Shown one piece after another: positions 1-64,000 of a stretch of 64,000 nt of DNA. The notes under the pieces were generated by a model, which saw only the letters and a list, made by a program, of their open reading frames with translations, had not been told where the DNA came from and ran no database searches. This DNA comes from Saccopteryx bilineata (taxonomy: Eukaryota > Chordata > Mammalia > Chiroptera > Emballonuridae), in contig NC_089492.1 in NCBI RefSeq assembly GCF_036850765.1, positions 181,862,106-181,926,105 of the forward strand. Reading direction: 5' to 3'. Within the stretch, counting starts at the first letter, position 1. The number at the start of each line of letters is the position of its first letter. Position numbers and translations under genes: made by a program.

Positions 1-1034
1 ATAACCTCTCAAAATCAAGAATAATCTGCAGACTTTATAACCTATCACATTTTATTATATTTGTTCGTTTGTTTCTCTTATCTTCATTCTTGATACTTTT
101 TTTTTCTTCCTCCAATTTGGCCGAATAACTCTCTACTGGTCTTACTCTCTCCTCTCCTTGAACTACACTACCCATAAGTGTTACATCTCCCATTATCTTT
201 TCTCTTCTCTCCCTTTCTCTCTATGAGGGTTGCACTCCAAAACCCTTAACTGTCTCTCTCTCTCCTTTCTTTTTTCTTCTTTTAGTGGTTCCCTCTTTTT
301 TTTCTCTCTCTCTCTCTTTCTTTTCTCCCTCTATATTAGTTTCTTCCTTTCTCCTTTACATCTCCTCTCATTCAAACCTCAATAACAAACAAATTATCTT
401 ATCTGGGACTCAAACCTATGTTTGTGGCATTTTGGGGGGTTTTTACTTCACCTTTTTAACTCACTAGCAGTGCTCCCATCCCTGGTTCTCCATATTATCT
501 AGTTCTTGTTCCACTAAATACAATAGTAATTTTTTAATTTGTCCCCCCATTTTTCCGTTTTCCTCTTATTCCTCTCATCATAACTCTTAGACAACCAACA
601 CCTAAAAGCAAATCATTTTATTCTTGACCCAAATTTTTTCCTTATTTGCTTTTTGTGGGTCCATACGCTCTTTTTTTTTTCTTTTTTTTTCTTTTTTTTT
701 TTCCTTTTCTTTTTTTTCTTTCTTTTTTTCTTTTTTGCCCCTTTATTACTTTTCCCCAATTCAGGCCCTCCATCACAGGCATTGTTTGTTATAACTCACA
801 GTCCACCACAAGATTTTCTCAAGAAAGAGGGGAGAGGAGAGGAGAGGAAAAAAGGAGGGGGGAGAATAATTTCCTTTTTTTAAAAATTTTTATTTTATTT
901 TATTTTTCTTTATTTCATTATTAATTTTTTTTAAAAAAAAACAACTCTTTTCGATTTTTTATTTATTTTTTATTTTTTTTAACTTTTTATTCTTTATTAA
1001 ATCTCATTAATACTATCAACAAAACCACCCTCAG
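1..1034 (+). other. L1-A 5'UTR remainder, pyrimidine-rich
   Basis: About 1 kb dominated by T and C runs on the plus strand, with a purine patch at 830-865. It is homologous to 33040-34031 of copy B. In B the equivalent stretch ends in a splice acceptor (TTAG at 34004-34007). In A the same site reads CATTAA at about 1004-1009, so the acceptor AG is absent. Short open frames here are low-complexity and not genes. Confidence 0.85.
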
Positions 1035-2028
1035 ATGCCATTAAGGAAGAGAAAATCAAATATCATGGATACAAAAGAAAGAGAGGTAACACAGCTAGAT
1101 GAGGAAAAATCTATGGAGAAAAAATTTAATATATTGGAAACCTTGGAGCTAAATGACAGAGAATTCAAGATAGAAATCCTAAAAATCCTCCGAGATATAC
1201 AAGAAAACACAGAAAGGCAATTTAGGGAGCTCAGAAAACAACTCAATGAACACAAAGAATATATGTCCAAGGAAATTGAAACTATAAAAACAAATCAAAC
1301 AGAGATGAAAAACTCAATTCACGAGCTGAAAAATGAAGTAACAAGCTTAGCTAATAGAACAGGTCAGATAGAAGAGAGGATTAGTGAAATAGAAGACAAG
1401 CAACTTGAGGCACAACAGAGAGAAGAAGAAAGAGACTCAAAAATTAAAAAAAATGAGATAGCCCTACAAGAATTATCTGACTCCATCAAAAAGAATAACA
1501 TAAGAATAATAGGTATATCAGAGGGAGAAGAGAGAGAAAATGGAATGGAGAACATACTCAAACAAATAATAGATGAGAACTTCCCAAGCCTGTGGAAAAA
1601 ACTAAAGCCTCAAGTTCAAGAAGCAAACAGAACTCCAAGTTTTCTTAACCCCAACAAACCTACTCCAAGGCATATCATAATGAAATTGACAAACCAACAG
1701 CAAAGAAAAAATTCTCAAGGCAGCCAGGGAAAAGAAGAATACAACATATAAAGGAAGGCCCATTAGATTATCATCAGATTTCTCAGCAGAAACTCTACAA
1801 GCTAGAAGAGAGTGGACCCCAATATTTAAAGTCCTGAAAGAGAGGAACTTTCAGCCACGAATACTATACCCATCAAAGCTATCCTTCAAATACGAAAAAG
1901 AAATAAAAACATTCACAGATACAGAAAAGATGAGGGAATTTATCATGAGAAAACCCCCACTCCAGGAAATACTAAAGGGGGTTCTCCAATCAGATACAAG
2001 GAACAAAAAAAAACAGAGCCACAAGTAA
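1035..2028 (+). pseudogene. L1-A ORF1 (RNA-binding chaperone), frameshifted
   Basis: ORF1p of L1 binds its own RNA as a trimer and acts as a nucleic-acid chaperone in the cytoplasmic ribonucleoprotein. The frame opens at MPLRKRKSN and has a long heptad-rich, E/K-rich coiled coil (about residues 20-145), followed by the start of an RRM at NNIRIIGISEGEE. Compared with B, a few bases are missing near 1684-1700 (around AAATTGACAAACC). The frame therefore leaves the family sequence and stops at 1751. The C-terminal domain continues in another frame and ends at the TAA at 2026-2028. The start matches copies B and C. Confidence 0.9.
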
Positions 2029-2354
2029 AAGTTCCAAGAAGAACACAATAAAACCAAATTTAAACTGTGACAACAACAAAAAGAAAGAGGGGGAGAAGAC
2101 GGAGATTAACAGTAGCAAAGGACGATGGAGTGCAAAAGTACTCACAAAATAGTTCGCTACAATGAACAAGGTAGGGACCCTTTTCATTACTCAAAGGTAA
2201 CCACCACTGAAAAAACCACCACAGAAGCACATGAGATAAAAAAGATAGCAACAGAGGAAAGATGTATGGAATACAACCAAATAAAAACAAAAGATAGAAA
2301 AACGAAAGAGAAGGATCAAACAAGACACGAAACTAACAGAAAGCAAGATATAAA

Positions 2355-5300
2355 ATGGCAATAGGGAACTCACAAGTATCAATAATTACACTAAATGTAA
2401 ACGGATTAAACTCACCAATAAAAAGGCACAGAGTAGCAGAATGGATTAAAAAAGAAAATCCAACTGTATGCTGCCTACAGGAAACTCATCTAAGTAACAA
2501 GGATAAAAACAAATTCAAAGTGAAAGGCTGGAAAACAATACTCCAAGAAAATAACATCCAAAAAAAAAGCAGGTGTAGCAATACTCATATCGGATAATGC
2601 TGACTACAAGACAGGAAAAGTACTCAGAGACAAAAATGGCCATTTCATAATGGCTAAGGGGACACTGAATCAAGAAGACATAACAATTCTTAATATATAT
2701 GCACCAAACCAAGGAGCACCAAAATATATAAGACAGCTACTTATTGATCTTAAAACAAAAACTGACAAAAATACAATCATACTTGGAGACCTCAATACAC
2801 CGCTGATGGCTCTAGATCGGTCATCCAAACAGAGAATCAACAAAGACATAGTGGCCTTAAACAAAACACTAGAGCACCTGGATATGATAGACATCTACAG
2901 GACATTTCATCCCAAAGTGACTGAGTATACATTTTTCTCCAGTGTACATGGATCATTCTCAAGAATTGACCATATGTTGGGCCACAAAAACAACATCAGC
3001 AAATTCAGAAAAATTGAAGTTGTACCAAGCATATTTTCTGATCATAAAGCCTTGAAACTAGAATTCAACTGCAAAAAAGAGGAAAAAAATCCCACAAAAA
3101 TGTGGAAACTAAACAACATACTTTTAAAAAATGAATGGGTCAAAGAAGAAATAAGTGCAGAGATCAAAAGATATATAGAGACTAATGAAAATGACAATAC
3201 GACATATCAGAATCTATGGGATGCAGCAAAAGCAGTGATAAGAGGGAAGTTCATATCGCTTCAGGCATATATGAACAAACAAGAGAGAGCCCAAGTGAAC
3301 CACTTAACTTCCCACCTTAAGGAACTAGAAAAAGAAGAACAAAGACAACCCAAAATCAGCCGAAGAAAGGAAATAATAAAAATCAGAGCAGAAATAAATG
3401 AATTAGAGAACAGAAAAACTATAGAAAAAATTAATAGAACAAGGAGCTGGTTCTTTGAAAAGATCAACAAAATTGACAAACCCTTGGCAAGACTTACCAA
3501 GGAAAAAAGAGAAAGAACTCATATAAACAAAATCCAAAATGAAAGAGGAGAAATCACCACGGACACTGTAGATATACAAAGAATTATTGTAGAATACTAT
3601 GAAAAACTTTATGCCACTAAATTCAACAACCTAGAAGAAATGGATAAATTCCTAGAAAAATACAACCTTCCTAGACTGAGTCAAGAAGCAGCAGAAAGCC
3701 TAAACAGACCTATCAGTAGAGAAGAAATAGAAAAAACCATTAAAAACCTCCCCAAAAATAAAAGTCCAGGCCCTGACGGCTATACCAGCGAATTTTATCA
3801 AACATTCAAAGAAGACTTGGTTCCTATTCTACTCAAAGTCTTCCAAAAAATTGAAGAAGAAGCAATACTTCCAAACACATTTTATGAGGCCAACATAACC
3901 CTCATCCCAAAACCAGGCAAGGATGGCACAAAAAAAGAAAACTACAGACCAATATCTCTAATGAATACAGATGCAAAAATACTAAACAAAATACTAGCAA
4001 ATTGAATACAACAACATATTAAAAAAATAATACATCATGATCAAGTGGGATTCATCCCAGAATCTCAAGGATGGTTCAACATACGTAAAACGGTTAATGT
4101 AATACACCATATCAACAAAACAAAGAACAAAAACCACATGATCTTATCAATAGATGCAGAAAAGGCTTTCGATAAAATACAACACAATTTTATGTTTAAG
4201 ACTCTCAACAAAATGGGTATAGAAGGAAAATATCTCAACATGATAAAGGCCATATATGATAAACCATCAGCTAACATCATATTAAATGGCACTAAACTGA
4301 AGGCTTTCCCCCTTAAATCAGGAACAAGACAGGGTTGTCCACTCTCTCCACTCTTATTTAATGTGGTACTAGAGGTTCTAGCCAGAGCAATCAGACAAGA
4401 CAAAGAAATAAAAGGCATCCATATCGGAAAAGAAGAAGTAAAGGTATCACTTTTTGCAGATGATATGATCCTATACATCGAAAACCCCAAAGAATCCACA
4501 AAAAGACTTCTAGAAACAATAAGCCAATACAGTAAGGTCGCAGGATACAAAATTAACATACAGAAGTCAATAGCCTTTCTATATGCCAACAATGAAACAA
4601 CTGAGAAAGAACTCAAAAGAATAATCCCCTTCACGATTGCAACAAAAAAAATAAAATACTTAGGAATAAACATAACAAAGAATGTAAAGGACTTATATAA
4701 TGAAAACTATAAACCATTGTTAAGGGAAATCGAAAAAGATATAATGAGATGGAAGAATATACCTTGTTCTTGGCTAGGAAGAATAAATATAATCAAGATG
4801 GCTATATTACCCAAAGCAATATACAAATTTAATGCAATTCCCATCAAACTTCCAATGACGTTTTTTAAAGAAATAGAGCAAAAAATCATCAGATTTATAT
4901 GGAACTATAAAAAACCCCGAATAGCCAAAGCAATCCTAAAGAAAAAGAATGAAGCTGGGGGCATTACAATACCTGACTTCAAACTCTATTATAGGGCCAC
5001 GACAATCAAAACAGCATGGTATTGGCAGAAAAGTAGACACTCAGACCAATGGAACAGAATAGAAAGTCCAGAAATAAAACCACATATATATAGTCAAATA
5101 ATTTTTGATAAAGGGGCCAACAACACACAATGGAGAAAAGAAAGCCTCTTCAATAAATAGTACTGGGAAAACTGGAAAGCCACATGCAAAAGAATGAAAC
5201 TGGACTACAGTCTCTCCCCCTGTACAAAAATTAACTCAAAATGGATCAAAGATCTAAACATAAGACCTGAAACAATTAAGTACATAGAAGAAGACATAGG

Positions 5301-6183
5301 TACTCAACTCATGGACCTGGGTTTTAAAGAGCATTTTATGAATTTGACTCCAATGGCAAGAGAAGTGAAGGCAAAAATTAATGAATGGGACTACATCAGA
5401 CTAAGAAGTTTTTGCTCAGCAAGAGAAACTGATAACAAAATAAACAGAAAGCCAACTAAATGGGAAATGATATTTTCAAACAACAGCTCAGATAAGGGCC
5501 TAATATCCAAAATATACAAAGAACTCATAAAACTCAACAACAAACAAACAAACAATCCAATAAAAAAATGGGAAGAGGATATGAATAGACACTTCTCCCA
5601 GGAAGAAATACAAATGGCCAACAGATATATGAAAAGATGCTCATCTTCTTTAGCTATTAGAGAAATGCAAATCAAAACGGCAATGAGATACCACCTCACA
5701 CCTGTTCGATTAGCTGTTATTAGCAAGTCAGGTAATAGCAAATGTTGGAGAGGCTGTGGAGAAAAAGGAACCCTCATCCACTGTTGGTGGGAATGTAAAG
5801 TAGTACAACCATTATGGAAGAAAGTATGGTGGTTCCTCAAAAAACTGAAAATAGAACTACCTTATGACCCAGCAATCCCTCTACTGGGTATATATCCCCA
5901 AAACTCAGAAACATTGATACGTAAAGACCCATGCAGCCCCATGTTTATTGCAGCATTGTTCACAGTGGCCAGGACATGGAAACAACCAAAAAGCCCATCA
6001 ATAGATGACTGGATAAAGAAGATGTGGCACATATACACTATGGAATACTACTCAGCCATAAGAAATGATGACATCGGAACATTTACAGCAAAATGGTGGG
6101 ATCTTGATAACATGATACGAAGCGAAATAAGTAAATCAGAAAAAACCAGGAACTGTATTATTCCATACGTAGGTGGGACATAA
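2355..6183 (+). pseudogene. L1-A ORF2 (endonuclease/reverse transcriptase), broken
   Basis: ORF2p nicks target DNA and reverse-transcribes L1 RNA at the nick. Visible parts are an APE-type endonuclease (NVNGLN, QETHL, later LGDLNTPL and SDHKAL), a reverse transcriptase with FDKIQ and FADDM (FADD near 4456), and a cysteine-rich C-terminus ([18 protein letters not shown]). Defects: an extra A in the A-run near 2560-2570 shifts the frame; CGA became TGA at 4003-4005; TGG became TAG at 5158-5160. The end is PYVGGT then TAA at 6181-6183. Length without the breaks would be about 1,275 codons, normal for mammalian L1. Confidence 0.93.
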
Positions 6184-6450
6184 TACTAAAACTAAGAGAC
6201 ATTGACAAGAGTGTGGTGGTTACGGGGGGGAGGGGGGAATGGGAGAGGAATAGGGGTTGGGGAGCGGCACAAAGAAAACAAGATAGAAGGTGACAGAGGA
6301 CAATCTGACTTTGGGTGGTGGGTATGCAACATAATTGAACGACAAGATAACCTGGACTTGTTATCTTTGAATATATGTATCCTGATTTATTGATGTCACC
6401 CCATTAAAAAAATAAAATTATAAAAAAAAAATAAAGAAAGAAAGAAAGAG

Positions 6451-7505
6451 GAAAGAGGTGGAAATTTAGCAAAAGTTGGAGAGAGAAAAGGTTAAGCTCC
6501 TTTGAAGTTTTCCTGCTCAGCTAAAAAAACATTGCTGCAGTTACCAGGTAATTGGAGTGTCAATGTGCCGCTGTCAGGAAGGTTGGGGGAGTGCGTTCCT
6601 GTTGGCCTATCTGTGGCTGCTAAGTGAGCTGCACAGTCACAGTTTTCAGGTGAAGAAACTCTCTGGCAGTCGTGAGAGTTCCTCTTTAGAAGCAACTCTA
6701 CTAACATGCAATATCAATGTCACTGAAGTTTTTGCTTATGTTACTGCCTCCGACACTGTTAGATCCTTACATAAAAGAGATGCTTGTCATTTGACAGGAC
6801 TAAGACTGGGAAAGATTACGAAGGCTTCCCCCAGCTTTGTTGCACAAATATGTCTGTTTTCCTGGTGTATTTTTGTTGCAAAGTCTAGATTATCCAGAAG
6901 GCCTACCCTACCTAGTCTTTTGACTTTGGTGAATTACTGCTCCCATTCCCTGTACCAACTCTTGTTCTTTTTCCTGCTGTGACAAGCCACCCCCATATAA
7001 TAGTACTGTCCTTACTCCATCTATCCTGGCTGCCACCCAGCCTCAAACCACATACCTTTGAGCACCAATGGTGAGTTAAATGGAAATACTGTTCATTGGT
7101 CTTTTGGATTTTCAGCATTTTAATTCCCTGATTTTGATTCAAGTCCTGCTCAGAGAGTTAGCTGGAAAGAAAGAGCCCAAGCCCTTGTTTTCTCAGTGAC
7201 CAAACAGGTTTTGATACTGGTTAATGGCATTGGAAATGAATACCTTTAGTCAGTTTTCAGCTCCAGTTTTGGGGCATTCTTTTTCTAGAGGCCAATGTCT
7301 TTTACTCAAAGACACATAACTGATGGATCACTTGTAAAACATATATTTGATAGGAGATCCTAGAGGCCTTCTTATATTATAAGCATTTAGAAAGATATCT
7401 TTTGTTTGTTGAGAGGGTAGGACTGCTGTTATAATATCTATCACAATGGGAGGCAGTCAAGAACTCTTTCAGTAAAAGAGTAATAGCTATTGGTCTTTTC
7501 TCCTC
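6451..7505. other. Unannotated host sequence
   Basis: About 1.05 kb between the L1-A tail and a SINE. I see no long family-like frame, no splice-bounded exon I can support and no recognised repeat. Confidence 0.5.
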
Positions 7506-7864
7506 TTTTTTTTTTAAGCAAGAGAGAGGGACAGTCAGGGTGAAAGGGAGAGAGATGAGAAGCATCAATTCTTTATTGAGGCATCTTAGTTGTTCATTGA
7601 TTGCTTTCTCATATGCACCTTGACGAGGGGCTCCAGCAGAGTGAATGGCCCTTTGCTTAAGCCAGCGACCTTGGACGCAAGCCAGCGACCATGGGGTTAT
7701 GTCTATGATCCCATGCTCAAGCCAGCGACCCTGCGGCTCAAGTTGGTGAGCCTGTGCTTAAGCTGGATGAGTCCGTGCTCAAGCTGGCGACCTCAGGGTT
7801 TTGAATCTGGGTCTGCAGCATCCCAGTCCGACACTCTATCCACTGTGCCACTTCCTGGTCAGGC
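7506..7864 (-). mobile_element. tRNA-derived bat SINE (VES/Rhin type 1)
   Basis: The head reads on the minus strand GCCTGACCAGGAAGTGGCAC from 7864 leftwards, then a tRNA-like region, and ends in a poly(A) seen as poly(T) at 7506-7515. The body contains the internally repeated motif AAGCCAGCGACC (near 7661, 7680 and 7720) and the conserved block TTAGTTGTTCATTGATTGC. Full length for the family. The same family recurs at 14233, 27927 (rearranged) and 28366. Confidence 0.85.
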
Positions 7865-10800
7865 CCTTTGGGGGTATTTTTAAAATGCCTCCTCTTTTCC
7901 TTGCCTAAGGTATATTCTTAAATAAATATGGAGATGAGCCAGTGCTCTATAGAATCTCCTCTGATCACATGACTTTCTACTACTGTTGAAAATATTTTTC
8001 AATTCTTTACATGACATTTTTCACATGACATTTTAAACACTCTCCCATTAAATAAGTGATGGATGTTTGTTATTAGCAAATTATAAAGTATACAAAAACC
8101 ACAGAAAGTAAAAATAAAAATCATTCATAATAATGATTAAGTTGTCATGTATTGTCTTGTTTCTTTTGAGGTTGATAGAGCTTTTATTGGGTAATTATTC
8201 ACTTCTTATTGTCACTGGAGATTATGGAATTTTTGTCAATGTGTTTTGAAAAATAGGTATCTTGATTCCTTCTGTAATGCTGGAATCTTCTATGAGTCAG
8301 TTAAGAGTAGCATTTATTCTTTTTGCTCAGTTGTCAGACATCAACACTTGTAGTGATAGGTATCTTAAGTCAATGTCCTTAGTCATGGTATCCACACTGG
8401 ATGTGGGAAAGAATTTGTCAACTAGTAATAGTTGAAATATCAAAGTTTGAATAATTTACTTTGTTGCTAAATTACAATGCATTCCAGAGTGAGTCCTTAT
8501 AATAATGTTGTTCTTATAATCTTGCATTTTAATATACTTCCTTGAGTGGGAGAGGAAGGGCTGTGTATACACGTGGCCCACAGACACACCTATGGGGCCA
8601 TTTTGGTATGAACATCATATGGGTTGTAAGCTGGGTCAGAAGAAACCATAGAGGTCTTCTGTGAGAGGTCATGCCTCTACTACTCATGCCTTCCAAGGAT
8701 ATGGTTGGTTTCCACTGTAGAGTGACCTACTGGACCACTCTAGTTAATGGTGAGCAGGGAAAGACAGTGGTGGTGAAGTACAGGTCTATGTACCTTAACC
8801 CCACAGTAATAATTTGAGTTTCTGAAGTTGATTCTCAATTGAGATTATTATTATATATGTAAATATATTATATATATAAGTATTATTATATGATATATAT
8901 CAGTACTATGTGAAGTGTACCTATATATGCTATATTCAGACATTGGTTATCCACTGAGTCAGAAAATTTTAGCAAGAAAACAAAGAAGAGAGGCTTCCTC
9001 CAGAGAAAATAGCAGAAAACTGTCCTTATGAGCCCTGTGGCCATTTCTGATGGGATCAAAGGCTGGCATTTGTCTTCTGGCCTCAGCCACACTCCACAGA
9101 AAGGGTCGCCCTTGCCGGTTTCCGTGTTTTATTTCCCTGGCTCCATAGCTGTCATTGATCTGTTCTCTCCCTCTCTGAGTGTGACAGAATCAACTCCTCT
9201 CTAGTTTGTTTTGTTTTGTATTGGGAGAAACTAAAAAACTCTTCCCCAAACTGAGCAATTTGTACTTAACTTGAGGACTTTCAAGCTTGACTATTCCATA
9301 ATTTATGTAAACACAGGAGAACCGGACCATCACCTCACTCTTTAATTTGCTGACGCAAAGATGGGATGGCACCGTTGGTGTGCTGGGGAAGGAACCCAGG
9401 TTTTGTTTTTACTGCACACTCTTCCTGCCTTTCCGTGGGTCCAGGCAGTTGGCTTTCCTGTTTAAACTACCCTTTACAGTTTGTGAGCACAGAGAAGGAA
9501 AGTTGAAGTTCTTGTATGTGGACATTTTTTGTGTTTATTTCTGCCTAATGATACATGAGGAACTATGGAAGAAATTAGGCTAATGTCATAGGCTTGTGTA
9601 GAGGGCTGGGCTGGAGGATGTCGGACTCTGTGTGTGGCTCTGTGCTATAGGCCTTGAAGACAAGATTATGAATCTGAGTAAGGGGAACCCCTGCCCTGAG
9701 TGCAGGGGCTAGGGGAGATGGTGAGTGCTCTGGTACAGGTAAGCAAGCCCACTCTTTGAAGCCATAAAGAGAAGAGAAGACCTTGGAGTGCCAGAGACAA
9801 TAGATGTGCATTTCATGCATACACAGGGAGGCCAGCCGCATGGATCACAATGGAACTGCGGCTGGGTGACTGAGGCCATTCTGAGACCATGGTGCTTCCT
9901 ACCATTCCCAAGTGCCTTGGCTGGTCTGTGGGGCCATTCTCCCTTCTCTGCTGCAACTGCTGCTACCGACTGCATGCTTTCCTGTCCCTCCTGCACCTCA
10001 CGAACTTGTTTCCTTGTGTCTGCCAGGCTTCCTGGCTTCTGCTCACTGCTTCTTCTTGTCATGGATCCTGGCTCACTTGCTATGACACCAGCTGTTTCAA
10101 CTGCTGCTGCTGTCTGTGACTGACTCTAGAAACCCAGCTTCCCCAGAGAAGGTCTGATGGGATCTGACAGGTTACTACACAGTGTGAAGGTTCCCTTTTG
10201 GCTGAGTTTTCCGGCCTCATTGCCCTGTCTCGTCAGAGGCCACTGGCCAGCTTTTGTTTGACTCAGGTGCTGCTCCTTGCATCAAAGGAGGGGATGGAGG
10301 CAGAATCCTGTTAGATAATAGTGACCTTTGAAAAAGTCATTTCCTGGGGACATCATAGAGACCGTTGTGCTGAGTACTTGTGTCTACAAGTTTTTGCTGA
10401 GTGGCTCCATTTAAAGGAAGAAAGATTCACCTTTCTGGAGGCAATCCTGCAGAGGCAAAGTGCTTGGGTGCTGGTCAGAGTAGGGACAGAGGGTCCCTCC
10501 TTGCCCCATACTGTGGAGTTGACAAGAGGGTGAGACTATTAATCATGAATTCCTAATTTGTCCTGAATGTGCATCTTTCCTCTTGTTCCCCTTGGTACAG
10601 TACTTGTTAATTATTTTGCAGGAGTGGTATTGATTATGGAGGTGAGGTCAATATGGTGAGGCCCAGAAACAGTATGTGAAGGCGTGGAAACAAGCATAGA
10701 GGGGATTTCTACCCAATTTGGTTGAAATTGCAGGGAAGACTTTGTAATTCAGTGGCCTAAAGAAAATCCTTAAAAGAGCCAAAAATCTCTAAGGAAAAGG

Positions 10801-11160
10801 GAGGTCTTACTTAACCTACTGCTGTCACATGAAGGGCAGTGTCTGGGTGTAAACATGAGGTCAGACCCTAAAGGTAAAGTACAAATGAATGTTTGGTCCA
10901 AGTGAGAGGGAAAACCAGAAGACCAGCATGGAGGGAAATAAGACAGAGTCTCCACAGTGGACAGAGCCAGGAGGGCCCCTGAACTGCTGACATGTGGGTC
11001 AGAACTTCCTGTGGAGAGACAGCTTTGCCAATGGGTGGAAAGCATTCTTTATGGCCACTTTAACAATTGAGAAAAAGGAACCTAGAATGATGGATGGAGA
11101 ACAGGATACCCAATCTCAACACGAGTCCCTTTCTCACAGAGCTGGCACTGGTGTAGATGT
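7865..11160. other. Unannotated host sequence with a short AT tract
   Basis: About 3.3 kb with no supported gene. An AT-rich, TA-dinucleotide patch lies at roughly 8845-8935. Frames at 9600-10120 are short and have no recognisable domain. Confidence 0.5.
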
Positions 11161-11165
11161 GATTT

Positions 11166-12095
11166 AAAATTTTTTTTTATTTTGTGTGTTTTAATATTTT
11201 ATTTTTAAGAATTTAGAAAATTAAATTTAATAGGGTGACATTGATCAATAAGAGTACATAGGTTTCAGGTAAACATTTCTATAGCATTTGAACTGTTGAT
11301 TATGTTATATACCCATCACCCAAAGTCAAATCATTTTTTGTCACCTTATATTTATCCCTCTTTTCATGCTTCCCTCCATCTGTTCCCTAATCACGCTCTT
11401 CCACATCCCCCTCCCCCTGGTAACCACTTCACTTTTATCTATGTCCATAAATCTCAGTTTTATATCTCACCTATGTGTTATTATATGTGTATCATACAGT
11501 TCTTAACTTTTTCTAATTTACTTATTTCACTTAGTATAATGTTCTCAAGGTCCATCGATATTGTCATAAATGGCACTATGTCATCATTTCCAACATCTGA
11601 GTAGTATTCTATTGTGTGTATGTACTACATATTTTTTATCCAATCCTCTGTCGAGAAACTGGTTATTTACACATCTTGGCCACTGTAAATAATGCTGTGA
11701 TGAACATGAGGTGCATGTGTCCTTATGTATCAATGTTTTTGAGTGTTTGAAGTAGATACCCAGTAGAGGGATTGCTGGGTCATATGGTAGTTCTAGTCTT
11801 AATTTTTTGAGAAACCATCATACTTTCTTCCATAATATTTGTACTAATTTGCATTTCTACCAGCAGGGAATGAGAGTTTCTTTTTCTCCACAGCCTCTCC
11901 AACACTTGTTATTACCTATCTTGTCTTCTTGGATTTGAGGTTCTCTTTCCAAAGGTTTGGGAAAGTCTCATCAATTATTTGTTTGAATAGGCTCTCCATT
12001 CCCTTCTATCCCTCTTCTTATTCTGATAGACCAATTATTCTTATATTGTTTTCACTGATGGAGTCAGACAATTCTTGTAGAGTTCTCTCAGTTTA
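11166..12095 (-). mobile_element. Old L1 with internal ORF1-to-ORF2 deletion
   Basis: Read on the minus strand, 12095-11927 matches the middle of L1 ORF1 (coiled-coil end and RRM start, ACTCCATCAG-type block). The sequence then passes directly into the last part of ORF2 (cysteine-rich region CTCTCCAACACTTG at about 11895) and on to the 3'UTR, ending near 11166 in T-rich sequence. Roughly 4 kb of L1 is missing. The junction near 11924-11930 has short homology (AAG/CAAG) and no GT-AG pattern against copy B, so it looks like a deletion, not splicing. Confidence 0.8.
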
Positions 12096-12099
12096 TATA

Positions 12100-12690
12100 T
12101 ATATATATTTTATCTTATTTTTATTAATTTTAATGCAGCGACATTGATAAATCAGGGTACATATGTTCCAAGAAAACATCTCCAGATTATTATTATTTTT
12201 TTTGTATTTTTTCTGAAGCTGGAAACAGGGAGAGACAGTCAGACAGACTCCCGCATGCGCCCGACCGGGGTCCACCCGGCACGCCCACCAGGGGCGAAGC
12301 TCTGCCCCTCCGGGGGGTTGCTCTGCCGCAACCAGAGCCACTCTAGTGCCTGGGGCAGAGGCCAAGGAGCCATCCCCAGCGCCCGGGCCATCTTTGCTCC
12401 AATGGAGCCTTGGCTGTGGGAGGGGAAGAGAGATACAGAGAGGAAGGAGGGGGGGCGTGGAGAAGCAAATGGGCGCTTCTCCTATGTGCCCTGGCTGGGA
12501 ATCGAACCCGGGTCCCCCGCACGCCAGGCCGATACTCTACCGCTGAGCCAGCTGGCCAGGGCCTCCAGATTATTTTGACATTTGATTATGTTGCCTACCC
12601 CTCACCCAAAGTCAAATTGTCTTCCATCACCTTCTATCTGGTTTTCTTTGTGCCCCTCCCCTCCCCTCATCCCCCCTCTCTTAGATGTGA
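12100..12690 (-). mobile_element. 5'-truncated L1 3' end, split by a SINE
   Basis: Minus-strand L1 3'UTR: the CCCCTCCCCTCCCCTCATCC pyrimidine block near 12653-12672 and the CACCCAAAGTCAAATTG block are on the right. After the SINE (12192-12562) the element resumes with ATTGATAAATCAGGGTACAT and ends in a T-rich tail near 12100. It abuts the separate L1 fragment at 11166-12095. Confidence 0.85.
12192..12562 (-). mobile_element. tRNA-derived bat SINE (VES/Rhin type 2) with target duplication
   Basis: The head on the minus strand begins GCCCTGGCCAGCTGGCTCAG (12562 leftwards), with a B-box-like GGTTCGATTCC, a GC-rich body and a short A-rich tail. It is flanked by a perfect 12-bp duplication CTCCAGATTATT at 12180-12191 and 12563-12574. 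The target is the 3'UTR of an L1, so it inserted after that L1. It is a different family from the SINE at 7506; a related old copy lies at 57412. Confidence 0.92.
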
Positions 12691-13974
12691 TTAAATGCCT
12701 AAGAAAAGTGCTCTGCAAAGGTTTCTCCTCTGTTCTCTCTTTCGGTTCAGTGCCTTTACTTTCCCCTACCCCAGGCCCTCTGTGAAAGATAGAGCCATTC
12801 TCAAAGAAGGCTTTATTAAAACCCAACCTCACTACATGCTATGAAAATGAATAGACAAAAACTAAGGTAGTAAGCTGTGGAGTGGATTTTTAAGACTGCA
12901 TTGATGTCGGTCACCTGCCTCCTCTTGGCTGTAATAGAAGTCATGCAGCTTAAAAACTGTACCTGAAAATTTACCCCATGCAGTGACTGAAAGTAGAAGC
13001 TTTCAGGAATGAATAAAAATAGAGGGGAAAGGGATGGCAAGCCAATGATTGGAAACATGTGGATGAGGTTTGGATGTTGAAAACAAAGATGACTAAAACT
13101 CTAATTGTTCACCTTCACCCAAGTGGTGCTCAGATGTCTAGATTTCCCATGTCTGTGTGATGGGAAGGGAAACAGAGGCAAAGGGAAGGAATGGAGGCTG
13201 GCATGCTCCCAAGTCCATCTTGGCATCATTATTTTAAAAGGTGCAATGACCAGTGTACTGCTGGTGGCTTATTCTGAACCAACCATTGGCAGGAAAATGA
13301 GTCCTGGCCACTCACACAGATCTGTCTCCAGTATCTGGCTGCAGCCTTGCCTCTTGCTGCACTTGTAGTAGCCATTTGACCATTCCTGGAAAGATGTTGC
13401 TGTGGATAGTAGGACATTCAAAAAGCTAAACAAAGCAGAAATTAATAAAAAAGATGTTCTGTCTGACATGGGACTCTCCAAAAGAGGAGGCATTGCTTCA
13501 TGTTTTCCTGTTAGACTTTGCACAAGGTCTTTTCCCTGACTTAGAGTCTTTCATTAGGTTAAGCCCAACTAGATCTTTGGCTCTCTTAAGGATTTTCTTA
13601 AGGGCTACTTAGTGGTTCAGATTTTAATAGAAAGATAGTAGATGGGACTTAGCTTCCTTTATGCTGAATTTGAGGGTGAGGTGAGGGCTGTGATCTCTCC
13701 TGTTCATTTGTCAGAGAAGAAAGAGAGGACAGGAGGGAGGGAGGAAGGAGAGAAATAAGGAAAGAAAGAATGAAGGAAAGAAAGAAGAAATTTATGTCAA
13801 GTGTACATGATGCAGGTCTTAGAGAAACAATCTAATGGGTCAGCACCAATTTTAGCAGACAAGGGAATTTATAGTCTAGAATAGTGAGTTCTAAATTGCA
13901 GATGCACAATCAAAACACTTGGAAGAACTTTAAAATATACTGGCCTCATTCCTAGAGATTCTGATTCAATTGGC
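12691..13974. other. Unannotated host sequence with a purine-rich tract
   Basis: About 1.3 kb without a supported gene. The only obvious structure is an imperfect GGGA/GAAA purine tract at about 13717-13792. Confidence 0.5.
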
Positions 13975-14731
13975 ATATTAGTTTCCTAAGGTTGACATAA
14001 CAAAGTATCACGGAATGGGGGCTTAACCACACAGAGGTTTATTGTTTCGTAGTTTTAGAGTCTGGAAGTCAGAGATCAAGGTGTTGGCAGGACTGATTTC
14101 TCTTGAGGCCTCTCTTCTTTGCTTGTTGATAGCTGTTTTTTCCCTCAGTCTTCACATAGTATTTCCTCTGTACTTGTCTGTGTCCTAATCTGCTCTTCTT
14201 ATAAGGACACTAGTTATAGTGGATTAGGTCCCCCCCCTTTTTGTTACACAGAGACAGAGACAGAGTCAGAGAGAGGAATATACAGGGACAGACAGACAGA
14301 AACGGAGAGATGAGAAGCATCAATCATTAGTTTTTCATTGTGCATTGCGACACCTTAGTTGTTCATTGATTGCTTTCGCATATGTGCCTTGACCGTGGGC
14401 CTTCAGCAGACCAAGTAACCCCTTGCTCTAGCCAGCGACCTTGGGTCCAAGCTGATGGGCTTTTGCTCAAACCAGATGAGCCCGCGCTCAAGCTGGCGAC
14501 CTCCGGGTCTCAAACCTGGGTCCTCAGCATCCCAGTCCGACGCTCTATCCACTGCACCACTGCCTGGTCAGGCAGATTAGGTCCCATTTAATGACTTTAT
14601 TTTACCTTAATTACTTCTTTAAAGATGCTATCTAAAGTGTGGTCACATTCTGAGGTAGGGAGGGTGGGGATAGGACTTTAACATATGAATTTGGGGGGAA
14701 CACAGTGCAGCCCATCATGGTTGGCCTGAGT
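13975..14731 (+). repeat. Ancient interspersed repeat, split by a SINE
   Basis: The text ATTAGTTTCCTAAGGTTGAC ... CTTCTTATAAGGACAC ... GATTAGGTCCC, resuming after the SINE with AGGTCCCATTTAATGAC ... GGACTTTAACATATGAATTT, follows a common old mammalian repeat pattern that I recall. I cannot name the family with confidence. Orientation is given as the direction in which I remember it. Confidence 0.6.
14233..14573 (-). mobile_element. tRNA-derived bat SINE (VES/Rhin type 1)
   Basis: Minus-strand head GCCTGACCAGGCAGTGGTGC at 14573, repeated AGCCAGCGACC-type body, TTAGTTGTTCATTGATTGC block and an A-rich tail now seen as C/T-rich sequence at 14233-14243. It is flanked by GATTAGGTCCC at 14222-14232 and 14575-14585, which I read as the target duplication. 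It sits inside the ancient repeat at 13975-14731. Confidence 0.88.
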
Positions 14732-15754
14732 GGAGCCTGGGCATCAGTGCCCTCAAAGTCGTCCCTGGAGACTCCAATTGCAGCTGAGGTCAAAAATCAC
14801 TGTTCCAGATGGATCTCTCCTAGTCTCCAGAAACAGCTGTTTGGAGTATAATCCCTGGACAGTAGAATTTTTTATTTTGTAAAAGTGCTGGGAATGTGTG
14901 CAGAAACGGCTGCTGTCAGCAGAACAATGTGAAGAGCTTTTGATACCAAAGTGGCTGTGGGGAGACTTTGTGACAAGGTCTCTCATGCCAACCTTGGGAG
15001 AGGGAGCTCTGATTCACATACTGGGGTGCAGTAGCAGGGTGCTCACTATACTCCAAGAGTGCAAGCTCTGAGGATAGTCAGCCTCTTTTACCCCACTGCT
15101 TAATTTCCTAAGCTTTGTGATCTGCAGTTTGGTTTCCTGAATTGACCTACCCTTAGGAAGGGAGCGCCCTGTGAAGGCAGCTGGTCTCAATCCCTGGGCC
15201 AGGAATATGGTAGAACCTTACATAACCCTGCAGTTGAGCTCTGGAAAGAAATGCCTGCCTCATGTGAAAATACTTAATGAGAGGTGCATAATTAATGGGA
15301 GGAGAATAGGGTTGTGCTCCCAGGCAGAGCGGGAGTGAGTGGTGACTGGTGTGTGGGGGTTGAGTCATGCTGATACAGTGCTCATCCTGACTCATATCTA
15401 GCTCATCCAGTGCATGACAGGCACATGCTGATGCCTCATTAGCTCATGGCAAAGATTATGTTTCTATGTGAGTCTTGCCATGCAAACTCAGTTTTGGCAT
15501 TTTAAAGGATTAGTAGTTTTTTTCTATTGAGAATTTTTTTGTGTGTGAATCTGTCTTGTTTTTGTTCATGTTTGATGGTTGTCTTGTGTCTCCTCTTACC
15601 CCCGGTCAGTTACTCACAAATAAGAGGAACAGTTCTTTCACTTTATGTACTCAGGTTCCTTTCTCCACTTCCTTTGTCCTTAGCTTTTGCACTGAGAGAA
15701 CAAATTCCACTGCTATCCCATTTCCAGCTTCGAATGAGTGTCAGGCACTGGCAT
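14732..15754. other. Unannotated host sequence
   Basis: About 1 kb. No frame, RNA or repeat here that I can support. Confidence 0.45.
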
Positions 15755-15955
15755 AAGGGCTTTCCTTACCTTGACATATTTAATCCTCACATAGGACCAG
15801 TGGAGTCAGTTTAATTACCATCCTCATTTTATAGAAAAGGGATTCAAGGCTCAGAGTGGTGCAGTAGTGCCTGGGAATACCCTGTGGTGTTAGAGTTGGA
15901 TTCAAATCTACAGTATTCTGACTCCAAACCTTATTCTTAGCCATTGTGCACTGAG
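15755..15955 (-). repeat. MIR SINE remnant
   Basis: The antisense MIR pattern is visible: TTAATCCTCACATAGGACC, CATCCTCATTTTATAGAAAA, CAAGGCTCAGAGTGG and GTTGGATTCAAATCTAC. It is strongly diverged, as expected for this Mesozoic family. Confidence 0.7.
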
Positions 15956-16204
15956 CCATGTTGACATGTTATTGCTGATCTCATCCAGTCACATGGCTTT
16001 AAAATCCATCTATATGATGAATGAATCTCAAATCTACATCAGTAATGTAGACTTTCCCCTGAGCTTCTGACTTGGGTATTTGACTGCATAACCACACCTC
16101 AAAACAAACATGCCCCAGTAAGAGCTTTGGTTAGCCCCTTCCCTTTATAGCCCCACATGAGTGTGCTTCTGCTCAGTCTTCTCCCCTCTCTGCAAATCTG
16201 TCTC

Positions 16205-16515
16205 CATTCAATTACTTAGGCCAGTGTTTGGGAGTCACCCTTGATGCCTCTCTTTCTTCCATAGCCCACAAGCAAGTCATCAGAAAATCCCGTGGGACTA
16301 ACAATATCCAGAATCTAACCACTTCTTCCTACCGCTACTGTTATTGCCCTCCTACTGTCTACTCTCAACACAGCTGTCAGGATGACTCAGCTTACATCAC
16401 TCCCTTATTCAAAGTCCTTTGGTGCCTTCCTGTGCCATCCAGAAGATGTCAGTTATTGCCATTGCCTAGCAACTCCAACTTCATCCTTCTACACTTGATT
16501 TTATGTTGCTGGGGT
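16205..16515 (+). repeat. LINE-2 remnant, upstream part
   Basis: CACCCTTGATGCCTCTCTTT, AATATCCAGAATCTAACCAC, TCTACTCTCAACACAGCTGT and CAAAGTCCTTTGGTGCCTTC follow the L2 consensus as I remember it. It appears to be separated from its 3' end at 17100-17345 by unrelated sequence. Confidence 0.65.
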
Positions 16516-17099
16516 TGGGTCCCTGAAAACCACTGTTTTCCTTTGTCAATGGGCTCCCTGTTGGGCTCAGCCAGTAGGGAGTACTAGAGGGAGACAATGC
16601 CTCTGGAGTAAGAAGAAGGGAGTTGCCCCTTCCTATTTTGTTTTCTGTGGGTTCCCTATCAGCTTGTGGCTCTTGTGAGTGGCACCTAGGCCCTCTTCTT
16701 TACCCTGGCAGTGACAGTTCCTTCTGTGCAACAGTTAAATCTACTTTGCAACTTTTCCCACATTCAAACACCAGTGTCACTGTGCTTCCTCAGGCTACCA
16801 TTGCCCCCTATCAGTGGTCTAGACTCCACTCCTTTCTGAGATTCTAAATTTTAATTGTTCATGCTTTGTTTCTCCAGCCCTAAGGGTGAAGACAGCTTCC
16901 CGCAGTAGCTCTTTTTTTTTTTTTTTTACACATTCAGTTACCTGGTTAATGACTTTATTCCTAATTAACATTTCTTTATATTAAATTAGCTCTGTTGGTG
17001 TGGCTTCTGTCTCTCAACTGGGTCTTGATTAATATAGCAAAGTCCTTAAAATTGTTGATGAAATCTTACCATTATTAGCTCTAATAGTGGTAATAATAA
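16516..17099. repeat. Possible ancient repeat inserted in L2
   Basis: Lies between the two L2 parts and contains a T-run at 16910-16928. Phrases such as GCTTCCCGCAGTAGCTC and GGTGTGGCTTCTGTCTC resemble an old dispersed repeat that also seems to recur near 26150-26280. I cannot classify it. Confidence 0.35.
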
Positions 17100-17345
17100 C
17101 AGCAATTGTGCATAGCTTCTCCTCTACCTCCTTAGGGTCTCTCTGAAATGTCACTTGTCACCATCTGATTGTCTAAACATTTACTTGTTTACTTATTAAT
17201 TGTCTATCTCTTCCTCACTAGAATATAAGATTCAAGCAAGCAGAGACTTTTCCTACATTAAGATTGCTACACCCTAGACTTTAGAGCACATGTCTTGCAC
17301 ATAGTGAATGCTTGATAAATTATTGGTTGAGTAAATAAATTAATT
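17100..17345 (+). repeat. LINE-2 3' end
   Basis: CACTAGAATATAAGATTCAA, then CAGAGACTTTTCC, GCACATAGTGAATGCTTGAT and AAATTATTGGTTGAGTAAAT reproduce the L2 3' terminus (ends near GAATGAATGA in intact copies). Confidence 0.75.
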
Positions 17346-20070
17346 AAAGTTCTGGACTCTCAACACTAAGATTAATGTTTCCTGGGCCCAGGTGGCTCTA
17401 CTGTCATGCCTCAGGGGATGCTGGCCTCATGGGAAAAGGACTGTAGGTACTTTCTCCACTGGTTTGGCTGGGGAGCTGGATTGGTGGTGTCAGCAGTCAT
17501 GGTGTGCGTGGGCTTTTCTCTTGTTTTCACAATGGCTATTGCTAGATATGAAAAAAAAACCCTACAAAATATAGAAGCTGCTGGGTCAATGGTATCTGCA
17601 CTTTACCCTTTTCCCATTCTGACTGGCTTTTAAACTAATGGACATTGAGGGGCTGTCTTGTTAGAATATGACCCTGAGAACTTTATGGCGCATTGTAAAT
17701 GGTTACCAGTTCCTATGATCTTAATTTATATTGAAAGAGCCAGGGAATGTTTGTTGTAGGCTTTTCATTGTCATTTGTATGTAGACTGTGTTTATGGATT
17801 GCCACCTCTCACTTCTAAGATGGTGCCTACCTACCTTCCTGATCCAGGAGAGCTAACAACATTTTTAGGCCAGGAAGCATCAAGAGAATTTCTTAACATT
17901 AGTAATTAGTGGAGAACCAACTCAGAGGGTTGAAGGTTAAATCAACCCTAAATCCACACACTACAGACTATACCCTGCCTGGCTGGGTTGTGAGTAAGCT
18001 CCCTGGATTACAATGGCAGCTGCTGGGTCTCACTGCTGCAATTCATCTGTTCAGTCTTGTTTGTCTTGGACCTCAGCCACCTGGCTTCAGAAGGTGCTGA
18101 ACTGGCCACTGTTCCTGGCCCCAGAACACAGGTGTGATTGGTGCCATGTTAAATGCTAGTGGCAATTATGGTTGCTGATCTGAAGGGAAGCTGAACACAC
18201 TGGTTTTCATCAGGTCAGCTTTGCTTGGCCACCTCCAGCTTTCCATTTGGGCAAACGAGGGCTGAATTCTTGGATCAGATGAACTGTTTCAAGGTGCTGT
18301 GCTTCTGGGCTCAGATAACTAAACAAGATGACCCTGTGAAGTGGGTGTTGTCTACGCTGTCACTGAACTTGGTGTCCTGTGAGAGTCTTAGGCACACAAC
18401 ACCCCTCCCTCTAAGGGTTAGGGTTTGCTCACTTTGTGCTCATGATTTTGCTCAGTTTAGAACTGCGACTGCCTTCATTTACTGTGACATATTTGAAACA
18501 AACCAGAAAAATATCTGAGTTATGTTTTACCTTTTGAAATGTAGGTTGGAGGTAATTAAGAGGTACCTTCAGAATTCCTAGCACTGTGCTGTATACTATG
18601 AGAAATTCAAAGACTTGGTTACTGTCTTCAGGAAGATCCTAATCTATTTGGGGGAATATGAGGTACACATACTCATGGACACAATCAAACAAAAATATAG
18701 AAGCATTAACCTGTCTGCATAGACAGGAGGGCTGTAAAGACTCAGAGAACAGATGATTGCAGACCTGCATTTGCTGGAGGTTTCATTGGAATTTTAAGTG
18801 GCCTTGGGAAGACTGTGGATCTAGATTAGTAAGGAGAGGGGGAAAGTTACTGGGGGTCCTGAGCAGGGGCTTGGTGACAAGAATATGTGCAGCACGCATG
18901 GTAATTACAGTAGATGAGCTTTCTCCCAGGGAGTCACTGGAGAGAGAACTGAGCAGATGGGAAAGGAAAGAGCATTGGAGGACACCCAATCTGGTTGGGT
19001 ATATAGGATATGTGTGTAAAAAATAAGTCAGAATGTTGTTTTGCAATTAAAATATTAAAGGAAGATTCAAAATGAAAAAAGACAACAAATACTTGGCAAC
19101 TGGACCTTAAAAGACAAATGAAAGGTACAAACAGGGAGTGCTTCGGGACTTCAGAGAGGGAAGCAACACTCAGGACAGGCTTTGTAAAGGAGTTCTGAGG
19201 GGAATAGGTTTTAGGAGAAGAGAGAGAAGGGGGAGAAGCAGGAGAAGGATGTATGGTGGGTAAAGCGAGAGCTCAAAGGCAAAACTAATGCTAGAATGTC
19301 TCTGATGACTTGGTGAAGAAGGATATGGATATTTGGCCAGGATGTGAAGTCAAGATGAGAAGGTTTGCACCAGCTCTAGTGGGGAAAGGATCCAGGAAGC
19401 TGATGATGGGCAAATACCAGAATTACTCAGTGCCTGCCAGGGCCTGGCTGTGTTGAAATGGTGTGTGCCTGTGGTGGGCCAGGTTTGAGGGTCATGGGCC
19501 CTTGTCCAGCATGTTTTGTAATTCCAGATATTAAGGTTGGGGAAAGGTGGGGCTGACATGAAGGGAAGGCTGAAGAGGATGAAGTCTCAGTTACTGATGA
19601 AGGCAGCATTTATGCAGCTGAGTGCAAGTTTGGTAGGCTAGGGGGAGGGTTCTGGAAGAATGGAGGGAGAGCCTGCCGGGTTAGGAGACTGGGGAAGGTA
19701 GAAGCAGTCTTGCGCTGATGTCCTGGGAGACATGTTGGCCAACATAACAATAAACTGAGAGGAAAGAGATTAAGAAGAAATCAGAGCAGTAAGTGTTTAC
19801 CTTAATATGTCTCTACAGAAAGGAAGTTAGGTTGACAGTAACATGAATAACATGACAATGAGAAGATAACTAACTTAGAAGAGCTTCAAACCATTTCCAA
19901 TTTTTTTTTAGCTTTTCTTTGTTTTCTATTCAAATTTATTTTATCAAACACTCTTTGATTAATATTTCTGATAGATTTTAGAGGTTGAAAGAGCAGGGAT
20001 TAATTAACCAATGTCACTCCAATAAATTTAATTAAAAATAAAGGGAAGAACAGAGATTAGATTTAGTTAG
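17346..20070. other. Unannotated host sequence
   Basis: About 2.7 kb with no supported gene. Short frames at 17392-17633 and 18225-18518 show no domain or splice context. A GGGTTAGGG motif at about 18413 is not an array. Confidence 0.5.
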
Positions 20071-20074
20071 GAAA

Positions 20075-20215
20075 CTCAGTTCCATCATTCCTAACTATGA
20101 GATCTCGGGCAACTTGTTCAACCTTCCACTCTTGATTTTGTCACCTGTGAAATGGGAATAACAAGACCTTTTCTTATGGGAATTACTGTTATTTTGAAAT
20201 GAGAATTTCAGAGGT
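20075..20215 (+). repeat. MIR SINE remnant
   Basis: Sense MIR pattern: CTATGAGATCTCGGGCAACT, CACTCTTGATTTTGTCACCT and GTGAAATGGGAATAACAAGA. Confidence 0.65.
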
Positions 20216-20384
20216 ATTTGTATGTTTCAGTGTGAGTTGTTTTTCAGCCCTCCCCGTTCCCCTACAATTCTTCTTTTTCTTCCTCACTCCTCACACACTT
20301 AGTAAACAGGTCTACTTAGATTTGTGACTGAAAATATGAAATTTGATCCCAGGTAACCACAAGTAAGCCAATATTTAAAACATT

Positions 20385-20755
20385 TTTTAAAATTATAGTT
20401 GGAACAAAGTATTATATTAGTTTCAGTTGTACAACATAGGGATTTGACATTTATATACCTTATGATGTGATCCCCACACAGTCTAACCAGGCATCCCCAA
20501 ACTACAGCCCATGGGCCACATGCGGCCCCCTGAGGCCATTTATCTGGACCCCCACCGCACTTCTGGAAGGGGCACCTCTTTCATTGGTGGTCAGTGAGAG
20601 GAGCACTGTATGTGGCGGCCCTCCAACGGTCTGAGGGACAGTGAACTGGCCCCCTGTGTAAAAAGTTTGGGGACCCCTGGATCTGTCACTGTGCAGTCAT
20701 TACAATATTATTGACTCCATTCCTTGATAAGTCAGTATTATATAAATATATATTT
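20385..20755 (-). repeat. Old L1 3' remnant split by an hAT MITE
   Basis: TAGTTTCAGTTGTACAACAT, GGATTTGACATTTATATACC and, after the MITE, CAGTCATTACAATATTATTG resemble an antisense old L1 3'UTR that I recall. The two parts flank the MITE at 20488-20679. Confidence 0.5.
20488..20679 (+). mobile_element. Non-autonomous hAT element (MITE)
   Basis: The ends are inverted repeats: CAGGCATCCCCAAACT on the left and AGTTTGGGGACCCCTG on the right. Length is 192 bp with no coding capacity. The interior contains TGCGGCCCCCTGAGGCC and CAACGGTCTGAGGGACAG. The flanking 8-mers (AGTCTAAC and GATCTGTC) do not match well, so no clean target duplication supports the boundary. Confidence 0.75.
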
Positions 20756-23700
20756 TAACAATTTGAAAATCATGCCACTTTTAAGCACAGTAAGGGAAAA
20801 AAAAGGGATTAACCTGTTGAGTTAGGGCTATTAGACAAGTCCCAACAGTCTTCCAAAGTTGGTTGGGATCTTTCTCTTTTAGATTAACATCAGCACTGTG
20901 ACAGTCTCTTCCCACGTTGATGAATTAAGAGTGACTGAGTAATGTGGCCCTTTGCTGGGAGGCAAGTGGACAGCACTCATAGAGAACACTGAGATCCTGT
21001 GGGAAAATGTGGAGGAACTCCATGGGCTCAAGGTATGGGTCAAAACCACGCAGTCTCTGACTCGTGTTTTTAAACTTAATTCATATCTGTGAAGAATCTT
21101 AGGGAAAATTAAAAGAGTCCATGCAGGAAACAAGTTCAAAATATTTGGAAGATTCTAAAGAAAAGGGAAAAATTCTCCAAGAGGTCAGATCTCACTTTTT
21201 ACATAAAACATTTTGTTCTCTGGTTATATCTTTTTTTTTTTTTTTTGAGGTATATTAGCAATACTGTGTTCATTTGGCAAATATGCTATTTTTTTTTTTT
21301 TTGTTTTTTAGTATTGTATGTAGGGTAAAGTTTTAGTTTTTAGTCCCTTGATGAATTCTATTTCTTTGGCATTGAAGGTCTGTAATAGTCATGGGTTTGG
21401 CCAGGATTTTGTTTTCTCTAATTTAATTTATCTAAAGCACAAAGGAAGGCTTTATGGGTTGAGGTCAAGAAATCATATTTTTACTTGCCTAATACTTTTT
21501 GCCTAGAGATCTCAGATTCTTAGCCTATTGTCAGAGTAATTGAGAAAACACAGATTTGTGTTAAGAAAGCAATCCTTACTCAAGTATTTCTATTGTGTGA
21601 ATTTGACAAAGAAAACTACTTGTGTTGTCTTCAATTTATTAGCTTCTATGACTTACCTGGTAAGTTCTTTGCTTTTGCAACCAAAATGAGGATGCAGTTT
21701 GTCATATAAAAGTACTGTGGTATAAAACTATTCCAGAGATAGACATTGCAAATATACCTATTGGAGTATAATTTGGTGCTTATGTGTAAGAAAAAGAGGT
21801 AAAGTGTTGTTTATTACAAGTTCATTATCAGTGTCTCCTGCTGTTTGATCTCTGGCCATCCAAATTTCCCCTCTCGGAATTTAGGAAGTAAATTGATTCA
21901 GATAAATCCATCATTCTCTGTACTCTGAAATCTTAACTCTTGTTTATCCAAACTCAGGAACAAAATAGGTTTTTCCTCTCCAAACTCACTGTCTAAACAT
22001 ATACTATAAGAATTTATTAATCAAATACATTTAGATAATAAGTGTCACTTTTCCTTCTTCTTGCTTATTAGAAACCACTCATTTATTGTAAGAAATTAGG
22101 AAAGTACAGAAAAGAGATAAAAATGACTCATTGTCAGAGGCAGAGTCCTGAATGCTGATTTTCTGATAACAGTTTATGTCAGGGAGTAAGGATTACCCTT
22201 TCTTTGTTGCTTCTCTTTCCTCCTTATGCCCCTTGGCCCAGAAACATTCAGAATCCATGTAAAGATTTAAAAAACTGTCCGTGGATAGATCTGTATGTTG
22301 GCTGGCATGGCTGTATTTGTGCAGCATGGGCATCAGGTTTTTCCTATTGTCAGCCTTCTGCACTTGACTCTGGATTATACCACTATGCTTTCTCTGGGTG
22401 TTCTTCCCAGGCACCGGAGAATAGTTTACTAGCCTGTTTTATCAGGGTGATATTGGTAATCACAGGACTCATGAACGTGTGGGCCATCATTGACAGTAAC
22501 TCATTTCCCTACTGATAGAAAAGAAGAACACGGAATCTAAGCATAAAGAAAGTCAGGAATGAAAACAAGGCAGAACTGATGGCACCCACTGACTTAAAAA
22601 AATACATTTCCTCCTAAGTGCTCAAAAAATATTGCCACCACTGCTCTCTGGTGTACAACTGAGTGTATGAGCAAAACAAAGTCTGATGCATTTTGTTAAC
22701 TTCCAGGTTTTCTTAAGCAACACTGCCATGGCCAGTTTTCCTTTGCCACTGATTTTCTCTAGTGAGCTTCCTCCGTTTTTCTGCATTTGCTTCTTGGGGC
22801 TGTAGCTGCAAATGAAGGTGTAGAATGTGGTGGTTCTAGTCCATGGCTAGACCATGGTGCAAAGGTGCTTCTCAATTCCATATGTCTGCTTTTTCCTAGC
22901 CTCTGACTATAAATGTTTGTTGTGAATATGACTCCTGCCACAGTAAACGTTCTTTCATCTGGCTTTTTGCAAAATGATATAAACTCTGATAGTTGCTCCA
23001 TTGCTGGTTAGGACTTAGGCTGTTATCTCTTTGGTACCTTTAAGGGAATTAGAGAAAGCACCCCTCCTGAGCTGATGAGCTTTGTAGGCTTGGATGAGAG
23101 CATCCTGTGTGAAGACAAGGCAATGTTCTCCAGCTGTGTGTGAAGCCCTGCTCAGGATAAAATGAGGACTGGACTTGAACTCCTTTTGCAGTTCACAGAC
23201 AGCAGTCATTCATGGTAGCCCTGTTAGGGCAACAGAGAGCTTGGCAGAAGACATGCTGAATGAGTTCCTGATTATGCATACACACCTTTCTTGCATAGAG
23301 CTTTGAGTACCCTGCTTACATTTTTACTTCATTATTCCTATGCACTTAAGGCAAAATGCTAGCTTCATAGACAGGCAAAGAGAAACCCAGTGAGAGGAAT
23401 TACCTGGGGTACGATGTAAGCCAGTGGTCCTGTCAAGACCAGAACTCGATCTGTTAACTGGTTCTATAAGTCCCCCAGTGGGACTTGACTGAGATTTAAT
23501 TTAGTTTTTAGATCTTGGCAAACTGAATGCTGTGTGTTTGTGTAGACTTGCACCATTTAAAAGGTTCTTGGAGTTTAGATTTTGCATGTAATTTGCTACA
23601 TTAGCTTTGGGCAAAAATATTTGCTTTTTGGTCCTTTGTGGTTTAAGTTCCTTCTCAGCATTAATCTGGCATGTTAGAGAGAGCTGTACTGTGGAACGCA

Positions 23701-24083
23701 GCAGGGGCCCAGAGTTCAGGGCAGGGTGAGCACAGGAAGGCTTATGACTAATGGCAGCTTTTCAGACTGCAGGAGCTTATATAAGATTTTCCTGGTTTGC
23801 TTCATTGTTTGTTTATGTATTTTGGACATTACACAGTTGAGATTAGGAAGCTAAAGAATTTCAGGTTTGGAAATGAAGAAAAAATTTGGATTAAGGTCAG
23901 GGAAAACTTTCTCCTGATACATTGCATTAATTAAAAACATCACTGTGATAGTTGTTCTGCAAAGCAGCATTCACACTATCGTATTTATCTCAACACCTCA
24001 AACTTTGGTTCATCTTTGAGATAAACAGAACGAGGATGGGTCATTCCCACCAAAATTTGTCTGCCTTCTTGGATTCTCTAGAG
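20756..24083. other. Unannotated host sequence
   Basis: About 3.3 kb, including T-runs at 21229-21247 and 21288-21302. A 103-codon frame at 22204-22515 has no recognisable domain, codon signature or splice context, and I do not call it. Confidence 0.5.
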
Positions 24084-24363
24084 CAGTGGTCCCCAACCTT
24101 TTTTGGGCCACTGACCGGTTTAATGTCAGAAAATATTTTCACAGACTGGCCTTTAGGGTGGGACGGATAAATGTATCATGTGACCGAGACAAGCGTCAAG
24201 AGTGAGTCTTAGACGGATGTAACAGAGAGAATCTGGTCATTTTTTAAAAATAAAGCATCATTCAGACTTAAATATAAATAAAACGAAAATAATGTAAGTT
24301 ATTTATTTTTTCTTTGTGGATCGGTACCAAATGGCCCCCGCGGCCCAGGGTTGAGGACCACTG
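24084..24363 (+). mobile_element. Non-autonomous hAT element (MITE) with perfect 8-bp TSD
   Basis: It begins CAGTGGTCCCCAACC and ends GGTTGAGGACCACTG, an imperfect terminal inverted repeat. The 8 bases CTCTAGAG occur at 24076-24083 and again at 24364-24371, the target duplication expected for hAT transposition. It is 280 bp with no frame. Its left end (CAGTGGTCCCCAACCTTTTT) is close to the left end of the large hAT at 31560 (CAGTGTTTCCCAACCTTTTT). The two may respond to related transposases, but the interior is different. Confidence 0.92.
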
Positions 24364-24434
24364 CTCTAGAGTGTTAAACACTTCATCATTGGAGAATGGA
24401 TTACCTAGTAATTAGATCTACTCCCTATATATTC

Positions 24435-24550
24435 TTTTGTGACAATAAGCAAGAAACAGGTATTATGCCCCAATTTTATGAGAGGGATAGCTGAGGTAGA
24501 GAAAGGAAGTAACTTATTTTGTCTTATAACGAATCTCAAAGCAGTATGTG
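24435..24550 (-). repeat. MIR SINE remnant
   Basis: CAGGTATTATGCCCCAATTT, GGGATAGCTGAGGTAGAGAA and AGGAAGTAACTTATTTTGTC match the antisense MIR core, diverged. Confidence 0.6.
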
Positions 24551-27270
24551 GGCATCCTGGGAATAGCCTACGAGGATAAATCCTGCAGCTGCAGTAATTT
24601 CCAGTAATGCCTTCCCTCCATCTCTGTCTCTCTCTGAAGTTAAGGTTAATGCCCTGTTTTGGTGTACTGTGAAAGTCCTTTTCTTCTCTTCCTGTATCAT
24701 TACCAGTCTCTTAACTGAATTTTCAATTCCAGTGTATATGCACCAGAATCACACCATATGAGAAGGTTAAAGTCAGCATGTAAGGTGAGAATCAATTTTA
24801 TTTTTAAAAAAGCACCTTTAAAAGATCTTGATTTGTCCATTTTGTGCAGCATATGTAGTATACAGCATTGGTATATATAGTATATAGAAAAACACATATT
24901 TTTAAGACTACCTAAGCAACAATTTAGTTTTTTCAGTGCCAAATCTTTAAACACGAACATCTTGGCAAGAGTCTCTGAGGGATAAGCAGGAATAAACATT
25001 GACGTTGGGCTGAGAAGATTGTATCTCTTACATTCTGATCACTCTAGTCTAGGGCATTTACTCACTGAATAAAATGGTGGGTAGAATTGTCCACATTGGA
25101 AAATTTCCCCTCTTTCCTCCTCTCTCTCCTTACTTTTACATGTGTACCCCCTTTCTCTCTCTACTTTTTCTTCCTCAATAGATATAGTTTAATTTGTATA
25201 AGTTAAATATACATGTGACATCATTTTACTCTGGTTTTCATAAATGCCATCTCTAAGTCAATCAATGTTACCATGAAATATAAGAAAAAGTATAAAGAAA
25301 GGTTGTTGCTTCCTAGTGCTCATTAGCAGGAAAACACACTATTGGATCTTATGTTTTTGTTGGAAGGATCAACTTATCATTGGAATATGGTTTTATTGTT
25401 GATATTAAACTGGTAGTTTATAGAAGGATATTGCACCGTTAGAAAAACAAGGATGATTTTTGGGGAGGGGGTGGGAAATGCACTGTACCAAGAAAGCCCT
25501 AGTTATAAGGAAGTATTACACATGTTAGAAAGCATCTCGGAATGAATTCTGGAACATATATCACTGGGTGCTTTATGGCAGGGTCTCTGCTTCGAAATGC
25601 TATTCTATCAAGCCATTTGTCAGCAACTTGCCTCTTAGTTTTCCCTAAGCGTCAATACTCCTTTTTCTAGTCTTTGGGTTTCCTCATTATCCTTTTTGTG
25701 TTTTAGCTTTTCCAACACATCTTACAACAAGGTATGATGGCATCAGCTGAGGTGGGAACTTCAAAGTCACAAAGAGAAAACTCAATCTGGAAAAATTATC
25801 CAAGACTACTCTGGGTTGGTTAGCAGTCTGTTTTCTCTCAGCTCACAACCTCATATGCTCCTGTTCTGTTTTGTATTGCATGGAGCTAACCCTATAGATT
25901 ACATTCCCAGACTCTCTTGCCAAGTGTCTTTGAGCCAAATTTGGCCAATCAGAGTTATCAGAAGGCAGGAGAAACAGAGAAGCCAAGATATTTCTTTCTC
26001 ATGTTTTCTGTTTGGAATGGTGTATTTGGGGGCAGCTGGGTCTCATCTGTGGTTGCAGGTCTTGCTGGACAACTTCTCTGGTTAGATCTCCCCAACCCTG
26101 GGCACTGGTAACATTGTCTCCTCCCTTTATTTCTTTAGCCCTATAAGGCAGAATGGCTCCCTCCTCTTGCTAGCCTCTGGGTTGCATTACTATCTTTTTT
26201 GTGTTTTAGCTCTTCCAATACCTTTGTGGAAAGATCCCCATGTTAAAATTTCTATATTAAACTACCTGGTGTGGATGATGTTTCGTTGTGGGTTTTTTTT
26301 TTTCTGTTTGCTTGTTTTTACAGACCCTGAGCCTATTCATGCTCTAACTTCCATTTTGAACCTTGTCTTGGGCCTGATGGGTTTGTCTTTAGGTCTGGCT
26401 TTAGCCAGCCTGTTGCTCCTCATATATATCTTTCCATTGTTTTTCTGGCCTCAGTTCTGATGTTTGGCTAATAGTTGGTAGTGTTAGCTCTCCCCTCCTA
26501 CGTATTTCTGTATTTGCTTGTACGAGACATTGTCTGAAATATAAGACATTGGATTTACAACCAGAAGAGTCCTTAGATATTAAACCCAGCTCCCTATTTT
26601 CATTATTGAAGACACAGAGGCTTAGAATACTTAATGTCTTCCTCAAGGTCATGAAATTAATGGTGGGGAGTAAGGAGGGAAGGTTCACATTTATGTCTAG
26701 ATAAACTTTTTATTAACTGCAGCATGTGACAGGGATTGCAGAAAGAAAGAATGAAATATTTACTGCCTGATGACCCTCCTCATTGCTTGGCTTTTAGCTT
26801 CAAGCAGACATTGTATACTGAGTGGATAAAAATGTTAATTAATTAATTCAACTCATTGATTGTTTGTCACTAAGGGCAATGTGTAACACTGCATGTTTTG
26901 GGAAGGACACATACCAATAGTAAATGTCCCCATTTTCCAGAAATTCATTCTCTGTGAAGGAGTATGACACATAAATAGATGACTCATATGCAAGTCATAT
27001 GTGTTACACACCAGGTAGAAAACTCTGAGCTCTACAAGTGGGATGCAAATACAGTATTATTTGATGTGGGAGAGAGAGAAATTTGCTCTGGATGGGCAGT
27101 GTGAAGCGAAAACTTGGTAGAGCAGGTAGTATTTAAAATGGACTGAATTTATCATTACCAAGGCTTTTAGAATGCAGTTTCTCATTTGCTGTGGACATGA
27201 CCACAAAACATTTTCCCATTAGGTTTTATTTCTGCTACATTGCTAGCATTCAGCCTATTGGGAACATTTA
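24551..27270. other. Unannotated host sequence, possible old repeats
   Basis: About 2.7 kb with no supported gene. Around 25830-26290 the text (GCCAAATTTGGCCAATCAGA, TTTAGCTCTTCCAATACCTT) resembles an unclassified old dispersed repeat. Confidence 0.45.
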
Positions 27271-27306
27271 AAAAATAAAATAAAATAAAATAAAATAAAA
27301 TAAAAT
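27271..27306 (+). repeat. (AAAAT)n pentanucleotide tract
   Basis: Seven or so AAAAT units in a row. Confidence 0.95.
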
Positions 27307-27464
27307 GTACTGAAGGGCACAGATAATATTTGACCATGTGGAGCTGATGAAACGGCCATTCAGGAGGAGCAATCACATGCAGGTAAGGAGACAGTGAGTG
27401 GTTCAGTGTAGCTGGAAAACTGATTGCTTTTAAGGGGAATAATATAATAACTACAACAATTGTA

Positions 27465-27660
27465 GTTGACATCTAATGGACTTTCACCATGTACACAAAC
27501 ATTGTGCTACATGCTTTACATCTTTGTATCAATCTACAAGACAGGTATCTTTATTCCATCTTACAGATGGGAAAACTGAGGTTCAGAGAGAATACTAACT
27601 TGTCCAAGGTCACCCAGCTAGCAAAAATGGAGCTGCGGTTCTACATAGGTCTGGCTAATT
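27465..27660 (-). repeat. MIR SINE
   Basis: Well-preserved antisense MIR core: CTTACAGATGGGAAAACTGA, GGTTCAGAGAG, AACTTGTCCAAGGTCACCCA, GCTAGCAAAAATGGAGCTG. Confidence 0.82.
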
Positions 27661-27683
27661 CTAGATAGGCCATTTACCCCTAT

Positions 27684-27925
27684 GCCTGTGATGGTGAACC
27701 TTTTTATAAAAACCGCCCACTTTTGCAGTGTTGGTCAACCTGGTCTCTCCTGCCTACTAGTAAGCGGTCCAGCTTTCATGGTGGGCCAGTCGTGGCACTG
27801 TTTCGTTGCTCCACTACCACCCACCATGAAACTAGAAAGCCAACATCTGCAATGTTTCTGATTGGGTTTAAAGTTATATATATATGAAACCCAATTAGAA
27901 TTTATAAAACTTCACTAAGCTTAAG
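27684..27925 (+). mobile_element. hAT-type element end, fragment
   Basis: CTGTGATGGTGAACCTTTTT followed by ATAAAAACCGCCCACTTTTG and TTTCATGGTGGGCC matches a bat hAT-derived repeat whose ends I recall as carrying a GGCGAACC/GTGGGCGG pattern. A rearranged SINE interrupts it at 27927. I do not find the opposite terminal repeat, so it is a fragment or its other end is diverged. The coding-like stretch at 28116-28362 could belong to the same element. Confidence 0.55.
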
Positions 27926-27926
27926 C

Positions 27927-28065
27927 TTTTTTTTTTTTTTTTTTTACAGAGAAAGAGAGAGAGTCAGAGAGAGGGATAGACAGGGACGGACTGGGATGCT
28001 GGGACCCAGGTTCGAGACCCCGAGGTCACCAGCTTGAGCGTGGGCTCATCTGATTTGAGCAAAAG
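27927..28065 (-). mobile_element. Rearranged type 1 SINE with inverted 5' part
   Basis: The left part is the normal minus-strand 3' end of a type 1 SINE: poly(T) 27927-27945, then GAGAGAGTCAGAGAGAGGGA. From about 27988 the sequence switches to the plus-strand head of the same family: GGACTGGGATGCTGGGACCC, GGTTCGAGACCCCGAGGTCA, GATTTGAGCAAAAG. Head and tail therefore face each other with the middle missing. This is the layout expected from twin priming during L1-type insertion. Confidence 0.8.
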
Positions 28066-28115
28066 ATATTTCTTTAAATATCTTGCTAATTATGGAGATT
28101 TTATGCTATCACTAG

Positions 28116-28362
28116 CTAATATCTCAAGTCATAACTGACAATATAGGATTCATTATTAATGATTATGGCTAAGTTTAGAAAAAATAATTTTGCTTTTTTT
28201 ATTAATTGACATTCTGAAAGCAAACTCTTCAGTGATTTTTCCTTGTAATATGATTGATGAAGAGCTTGTCTAAGTACAAGAAGAGATTTGTCTGTTGGCT
28301 CTGCCACTTTTTCATTGTTTGCTTGGGCTGTGTTATCTGTAGTACTTTCTATATGAAGTTTT
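28116..28362 (-). pseudogene. Open coding-like remnant, possibly transposon-derived
   Basis: On the minus strand an open stretch of about 80 codons runs from the SINE boundary at 28362 to a stop at 28116-28118, with a plain polar composition (for example NNEKVAEPTDKSLLVLRQAL). The upstream side is cut by the SINE at 28366-28767. It lies next to the hAT end at 27684 and could be part of a transposase, but no catalytic motif or zinc ligand is visible. I do not recognise the protein, and it may be chance. Confidence 0.25.
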
Positions 28363-28365
28363 TTC

Positions 28366-28767
28366 TTTTTTTTTTTTTTTTTTAGCAAGAGACAGAGAGG
28401 GGAACAGATAGGGACAGACAGACAGGAAGGGAGAGAGATGAGAAGCATCAATTTTTCATTGTGGTACCTTAGTTGTTCATTGATTGCTTTCTCATATGTG
28501 CCTTGACCAGGGGGACTCCAACCAAGCCAGTGACCCCTTGCTCAACCAGCGACCTTTTGGATCAAACCAGAGACCCTGGGCTCAAGCCAGCGACCTTTGG
28601 GATCAAGCCAGTGACCATAGAATCATGTCTATGATCCCACACTCAAACCAGCAACCCCGTGCTCAAGCTGGTTAGCCTGCACTCATGCCAGCAACCTTGG
28701 GGCTTTGAACCTGGGTTCTCAGCATCCCAGGCCAATGCTCTATTTACTGCACTACTGCCTGGCTAGG
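28366..28767 (-). mobile_element. tRNA-derived bat SINE (VES/Rhin type 1)
   Basis: The poly(A) appears as T-run 28366-28383, followed by GAGATGAGAAGCATCAATTT, TTAGTTGTTCATTGATTGC, a body with several CAAGCCAGCGACC/CAAACCAG units, and the head ending CTGCCTGGCTAGG. It is slightly longer than the copies at 7506 and 14233 because it has more internal repeat units. Confidence 0.88.
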
Positions 28768-29140
28768 TTTGAGGTTTCTTTATGTGAATCTTTTACAGTT
28801 TTTTTCCCCAATGATCTATCTGAAGGTTAATTCAGTTAAAATTTCATTTTGTAATGCATACATAGCTACTTAACCAGGCCAAAAAACAAACAAACAAACA
28901 AACAAACAAACTGCAAAATGTTGTAAAATACAAAAGTTCTAAGGGGCTAAAGATAGATGCTGCTTCCAACCTGCTTGGGAAACCACAGCTCTCTTGAGTG
29001 TTATAGATTGGATGAAAGGACTTGGTTCACCTGGACATAACATGTTTGTTAGGCTTAATTAATTTACTTAAAATATAAAAATACATGATAGCAACTTGAT
29101 AGTTAAAATTCCTGCAGAATTCTATTGCTGTTCAATTATC
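28768..29140. other. Unannotated, contains (AAAC)n at 28881-28910
   Basis: Short host stretch; the only feature is a run of about seven CAAA units. Confidence 0.6.
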
Positions 29141-29155
29141 AAAACTGTACATCTT

Positions 29156-29181
29156 GTGCTTGCTTTGGCAGCACATATACT
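29156..29181 (+). pseudogene. U6 snRNA 5' fragment, tailless retro-insertion
   Basis: The 26 bases GTGCTTGCTTTGGCAGCACA TATACT match the first 26 nt of U6 snRNA except for two C-to-T differences. They are flanked by AAAACTGTACATCTT (29141-29155) and AAAACTCTACATCTT (29182-29196), a 15-bp duplication with one mismatch. There is no poly(A) tail. This fits an L1-machinery insertion of a very short U6 5' piece. It is not a functional U6 gene: no body, no 3' end and no visible upstream PSE/TATA. Confidence 0.82.
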
Positions 29182-29196
29182 AAAACTCTACATCTT

Positions 29197-30579
29197 GCCC
29201 ATTGCTTCATATGATTTAGGCTTCTGGGGGAAAAGAATACGAAAGAAGAAGGGAGCAAAGGCAGTCTAATAATGTAATTTCCTCTAGAAAAGTCAGAGAT
29301 TTGACTCATAATACCTAAAAAAATTCTCCTGGAGTCCTTTTGAGTAGGAGTGACTAAATGCTGCTCTAAGAAAAAGATGTGTTTATATGTATAAATATTC
29401 ATTATTTCCACATATTAGGGCTGAAGAACTCAAATATTTAAATCTTATTTTTATTAAAACTTTCCTCTTTGGAATTCTTAAGGTAGATAGCCCTAATATT
29501 TAAATTGGAACTCACTTCTTTCTTCATTCTACTAACCAAAGTGACACTGGGAAAATATGAGGATTATCTGTTTACCAAAGTGATATTGTTTATACATAAG
29601 CATGCTAACCCAAATGCAAGAGCATCATGTATGAAATATCTGCCTCTTGTATTATGGCCAAGTTTAATTCCTGCTGGGATGGTAGTTTTTTCAATTAAAT
29701 TTCCATTAACTTCTTGCCTATGTGTCATTAGACACTATTTCTTACATGTGGCAAAGATGAAAGAGTAAAAGGAAATATCTGATTTATGCATCGTATTGCT
29801 TGACAAGTAAAATGTGACGATGACACTTTTTAAGGTGGGAGAAAGGGAAGCCAGCAAGGGGACAGGTCTTTTAGACCTGGCACTGACCACGGCAAAGAGG
29901 GGTGGCAGCTGTATTTCGGGAAGGCAATTTGGAAGATAGTGATCATGTGGTGGAAGCATTCGGATTGTGAAGGCTGAGATGTGGGGAAGAGCCAGACAGA
30001 GAGAACAGGCTTCAGGAAGCCTGTAATGCCAGCAGGGGAAGTACATGGATGGCACACTATGAGAAGAGGAGAGGAGGGGTGCTGGTCCATTGGAACAAGC
30101 AGGTATGAAGGGAGAAAGGCAAACCTCTTTAACTGAAGAAAGGAAAAATGGGGATCTTAGAGGCAACCCATTTGGTTAATATATGCATTCCTAGAAGACC
30201 TAAAGTTCAAACAATGATATATAAAATACCTGGAAGATCAAGAGGTACAAAAGAACAGTTCATGCATTTAAACATAGAAATGGAAAGCGTTCCCAGGGCA
30301 CTGACAGAGACAGTGAGGAAAAGAGGTTGCAACAACAGTTTTGCAAGAAGTGAAAAGATAAAAAGACAACAACCAACAAAGCAAAAATTGAAATGTATGT
30401 TTTCTAATTTCTGGTGTGGAGAAATAGTAATAATTGATGCTCAAGAAGGCTAGCTTAAGAAGACTTTTAAAGAAAGACCCATATTCTTTCAAGTTTGCAT
30501 GGGAGTTAGAATGAATGGTTTTTAGGGTTCTGTTACACAAATCAAAGCCAATGAGCTTAACACAGACCCAGGGTTTCAA
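29197..30579. other. Unannotated host sequence
   Basis: About 1.4 kb. A 143-codon frame on the minus strand at 29735-30166 has no domain or conservation signature visible by eye and is not called. Confidence 0.5.
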
Positions 30580-30643
<64 letters not shown>

Positions 30644-30787
30644 GAGGGAGGGAGGGAGGGAGGGAGGGAGGGAGGGAGGGAGGAAGGAAGGAAGGAAGGA
30701 AGGAAGGAAGGAAGGAAGGAAGGAAAAGAAGGAGGAAGGGAGGGAGGAAGGAAGGAAGGAAGGAAGGGAGGGAGGAAGGAAGGAAGA
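30580..30787 (+). repeat. Compound purine microsatellite (GAAA)n(GGGA)n(GGAA)n
   Basis: An almost uninterrupted 207-nt all-purine strand: GAAA units to about 30642, GGGA units to about 30682, then GGAA with AAAAGAAGGAGGAAGG interruptions. Long frames across it on both strands are repeat artefacts. Confidence 0.97.
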
Positions 30788-31014
30788 AGCAAAAGAGACT
30801 GAGAAAAATTTATTCACTAGGGGCTTGTGTGGGTTTACATTGAGGGTGTCTAAAGGACTGGAAGATCAAAATTTTAAATTATTATGTGTTTTACTTGAGA
30901 ACACAAAGTAAAACACAAATGATTGCACATACATATCCAAATATGTATACACACATACACATTCACACTCACATGCGTAGTCTAATAGTATGTATGTATT
31001 TGTATATGAGTAAG

Positions 31015-31265
31015 GTCAACTTTTAAATATGCATAATAATGCCTAATATGTATTGAATACTTACTATACCATACACTGTTCTGAACATTGTACATCTTGT
31101 TTACCCATCACAATTACAATATGAGGGAGGTACTCTGTCCCCTTCCCCAGTTTTATAGATGAGAAACTAAAGCACAGAAGTTCAAGTCCAAGTTCATAAC
31201 GATGTTACATGGTAGAAGTAGGATTGGGAACCAGGCATTCCTACACTAGAAGCCATGTTTGTTAC
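31015..31265 (-). repeat. MIR SINE remnant
   Basis: TATTGAATACTTACTATACC, CAGTTTTATAGATGAGAAAC, AAAGCACAGAAGTTCAAGTC and GAAGTAGGATTGGGAACCAG match the antisense MIR pattern. Confidence 0.7.
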
Positions 31266-31551
31266 TACAATTCTCTGGAATGGCAGTTAATAAATTTTTT
31301 TAAAAAATTGCTTCAGGAAGAGGTTTAACGTTTGTATTTGAATATAGATAGCTTTGACTGTTGTTCAGAGAATATTTACCTCAACATAAAATAGTGAAGC
31401 CCTAATTGAAATAAAATAAAAAGGCTGAATTGATTCAGGAGGAACTTTTTTTTAAACTGCTAGCAAGAAACTATCACATTTTAGAAGGATGCGGAACACC
31501 AGTTTAAAGTAAACTAGGCTTACCTCAGCAAGATTTCTGTTTAATTCTTGA

Positions 31552-31559
31552 CCTTAGCT
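31552..31559 (+). repeat. hAT target-site duplication, left copy
   Basis: CCTTAGCT, identical to 47918-47925 on the far side of the hAT. The separation of 16.4 kb is explained by the nested L1s. Confidence 0.95.
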
Positions 31560-31669
31560 CAGTGTTTCCCAACCTTTTTTGTGCCATGCCCCACCTTAAC
31601 CTTTCTAAAATTTTTATGTCCCACCCTATGTAACATACATAATTTTTAACATTAAAAAATTGATTTGTT

Positions 31670-31720
31670 AAGTGATGTCACGGAAATGGCGCCGTGAGCA
31701 GCGCGTCCCACAGCTCTCCC
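31670..31720 (+). promoter_or_regulatory. L1 copy B promoter start, CRE-like and YY1-like sites
   Basis: The element starts AAGTGATGTCACGGAAATGG followed by CGCCGTGAGCAGCG. TGATGTCA is one base from a CRE; copy C at the same place has the perfect palindrome TGACGTCA (45907-45914). AAATGGCGCC resembles a YY1 core, the factor known to set the start site of human L1 near +15. Function is inferred; the sites are seen. Confidence 0.6.
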
Positions 31721-31893
31721 CTAAATCACAACAAATTTATCAACTAGAAACAGAAAAATTTATCCTCGGAGCATTCCAGAGTTCCACACAAACTGAAAGC
31801 AAAAGGACTGTTATCACTTGAATCTGAGAGACGAGGGTGTGGAGGATTCTGCCACAGGGACGTTCTTTCAAACCGCAAGGAAGTGCGCCTGTG

Positions 31894-34007
31894 GTGAGTC
31901 AGCCCATATACTTGGGAACCGCGAGCCGACGCAAGCCACCACCGCGAGCGGCCGCCACGAGCCGCCGCGACCCGCCGCGAGCAGCCGTGCGCCCTGTCCG
32001 GTTGAGCACCGCTGACGTTCCCAGCGGCCCGCACACTGCGAGTGGGGGTCGCCGGCCACCGGTGCCCGGAGCGCCCCATTTGCGCGTGCCTTGGGCATTC
32101 CACGCGCCCAGGGTGCCCTGCTGGCCCGCACACCCAGGGGGCTCGATTATCCTGTGCCTGGTGCGGTCCAGCCGCCAGCGGCGGGGTGAGCGGGAGAGGC
32201 TTGGGAGATTCTCTCCGTGGGCGGGGCACCTCACCCAGCCATTCAAGCTAACAATCAAGCGTTGGGGGAGGGGCACACGCAGGCAGCCTAAAATACCTTC
32301 AGAAGCACAGCTGCGACCCAATCACTGAAATTAGCTTAACACATGAAATCTGCGCACCCTCGGTTCTAATTGATAAGATCTCTCTCAGTTCAGCGATCCA
32401 AGACAAGAGGCGTGATATTTTTTAGTGCCGCTCGCTAAACGGGCGGGGGCAACTTCTGATTGATAGAGCCTCCATATTCAGGGATAAACGCTAACAAGAA
32501 GGACTTGGCAGATAATAAGGTCTATACTACACTAGTCGTAAGCAGAGACTAGTGCCTCTTCTTCCCTGCAAAAACAGGCTACAAAGTGTGGAAAGCCTGG
32601 GTTGAGAGGTCCACCTGAATGCTAGGCGCTGAACAGTCACCTTGACAACAATTGACTCCCACCCCCGCCTGATTACACTGGACGCCCTGACTGTCAGAGC
32701 CTTTCCCAAAGCCCTGCACTGAGTGGGGATAGAGTGGGGATTTCCCAGCTCTTTGAGCCTCTTACTCCCCAGGCAGAAGCAGTTGCAGCCTTATAGCTGG
32801 ATCACCAGGCTGCTAATTCAGAAAGGGGGGACTAGGAGACAGAATCCAGGAAAGCAAACTCTCTCATCATTGGACCCTGCAAACGCCAACAAGCCTTTAC
32901 TTCCAGCAAGACTAAAGCCAATTATATGACATTGCCATAGAATCCCATCAACTGCAAATCCCTACCTAAGAGTGACACAGGGGCAGAGCCTGGGGTACAG
33001 AGTCACCGACCAGGAAGAGAGAAAAGAAAAAGGAAGAAGTTAACCTCTCAAAATCAAGAAAAACCCACAGACTTTACAAGTTGATCCACTAATTTTTTTT
33101 TTTTTTGTTGTTGTTTGTTTCTTCTATTTTTTGCCTTTATTTCCTCCACCTCGGTCCTTCTATTCTCTGCCCATCTTATGCTTCCCCTTTCTTGAACTAC
33201 ACTACTCATGAGTGTTGCATTTTATTTTTCCTCTTCATCCTCACGCTCCTTTAAGGTTATACTCCAAAACATTTAACTCTCATTCTCTCCTCTTTTGTTT
33301 TTTTTTTTGTTTGTTTGTTTTTGTCTTGCTTTATTTGTTTTTTTCTCTTCCTATTTTATTTCTTCCTTCGTTTTTCTCTTTTTCTTATTTTTTCCTTTCT
33401 ATTCGTTTTTTCTTTTCTCATTTTGCTTTCCTCCCATATAATCCTCAATCATGAACAAATTAGTTAATTTGGGACTCAAGGCTTTTTTTTGGCTTTATTT
33501 CTCTTTTTTGCTTTTGTTTTTATTTTTTTTTCTTGTTTGTTTATTTTTGTGGCATTTTGGGTCCTCCCAACCCAAGGTCTCCATTGTATTTAGTCTTTGC
33601 TCCACTTAATACAACAGATTTTTACTTATTATTTTTATTTTTTCTTCTTTATTATTCTTTTTTGGTCCTTTTTTCTGGTTCCCTCTTACCCCTCTCATTA
33701 TATCTCTTAATTGACCATCACTTACAAGCAAATCATCTTATGCTTGTCTAAGATTTTCTTCCTTTTTTTTTTTTTTTTTTTTTTTGCACTTAGTAGGTCC
33801 CTACTCCCTTTTTTTTGCCCTCGAACTCTTCACCCCAAATCAGGCCCTCCATTATAGGCACGATATTTCCCTGAGGAGGGGAGAGGAGGGAAAGAGAAGA
33901 GAGAAAAAAAAAAAGGGAAATAATAAATTATTACTGTTTTTTTTTGTGGGGTGTTTTACTCTTTTTTTTTTTTTTTTTACTTTTTACTCTTTATTAATTC
34001 TAATTAG
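31894..34007 (+). other. Inferred intron in L1 5'UTR
   Basis: The boundary at 31893/31894 reads GCCTGTG then GTGAGTCAG, close to a consensus donor. The end reads TTCTAATTAG at 33998-34007 after a pyrimidine-rich stretch, a good acceptor, and the next exon begins TGCTATCAATAAG. Copy C contains CCTGTG joined directly to TGCTATCAACAAG with nothing between. That is exactly the product of removing these 2,114 nt. The intron is inferred from this comparison; no RNA was seen. Confidence 0.88.
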
Positions 34008-34031
34008 TGCTATCAATAAGACCACCATCAG

Positions 34032-35027
34032 ATGCCGATAAGAAAGAGGAAATCGAATATTATGGATACAAAAGAAAGAGAGGCAACACAAATAGATGTG
34101 GAAAAATCTATGGAGAAAAGACTTAACATATTGGAAGCCTTGGAGCTAAATGACAGAGAATTTAAAATAGAAATCTTAAAAATACTCAGAGATATACAAG
34201 AAAACACAGAAAGGCAATATAGGGAGATCAGAAAACAACTCAATGAACACAAAGAATATATTACCAAGGAAATTGAAACTATAAAAACAAATCAAACAGA
34301 AATGAAAAACTCAATTCACGAGCTGAAAAACGAGGTAACAAGCTTAGCTAACAGAACAGCCCAGATTGAAGATAGGATTAGTGAAATAGAAGACAAACAA
34401 CTTGAGGCAAAACAGAGAGAAGAAGAAAGAGACTCAAAAATAATAAAAAAGAAGAAAGCCCTACAGGAATTGTCTGACTCCATCAGAAAGAATAACATAA
34501 GAATAATAGGTATATCAGAGGGAGAAGAGAAAGAAAATGGAATGGAGAATATACTCAAACAAATAATAGATGAGAACTTTCCAAGCCTGTGGAAGGAACT
34601 AAAGCCTCAAATTCAAGAAGCAAACAGAACACTAAGTTTTCTTAACCCCAACAAACCCACTCCAAGGCACATCATAATAAAGATGACACAAACCAATGAC
34701 AAAGAAAAAATTCTCAAGGCAGCCAGGGAAAAGAAGAGTACAACATATAAAGGAAGGCCTATTAGATTATCATCAGATTTCTCAGCAGAAACTCTACAAG
34801 CTAGAAGAGAGTGGACCCCAATATTTAAAGCCCTGAAAGAGAGGAACTTTCAGCCAAGAATACTATACCCATCAAAGCTATCCTTCAAGTATGAAGGAGA
34901 TATAAAAACATTCACAAATACAGAAAAGATGAGAGAATTTATCAACAGAAAGCCCCCACTCCAGGAAATACTAAAGGGGGTTTTCCAACCAGATTCAAAG
35001 AACAAAAGAAAACAACACCACAAGTAA
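34032..35027 (+). CDS. L1-B ORF1p, RNA-binding chaperone, intact
   Basis: 331 residues, the expected size. It begins MPIRKRKSNIMDTKERE; residues 20-145 are a K/E/Q-rich coiled coil with heptads (trimerisation). The RRM starts near residue 153 (NNIRIIGISEGEE), and the C-terminal domain contains TYKGRPIRLSSDFSAETLQA and ILYPSKLSFKYEG. The protein coats L1 RNA in the cytoplasmic particle. The start is fixed by homology with copies A and C and follows the splice acceptor by 24 nt. The spacer to ORF2 (325 nt) has stops. No defect is seen, so this gene could still encode protein. Confidence 0.92.
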   Translation: MPIRKRKSNIMDTKEREATQIDVEKSMEKRLNILEALELNDREFKIEILKILRDIQENTERQYREIRKQLNEHKEYITKEIETIKTNQTEMKNSIHELKNEVTSLANRTAQIEDRISEIEDKQLEAKQREEERDSKIIKKKKALQELSDSIRKNNIRIIGISEGEEKENGMENILKQIIDENFPSLWKELKPQIQEANRTLSFLNPNKPTPRHIIIKMTQTNDKEKILKAAREKKSTTYKGRPIRLSSDFSAETLQARREWTPIFKALKERNFQPRILYPSKLSFKYEGDIKTFTNTEKMREFINRKPPLQEILKGVFQPDSKNKRKQHHK

Positions 35028-35352
35028 CAGCTCCACCAAGAACACAATAAAACCAAACTTAAACTGTGGCAACAAAGGAAAAAAAGGGGGGAGAGGATGG
35101 AGATTAACAGTAGCAAAGGACGATGAAGTGCACAAATACTTATAAGATAGGGTACTACAATGAATATGGTAGGTACCCTTTTTATTACTTAATGGTAACC
35201 ACCCTTGAAAAAACCACCACAAAAACACTTGACTTAAAAAAGGTAGCAACAGAGGAAAGAAGTATGGAACACAAACAAACAGAAACAAATGATAGAAAAA
35301 CAAAAGAGAAGAATCAAACTAGATACAAAACTAACAGAAAGCAATTTATAAA

Positions 35353-38300
35353 ATGGCAGTAGGGAACCCACAAGTGTCAATAATTACACTAAATGTAAAT
35401 GGATTAAACTTACCAATAAAAAGACACAGAGTAGCAGAATGGATTAAAAAAGAAAATCCAACTATATGCTGCCTACAAGAAACACATCTAAGCAACAAGG
35501 ATAAAAACAAATTCAAAGTGAAAGGCTGGAAAACAATACTCCAAGCAAACAACACCCAAAAAAAAGCAGGTGTAGCAATACTCATATCTAATAATGCTGA
35601 CTACAAGACAGAAAAAGTACTCAGAGACAAAAATGGTCATTTCATAATGATTAAGGGGAAGTTGAATCAAGAAGACATAACAATCCTTAATATATATGCA
35701 CCAAACCAAGGAGCACCAAAATATATAAGACAGCTACTTATTGACCTCAAAACAAAAACTAACAAAAATACAATCATACTTGGAGACCTCAATACACCGC
35801 TGATGGCTCTAGATCGGTCATCCAAACAGAGAATCAATAAAGATATAGTGGCCTTAAACGAAATACTAGAACACCTGGATATGATAGACATCTACAGGAC
35901 ACTTCATCCCAAAGCGACAGAGTATACATTTTTCTCTAGTGTACATGGAACATTCTCAAGAATTGACCATATGTTGGGCCACAAAGACAATATCAGCAAA
36001 TTTAGAAAAATTGAAATTGTACCAAGCATATTTTCTGATCATAAAGCCTTGAAACTAGAATTCAACTGCAAAAAAGAGGGGGAAAAATCCACAAAAATGT
36101 GGAAACTAAACAACATACTTCTAAAAAATGAATGGGTCAAAGAAGAAATAAGCGCAGAGATCAAAAGATATATACAGACAAATGAAAATGAAAATACGAC
36201 ATATCAGAATCTCTGGGATGCAGCAAAAGCAGTAATAAGAGGAAAGTTCATATCACTTCAGGCCTATATGAACAAACAAGAGAGAGCTGAAGTAAACCAC
36301 TTAACTTCACACCTTAAGGAACTAGAAAAAGAAGAACAAAGACAACCCAAAACCAGCCGAAGAAAGGAGATAATAAAAATCAGAGCAGAAATAAATGAAA
36401 TAGAGAACAGAAAAACTATAGAAAAAATCAATAAAACAAGGAGCTGGTTCTTTGAAAAGATCAACAAAATTGACAAACCCTTGGCAAGACTCACCAAGGA
36501 AAAAAGGCACAGGACTCAAATAAATAAAATCCAAAATGAAAGAGGAGAGATCACCACAGACATCATAGAAATACAAAGAATTATTGTAGAATACTATGAA
36601 AAATTATATGCCACCAAATACAACAATCTAGAAGAAATGGATAAATTCCTAGAACAATACAACCTTCCTAGACTGAGTCATGAAGAAGCAGAAAGCCTAA
36701 ACAGACCAATCAGCAGGGAGGAAATAGAAAAAACTATTAAAAATCTCCCCAAAAATAAAAGTCCAGGCCCAGACGGTTATACTAGTGAATTCTATCAAAC
36801 ATTCAAAGAAGAATTGGTTCCTATTCTACTCAAAGTCTTCCAAAAAACTGAAGAAGAAGCAATACTTCGAAACACATTTTATGAGGCCAACATAACCCTC
36901 ATACCAAAACCTGGCAAGGATGGCACGAAGAAACAAAACTACAGACCAGTATCTCTAATGAACACAGATGCTAAAATACTAAACAAAATACTGGCAAACC
37001 GAATACAACAACATATTAAAAAAATAATACATCATGATCAAGTGGGATTCATCCCAGAATCTCAAGGATGGTTCAACATACGCAAAACGGTCAACGTAAT
37101 ACACCATATCAACAAAACAAAGAACAAAAACCACATGATCTTATCAATAGATGCAGAAAAGGCTTTTGATAAAATACAACACAATTTTATGTTTAAGACT
37201 CTCAACAAAATGGGTATAGAAGGAAAATATCTCAACATGATAAAGGCCATATAAGATAAACCATCAGCCAACATCATATTAAACGGCATAAAACTGAGGA
37301 CTTTTTACCTTAAATCAGGAACAAGACAGGGTTGTCCACTCTCTCCACTCTTATTTAACGTGGTGCTAGAAGTTCTGGCCAGAGCAATCAGACAAGACAA
37401 AGAAATAAAAGGCATCCATATCGGAAAAGAAGAAGTAAAGGTATCACTTTTTGCTGATGATATGATCCTATACATCGAAAACCCGAAGGACTCCACAAAA
37501 AGATTATTAGAAACAATAAACCAATACAGTAAGGTCGCAGGATACAAAATTAACATACAAAAGTCCATAGCCTTTCTATATGCCAACAATGAAATATTAG
37601 AAAACGAACTCAAAAAAATAATCCCCTTCACGATTGCAACAAAAAAAATAAAATACCTAGGAATAAACATAACAAAGAATGTAAAGGACCTATATAATGA
37701 AAATTACAAAGCATTGTTAAGGGAAATCGAAAAAGATACAATGAGATGGAAAAATATTCCTTGTTCTTGGATAGGAAGAATAAATATAATCAAAATGGCC
37801 ATATTACCCAAAGCAATATACAAATTCAATGCAATTCCCATCAAAATCCCTATGAGATTTTTTAAAGAAATGGAACAAAAAATTATCAGATTTATATGGA
37901 ACTACAAAAAACCCCGAATAGCCAAAAGAATCCTAAGGAAAAAGAATGAAGCTGGGGGCATTACAATACCTGACTTTAAACTGTATTATAGGGCCACGAG
38001 AATCAAAACAGCATGGTATTGGCAGAAAAATAGACACTCAGACCAATGGAACAGAATAGAAAGCCCAGAAATAAAACCACATATATATGGTCAAATAATC
38101 TTTGATAAAGGGGCCAACAACACACAATGGAGAAAAGAAAGCCTCTTCAACAAATGGTGTTGGGAAAACTGGAAAGCCACATGCAAAAGAATGAAACTCG
38201 ACTACAGCCTGTCCCCGTGTACTAAAATTAATTCAAAATGGATCAAAGACCTAAATATAAGACCTGAAACAATAAAGTACATAGAAGAAGACATAGGTAC

Positions 38301-39179
38301 TAAAATCATGGACCTGGGTTTTAAAGAACATTTTATGAACTTGACTCCAATGGCAAGAGAAGTGAAGGCAAAGATAAATGAATGGGACTACAACAGAATT
38401 AAAAGTTTCTGCTCAGCAAGAGAAACTGATATCAAAATAAACAGACAGCCAACTATATGGGAATGATATTTTCTAACGACAGCTCAGATAAGGGCCTAAT
38501 ATCCAAAATTTACAAAGAACTCATAAAACTCAACAACAAACAAACAAACAATCCAATAAAAAAATGGGAAGAGGACATGAACAGACACTTCTCCCAGGAA
38601 GAGATACAAATGGCCAACAGATATATGAAAAGATGCTCAGCTTCATTAGTTATTAGAGAAATGCAAATCAAAACTACAATGAGATACCACCTCACTCCTG
38701 TTAGATTAGCTATTATCAACAAGACGGGTAATAGCAAATGTTGGAGAGGCTGTGGAGAAAAAGGAACCCTCATTCACTGTTGGTGGGACTGTAAAGTAGT
38801 ACAACCATTATGGAGGAAAGTATGGTGGTTCCTCAAAAAACTGCAAATAGAACTACCCTATGACCCAGCAATCCCTCTACTGGGTATATACCCCAAAACC
38901 TCAGAAACATTGATACGTGAAGACACATGTAGCCCCATGTTCATTGCAGCACTGTTCACAGTGGCCAAGACATGGAAACAACCAAAAAGCCCTTCAATAG
39001 AAGACTCGATAAAGAAGATGTGGCACATATACACTATGGAATACTACTCAGCCATAAGAAATGATGACATCAGATCATTTACAGCAAAATGGTGGGATCT
39101 TGATAACATTATAAGGAGTGAAATAAGTAAATCAGAAAAAAACAAGAACTACCTGATTCCATACATTGGTGGAACATAA
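35353..39179 (+). pseudogene. L1-B ORF2, premature stop and frameshift
   Basis: Endonuclease and reverse transcriptase of L1. The endonuclease is complete: N14 in TLNVNGLN, E43 in QETHL, then LGDLNTPL and SDHKAL. RT motif A is at FDKIQ, and FADD falls at codons 700-703 (37450-37461). A cysteine-rich tail ([18 protein letters not shown]) and PYIGGT lead to TAA at 39177. Codon 634 is TAA (37252-37254) where copy A has TAT. The translated part keeps the endonuclease but loses RT motif C. A one-base loss near 38463 (GGGAATG for GGGAAATG) breaks the frame again. The codon-634 stop is shared with copy C; the deletion is not. Confidence 0.94.
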
Positions 39180-39446
39180 AAATGAGACTAAGAGACATGG
39201 ACAAGAGTGTGGTGGTTACCAAGAGTGGGGGGGGGAGGGAGGACATAAGAGGGAGGGAGGGAGAGAGTTAGGGGGAGGGGGAGGGGCACAGAGAACTAGA
39301 TAGAGGGTGACGGAGGACAATCTGACTTTGGGCGAGGGGTTTGCAACATAATTTGATGACAAAATAACCTAGACATGTTTTCTTTGAATATATGTACCCT
39401 GATTTATTAATGTCATCCCATTACCATTAATAAAAATTTATAAAAT
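39180..39446 (+). other. L1-B 3'UTR with G-rich tract and A-rich tail
   Basis: G runs at about 39225-39290 (GGGGGGGGGGAGGGAGG and several GGGAGGG units) could form a G-quadruplex, as reported for other mammalian L1 3'UTRs. The end is TTACCATTAATAAAAATTTA with a short impure tail. Confidence 0.8.
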
Positions 39447-39461
39447 AAAAATTGATTTGTT

Positions 39462-39619
39462 CACTTAATAAACATAAATGATAGGTTCTAGGAAGAAATC
39501 ACTATGAAATTGTTAACAAAACACAGTAAGTAAAATTTCAAAACATGTAATGAAAAACAGAAATTTAAATTCCAAATAATTTTAATACAGATTTTTCTAT
39601 ATTAATTTATTATTTTAAT
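39462..39619 (-). other. hAT 3' non-coding region
   Basis: AT-rich sequence between the transposase stop and the L1-B insertion. On the far side of L1-B it continues as 31654-31560, to the element's left terminus. Confidence 0.75.
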
Positions 39620-40218
39620 TTAGTGTGATCCTTGCGCTTGATTCTTGCTGCACAGAGATTTTATATTAGGTTCCAATTTGGTTAGCTTTCGTCTCAAGTC
39701 TCCACGTTTTGTTATATCCAGCCGATTTCTTTTTTTGACCAGTAAATCATTTATAGCACTAAATCCACATTCAGCTAAAAATGAAGATGGAAACGGTAGC
39801 AATAGTTTTCTTGCACATTTGGTTGAATTTGGGTATTTGATTTCTGTTTCCTCACAAAGCCATGCCATTGCTCCTTTGATATTAAATAAAGCTTTAACTG
39901 ACTCATCATTTTGTAATTCTGCGAGTTCTTCTTGATACTGCATATTTGATAAATCAGACAAATCCCCTAACATTGGCTGCATCATCCATGTTGGGAAATC
40001 AATTTGTTTTAAATCAGAAAATCTTTCTTTTAAATCAGCCGATAGAATATTCAAATGATTGACAATAACAAGTAAAGCGGTATCAGTTACTTCACATTTT
40101 TGGAGCCAATGAAACTGTTTAAAGTTTTTGTTGTTAATATGTTTCTGACATAACTCAATATTGGTAATGAAACCAAATATCTTTGCTTTTGCATCGAGAA
40201 GAGTTTTATTTGTTCCTT
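39620..40218 (-). pseudogene. hAT transposase, C-terminal part
   Basis: The minus-strand frame is open from the L1-C boundary (about 40218) to the stop at 39620-39622, about 199 codons. It contains the conserved hAT C-terminal dimerisation region (LLLPFPSSFLAECGFSAIND), including the SSFLAE-type motif with an acidic residue where the family's catalytic glutamate region lies. It continues directly, in frame, from the sequence on the far side of L1-C (45933 leftwards): LNKQL is split by the insertion. The L1 therefore interrupts an otherwise continuous frame. Confidence 0.9.
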
Positions 40219-40519
40219 GAAGTTGCTTATTTATTTATTTATTTATTTCCTTTTTTTAAAATAAATTTTTATTAATGGTAATGGGATGACATTAATAAAT
40301 CAGGGTACATATATTCAAAGAAAACATGTCTAGGTTATTTTGTCATTAAATTATGTTGCGTACCCCTCGCCCAAAGTCAGATTGTCCTCTGCCACCCTCT
40401 ATCTAGTTCTCTGTGCCCCTCCCCCTCCCCCTAACTCTCTCCCTCCCTCCCTCCCATGTCCTCCCTCCCCCCACCCCTGGTAACCACCACACTCTTGTCC
40501 ATGTCTCTTAGTCTCATTT

Positions 40520-43500
40520 TTATGTTCCACCAATGTATGGAATCATGTAGTTTTTGTTTTTTTCTGATTTACTTATTTCACTCCTTATAATGTTATCAAG
40601 ATCCCACCATTTTGCTGTAAATGATCTGATGTCATCATTTCTTATGGCTGAGTAGTATTCCATAGTGTATATGTGCCACATCTTCTTTATCGAGTCTTCT
40701 ATTGAAGGGCTTTTTGGTTGTTTCCATGTCTTGGCCACTGTGAACAGTGCTGCAATGAACATGGGGCTACATGTGTCTTCACGTATCAATGTTTCTGAGG
40801 TTTTGGGGTATATACCCAGTAGAGGGATTGCTGGGTCATAGGGTAGTTCTATTTGCAGTTTTTTGAGGAACCACCATACTTTCCTCCATAATGGTTGTAC
40901 TACTTTACAGTCCCACCAACAGTGAATGAGGGTTCCTTTTTCTCCACAGCCTCTCCAACATTTGCTATTATCCGTCTTGTTGATAATAGCTAATCTAACA
41001 GGGGTGAGGTGGTATCTCATTGTAGTTTTGATTTGCATTTCTCTAATAACTAATGAAGCTGAGCATCTTTTCATATATCTGTTGGCCATTTGTATCTCTT
41101 CCTGGGAGAAGTGTCTGTTCATGTCCTCTTCCCATTTTTTTATTGGATTGTTTGTTTGTTTGTTGTTGAGTTTTATAAGTTCTTTGTAAATTTTGGATAT
41201 TAGGCCCTTATCTGAGCTGTTGTTTGAAAATATCATTTCCCATTTAGTTGGCTGTCTGTTTATTTTTATATCAGTTTCTCTTGCTGAGTAAAAACTTTTT
41301 ATTCTGATGTAGTCCCATTCATTTATCTTTGCCTTCACTTCTCTTGCCATTGGAGTCAAGTTCATAAAATGTTCTTTAAAACCCAGGTCCATGATTTTAG
41401 TACCTATGTCTTCTTCTATGTACTTTATTGTTTCAGGTCTTATATTTAGGTCTTTGATCCATTTTGAATTAATTTTAGTACACGGGGACAGGCTGTAGTC
41501 GAGTTTCATTCTTTTGCATGTGGCTTTCCAGTTTTCCCAACACCATTTGTTGAAGAGGCTTTCTTTTCTCCATTGTGTGTTGTTGGCCCCTTTATCAAAG
41601 ATTATTTGACCATATATATGTGGTTTTATTTCTGGGCTTTCTATTCTGTTCCATTGGTCTGAGTGTCTATTTTTCTGCCAATACCATGCTGTTTTGATTC
41701 TCGTGGCCCTATAATATAGTTTAAAGTCAGGTATTGTAATGGCCCCAGCTTCATTCTTTTTCCTTAGGATTGTTTTGGCTATTCGGGGTTTTTTATAGTT
41801 CCATATAAATATGATGATTTTTTGTTCCATTACTTTAAAAAATCTCATAGGGATTTTATTGGGAATTGCATTGAATTTGTATATTGCTTTGGGTAATATG
41901 GCCATTTTGATTATATTTATTCTTCCTATCCAAGAACAAGGAATATTTTTCCATCTCATTGTATCTTTTTCGATTTCCCTTAACAATGCTTTGTAATTTT
42001 CATTATATAGGTCCTTTACATTCTTTGTTATGTTTATTCCTAGGTATTTTATTTTTTTTTTGTTGCAATCTTGAAGGGGATTATTTTTTTGAGTTTGTTT
42101 TCTAATATTTCATTGTTGGCATATAGAAAGGCTATGGACTTTTGTATGTTAATTTTGTATCCTGCGACCTTACTGTATTGGTTTATTGTTTCTAATAATC
42201 TTTTTGTGGAGTCCTTCGGGTTTTCGATGTATAGGATCATATCATCAGCAAAAAGTGATACCTTTACTTCTTCTTTTCCGATATGGATGCCTTTTATTTC
42301 TTTGTCTTGTCTGATTGCTCTGGCCAGAACTTCTAGCACCACGTTAAATAAGAGTGGAGAGAGTGGACAACCCTGTCTTGTTCCTGATTTAAGGTAAAAA
42401 GTCCTCAGTTTTATGCCATTTAATATGATGTTGGCTGATGGTTTATCTTATATGGCCTTTATCATGTTGAGATATTTTCCTTCTATACCCATTTTGTTGA
42501 GAGTCTTAAACATAAAATTGTGTTGTATTTTATCAAAAGCCTTTTCTGCATCTATTGATAAGATCATGTGGTTTTTGTTCTTTGTTTTGTTGATATGGTG
42601 TATTACGTTGACCGTTTTGCGTATGTTGAACCATCCTTGAGATTCTGGGATGAATCCCACTTGATCATGATGTATTATTTTTTTAATATGTTGTTGTATT
42701 CGGTTTGCCAGTATTTTGTTTAGTATTTTAGCATCTGTGTTCATTAGAGATACTGGTCTGTAGTTTTGTTTCTTCGTGCCATCCTTGCCAGGTTTTGGTA
42801 TGAGGGTTATGTTGGCCTCATAAAATGTGTTTCGAAGTATTGCTTCTTCTTCAGTTTTTTGGAAGACTTTGAGTAGAATAGGAACCAATTCTTCTTTGAA
42901 TGTTTGATAGAATTCACTAGTATAACCGTCTGGGCCTGGACTTTTATTTTTGGGGAGATTTTTAATAGTTTTTTCTATTTCCTCCCTGCTGATTGGTCTG
43001 TTTAGGCTTTCTGCTTCTTCATGACTCAGTCTAGGAAGGTTGTATTGTTCTAGGAATTTATCCATTTCTTCTAGATTGTTGTATTTGGTGGCATATAATT
43101 TTTCATAGTATTCTACAATAATTCTTTGTATTTCTATGATGTCTGTGGTGATCTCTCCTCTTTCATTTTGGATTTTATTTATTTGAGTCCTGTGCCTTTT
43201 TTCCTTGGTGAGTCTTGCCAAGGATTTGTCAATTTTGTTGATCTTTTCAAAGAACCAGCTCCTTGTTTTATTGATTTTTTCTATAGTTTTTCTGTTCTCT
43301 ATTTCATTTATTTCTGCTCTGATTTTTATTATCTCCTTTCTTCGGCTGGTTTTGGGTTGTCTTTGTTCTTCTTTTTCTAGTTCCTTAAGGTGTGAAGTTA
43401 AGTGGTTTACTTCAGCTCTCTCTTGTTTGTTCATATAGGCCTGAAGTGATATGAACTTTCCTCTTATTACTGCTTTTGCTGCATCCCAGAGATTCTGATA

Positions 43501-44350
43501 TGTCGTATTTTCATTTTCATTTGTCTGTATATATCTTTTGATCTCTGCGCTTATTTCTTCTTTGACCCATTCATTTTTTAGAAGTATGTTGTTTAGTTTC
43601 CACATTTTTGTGGGTTTTTTCCCCTCTTTTTTGCAGTTGAATTCTAGTTTCAAGGCTTTATGATCAGAAAATATGCTTGGTACAATTTCAATTTTTTCTA
43701 AATTTGCTGATATTGTCTTTGTGGCCCAACATATGGTCAATTCTTGAGAATGTTCCATGTACACTAGAGAAAAATGTATACTCTGTCGCTTTGGGATGAA
43801 ATGTCTTGTAGATGTCTATCATATCCAGGTGTTCTAGTATTTCGTTTAAGGCCACTATATCTTTATTGATTCTCTGTTTGGATGACCGATCTAGAGCCGT
43901 CAGCGGTGTATTGAGGTCTCCAAGTATGATTATATTTTTGTTAGTTTTTGTTTTAAGGTCAATAAGTAGCTGTCTTATATATTTTGGTGCTCCTTGGTTT
44001 GGTGCATATATATTAAGGATTGTTATGTCTTCTTGATTCAACTTCCCCTTAATCATTATGAAATGACCATTTTTGTTTCTGAGTACTTTTTCTGTCTTGT
44101 AGTCAGCATTGTTAGATATGAGTATTGCTACACCTGCTTTTTTTTGGGTGTTGTTTGCTTGGAGTATTGTTTTCCAGCCTTTCACTTTGAATTTGTTTTT
44201 ATCCTGGTTGCTTAGATGTGTTTCTTGTAGGCAGCATATAGTTGGATTTTCTTTTTTAATCCATTCTGCTACTCTGTGTCTTTTTATTGGTAAGTTTAAT
44301 CCATTTACATTTAGTGTAATTATTGACACTTGTGGGTTCCCTACTGCCAT
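40520..44350 (-). pseudogene. L1-C ORF2, shared stop plus private frameshifts
   Basis: Same domain order as in copy B: endonuclease with TLNVNGLN and QETHL, reverse transcriptase with FADDM (about 42240-42254), cysteine-rich C-terminus, and PYIGGT before the stop at 40520-40522. Defects: one extra A in an A-run near 43690-43696; TAA at 42448-42450, the same codon as in copy B; one extra A in the ATTGCAACAAAAAAAAA run near 42052-42062. The last 488 codons are open. The endonuclease is separated from the RT by the first frameshift, so no functional ORF2p is expected. Confidence 0.94.
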
Positions 44351-44673
44351 TTTATAAATTGCTTTCTGTTAGTTTTGTATCTAGTTTGATTCTTCTCTTT
44401 TGTTTTTCTATCATTTGTTTTTGTTTGTTTGTGTTCCATACTTCTTTCCTCTGTTGCTACCTTTTTTAAGTCAAGTGTTTTTGTGGTGGTTTTTTCAAGG
44501 GTGGTTACCATTAAGTTATGAAAAGGTTACCTACTATATTCATTGTAGTACCCTATCTTATAAGTATTTCTGCCCTTCATCGTCCTTTGCTACTGTTAAT
44601 CTCCATCCTCTCCCCCCTTTTTCCTTTGTTGTCACAGTTTAAGTTTGGTTTTATTGTGTTCTTGGTGGAGCTG

Positions 44674-45669
44674 TTACTTGTGGTGTTGTTTTCTTTTGTT
44701 CTTTGAATCTGGTTGGAAAACCCCCTTTAGTATTTCCTGGAGTGGGGGCTTTCTGTTGATAAATTCTCTCATCTTTTCTGTATTTGTGAATGTTTTTATA
44801 TCTCCTTCATACTTGAAGGATAGCTTTGATGGGTATAGTATTCTTGGCTGAAAGTTCCTCTCTTTCAGGGCTTTAAATATTGGGGTCCACTCTCTTCTAG
44901 CTTTTAGAGTTTCTGCTGAGAAATCTGATGATAATCTAATAGGCCTTCCTTTATATGTTGTACTCTTCTTTTCCCTGGCTGCCTTGAGAATTTTTTCTTT
45001 GTCATTGGTTTGTGTCATCTTTATTATGATGTGCCTTGGAGTGGGTTTGTTGGGGTTAAGGAAACTCGGTGTTCTATTTGCTTCTTGAATTTGAGGCTTT
45101 AGTTCTTTCCACAGGCTTGGGAAGTTCTCATCTATTATTTGTTTGAGTATATTCTCCATTCCATTTTCTTTCTCTTCTCCCTCTGATATACCTATTATTC
45201 TTATGTTATTCTTTCTGATGGAGTCAGACAATTCCTGTAGGGCTTTCTTCTTTTTTATTATTTTTGAGTCTCTTTCTTCTTCTCTCTGTTGTGCCTCAAG
45301 TTGTTTGTCTTCTATTTCACTAATCCTATCTTCAATCTGGGCTGTTCTGTTAGCTAAGCTTGTTACCTCGTTTTTCAGCTCGTGAATTGAGTTTTTCATT
45401 TCTGTTTGATTTGTTTTTATAGTTTCAACTTCCTTGGTAATATATTCTTTGTGTTCATTGAGTTGTTTTCTGATCTCCCTATATTGCCTTTCTGTGTTTT
45501 CTTGTATATCTCTGAGTATTTTTAAGATTTCTATTTTAAATTCTCTGTCATTTAGCTCCAAGGCTTCCAATATGTTAAGTCTTTTTTCCATAGATTTTTC
45601 CACATCTATTTGTGTTACCTCTCTTTCTTTTGTATCCATAATATTCGATTTCCTCTTTTTTATTGGCAT
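44674..45669 (-). CDS. L1-C ORF1p, intact, with possible N-terminal extension
   Basis: 331 residues from the family start (ATG at 45669-45667, MPIKKRKSNIMDTKERE): coiled coil, RRM (NNIRIIGISEGEE) and C-terminal domain (TYKGRPIRLSSDF). It differs from copy B at about six residues. Because the 5'UTR intron is absent, an upstream ATG at 45756-45754 is joined in frame, which would give a 360-residue protein with 29 extra residues (MRVWRKLPQGRSFKPRGSAP...). In copy B that codon is ACG (31831-31833). Which start is used cannot be told from sequence; the internal one is the ancestral start. Confidence 0.9.
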   Translation of the reverse strand: MPIKKRKSNIMDTKEREVTQIDVEKSMEKRLNILEALELNDREFKIEILKILRDIQENTERQYREIRKQLNEHKEYITKEVETIKTNQTEMKNSIHELKNEVTSLANRTAQIEDRISEIEDKQLEAQQREEERDSKIIKKKKALQELSDSIRKNNIRIIGISEGEEKENGMENILKQIIDENFPSLWKELKPQIQEANRTPSFLNPNKPTPRHIIIKMTQTNDKEKILKAAREKKSTTYKGRPIRLSSDFSAETLKARREWTPIFKALKERNFQPRILYPSKLSFKYEGDIKTFTNTEKMREFINRKPPLQEILKGVFQPDSKNKRKQHHK

Positions 45670-45692
45670 CTGAGGGTGGTCTTGTTGATAGC

Positions 45693-45694
45693 AC
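45693..45694 (-). other. Splice junction fossil in L1-C
   Basis: On the minus strand exon 1 ends CACCTGTG (45694) and exon 2 begins TGCTATCAACAAG (45693). Both sides agree to the base with the donor (31893/31894) and acceptor (34007/34008) of copy B. Confidence 0.93.
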
Positions 45695-45932
45695 ACAGGT
45701 GCACTCCCTCGCGGCTTGAATGAACGTCCCTGTGGTAGCTTCCTCCACACCCTCATCTCTCAGATTCAAGTGATAACAGTCCTTTCACTTTCAGTTTGTG
45801 TGGAACTCCGGAATGCTCTGAGGATAAATTTTTCTGTTTCTAGTTGATAAATTTGTTGTGATTTAGGGGAGATCTGTTGGACACGCTGCTCATGGCGCCA
45901 TTTCCGTGACGTCACTCGAAGTTGCTTATTTA

Positions 45933-47131
45933 ATATATTTAGTTTTTCAAATATATCGGCTAAATAACTCACAAATGCTTTACCATCTATTGTTAACAGA
46001 TACTTCATTTCAAGTTTGTTGCTTAAAAAATCACTGAGAGTGTCAAACAGTTCCATAAATCTTTTCAAACAATTTCCTTTAGATAGCTGTCTTACTTCAG
46101 TGTAAAGTAAAAGTCTCACATGGTCTTCATTTTGTTGTTCACAAAATAGCTTGAAAGGACGCTCACATTTGACACTAGCTTTAATAGCATTAACACACTT
46201 TATTACTCTATGTAATACTTCATTCAGAACAGGCGAGATGTTTTTAGCTACCAAGTTTTCCCTATGAATAACACAATGCACAAGAATCATTTCTGGATTC
46301 GCATCTTTCATCAATTTTAAGCAGCCATGTTTCTTGCCCATCATATTGGGAGCACCATCTGCAGCATAAGATGTTATATTTTTCATTGGTATATCATTGA
46401 CATCTAAGTAGTTTTTTAGCTTATAATATATATATATATTTGGAGGTAGTGGTGCTTTCTAATCTTTTACAGAACAACATTTCTTCAGCAAAATGTCCTT
46501 TATCAATATATCTTATGTAAGTTATCAATACTGCCTCACTGTCTCTCAAAGTTGATTCATCCATTTGCAAGGAGAATTTTCTTGTTTTCAGCTTTTCAAT
46601 AAGTTGTTTTTCAATATCCTCACTCATTTTGTCTATTCTTCTGCTAACAGTATTGTCACTGAGTGGCATAGCTTTTACATCTTTGTCGTCTTTTTCAAGA
46701 ACCATTTTAAGAAATGCTGATATTGACGGTTTTATTAAATTCTCTCCTATAGTGTGATTTTCTCCAGTTTTAGCGATGAATAAAGAAATATGATAACTAG
46801 CCTCAAGAACACGATTATTAGTTGAAGTATGAGCAGTAAATAGAGACTTTAATATTGTTCTTTTTTCAAAATTTTTCTTTAAAGTTTTAAAGTAACTCAA
46901 ATCTGAATTAATATGAGCACTATGTTTTGCCTTCAAATGCGTCTCAAGACGACCTCGTTTCATTAATTCATTGGTCAAGCATTGCTGGCATAAAAGACAA
47001 AAAGGAATCCGCTCATCATGAACAGCGGGTATGAACCCAAGTTTTAAATATTCCTCCGAATATTGATGAGTTTTTTTCTTGCTTGCACCACTTATTTTAC
47101 TATGGGCTATAAGAAATAAAAATAAGATCAA
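45933..47131 (-). pseudogene. hAT transposase, N-terminal and central part
   Basis: hAT transposases cut the element out and insert it elsewhere with 8-bp duplications. The frame includes a BED-type zinc finger (CLLCQQCLTNEL then HLKAKHSAH). It then has SASYHISLFIAKTGENHTIG-like transposase text (residues ASYHISLFIAKTGENHTIGE), FSLQMDESTL with a probable first catalytic D, and AADGAPNMMGKKHGC with a probable second D. A stop arises at 46421-46423 because an AT dinucleotide run at 46425-46441 shifts the frame; the next frame continues at once with KLKNYLDVNDIPMKN. L1-C then interrupts. An acceptor-like TTCTTATAG at 47107-47115 suggests the coding exon may begin near 47106. Total length is about 600 residues. 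Confidence 0.9.
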
Positions 47132-47917
47132 TTAAAAACTAATATTAAAATATGTGTTAAAATATATTCAATGTGACATAGAGTAAACGTATTCTAAAAA
47201 TTCATATTTATTTAAATGTATATAACACATTTACTACACTACCACCGCAAATCAAAAGGTATCTATATTTTTTCCACTTGACAAAATTTTCTGGAAAGTT
47301 ATGCTTCTAAAATTAAAATTGTCATGCATGCACTGTTATAGCCCCAATAATATTTATAAAATATTAGTGCTTTCTAGCCCCGATGCAAGTAGTACTTAAT
47401 AAAGAGTTTAATATTGATAAAAATAAAATCAAATCTTACCAATTATATCTATACATTACATATGTGTATATTTATTAAATCAACAAGCTTTTACAACAGT
47501 TTTGACTGACACTTATTTCAAATTAACACCAACTGAATGATGTGAAACACTACAGAATTTGCGATGGGCCAGTTAGGTGAGAATAACTGCGTTGTTTAGC
47601 GAGTTTTTTAAACGTCCGGGGTTCCCCGCGGCAGACGGCATGCTCCGCGGTGAACCCAGGATGAAGTTTACTTGATGACGCCAATCACCCAGTTGACATT
47701 TTGGTCTCGTCAAACGAAATTATACTTAATTAATTTTTACCGCAATTATTTAAGAATTGCATTTTTTGTTAAATTTGGCACCTATATCTACCTAGCATTG
47801 CATTTAAATGGCCCGGTGTGAAAGAGTTAAAGTCGTGTCGAGTCCATTTTCAAATTGCCCCCCTTAACTATCGAATTGCCCCCCTGTGGGGCATGGGCCT
47901 GACGTTGGGAAACACCG
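47132..47917 (-). promoter_or_regulatory. hAT 5' region with GC-rich promoter-like block
   Basis: A GC/CpG-rich block at 47605-47665 stands out in AT-rich surroundings. Next to it is GATGACGCCAATCACCC (47674-47690), containing a CCAAT box and a CRE half site. Near the terminus, TTGCCCCCCTTAAC and TTGCCCCCCTGTGG (about 47856-47890) form a subterminal direct repeat, which hAT transposases often need. If a first exon lies here it is not identifiable by eye. Confidence 0.55.
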
Positions 47918-47925
47918 CCTTAGCT
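47918..47925 (+). repeat. hAT target-site duplication, right copy
   Basis: CCTTAGCT, identical to the copy at 31552-31559. Confidence 0.95.
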
Positions 47926-48099
47926 AGTGCCCAACCCCTAGCACAGTATATGTATGTTGTCCGTGTTCTGGAGTCGACCCCATTACTTCGTCTATGCGCT
48001 GATGGTTTAAAACACTTTATGACCTTGGTCTGCACACAGTTTTGCTTTTGCTTCCTCCACGAAGGCACTGACATCTCCTAGAAACCTCACCCTTTATGT

Positions 48100-48445
48100 C
48101 ATTGTGTTAGGAATGCATTTGGCCCCAAGTAACAGAAAATCCTGCTCACAGAAGCTTAAACAAATAGGGGTTTATTTTTCTCCTGTTGTGAGAAACCAGA
48201 AGCACGGCAGGTGTTGGTATTGGTTTAGCTGCTCAGCTTTATCAGAGTTGGAGTTCCACAGTGTTCTTGGCGTTGCCCTCATGTTTGCGATATGGCAGTT
48301 GCAGCTGCAAATGTTCCAGGCAGGCAACGTGGGGAACAGGCAGCACCAGCCATGTCTATTATCAGCAAATCTTCTTAAAAGACCTTGTGCCCTTCCTTTC
48401 TCCCTTTGCCCTCCCGGGACTTGGCTGGCACTGGGTTACCACTAG
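48100..48445 (+). repeat. Ancient interspersed repeat, unclassified
   Basis: GTGTTAGGAATGCATTTGGC, AAGTAACAGAAAATCCTGCT, CTTAAACAAATAGGGGTTTA and TTTTTCTC follow an old mammalian repeat that I remember without being able to name it. Confidence 0.5.
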
Positions 48446-49689
48446 CTGTAAAGCAGGTTGGGAGAAGTATTTGGGTTGCACAGGAGTAGGAAGTTAGATA
48501 CAGATGTCGACTAACTAATCTATGCAGTTTGCCCTAACATCTCAATAGACCTTCTATTTTAAGGACTGGCCTGAATTACAGAATTGTGTAATAGCTGATC
48601 AAATAACTTTCAAACTCATGATATAAAGCAACTGGAAGTGAATTATCTATTTCTCTTTTACAACCCTTTGATAATATGCAGTTTGATTGCTTAAACATTT
48701 TGCCCTAAAATCTTATTTACAATATTCATTTTTATTGTTATGATGAAATGACTTCTTGAGCAAGGGTAAACTTTAATTCAAATTCAGTCTAAATGACCTC
48801 AAATTCCAAAATATTGAATTTCAAACTAGTGAAATTTTACTATCCCCCACTTACTTTAACAATGTTTACTCCTGCATCTATGCTTACTTGAATGAGATTT
48901 ACAGAGCAGAGCTCAAATCAACTTACCGTTTTCATGGAACTTTAAAAAAGTTAGCATTAACTTTATTTTTATGTCTCATTTTCAATCACTAGCCTGCATT
49001 CTTGGAAATGCAAGATGCATTTTAGAATTTTGCAGCCTAACTTCCAATAGGAAAATTAACATGTTTGGTAGATACATTTCTGCAAAAATTCAATCTGTAA
49101 AATAAAATAAAAAATAGTTAAAATAAGTTTTGAAAAATAAACAATACTTTTTAAGGATAACTAATAATGGAGAGAAAGAGAGAGATGGAGAACATAGCAT
49201 CCAACTGTTCTTTTTGGGAGACAGATTATGGACAAAAGGGCCACATGTTTGTCATCTATACTGAGACAGTTTGGGAGTGAAAGGGACACGATTAATAATG
49301 TGAGGCAGAAATCGGCACAGTTTCAGGCAAAGCAGGATGGATAGTCACTGAAATTGGTCTTAGGTTTGAATTTAGGCTCAGAAGAAATTGTGGATTCATT
49401 AATCATGAGACACTTTAATCATCTGTATCATGTTTTTCTGAACGATTTCATTTTGTCCAGTTTTGTATTACATGTAATTTGAAAAGAGTTGATCAAGATT
49501 TTAAAAATATGGAAAATGTGAGACTTGTATTTTTAAAATATTCAGAAACTAAAAATTATTTTTTTAAAATCAGCGCTATAGTTTTAAGTAGCAAACTGCC
49601 AGTTGATGGCAGTTTTAGCATTTTACTTTTGTAGCTTATTTTAAATAATTTATTCAACTTGAGTAATACTTATTAAAGTCATGTTATAT

Positions 49690-49850
49690 ATCAGATGATT
49701 TATTACTGTGTCCCTTAATCCTTATAATGGCCCTGTGAAGTAAGTATTCTTGGTCTAATTTAAGAAAAATTACCTCTGTGAGGACAAGTCACATGGCTGG
49801 TAAGTGGTAAAGCTTAGGTTCAAACACAAGTCTAGTGCTTAATTCCCTCA
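49690..49850 (-). repeat. MIR SINE remnant
   Basis: CTTAATCCTTATAATGGCCC, GTAAGTATTCTTGG, GACAAGTCACATGGCTGGTA and AGTGGTAAAGCTTAGGTTCA match the antisense MIR pattern. Confidence 0.68.
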
Positions 49851-51189
49851 TTCTATGGCTATTTTGAACATTTATACAGGTTATCTTTGCTCTGATAACT
49901 ATATGCTTAAAATATGTGTTTCACTCTCAAGTGTGTTTATGATTACATTGCTAATCAAAATTATTTTTATAAGAATGCACCTCTAATTTTATAATGGTAT
50001 CAGAGGGAAAATAAAAGAGGCTGTATGGGATTTCACTTTAATGCCAATTTGATGGGAGAGATGCCAGAATTATAAACCTAAGATTTGATGACTGGAGGGA
50101 AAGTCAGCAATGCCAAAGCACTGTTGTTATCAATCTAAGATACTTTAATGTAGAAAAGCACCTTTATATCTCATATGATTTCTAAGAGCCCTAAACTTTG
50201 CCACAATACTGCTTCATTGTAAAGTAGATGAGATATGAGACAAGAAACATCCCGTATCTACCAGAGGGTTTTAGTTCATTGTTCAAGTCTAAGACATTGC
50301 TATTGTGTAACCTAATTAACAAAGAAAGCACAATATAAAATTTAATGATAAAGATCTTATGTCTTTTTTTCACATTTAAATATAAAATAATTTTTTTTAA
50401 ATTCCAGGTCAATTTATCCAGTACAGAATAAAGATACTAGAAATGAATAGCAGCTGTTTAACCATGTACAACAACATTGCACAACTGTTCAAGACAGGAG
50501 GCACAGATAAATTATGCTGATAGGCTGTGAAGTGGCAACATTATTTGTGCCTTTTCTTTTAGACATCAGTCTTGAGTTCTCCATTACCCACTCCTTTAAA
50601 ATGATTTCACTGAAAAAATGCAAAATAGCTCAATCCATTCATTTTCCTTAAATTCCTTTAAATAAAACACCAGAGCTGTAATTTGCTAATCATATTTCAT
50701 CATTCATGACAATCACTGCATAGAGTTATGGTTGGTGAAATCTCTGAGTGTCTGCGTGGCTGCTATTGTGTGAAGGCCCATTTGGCAATGGAAAAATGTG
50801 TTGATCAAAAGCAATTCATAGTGTCACAGATTCCATACAGAAATGTAGGTTCTGGTAGAGATTTATTTTTATGCTATAGCTGCTCTCAATTTTCTATGAC
50901 AACAACGACGACTATTGACCTAGATGTTCAAAACAGTGAATTAATCCTTTCAGTTGGGTAAAGGCCATGGGATTTGGATAAAAAGGAAACTCTTCTTTTT
51001 ATACAAGTCAGCATGGTGGCTCCAATTTCAGTGGAAAATGTCTCTGTTGGCTACTTAGCAATGGTCCAACTGACTGGTATGGTTGCTGAGCTGTTTGGAT
51101 TCTTGGTACATGACTAATCTATCATGTTGATGCTATAGTTGAGTATCTCCAATAATCCATTCACTTATTCAAAAGAATAAATAATACTT

Positions 51190-51370
51190 ATGAGCCAAAA
51201 CATTTTGCTGAATGTTTTAAAAACACATAATGTGTTTTATTTAATCTCCCAATAACTTTAAAAGGCGGGTATTATTATTTCAATGTTATAAAGAAGGAAC
51301 CTAAGGTTCATAGAAGTTAAAGTCACATGCTAAAGTCATACAACTAATAAATAGCTGAACTAAGTTTGCT
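51190..51370 (-). repeat. MIR SINE remnant
   Basis: TTAATCTCCCAATAACTTTA, GGGTATTATTATTTCAATGT, GAAGGAACCTAAGGTTCATA and CACATGCTAAAGTCATACAA match the antisense MIR pattern. Confidence 0.68.
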
Positions 51371-52445
51371 TTCAGGTCACTGGTCTCCAAGTTCATTGTT
51401 GTCTTCTTTAGATTACATTGCTTCTCAGTAGCTGATGACACAAAGGAAGATCTTATGAATGGATGGATGCAGTCAGCATATATAAACCTAAATTTAATTA
51501 GCAAGCATGAAGAAGTATAAAGTCAATGATCCTTGGATCAACGAATAGTCAGTCATTCCAGAATTCTCATAAAAAATATGAACTCTTGCTGGTAGCTTGT
51601 CCAAACCTTCTCTTCAAGGGGTTCGTGTTTAGCCTTCCCCAAGTATCTAACAGCTAACAGGCATACCCAACTCCTTTGTCCCCATTGTAGTGTGGGAGAC
51701 TCACTTTTCAAATAGAGATGTTTACAGAGCACCTATTTCAGATCCTAACCTCACTGAGTAAACAACCATAAAGCTGGCTGGCTCAGTCTCCATTTTAGAT
51801 CTTTAGTCCCTCCTTCCTTCTATGACTATTTTCATGTAGTAGTAGGGACCATGAATGTAATGAATGAGTTCTGACAGAGAACTCCTTTCTGTAACATCTC
51901 TAGTATGACATCAGATTATGTTCCATAGCACCTGAGTGTGTGTCTCATTTCTATTCCTTACTAACCCAGTAGCTTGGTCAGCCCATTTCCTCTTTCTAAG
52001 CTTGCTAAAATTTGGCAGCCTTCTAGATGTCATGTGAGAATGGATTGGGATGGTATAGATGAGAGCAGTCTAGAAGAATAAAATGCTCAATAGACTGAAA
52101 ATATTTAGGTGCCTGCCTCCACCTTCTTATGGGGCCAGCTGCCCTTTCGACACTCACTTCCCACTGAATTGCCCAAAATAAATAAATATGAAGTAATATC
52201 AGGATCTGAAACTATTCAAAAGATTCTAATTCCAGTGATAGTGAAAATTCTTGCCCTGGTAGAATAAGGACTCTCTCTTCTTTGCTCCCACAATAACTTT
52301 TATCTCTCTGCCTTGTAGAACTTACCCATAGAATCATGAATGTCTGTTTAAATGCCTGTTTTTTTCTCCTCAAGAACAGGCAGCCAAACTTCATCATCTT
52401 TTTATTTACAGTGCTCAACATTTAACCTGGCACACAACAAGCATT

Positions 52446-53216
52446 TGTTAAGCCAAATTCGGAGGGACCCAAAACATGAAAGACAGGAACAGGTCCATCG
52501 TTTACACATCAAAGCTTTATTGTCTAGCTTGGTCAAGCGGTGGCAGCTCTGACAGAAATCTGAGGGAGAGCATGCTGGCTCTTTCTTCTATCTAGTTTTT
52601 ATAGTTTTGTAAGTGGGAAGTACAGAAGCAAAAATTGTAGTTAGGAGCCCTTTACCACTATTGGTTATAGTCATATGTCCTTTAACATGATAGGACCATG
52701 TTCAATTTGCAAGCCATACATCATTTTGGAGAAAACAAAATTTACAAATCAACACAATGGTAGAAAGATGTCTCTTTACATATTAAAAGGCCTTCCTATA
52801 TTTTCTAGTGTTCATCCACCATCTCTCTGTCCAGAGTCACACGTATTAACCACATGCATTTACATAGGAGAGGTAGTTTCTGTGGGGACAAATGCCCGCA
52901 AATGGCTCACTGCTATAAGAAAAGGTTTATTTTGGCTTTTCTCTTCCTGCACTTGGCTAGCCATTCACCCCTTTCCCCACAGGTGTGGTGGAATGTCTGG
53001 GAATCCATGTTTTCCTCCCCTTGCATTTACAATACAATGCCAAGGGCCCATCCTGGTTATGCCAATCACACAGTACAGAGACTATTCTCACAATTTCTCT
53101 GCACACCTTAACCCAAATTAATAAAATGTTCTCCAAGCCTCCTAAAATATTAATATTAATTCTGTAGCCTTTGGTACTTTACAATACCTTGGGTGAAATG
53201 GCTCAGTGGCTCCTCA
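52446..53216 (-). mobile_element. Endogenous retrovirus LTR, 771 bp
   Basis: Read on the minus strand it begins TGAGGAGCCACTGAGCC (53216) and ends TTGGCTTAACA (52446), i.e. TG...CA ends. A TATA box (TATAAAA at 52603-52597) and a poly(A) signal (AATAAA at 52521-52516) define U3, R and U5. A polypurine tract sits just upstream (53228-53217). The LTR is therefore the 3' LTR of a minus-strand provirus whose internal part lies to the right. The 5' LTR is not found in the window. Confidence 0.85.
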
Positions 53217-53228
53217 TTCCCCCCTCTG
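53217..53228 (-). promoter_or_regulatory. Retroviral polypurine tract
   Basis: CAGAGGGGGGAA on the minus strand, directly abutting the TG of the 3' LTR. This is the plus-strand primer site in retroviral reverse transcription. Confidence 0.8.
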
Positions 53229-54935
53229 AATGGGAAGATAAGACGCGGTATCTACCAAGGGAAGAGGCTGGTACGTAGGTTGAAACGTAGGTCGACGGAC
53301 CAGGAGGTTGACGGCCTCTAGCTGGCATTTTACCAGGGTGGGATAAGCAATAATCAGGTATTGCTCTCTTTGTTAACTGGGCAGGTGAGATGGGTGGTTA
53401 GGCCCAGCACCTGTCCCCTGGATATAAAAAAAAACCCTGTTTATATTTCGGTCTCCAACAGATATTAAAATTTCAAATTTGTATGTTGTGATTCTTACTC
53501 ATTTGAATTCCCATGTTTGGATTTGGAGGCAGACTGGAAAAATATAAAATAAACAACAATAAAAAAGCCAATGCTAACAGATATTATAACAAGTGTCCTA
53601 GTACAATTAAGTGATTAAAACCTATTAGATTACTAAGCAAAGTCTTAACTAATACAACAGGATTTAAAATAAAATTTTTAGTCTTAAATGTCCTTAACAT
53701 GTTAATATAATTTCACCAAGTCCATATTGACACTATTATCACTTCATATTATTTGTAAATGTAACCCAAGCCTACTTCAGTTTGAGAAGTGTGCCAAGGA
53801 GGAGTTACACACATTCAGGAAAAGTTCATAAGGCACTGGAGTTGTGGTCACATTTCCATGCTTTGCAGCTAGAGTCCAAGTCCCAATGACCACTGCTTCT
53901 AGCTGGTAATAATTCAGGTAGACTGGAAAAGCCATCTGCAGCACGAATGGAGCCGGAGCTTCTGTTTTCTTTAAACTGGAGAGGTGAACCCAGAGTGCCT
54001 TTCTCTGGAGCTCTGCAATTATGGCATGGTGAAGAGAACCTGTGGATACACTATCCTGGGTAGCAGAGGTAAATTCGTCTAAATTAGGAGTAAGTCCCAG
54101 CCTAAAATAGGCATGGGGCATTGAAGCAAGAGGAATAAAGGAAACACTAAATATTAAACAAAGCAGCAGAAAATAAGACTATCAACACCCACAACAGAGG
54201 AATGAATAAAAATAAAAAACTGAATATTCAGGCAAGGCATAGTAAGTAGCCCTTGTGTCCATAAGAAAGGAGATCAATTTACCTGCTACTTGGAAGAAAT
54301 ACCCTAAGCTCATCCACAACGATGTGAGATGGGGCCGATGTCCCTCGGCACCTTTAGTCTTCAGTGGCAAGCCTCAGTAGGCTGGCAAGGTCAGGTCACA
54401 GGTAGCTGGAGCAGGGCTAGAAGAGACTGAACCCTCCCTTGGAGGAGTGAGGGAGCAGCTTGCCTTCCAGTGTCCCTTTTTCCATAGTAAAGGCATGTCC
54501 CTGGTGGGGGCCGAGAAGCCTGGCAGGCTTTAGCTCAATGACCTTCCTTTCCACTCTTGAAGCAGGGCCCTGATGGGAGTCCTATGAAGTCTCTCGAGGG
54601 TGTTGGAGCCTTTATGGGTGTATGCCAAGAGCTGGTATTTTACCTGATCTCTTTTTGGCTCTGTCTGCCTTTTCTGTTCCTCTCTTGGTCATTATAGACC
54701 TTAAATGCCATGCTCAGAAAATCTCGTTGAGGGGTTTGAGGGTCCCCATCTGCCTATATAAACTTTTTCCATATACCTAGGGCTGATTGGAAAAAGACAA
54801 AACAGCATTATCAGCTGGATTAAATAAAAGAGGGTAGAAGTTTGCAGGAAGAGAAAAGAAGTTTTGGCATCTCTTGTAGGATTTCAGAGTCTCTCAGTTG
54901 CTGAATAAACCTGTACATTAGTATTTAAGAAAAAA
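53229..54935 (-). pseudogene. ERV internal remnant, copy 1 (gag end, protease, 3' part)
   Basis: On the minus strand from the right there is a zinc-knuckle-like stretch (about 54515-54475) that keeps C, H and C ligands but has Y in place of one C. It is followed by a protease-like segment ending in an open run at 54370-54182 with an aspartic-protease-type motif in which D-T-R replaces the usual D-T-G. Most of pol is absent. The next open stretch (54121-53777, 114 codons) looks like a 3' pol or env-side fragment and is not identified. The order and the adjacent PPT and LTR support a gammaretrovirus-like (class I) source. It is non-functional. Confidence 0.65.
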
Positions 54936-54939
54936 AATT

Positions 54940-55677
54940 TTTTTAAAAGGTCCGAAACACAAAGTTTTATTGAAAACAATAAAATACAGAAACAGCAGAT
55001 TCTCATTTTAAAGTAAAACTGACATTTCCCAGAACTTTCCTAGAACCGCACCATTTTGATTACTATTAAAAAAAACAAACAAAGTCCCAAATCCAAAATA
55101 ATTAGCAAACCTATTGGTAAACATTCTTCTCATGGGTCTAGTAATATTTTTTTCTAAATTTTACATTTGCACCTTTTCAAAAATGAGTTTTTTTACACTA
55201 AAGGAAATAAACAGATTTATTGTAATAAACTTAAACATAAAAACCTGAATGTCAGAATTATATAGACCTTTCATTCAGAACAAATATTTAAAGAATAAGT
55301 CCTGACACATCTAAAATATCAATCCAATAGATTAAAACAAATTTTAGCACATACTTGCAAAATGCACGCTTGCAGTGGTGAGATACTATCAGAAATACAA
55401 AAACGAATCTATTTAAGTAACTCATATAACAATAACGAAGTTTTCAATGTATTAATACTATTAGAGAGGTATTATAAATTGGTACAGTAGCTCAGTGCCA
55501 TGAAAGATTAATTTCGCCTGGTCTTTAAGGAGAAAGAGGTAGTATGTAGTCATGTCAGACAGCTTAACTCCCGAAGCAAGTTTAGATTTTAACAGAATCT
55601 TAACTCTCTTCTATATTTACCAATGGAATCTGAGTCTTGCTTGGAGTGGCTCTTTTTCCGCCTCATTACCATACAGG
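54940..55677 (-). pseudogene. 3'UTR-like segment, probable processed pseudogene end
   Basis: AT-rich sequence on the minus strand with several AATAAA signals, including one about 20 nt before the left end (CAATAAAACTTTG, near 54965). Immediately beyond lies an A/T-rich stretch that could be an old tail. The right end contains a possible coding tail (MRRKKSHSKQDSDSIG, near 55670-55620) followed by a stop. This is what a 5'-truncated retrocopy of an mRNA 3' end looks like. I cannot name the parent gene. An alternative is ordinary AT-rich host sequence. Confidence 0.45.
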
Positions 55678-55678
55678 T

Positions 55679-56115
55679 TTTTTTTATAATAAATAAATTT
55701 TTATTTTAATGGGGTGACATCAATAAATCAGGGTACGTACATTCAAAGAAAACATTTCCAGGTTATCTTGTCATTTAGTTCTGTTGCATACCCATCACCC
55801 GAAGAGAGATCATCCTCTGCCACCCTCCATCCAGTTCTCTCTGTACCCCTCCCCCTCCCCCTCTCCCTCACTCCCTCCCCCCACCCCTGTAACCACCACA
55901 CTCCTGTCCATGCCTCTTAGTCTCGCTTTTATGTCCCACCAATATATGGAATCCTGCAGTTCCTGTTTTTTTCTGATTCGCTTATTTCACCCCGCACAAT
56001 GCTACCAAGACTCCACCATTCCACTGTAAGTGATCCAATGTCATCATTTCTCCTAGCTGAATAGTACACCATGATGTATATGTGCCCCATCTTCTTCATC
56101 CAGTCCTCTATTTTT
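55679..56115 (-). mobile_element. 5'-truncated L1 3' end
   Basis: The A-rich tail appears as the T-run at 55678-55685, then ATCAATAAATCAGGGTAC, the 3'UTR with the CCCCTCCCCCTCCCCCTCTC pyrimidine block, and the last part of ORF2 on the minus strand (RRNDDIGSLTVEWW ... PYIGGT). The 5' truncation is at a T-run near 56110-56119. Confidence 0.9.
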
Positions 56116-56119
56116 TTTT

Positions 56120-57390
56120 TACAGTGATTAAAAGCCTTTAAGCAAACTCTTGGCCAATACAGCAAGAATCCATAAAAGAGTAGTGTCCTTCACATGTTCA
56201 CCAAGCCCAAGTTGGCCCCATCACCATGCCAAATCCCTGAAAAATGCAACCCAACCACAGTTCAGTCTGTTAGAAGCTGTCACAGGGAGCAGGAGTCCAG
56301 GAAAAGTCCACACAGGAAAAGTCCGCCTGGCACTGGAATTGCTGTCACCATTCTATACTTTGCAGCTCATGTCCAAGTCCCAATGACCGCTGCTTCTAGC
56401 TGGTAATGATTCAGGTAGACTGAAAAAAGCCATTGGCAGCATGCGTGAATATGGAGCTTCTGTTCTCCTCTGTCTGGAGAGTTGAGACCAGGTTGCTTCT
56501 ACCTGGAGCTCTGTGACTGTGGTATGGTAAAGAGAACCTTGGGATACACTAAGCTGGGTGGCAAAGGTAAATTCATAATACAAGTTGGCAAAAGGAGGAA
56601 AGAGAGCTCTAAATTAGGAGTAGGTCCCAGCCTGAAATATGAGTGGGGCATTGAGGTAGGAGGGATAAAGGAAACACTATATATTAAGCAAAGCAGCAGA
56701 AAATAGGACTATCAACACCCACAACAGAGATCTTTGAGGGAAGAATAAAAAACCTGACTATTCAGGCAAAACATAGTTAAGTGGCCCTAGTGCAAATGAG
56801 ATCAGTTTACCTGCTTCTTGGAAGAAATACCCTAGGCTCGTCCACAGTGTCGTAGATGGGGCCGATGGCCCTGGGCACCTTCAGCCTTCAGTGGCAAATC
56901 CCAGCTTTCTGGGCAAGGTTAGGTCATAGGTGGCTGGAGCAGGGCTGTAAGAGACTGAACCCTCCCTTAGAGGAACCCTCCCTTAGAAGCCTACCTTCCA
57001 GTGTCCCTGTTTCCTCACAGCAGAGGCATGTAAGCCTGGCAGGCTTTAGCTCAATGACCTTCCTTTCCACTATTGAAGCAGGACCCAGATGGCATCCTAT
57101 GAGACCCCTTTGGGGCATTGGAGCCTTTAAGGGTATATCCTAAAAGCTGGTAGTTCCCCTGATCTCTATTGGGCTTTTTCTGCCTCTAAGTGTCTTAAAA
57201 GCCATTCTCAGAAGATCTCGCTGAGGGGTTTGAGGATTCCCATCCGCCTATATAAATCTTTTCCATATATCTGGAGCTATTTGGAAAAAGAAAAAACAGT
57301 GTTATTAGCTAGATCTAATAAAGAAGGTAGTAGTTTGCAGGTGAAAAAGATTTGGTGTCTCCTGTTCATCAGCATTCAAAAGAAATGTAA
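56120..57390 (-). pseudogene. ERV internal remnant, copy 2
   Basis: A diverged direct repeat of 53610-54935. Shared landmarks are CCAAGTCCCAATGACC, TGCTTCTAGCTGGTAAT, GACTATCAACACCCACAACA, GCAGGCTTTAGCTCAATGAC and GAGGGGTTTGAGG. The protease-like region is more degraded than in copy 1: the active-site motif is lost and a stop follows. It has no LTR of its own in the window. It is either a second, truncated provirus or an internal tandem duplication later split by the L1 tail and the 3'UTR-like segment. Confidence 0.65.
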
Positions 57391-57411
57391 ATTTTTTTTT
57401 AAGTAAAAAGC

Positions 57412-57790
57412 ATGATATGGTAGACCCGTCGGAGTCATTGGCCTGGTGTGCAGGATTCCCGGATTTGATTCATGGCCAGAGCATACAGGAGAAGCGCCCA
57501 TCTACCTCTCCACCCCTCCCCCTCTCCTTCCTCTTCGTCTCTCTCCTCCCGCCCGCAGCCAAGGCTCCACAAAAGCAAAGCCATCCCGGGCACCTAGGAT
57601 GGCCCCATGGCCTCTGCCCTAGTTGCTAGAATGGCTCCGGTTGTAAAAGAGCAACACCCCAGATGGGCAGAGCATTCCTCCCTGGTAGGCATGCGAGGTG
57701 GATCCTGGTCAGGCACATGCAGGAGTCTGTCTGAATGCCTCCCCATCTCCATCCTCAGAAAAATACAAAAAATAAATAAATAAAAGAAAA
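57412..57790 (+). mobile_element. tRNA-derived bat SINE (VES/Rhin type 2), old copy
   Basis: Plus-strand order: diverged tRNA-like head with GGATTTGATTCATGGCCAGA, AGGAGAAGCGCCCATCTACC, CAGCCAAGGCTCCACAAAAG, GGTGGATCCTGGTCAGGCAC and TCAGAAAAATACAAAAAATA tail. It is much more diverged than the copy at 12192, so it is an older insertion. Confidence 0.85.
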
Positions 57791-58044
57791 AATACTACCA
57801 AAGAAAAAAAAGGGGGAGGCATTCCCCTGTGCTAAAGCTCCAGGGAGCATGGACTGAGCTTGAGTATATCCTATGAAACATGGAGCTCTATGTTGACATA
57901 TAAGTCTTTGAAGAAGGAGGGACTGTTAAAATAGTTTATCAGCATTTGTCCCTAAGACAGCAGTCTTTATAGTGGGAACACCATACATAAATATTTGCTG
58001 TCTGTCTATAGATTAAGGGGGGAATATGGCAAATGCTGAAAAGC
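57791..58044. other. Unannotated stretch between SINE and L1-D
   Basis: About 250 bases; ATTAAGGGGGGAATATGGCA near 58012 resembles a polypurine tract but no LTR follows. Confidence 0.4.
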
Positions 58045-58139
58045 CATGATCTTTGTGCCCCTCCTTTCCCCTAACTCCCTCCCTCTCCTCCTCCCACCCT
58101 GTAACCCAACACTGTTGTTCATGTCTCTGAGTCTCATCT

Positions 58140-61100
58140 TTATGTCCCACCTATGTATGGAATCATGTAGTTCTTAGTTTTTTCTGATTTACTTCTTTCA
58201 CTCAGTATAATGTTATCAAGGCCCATCCATGCTGTTGTAAAAGATCCTATGTCATCATTTCTTATGGCTGAGTAGTATTCCATAGTATATATGTACCAAA
58301 GCTTTATAATCCACTCGTCCTCTGATGGACACTTGGGCTGTTTCCAAATCTTTGCTTTTGTGAACTACACTGCCATAAACATGGGTGTGCATTTCTTCTT
58401 TTTAAACAGTGCTATGGTGTTCTTGGGGTATATTCCTAACAGTGGTATAGCTGGGTCAAAAGGCAGTTTGATTTTTAATTTCTTGAGGAATCTCCATACT
58501 GTTTTCCACAGTGGCTGCACCAGTCTGCATTCCCCCCAGCAGTGCAAGAGGGTTCCCTTTTCTCCACATCCTCGCCAGTAATTATTCTGTGTTGTTTTGT
58601 TGATGAGTGCCATTCTGACTGGTGTGAGGTGATATCTCATTGTGGTTTTAATTTGCATTTCTCTAATCATTAGTGATGTTTAACATTTTTTCATATGCCT
58701 GTTAGCCATCTGTGTATCCTCTTTGGAGAAGTGTCTATTCATTTCTTTTGCCTATTTTTGGATTGGATTGTTTGTCTTCCTGGTATTAAGTTTTACAAGT
58801 TCTTTATAAATTTTAGTTATTAACCCCTTATCAGACACTATGTCAAATATATTCTCCCATTGTGTAGTTTGTCTTTTTATTCTGTTCTTATTTTCTTTAG
58901 CTGTGCAGAAGCTTTTTAGTTTGATAAAGTCCCATTTGTTTATCCTTTCTTTTATTTCACTTGCCTGTGGAGACAAATCAGCAAATATATTGCTGCGACA
59001 GATGTCCGAGAGCTTACTGCCTATGTTTTCTTCTAAGATGCTTATGGTTTCACGGCTTACATTCAAGTCTTTTATTCATTTTGAGTTTATTTTTGTGAGT
59101 GGTGTAGGTTGGTGGTCTAGTTTCATTTTTTTGCAGGTAGCTGTCCAGTTTTCCCAACACCATTTGTTGAAGAGGCTCTCTTTACTCCATTGTATTGTCT
59201 TACCTCCTTTGTCAAATATCAGTTGTCCATAGAGCTGTGGGTTTATTTCTGGGTTCTCTGTTCTGTTCCATTGATCTATGTGCCTGTTCTTATGCCAGTA
59301 CCATGCTGTTTTGAGTACAATGGCCTTATAATATCACTTGATATCTGGAAGTGTGATACCTTACGCTTTTTTCTTCCTTTTCAAGATTGCTGAGGCTATT
59401 CGTGTTCTTCTTTGGTTCCATATAAATTTTTGGAATATGTATTCTATGTCTTTGAAGTAAGTCATTGGTATTTTAATCGGTATTGCATTGAATTTATAAA
59501 TTGCTTTGGGCAATATAGACATTTTAATGATGTTTATTCTTCCTAACCATGAGCACGGTATGTGCCTCCATTTATTCGTACCTTCCCTGATTTCTTTTAT
59601 CAATGTTTTATAATTTTCCGATTACAAGTCTTTAATCTCCTTGGTTAGATTTATTCCTAGGTACTTTATTTTTTTGGTTGCAATGGTAAAGGGGATTGAT
59701 TCCTTGATTTCTCTTTCTGACAGTTCATTATTAGTGTATAAAAATGCCTCTGATTTCTGAGTATTGATTTTATATCCTGCCACCTTTCCAAATTCATTTA
59801 TCAGGTCTAGTATTTTTTTGACTGAGACTTTAGGGTTTTCTATATACACTATCATGTCATCTGCAAATAATGATAGTTTTACTTCTTCTTTTCCAATATG
59901 GATGCCTTTTATTTCTTTTTCTAGTCTGATTGCTGTGGCTAGGACTTCCAGAACTATGTTGAAAAGAGTGGTGAAAGGGGGCACCCCTGCCTCGTTCCTG
60001 ATCTTAAGGGGATTGCTTTTAATTTTTGCCCATTGAGTATGATGTTGGCTGTGGGTTTGTCATAGATGGCCTTTATCATGTTGAGGTATGTTCCCTGTAT
60101 TCCCACTTTGCTGAGAGTTTTGATCATGAATGGGTGCTGGAATTTATCAAATGCTTTTTCTGCATCTATTGAAATTATCGTGTGGTTTTTCTCCTTTTGT
60201 TTATGTGATGAATCACATTGATTGATTTACAAATATTGTATCAGCCTTTCCTCCCAAGAATATATCCTACTTGATCATGGTGTATGATTTTTTCCATATA
60301 TTGCTGGATCCGGTTTGCTAATATTTTGTTGAGGATTTTTGCATCTAAGTTCATCAGGGATATTGGCCTATAATTTTCTTTTTTTGTGTTGTCTTTGCCT
60401 GGTTTTGGAATCAGAATTATGCTCGCCTCATAAAAGGAGTTTGGAAGTCTTCCTTCCTCTTGAATTTTTTGAAATAGCTTGAGAAGGATAGGAGTTAGTT
60501 CTTCTTTGAATATTTGGTAGAATTCACTTGTGAAGCCATCAGGCCCAGGACTTTTCTTTTTTGGGAGTTTTTTGATAGCTGTTTCAATCTCATTTGTTAT
60601 AATTGGTCTGTTTAGGTTTTCTGATTCTTCCAGATTGATTTTTGGAAGATTATATGATTCAAGGAATTTGTCCATTTCATCTAGGTTGTCTAGTTTTTTG
60701 GTGTACAGTTCTTCATAGTATTTTCTTACAATATTTTGTATTTCTGTTGTGTCTGTTGTTATTTCTCCACTCTCGTTTCTAATTTTATTTATTTGAGTCC
60801 TCTCTCTTTTTTTCTTGGTGTGTCTCATTAAAGGTTTATCGATCTTGTTTACCTTTTCAAAGAACCAGCTCCTGGTTTCATTGATCCTCTTTATTTCTTT
60901 AGCCTCTATGTCATTTATTTCTGCTCTGATCTTTATTATTTCCTTCCTCCTACTAGCTCTGGGCTTTACTTGCTGTTCTTTTTCTAGTTCTTTTAGATGC
61001 AGGGTTAAGTTGTTTATTTGAGCTTTTTCTAGCTTCTTGAGGTATGCCTGTAATGCTATAAACTTCCCTCTCAGGACTGCTTTTGCTGTGTCCCATAAAT

Positions 61101-61953
61101 TTTAAGTTGATGTATGCTCATTATCGTTTGTTTCTAGGAATTTTTTAATTTCTTCTTTGATCTCAATGTTAACCCATTCATTGTTTAATAACGTGCTATT
61201 TAGTTTCCAAGTGTTTGAATGTTTTTCCATTTTTCTATTGTGGTTGATTTCTAGTTTAATGCCATTGTGATCAGAGAAAGTGCTTGATATGATTTCAATC
61301 TTCTTAAATTTGTTGAGCCCGCTTTTGTGCCCTAACATATGGTCTATTATAAAGAATGTACCATGAGCACTTGAAAAGAATGTATATTCTGCTGTTTTAG
61401 GGTGAAAGGTTCTGAAGATATCTATTAAATCGAGTTGATCTAATATGTCCTTTAAGTCTGCTGTTTCTTTGTTAATTTTCTTTCTTGAGGATCTATCTAA
61501 TGATGTTAATGGGATATTGAAATCCCTTACTCTTATAGTATTGCTGTTGATCTTGCCCTTCAATTCCATCAAAGTCTGCTGTATATATTTAGGTGCTCCT
61601 ATATTAGGTGCATAGATATTTATAATGGTTATATCTTCCTTTTGGATTGCTCCCTTTATCATTATGTAGTGACCTTCTTTATCTCTAACTATGGTCTTGG
61701 TTTTAAAGTCCATTTTGTCTGATATAAGTATTGCTACCCCAGCTTTTTTTTCATTTCCATTTGCGTGAAATATTTTTTTCCATCCTTTTATCTTCAGTCT
61801 GTGTGCATCTTTTGATTTAAGGTGTGTCTCTTGTAGACAGCATATGTATGAGTCCTGTTTTCTTATCCATGCAGCTACCCTATGTCTCTTGATCAGATCA
61901 TTTAGACCATTAACATTTAAGGTTATTACTGATATGTAATTGTTTATTGCCAT
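58140..61953 (-). pseudogene. L1-D ORF2, multiple frameshifts and stops
   Basis: It starts [18 protein letters not shown] at 61953. The endonuclease block with QETHL and SDHNGIK runs to 61102. Reverse transcriptase pieces follow: [12 protein letters not shown] (60530 region), LADDM-type FADDM (59856 region) and [10 protein letters not shown]. The C-terminal [13 protein letters not shown] block ([18 protein letters not shown], first C lost) is near 58560, and the end is PYIGGT with TAA at 58140-58142. Open blocks alternate between frames at about 61100, 60240-60040, 59620, 59360, 59070 and 58750. The gene is long dead. Domain order and length are normal for the family. Confidence 0.92.
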
Positions 61954-62025
61954 TTTTTTTCTTTAAAACTGTATTTCTCTTTTGCTCTATTCTTTTTTTC
62001 CTTTGATATGTTTACAACAGGTCCC

Positions 62026-62970
62026 TTAGCATTTCTTGCAGCCTTGCTTTGGTTGCAGTGAAATCCTTGAGGTTTTTTTTTTGTATGTAAAGCTTTTTAT
62101 TTCTCCTTCAATTTTAAATGATAGCCTTGCTGGATAAAGTAATCTTGGTTGTAGGTTCTTGTTCTGCATTACTTTGAATATTTCTTGCCAGTCCCTTCTG
62201 GCCTCAAGTGTTTCTGTTGAGAAGTCAGAAGTCATCCTTATGGGGGCTCCTTTGTAGGTGATAGTCTTTTTTTCTCTAGCAGCTTTTCATATTTTCTCTT
62301 TATTATTTAGCTTTGGTATTTTAATTATGATGTATCTTGGTATTTGTTTCTTTGGGTTTCTCCTTAATGGAGTTCTCTGTGCTTCCTGAACATGTGAAAT
62401 GTTTTCCTGCCTTAATTAGGGAAAGTTTTCCGCTATAATATGTTTGAACAAAGTCTCTATCCCTTGTTCTTTCTCTTCTTCTTCAGGAACCCCTATGATG
62501 CGGATGTTCTTTCTCTTCATGTTGTCACAGAGCTCTCTTAGAGTTTTCTCAGACTTTTTGAGTCTCTTTTCTTTTTTATGCTCTGCTTCCATGCCTTTAT
62601 TTATTGTGTCCTCTAACTCACTGATTCGATTCTCTGCTTCATCCACCCTGCTTTTAATTCCTTCCATTGTATTCTTTATTTCAGATATTGTATTTGTCAT
62701 TTCTGACTGATTCTTTTTTATTATTTCAATGTCCTTTTTTATATTTGTTATCTCTTTATTTAGGTTTTCGTAATGGACATCTATGGTTGTTCTAATATCT
62801 TTGAGCATCCTAACAATTGTTATTTTAAACTCTGCATCTGGTAATTTGGTTATATCTGATTCACTTAGGACCTTTTCTGGGGATTTCTCTTGGTTTATTT
62901 GTGTTGTATTTCTCTGCCTCTGCATTTTCTCTTCACGGGAGTGGCTGTGATCACGTGCTTGGGTGCACAA
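62026..62970 (-). pseudogene. L1-D ORF1, broken
   Basis: Open from ATG 62970 to a stop near 62416, with a long coiled coil and the RRM start NIRIIGVPEEEEKEQGIE. Further stops occur near 62410 and 62290, then the C-terminal domain (MTSDFSTETLEARRDWQEIF, LLYPARLSFKIEGEIKSF) ends at 62026. The RRM text is IIGVPE, not IIGISE as in copies A-C, marking a different subfamily. Confidence 0.88.
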
Positions 62971-62974
62971 GGGT

Positions 62975-64000
62975 TGGTGGCCTTGGCCTTTGCCCTGCCC
63001 CCATGTGTGACGTTATGCTCGGTCCTGAGGGCACTGGTGAGCACCTTTGCTCAGCTGCGGGTCTCTGCCTGTTTCTGAGCTTTTGCCCTGCCCTTGCAGG
63101 AGGACCACACTCAAGGAACAGCTGCTAGCCTTGGCTCTACCACCGGGCAGGGCTGCGTACCCAAGCTCAGCTCTGTAGCGGAACTCCGCCTCTTCTGGCC
63201 TTTTGGCTCCATCCCCGTGGGAGGAGCCGGCTACCAAGTCAGACCACAAGCTTGGTTTGCACGGGTGGGGCAGGGCTGTGCTGCTCTGCCCTTGCTCCGG
63301 GGCTGGTCTCCACCCTTTCTGGGGTTCCCGCCCTTCTCCCGGAGGCTGGATTACAGGCTGCTGGCAGCTGAGCTTGACAGCTTTTGCACGCCCCCTTCTC
63401 CCCAGCCAGGCAAGATTGAGCTCACACCTGAGCCCAGCGGTGGCCAGCCGGCTTCCGCCCCTGCCAGTAGAACTGCGCTTTTGTCTCCCGCTGCCGCCCG
63501 CTCTCTGGTGCGCCCTCAGCCGCGTGGGTGGGGGCGTTGCAGCTCGGACCCTAAGACTCACTAGCTCCCTCCTTCTATGCGACTCTGCTCTGAGTGCTGC
63601 GGGGGAGCTTGTTTGGCTGCTCTCCTGCTTCCCTTTGCTGGTATTGCTGTTTCTGGGGGAAATATTCACTTCAGCTTTGGGGAGTATCTCGTCCCAGGGG
63701 TTAGGGTGGCTATCTCCCAAAATGTTTCTCCCCATGCCTTTTAGATTACACTCTCTTCCTGTTACTGTGGTCCTCTCCTCTCTCCCTCCGTCCCCAGGAG
63801 CCCCAGGTGATTGTTTTTGAGAGAGATGTTCTGCGCGGTTCCTTTAAGAATGATCCTGGGTCTGAGAAATCAGACTTTCTCACAAACAGTATCCTGACTT
63901 GTTTCAAGCTAAATACTGTCCTTACGCCTCTTCTGGGCTCTGGGGCTGCAGGCTGGGGCTTTGTTCCTGGGGCTCAGGACCCTTTCCCCTCTGCTAAACT
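62975..64000 (-). other. L1-D 5'UTR, GC-rich, cut by window edge
   Basis: GC- and CpG-rich, without the T/C-rich tract seen in A and B. Open frames on both strands over 63013-63820 are explained by GC content. The promoter end lies outside the window. Confidence 0.7.

Follow-up and report, generated by a model that had tools for sequence, protein, structure and literature searches.

Copy C, one of the L1 elements in the window (the whole 64,000-nucleotide stretch of DNA that was analysed), is very probably a SpIRE, that is, an L1 RNA that was spliced and afterwards retrotransposed. The window holds at least four L1 copies (A, B, C, and an older D) plus fragments at ~11.2 to 12.7 kb, and B serves as the unspliced reference for C (Table 1).

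Table 1. L1 copies in the window and features of copies B and C.
Feature	Position	Strand	Basis or remark
L1 copy A	1..6432	+	5' side truncated by window start; alignment
L1 copy B, full-length unspliced relative of C	31670..39446	+	alignment, target duplications
L1 copy C, full-length minus one 5'UTR segment	40234..45917	-	alignment to B, flanking target duplications
Older L1 copy D, in pieces	~55.7-62.8 kb	-	larger pieces 66-78% identical to B
Copy C exon 1 (L1 nt 1-224)	45694..45917	-	alignment to B
Copy C splice junction	45693..45694	-	breakpoint placement analysis
Copy C ORF1, 331 codons + stop	44674..45669	-	PF02994, PF17490
Copy C target duplication, 3' side	40219..40233	.	perfect 15 bp
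Copy C target duplication, 5' side	45918..45932	.	perfect 15 bp
Copy B exon 1	31670..31893	+	alignment to C
Copy B inferred intron, GTGAGT...TTAG, 2,114 nt	31894..34007	+	breakpoint and splice-site scoring
Copy B RUNX-like core TGTGGT, donor GT = final two bases	31890..31895	+	motif match
Copy B ORF1	34032..35027	+	ATG 24 nt past acceptor AG

Both copies begin at the identical L1 position, and their first exons align over 224 nt each with 19 mismatches and no gaps. The body of C, from 45693 downward, aligns with B from 34008 with 73 mismatches in 5,440 compared sites, five of them in the final 11 nt of the A-rich terminus. What is missing from C is precisely B 31894-34007, a segment that starts with GTGAGT and ends with TTAG. 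The flanks are joined without added bases, and the placement of the junction is ambiguous by a single base, a shared G. Over 13 placements, from shift -6 to shift +6, GT..AG is read at shift 0 and GG..TA at shift -1, the other placement that the shared G allows. The sequence-only reading had described C as an integrated spliced L1 RNA, on the grounds of a common 224-nt start, an exact loss of 2,114 nt, and flanks that join cleanly. Base-by-base alignment bears out each of these points, leaving one of the two equivalent placements at GT-AG, and the splicing part of the interpretation is strongly supported by this exact loss together with the pair test, the duplications, and the empty site described below.

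The donor of the inferred intron ranks first among the 84 GTs within the B 5'UTR (scored with general donor-site frequencies) and the acceptor sixth among the 143 AGs (on a crude, home-made score). A T-rich tract precedes the acceptor AG, and the AG-free stretch upstream of it measures 90 nt, the fifth longest of the 143 with distances capped at 100. By hand count, what we take to be branch-point-like TTTAC occurs twice, placing the A at positions -22 and -29 relative to the acceptor. Together, the tract, the AG-free stretch, and the branch-point-like motif favour the splicing reading. To estimate how often chance would produce such a pair of sites, we considered all deletions of ≥200 nt inside the B 5'UTR (n = 2,331,720). 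GT-AG appeared in some equivalent placement in 7,912 of them (0.34%), and in only 18 (7.7e-6) did donor and acceptor both score at least equally well. Splicing before retrotransposition is thus strongly supported by the exact GT-AG loss, the best-ranked donor, and this pair test.

Copy C carries the hallmarks of an insertion of its own, namely a complete 5' end, an A-rich tail, which the sequence itself shows to be built of AAAT units, and, as had been claimed, a perfect target duplication of 15 bp, GAAGTTGCTTATTTA, on both sides (at 40219 and 45918). Copy B is flanked by a different perfect 15-bp duplication, AAAAATTGATTTGTT, at 31655 and 39447. C interrupts a minus-strand ORF of the surrounding transposon, and when C is removed and one duplication kept, the frame is open across the join and continues for ~200 residues before a stop. 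Because this frame is restored at the empty site and C has its own perfect duplication, C most likely inserted already shortened. The proposal that the loss preceded the insertion is thus supported, the order being deduced from the clean empty site, the intact duplication, the exact junction, and the unspliced sibling B. Copy A is 91.6% identical to B from B 33954 onward, and upstream of ORF1 it contains a diverged version of the 3' part of the intron (63% identity to B); since A also carries this part, the long 5'UTR is not a private insertion of B.

Differences between B and C outside CpG sites are proportionally more frequent in the first exon, with 9 in 224 sites versus 54 in 5,228 in the body (Fisher p = 0.001; rough CpG-site rule, body counted up to B 39240). 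Because divergence in exon 1 exceeds that of the body, B is probably a sibling and not the parent of C. The excess would be explained equally if L1 5' ends evolve faster or if the two 5' ends have separate histories. Another irregularity was found between B 36088 and 37606, where the matching part of C has only 2 mismatches over 1,517 nt, while the remaining 3,923 compared sites contain 71. None of 5,000 shuffles produced a span of that length enclosing 2 to 5 steps, and 3 of 5,000 produced a longest single gap of this size. Inside the near-identical tract, B and C have in common an ORF2 nonsense codon, TAA at 37252-37254, that is absent from A. The tract and the codon may derive from gene conversion between the inverted copies or from a common defective source; as B and C share the codon, the source L1 may itself have been defective.

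The inferred intron comprises 2,114 of the 2,362 nt of the B 5'UTR (89%), with its 3' end 24 nt short of the ORF1 ATG, matching the expectation that nearly the whole 5'UTR beyond nt 224 is removed. Lost with it are a CpG-rich block of 607 nt (53 CpG, observed/expected 0.91), presumed to be the main promoter, and a part of 967 nt with 50% T. In exon 1 of both B and C we find at +15 what we take to be a YY1-like motif, and the donor GT of B closes a TGTGGT that is presumably a RUNX-like core. There are two matches to TGYGGT on the plus strand of the B 5'UTR, one of which is the donor site, and one on the minus strand. The suggestion that C might still be transcribed fared less well than the other claims: the retained motif at +15 weakly supports it, and the loss of the presumed promoter block tells against it. 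In the accessible part of the report on human SpIREs, those spliced within the 5'UTR had strongly reduced promoter activity (PMC5860796). Having kept little of its presumed promoter DNA, C is probably a dead end. The motif match at the donor would make a suggestive parallel with human L1. There, the donor G98U99 lies inside a RUNX3 core site whose mutation lowers L1 RNA (Larson et al. 2018; PMC5860796, accessible part).

ORF1 is whole in C and matched the Pfam L1 ORF1 domains PF02994 and PF17490, and ORF2 is disrupted in both B and C. Among the best 120 of 435 protein matches to ORF1, the top-scoring were two proteins without a name (62% identity), followed by two proteins of the bat Cnephaeus nilssonii (54% identity over 48% and 46% over 86% of the query) and, below them, horse among others (~55% over 81%). 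The first named matches to the ORF2 piece, among the best 120 of 728, came from rodent (64% over 68%), horse (71%), blue whale, pig, and dog, all at 64-71%. On these matches, whose identities are too low to point to one host, the 'bat-type' label of the sequence-only reading is neither borne out nor contradicted. In IMG/VR, the junction pattern retrieved two stretches (L001 and L002) with just short chance matches to the window, and the 12 stretches matched by pattern for ORF1 included no relatives by tblastn, in a search from which records of this genome were possibly excluded. Exon 1 of C, unlike that of B, has an ATG at 45756 whose frame continues across the junction into ORF1 (45670-45756, minus strand), giving 360 residues, 29 of them extra. 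We judged this extension accidental, since B has ACG at that place and a TAA in the leader. In a search for proteins with the extension, none of the best 120 of the 435 matches covers more than 87% of the query.

We propose that a near relative of B, and probably not B, would have been transcribed from its normal start, and that the spliceosome would have cut out the 2,114-nt intron between a donor after nt 224 and an acceptor 24 nt before the ORF1 ATG, so that neither ORF1 nor ORF2 was cut. After polyadenylation, this spliced RNA would have been copied into the hAT-like transposon by target-primed reverse transcription. We infer both the RNA intermediate and the rare or accidental nature of such splicing. 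The common start of B and C, their separate 15-bp duplications, the ORF continuous across the empty site, the intron part in copy A, and the human precedent all favour this reading. Against it count the acceptor rank of only 6 of 143, the presence of a single spliced copy (C) in the window, the ORF2 nonsense codon shared by B and C, and the fact that, if B is not the parent, the splice sites of the actual parent are unseen. At the acceptor position, where B has AG, copy A reads AA, which argues against an intron of long-standing function; the donor of A falls beyond the window's start. In the acceptor and leader region (986-1030, plus strand), three G positions of B, one of them the acceptor G, are A in copy A; C keeps two of these sites, both as G.

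Other origins for C have to be weighed against splicing. That the segment was lost by deletion at the DNA level or by reverse-transcriptase jumping, and resembles an intron by chance, is extremely improbable: the one shared base at the junction would permit a microhomology join, but no bases were added there and the pair test, with just 18 deletions having equally good sites on both sides, makes such events unlikely. Descent from an established L1 subfamily that still retrotransposes with a short, once-spliced 5'UTR would account for the start site and presumed YY1-like motif retained in exon 1, and also for its non-CpG divergence of about four times that of the body, as though each 5' end had its own history. 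We consider it very unlikely, however, with the body of C just 1.3% diverged from B, the CpG-rich block absent, and the ORF2 of C broken today. Human SpIREs are, moreover, regarded by the authors who described them as generally dead ends (PMC5860796, accessible part).

A further possibility is an L1 lineage with a regular, alternatively spliced 5'UTR intron, in which, in a retrovirus-like manner, the unspliced RNA would be the genomic form with the full promoter and the spliced RNA the form for translation, SpIREs such as C being leakage. The spliced leader, 248 nt directly before ORF1, has two upstream ATGs in B, versus nine when unspliced. We think this arrangement very unlikely.

As the sequence-only reading stated, spliced integrated L1s are known in humans. 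In the accessible part of PMC5860796, SpIREs account for 131 of 6,609 annotated full-length L1PA1-PA6 elements, and in the partly accessible human literature one class with the same junction reaches 116 copies. Among the SpIREs of that study spliced within the 5'UTR, SpIRE97/622 and SpIRE97/790 resemble C in their L1 insertion hallmarks, their uncut ORF1 and ORF2, and a donor in a RUNX-type motif, in C by motif match alone. They differ in having the donor after nt 97 (nt 224 in C) and an intron of ~0.5-0.7 kb (2,114 nt in C), whereas the acceptor of C lies just 24 nt before the ORF1 ATG, in a 5'UTR of 2,362 nt and another L1 lineage. SpIRE97/976, of the 5'UTR/ORF1 type, is the same kind of event, but its acceptor is within ORF1 and its ORF1p is truncated, unlike the uncut ORF1 of C. 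From the accessible part of PMC13174262, one human SpIRE, an L1PA2 in an intron of RAP1GDS1, apparently regained competence from a gene promoter, proposed to have allowed renewed retrotransposition; C, in contrast, sits in a transposon and has a broken ORF2. A mouse study reports splice sites in L1 for both the sense and the antisense strand (PMC2176070), and a megabat L1 was rebuilt without its UTRs and so has no bearing on leader splicing (PMC4072516), as far as the accessible parts of both papers go. The SpIRE papers PMC5860796, PMC5860798, and PMC13174262 all deal, in their accessible parts, with human L1. Spliced L1s or SpIREs in bats were not found in the literature searched, mostly without subscription papers, and non-primate SpIREs may be published.

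The kind of event is thus already known, and what is new is one clear case with an intron that spans most of the leader and a donor in a RUNX-like motif, in a mammal whose nearest named L1 relatives are non-primate. If the host is non-primate, as these relatives suggest, splicing of the L1 leader with later reintegration also happens beyond primates, and another L1 lineage has acquired or preserved a donor in a RUNX-like motif. Should the junction prove to recur across the genome, one could test in non-primates whether promoter motifs saddle L1 with harmful splice sites.

The DNA transposon in which B and C are nested (31560-47917), which we take to be hAT-like, measures 2,867 nt after subtraction of B, C, and one duplication each. 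Its ends show 8-bp duplications, CCTTAGCT, and similar termini, CAGTGTTTCCCAAC and CGGTGTTTCCCAAC. Three pieces of its interrupted ORF had no Pfam match above a curated cut-off, and one weak match, to Cation_ATPase (E 0.088). Among the best 120 of 128 matches, a 190-residue piece of the ORF shared 92% identity with a protein from the bee Anthophora plagiata. Its identity with proteins from spiders, a scorpion, a catshark, and Hydra was 75-90%, the latter group being named SCAND3, FAM200C, or ZBED8-like, or uncharacterized. This distribution makes the element a candidate for horizontal transfer, with contamination of the matching records as an alternative.

Elsewhere in the window, positions 27149-27269 (plus strand) matched SNORA32 with 136 bits and are followed by an A-rich tail. 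No exact repeats of 8-25 nt were detected by script in the flanks, and an imperfect one (AAAATG-ACTGAA) was seen by eye; the match is probably a retroposed snoRNA copy.
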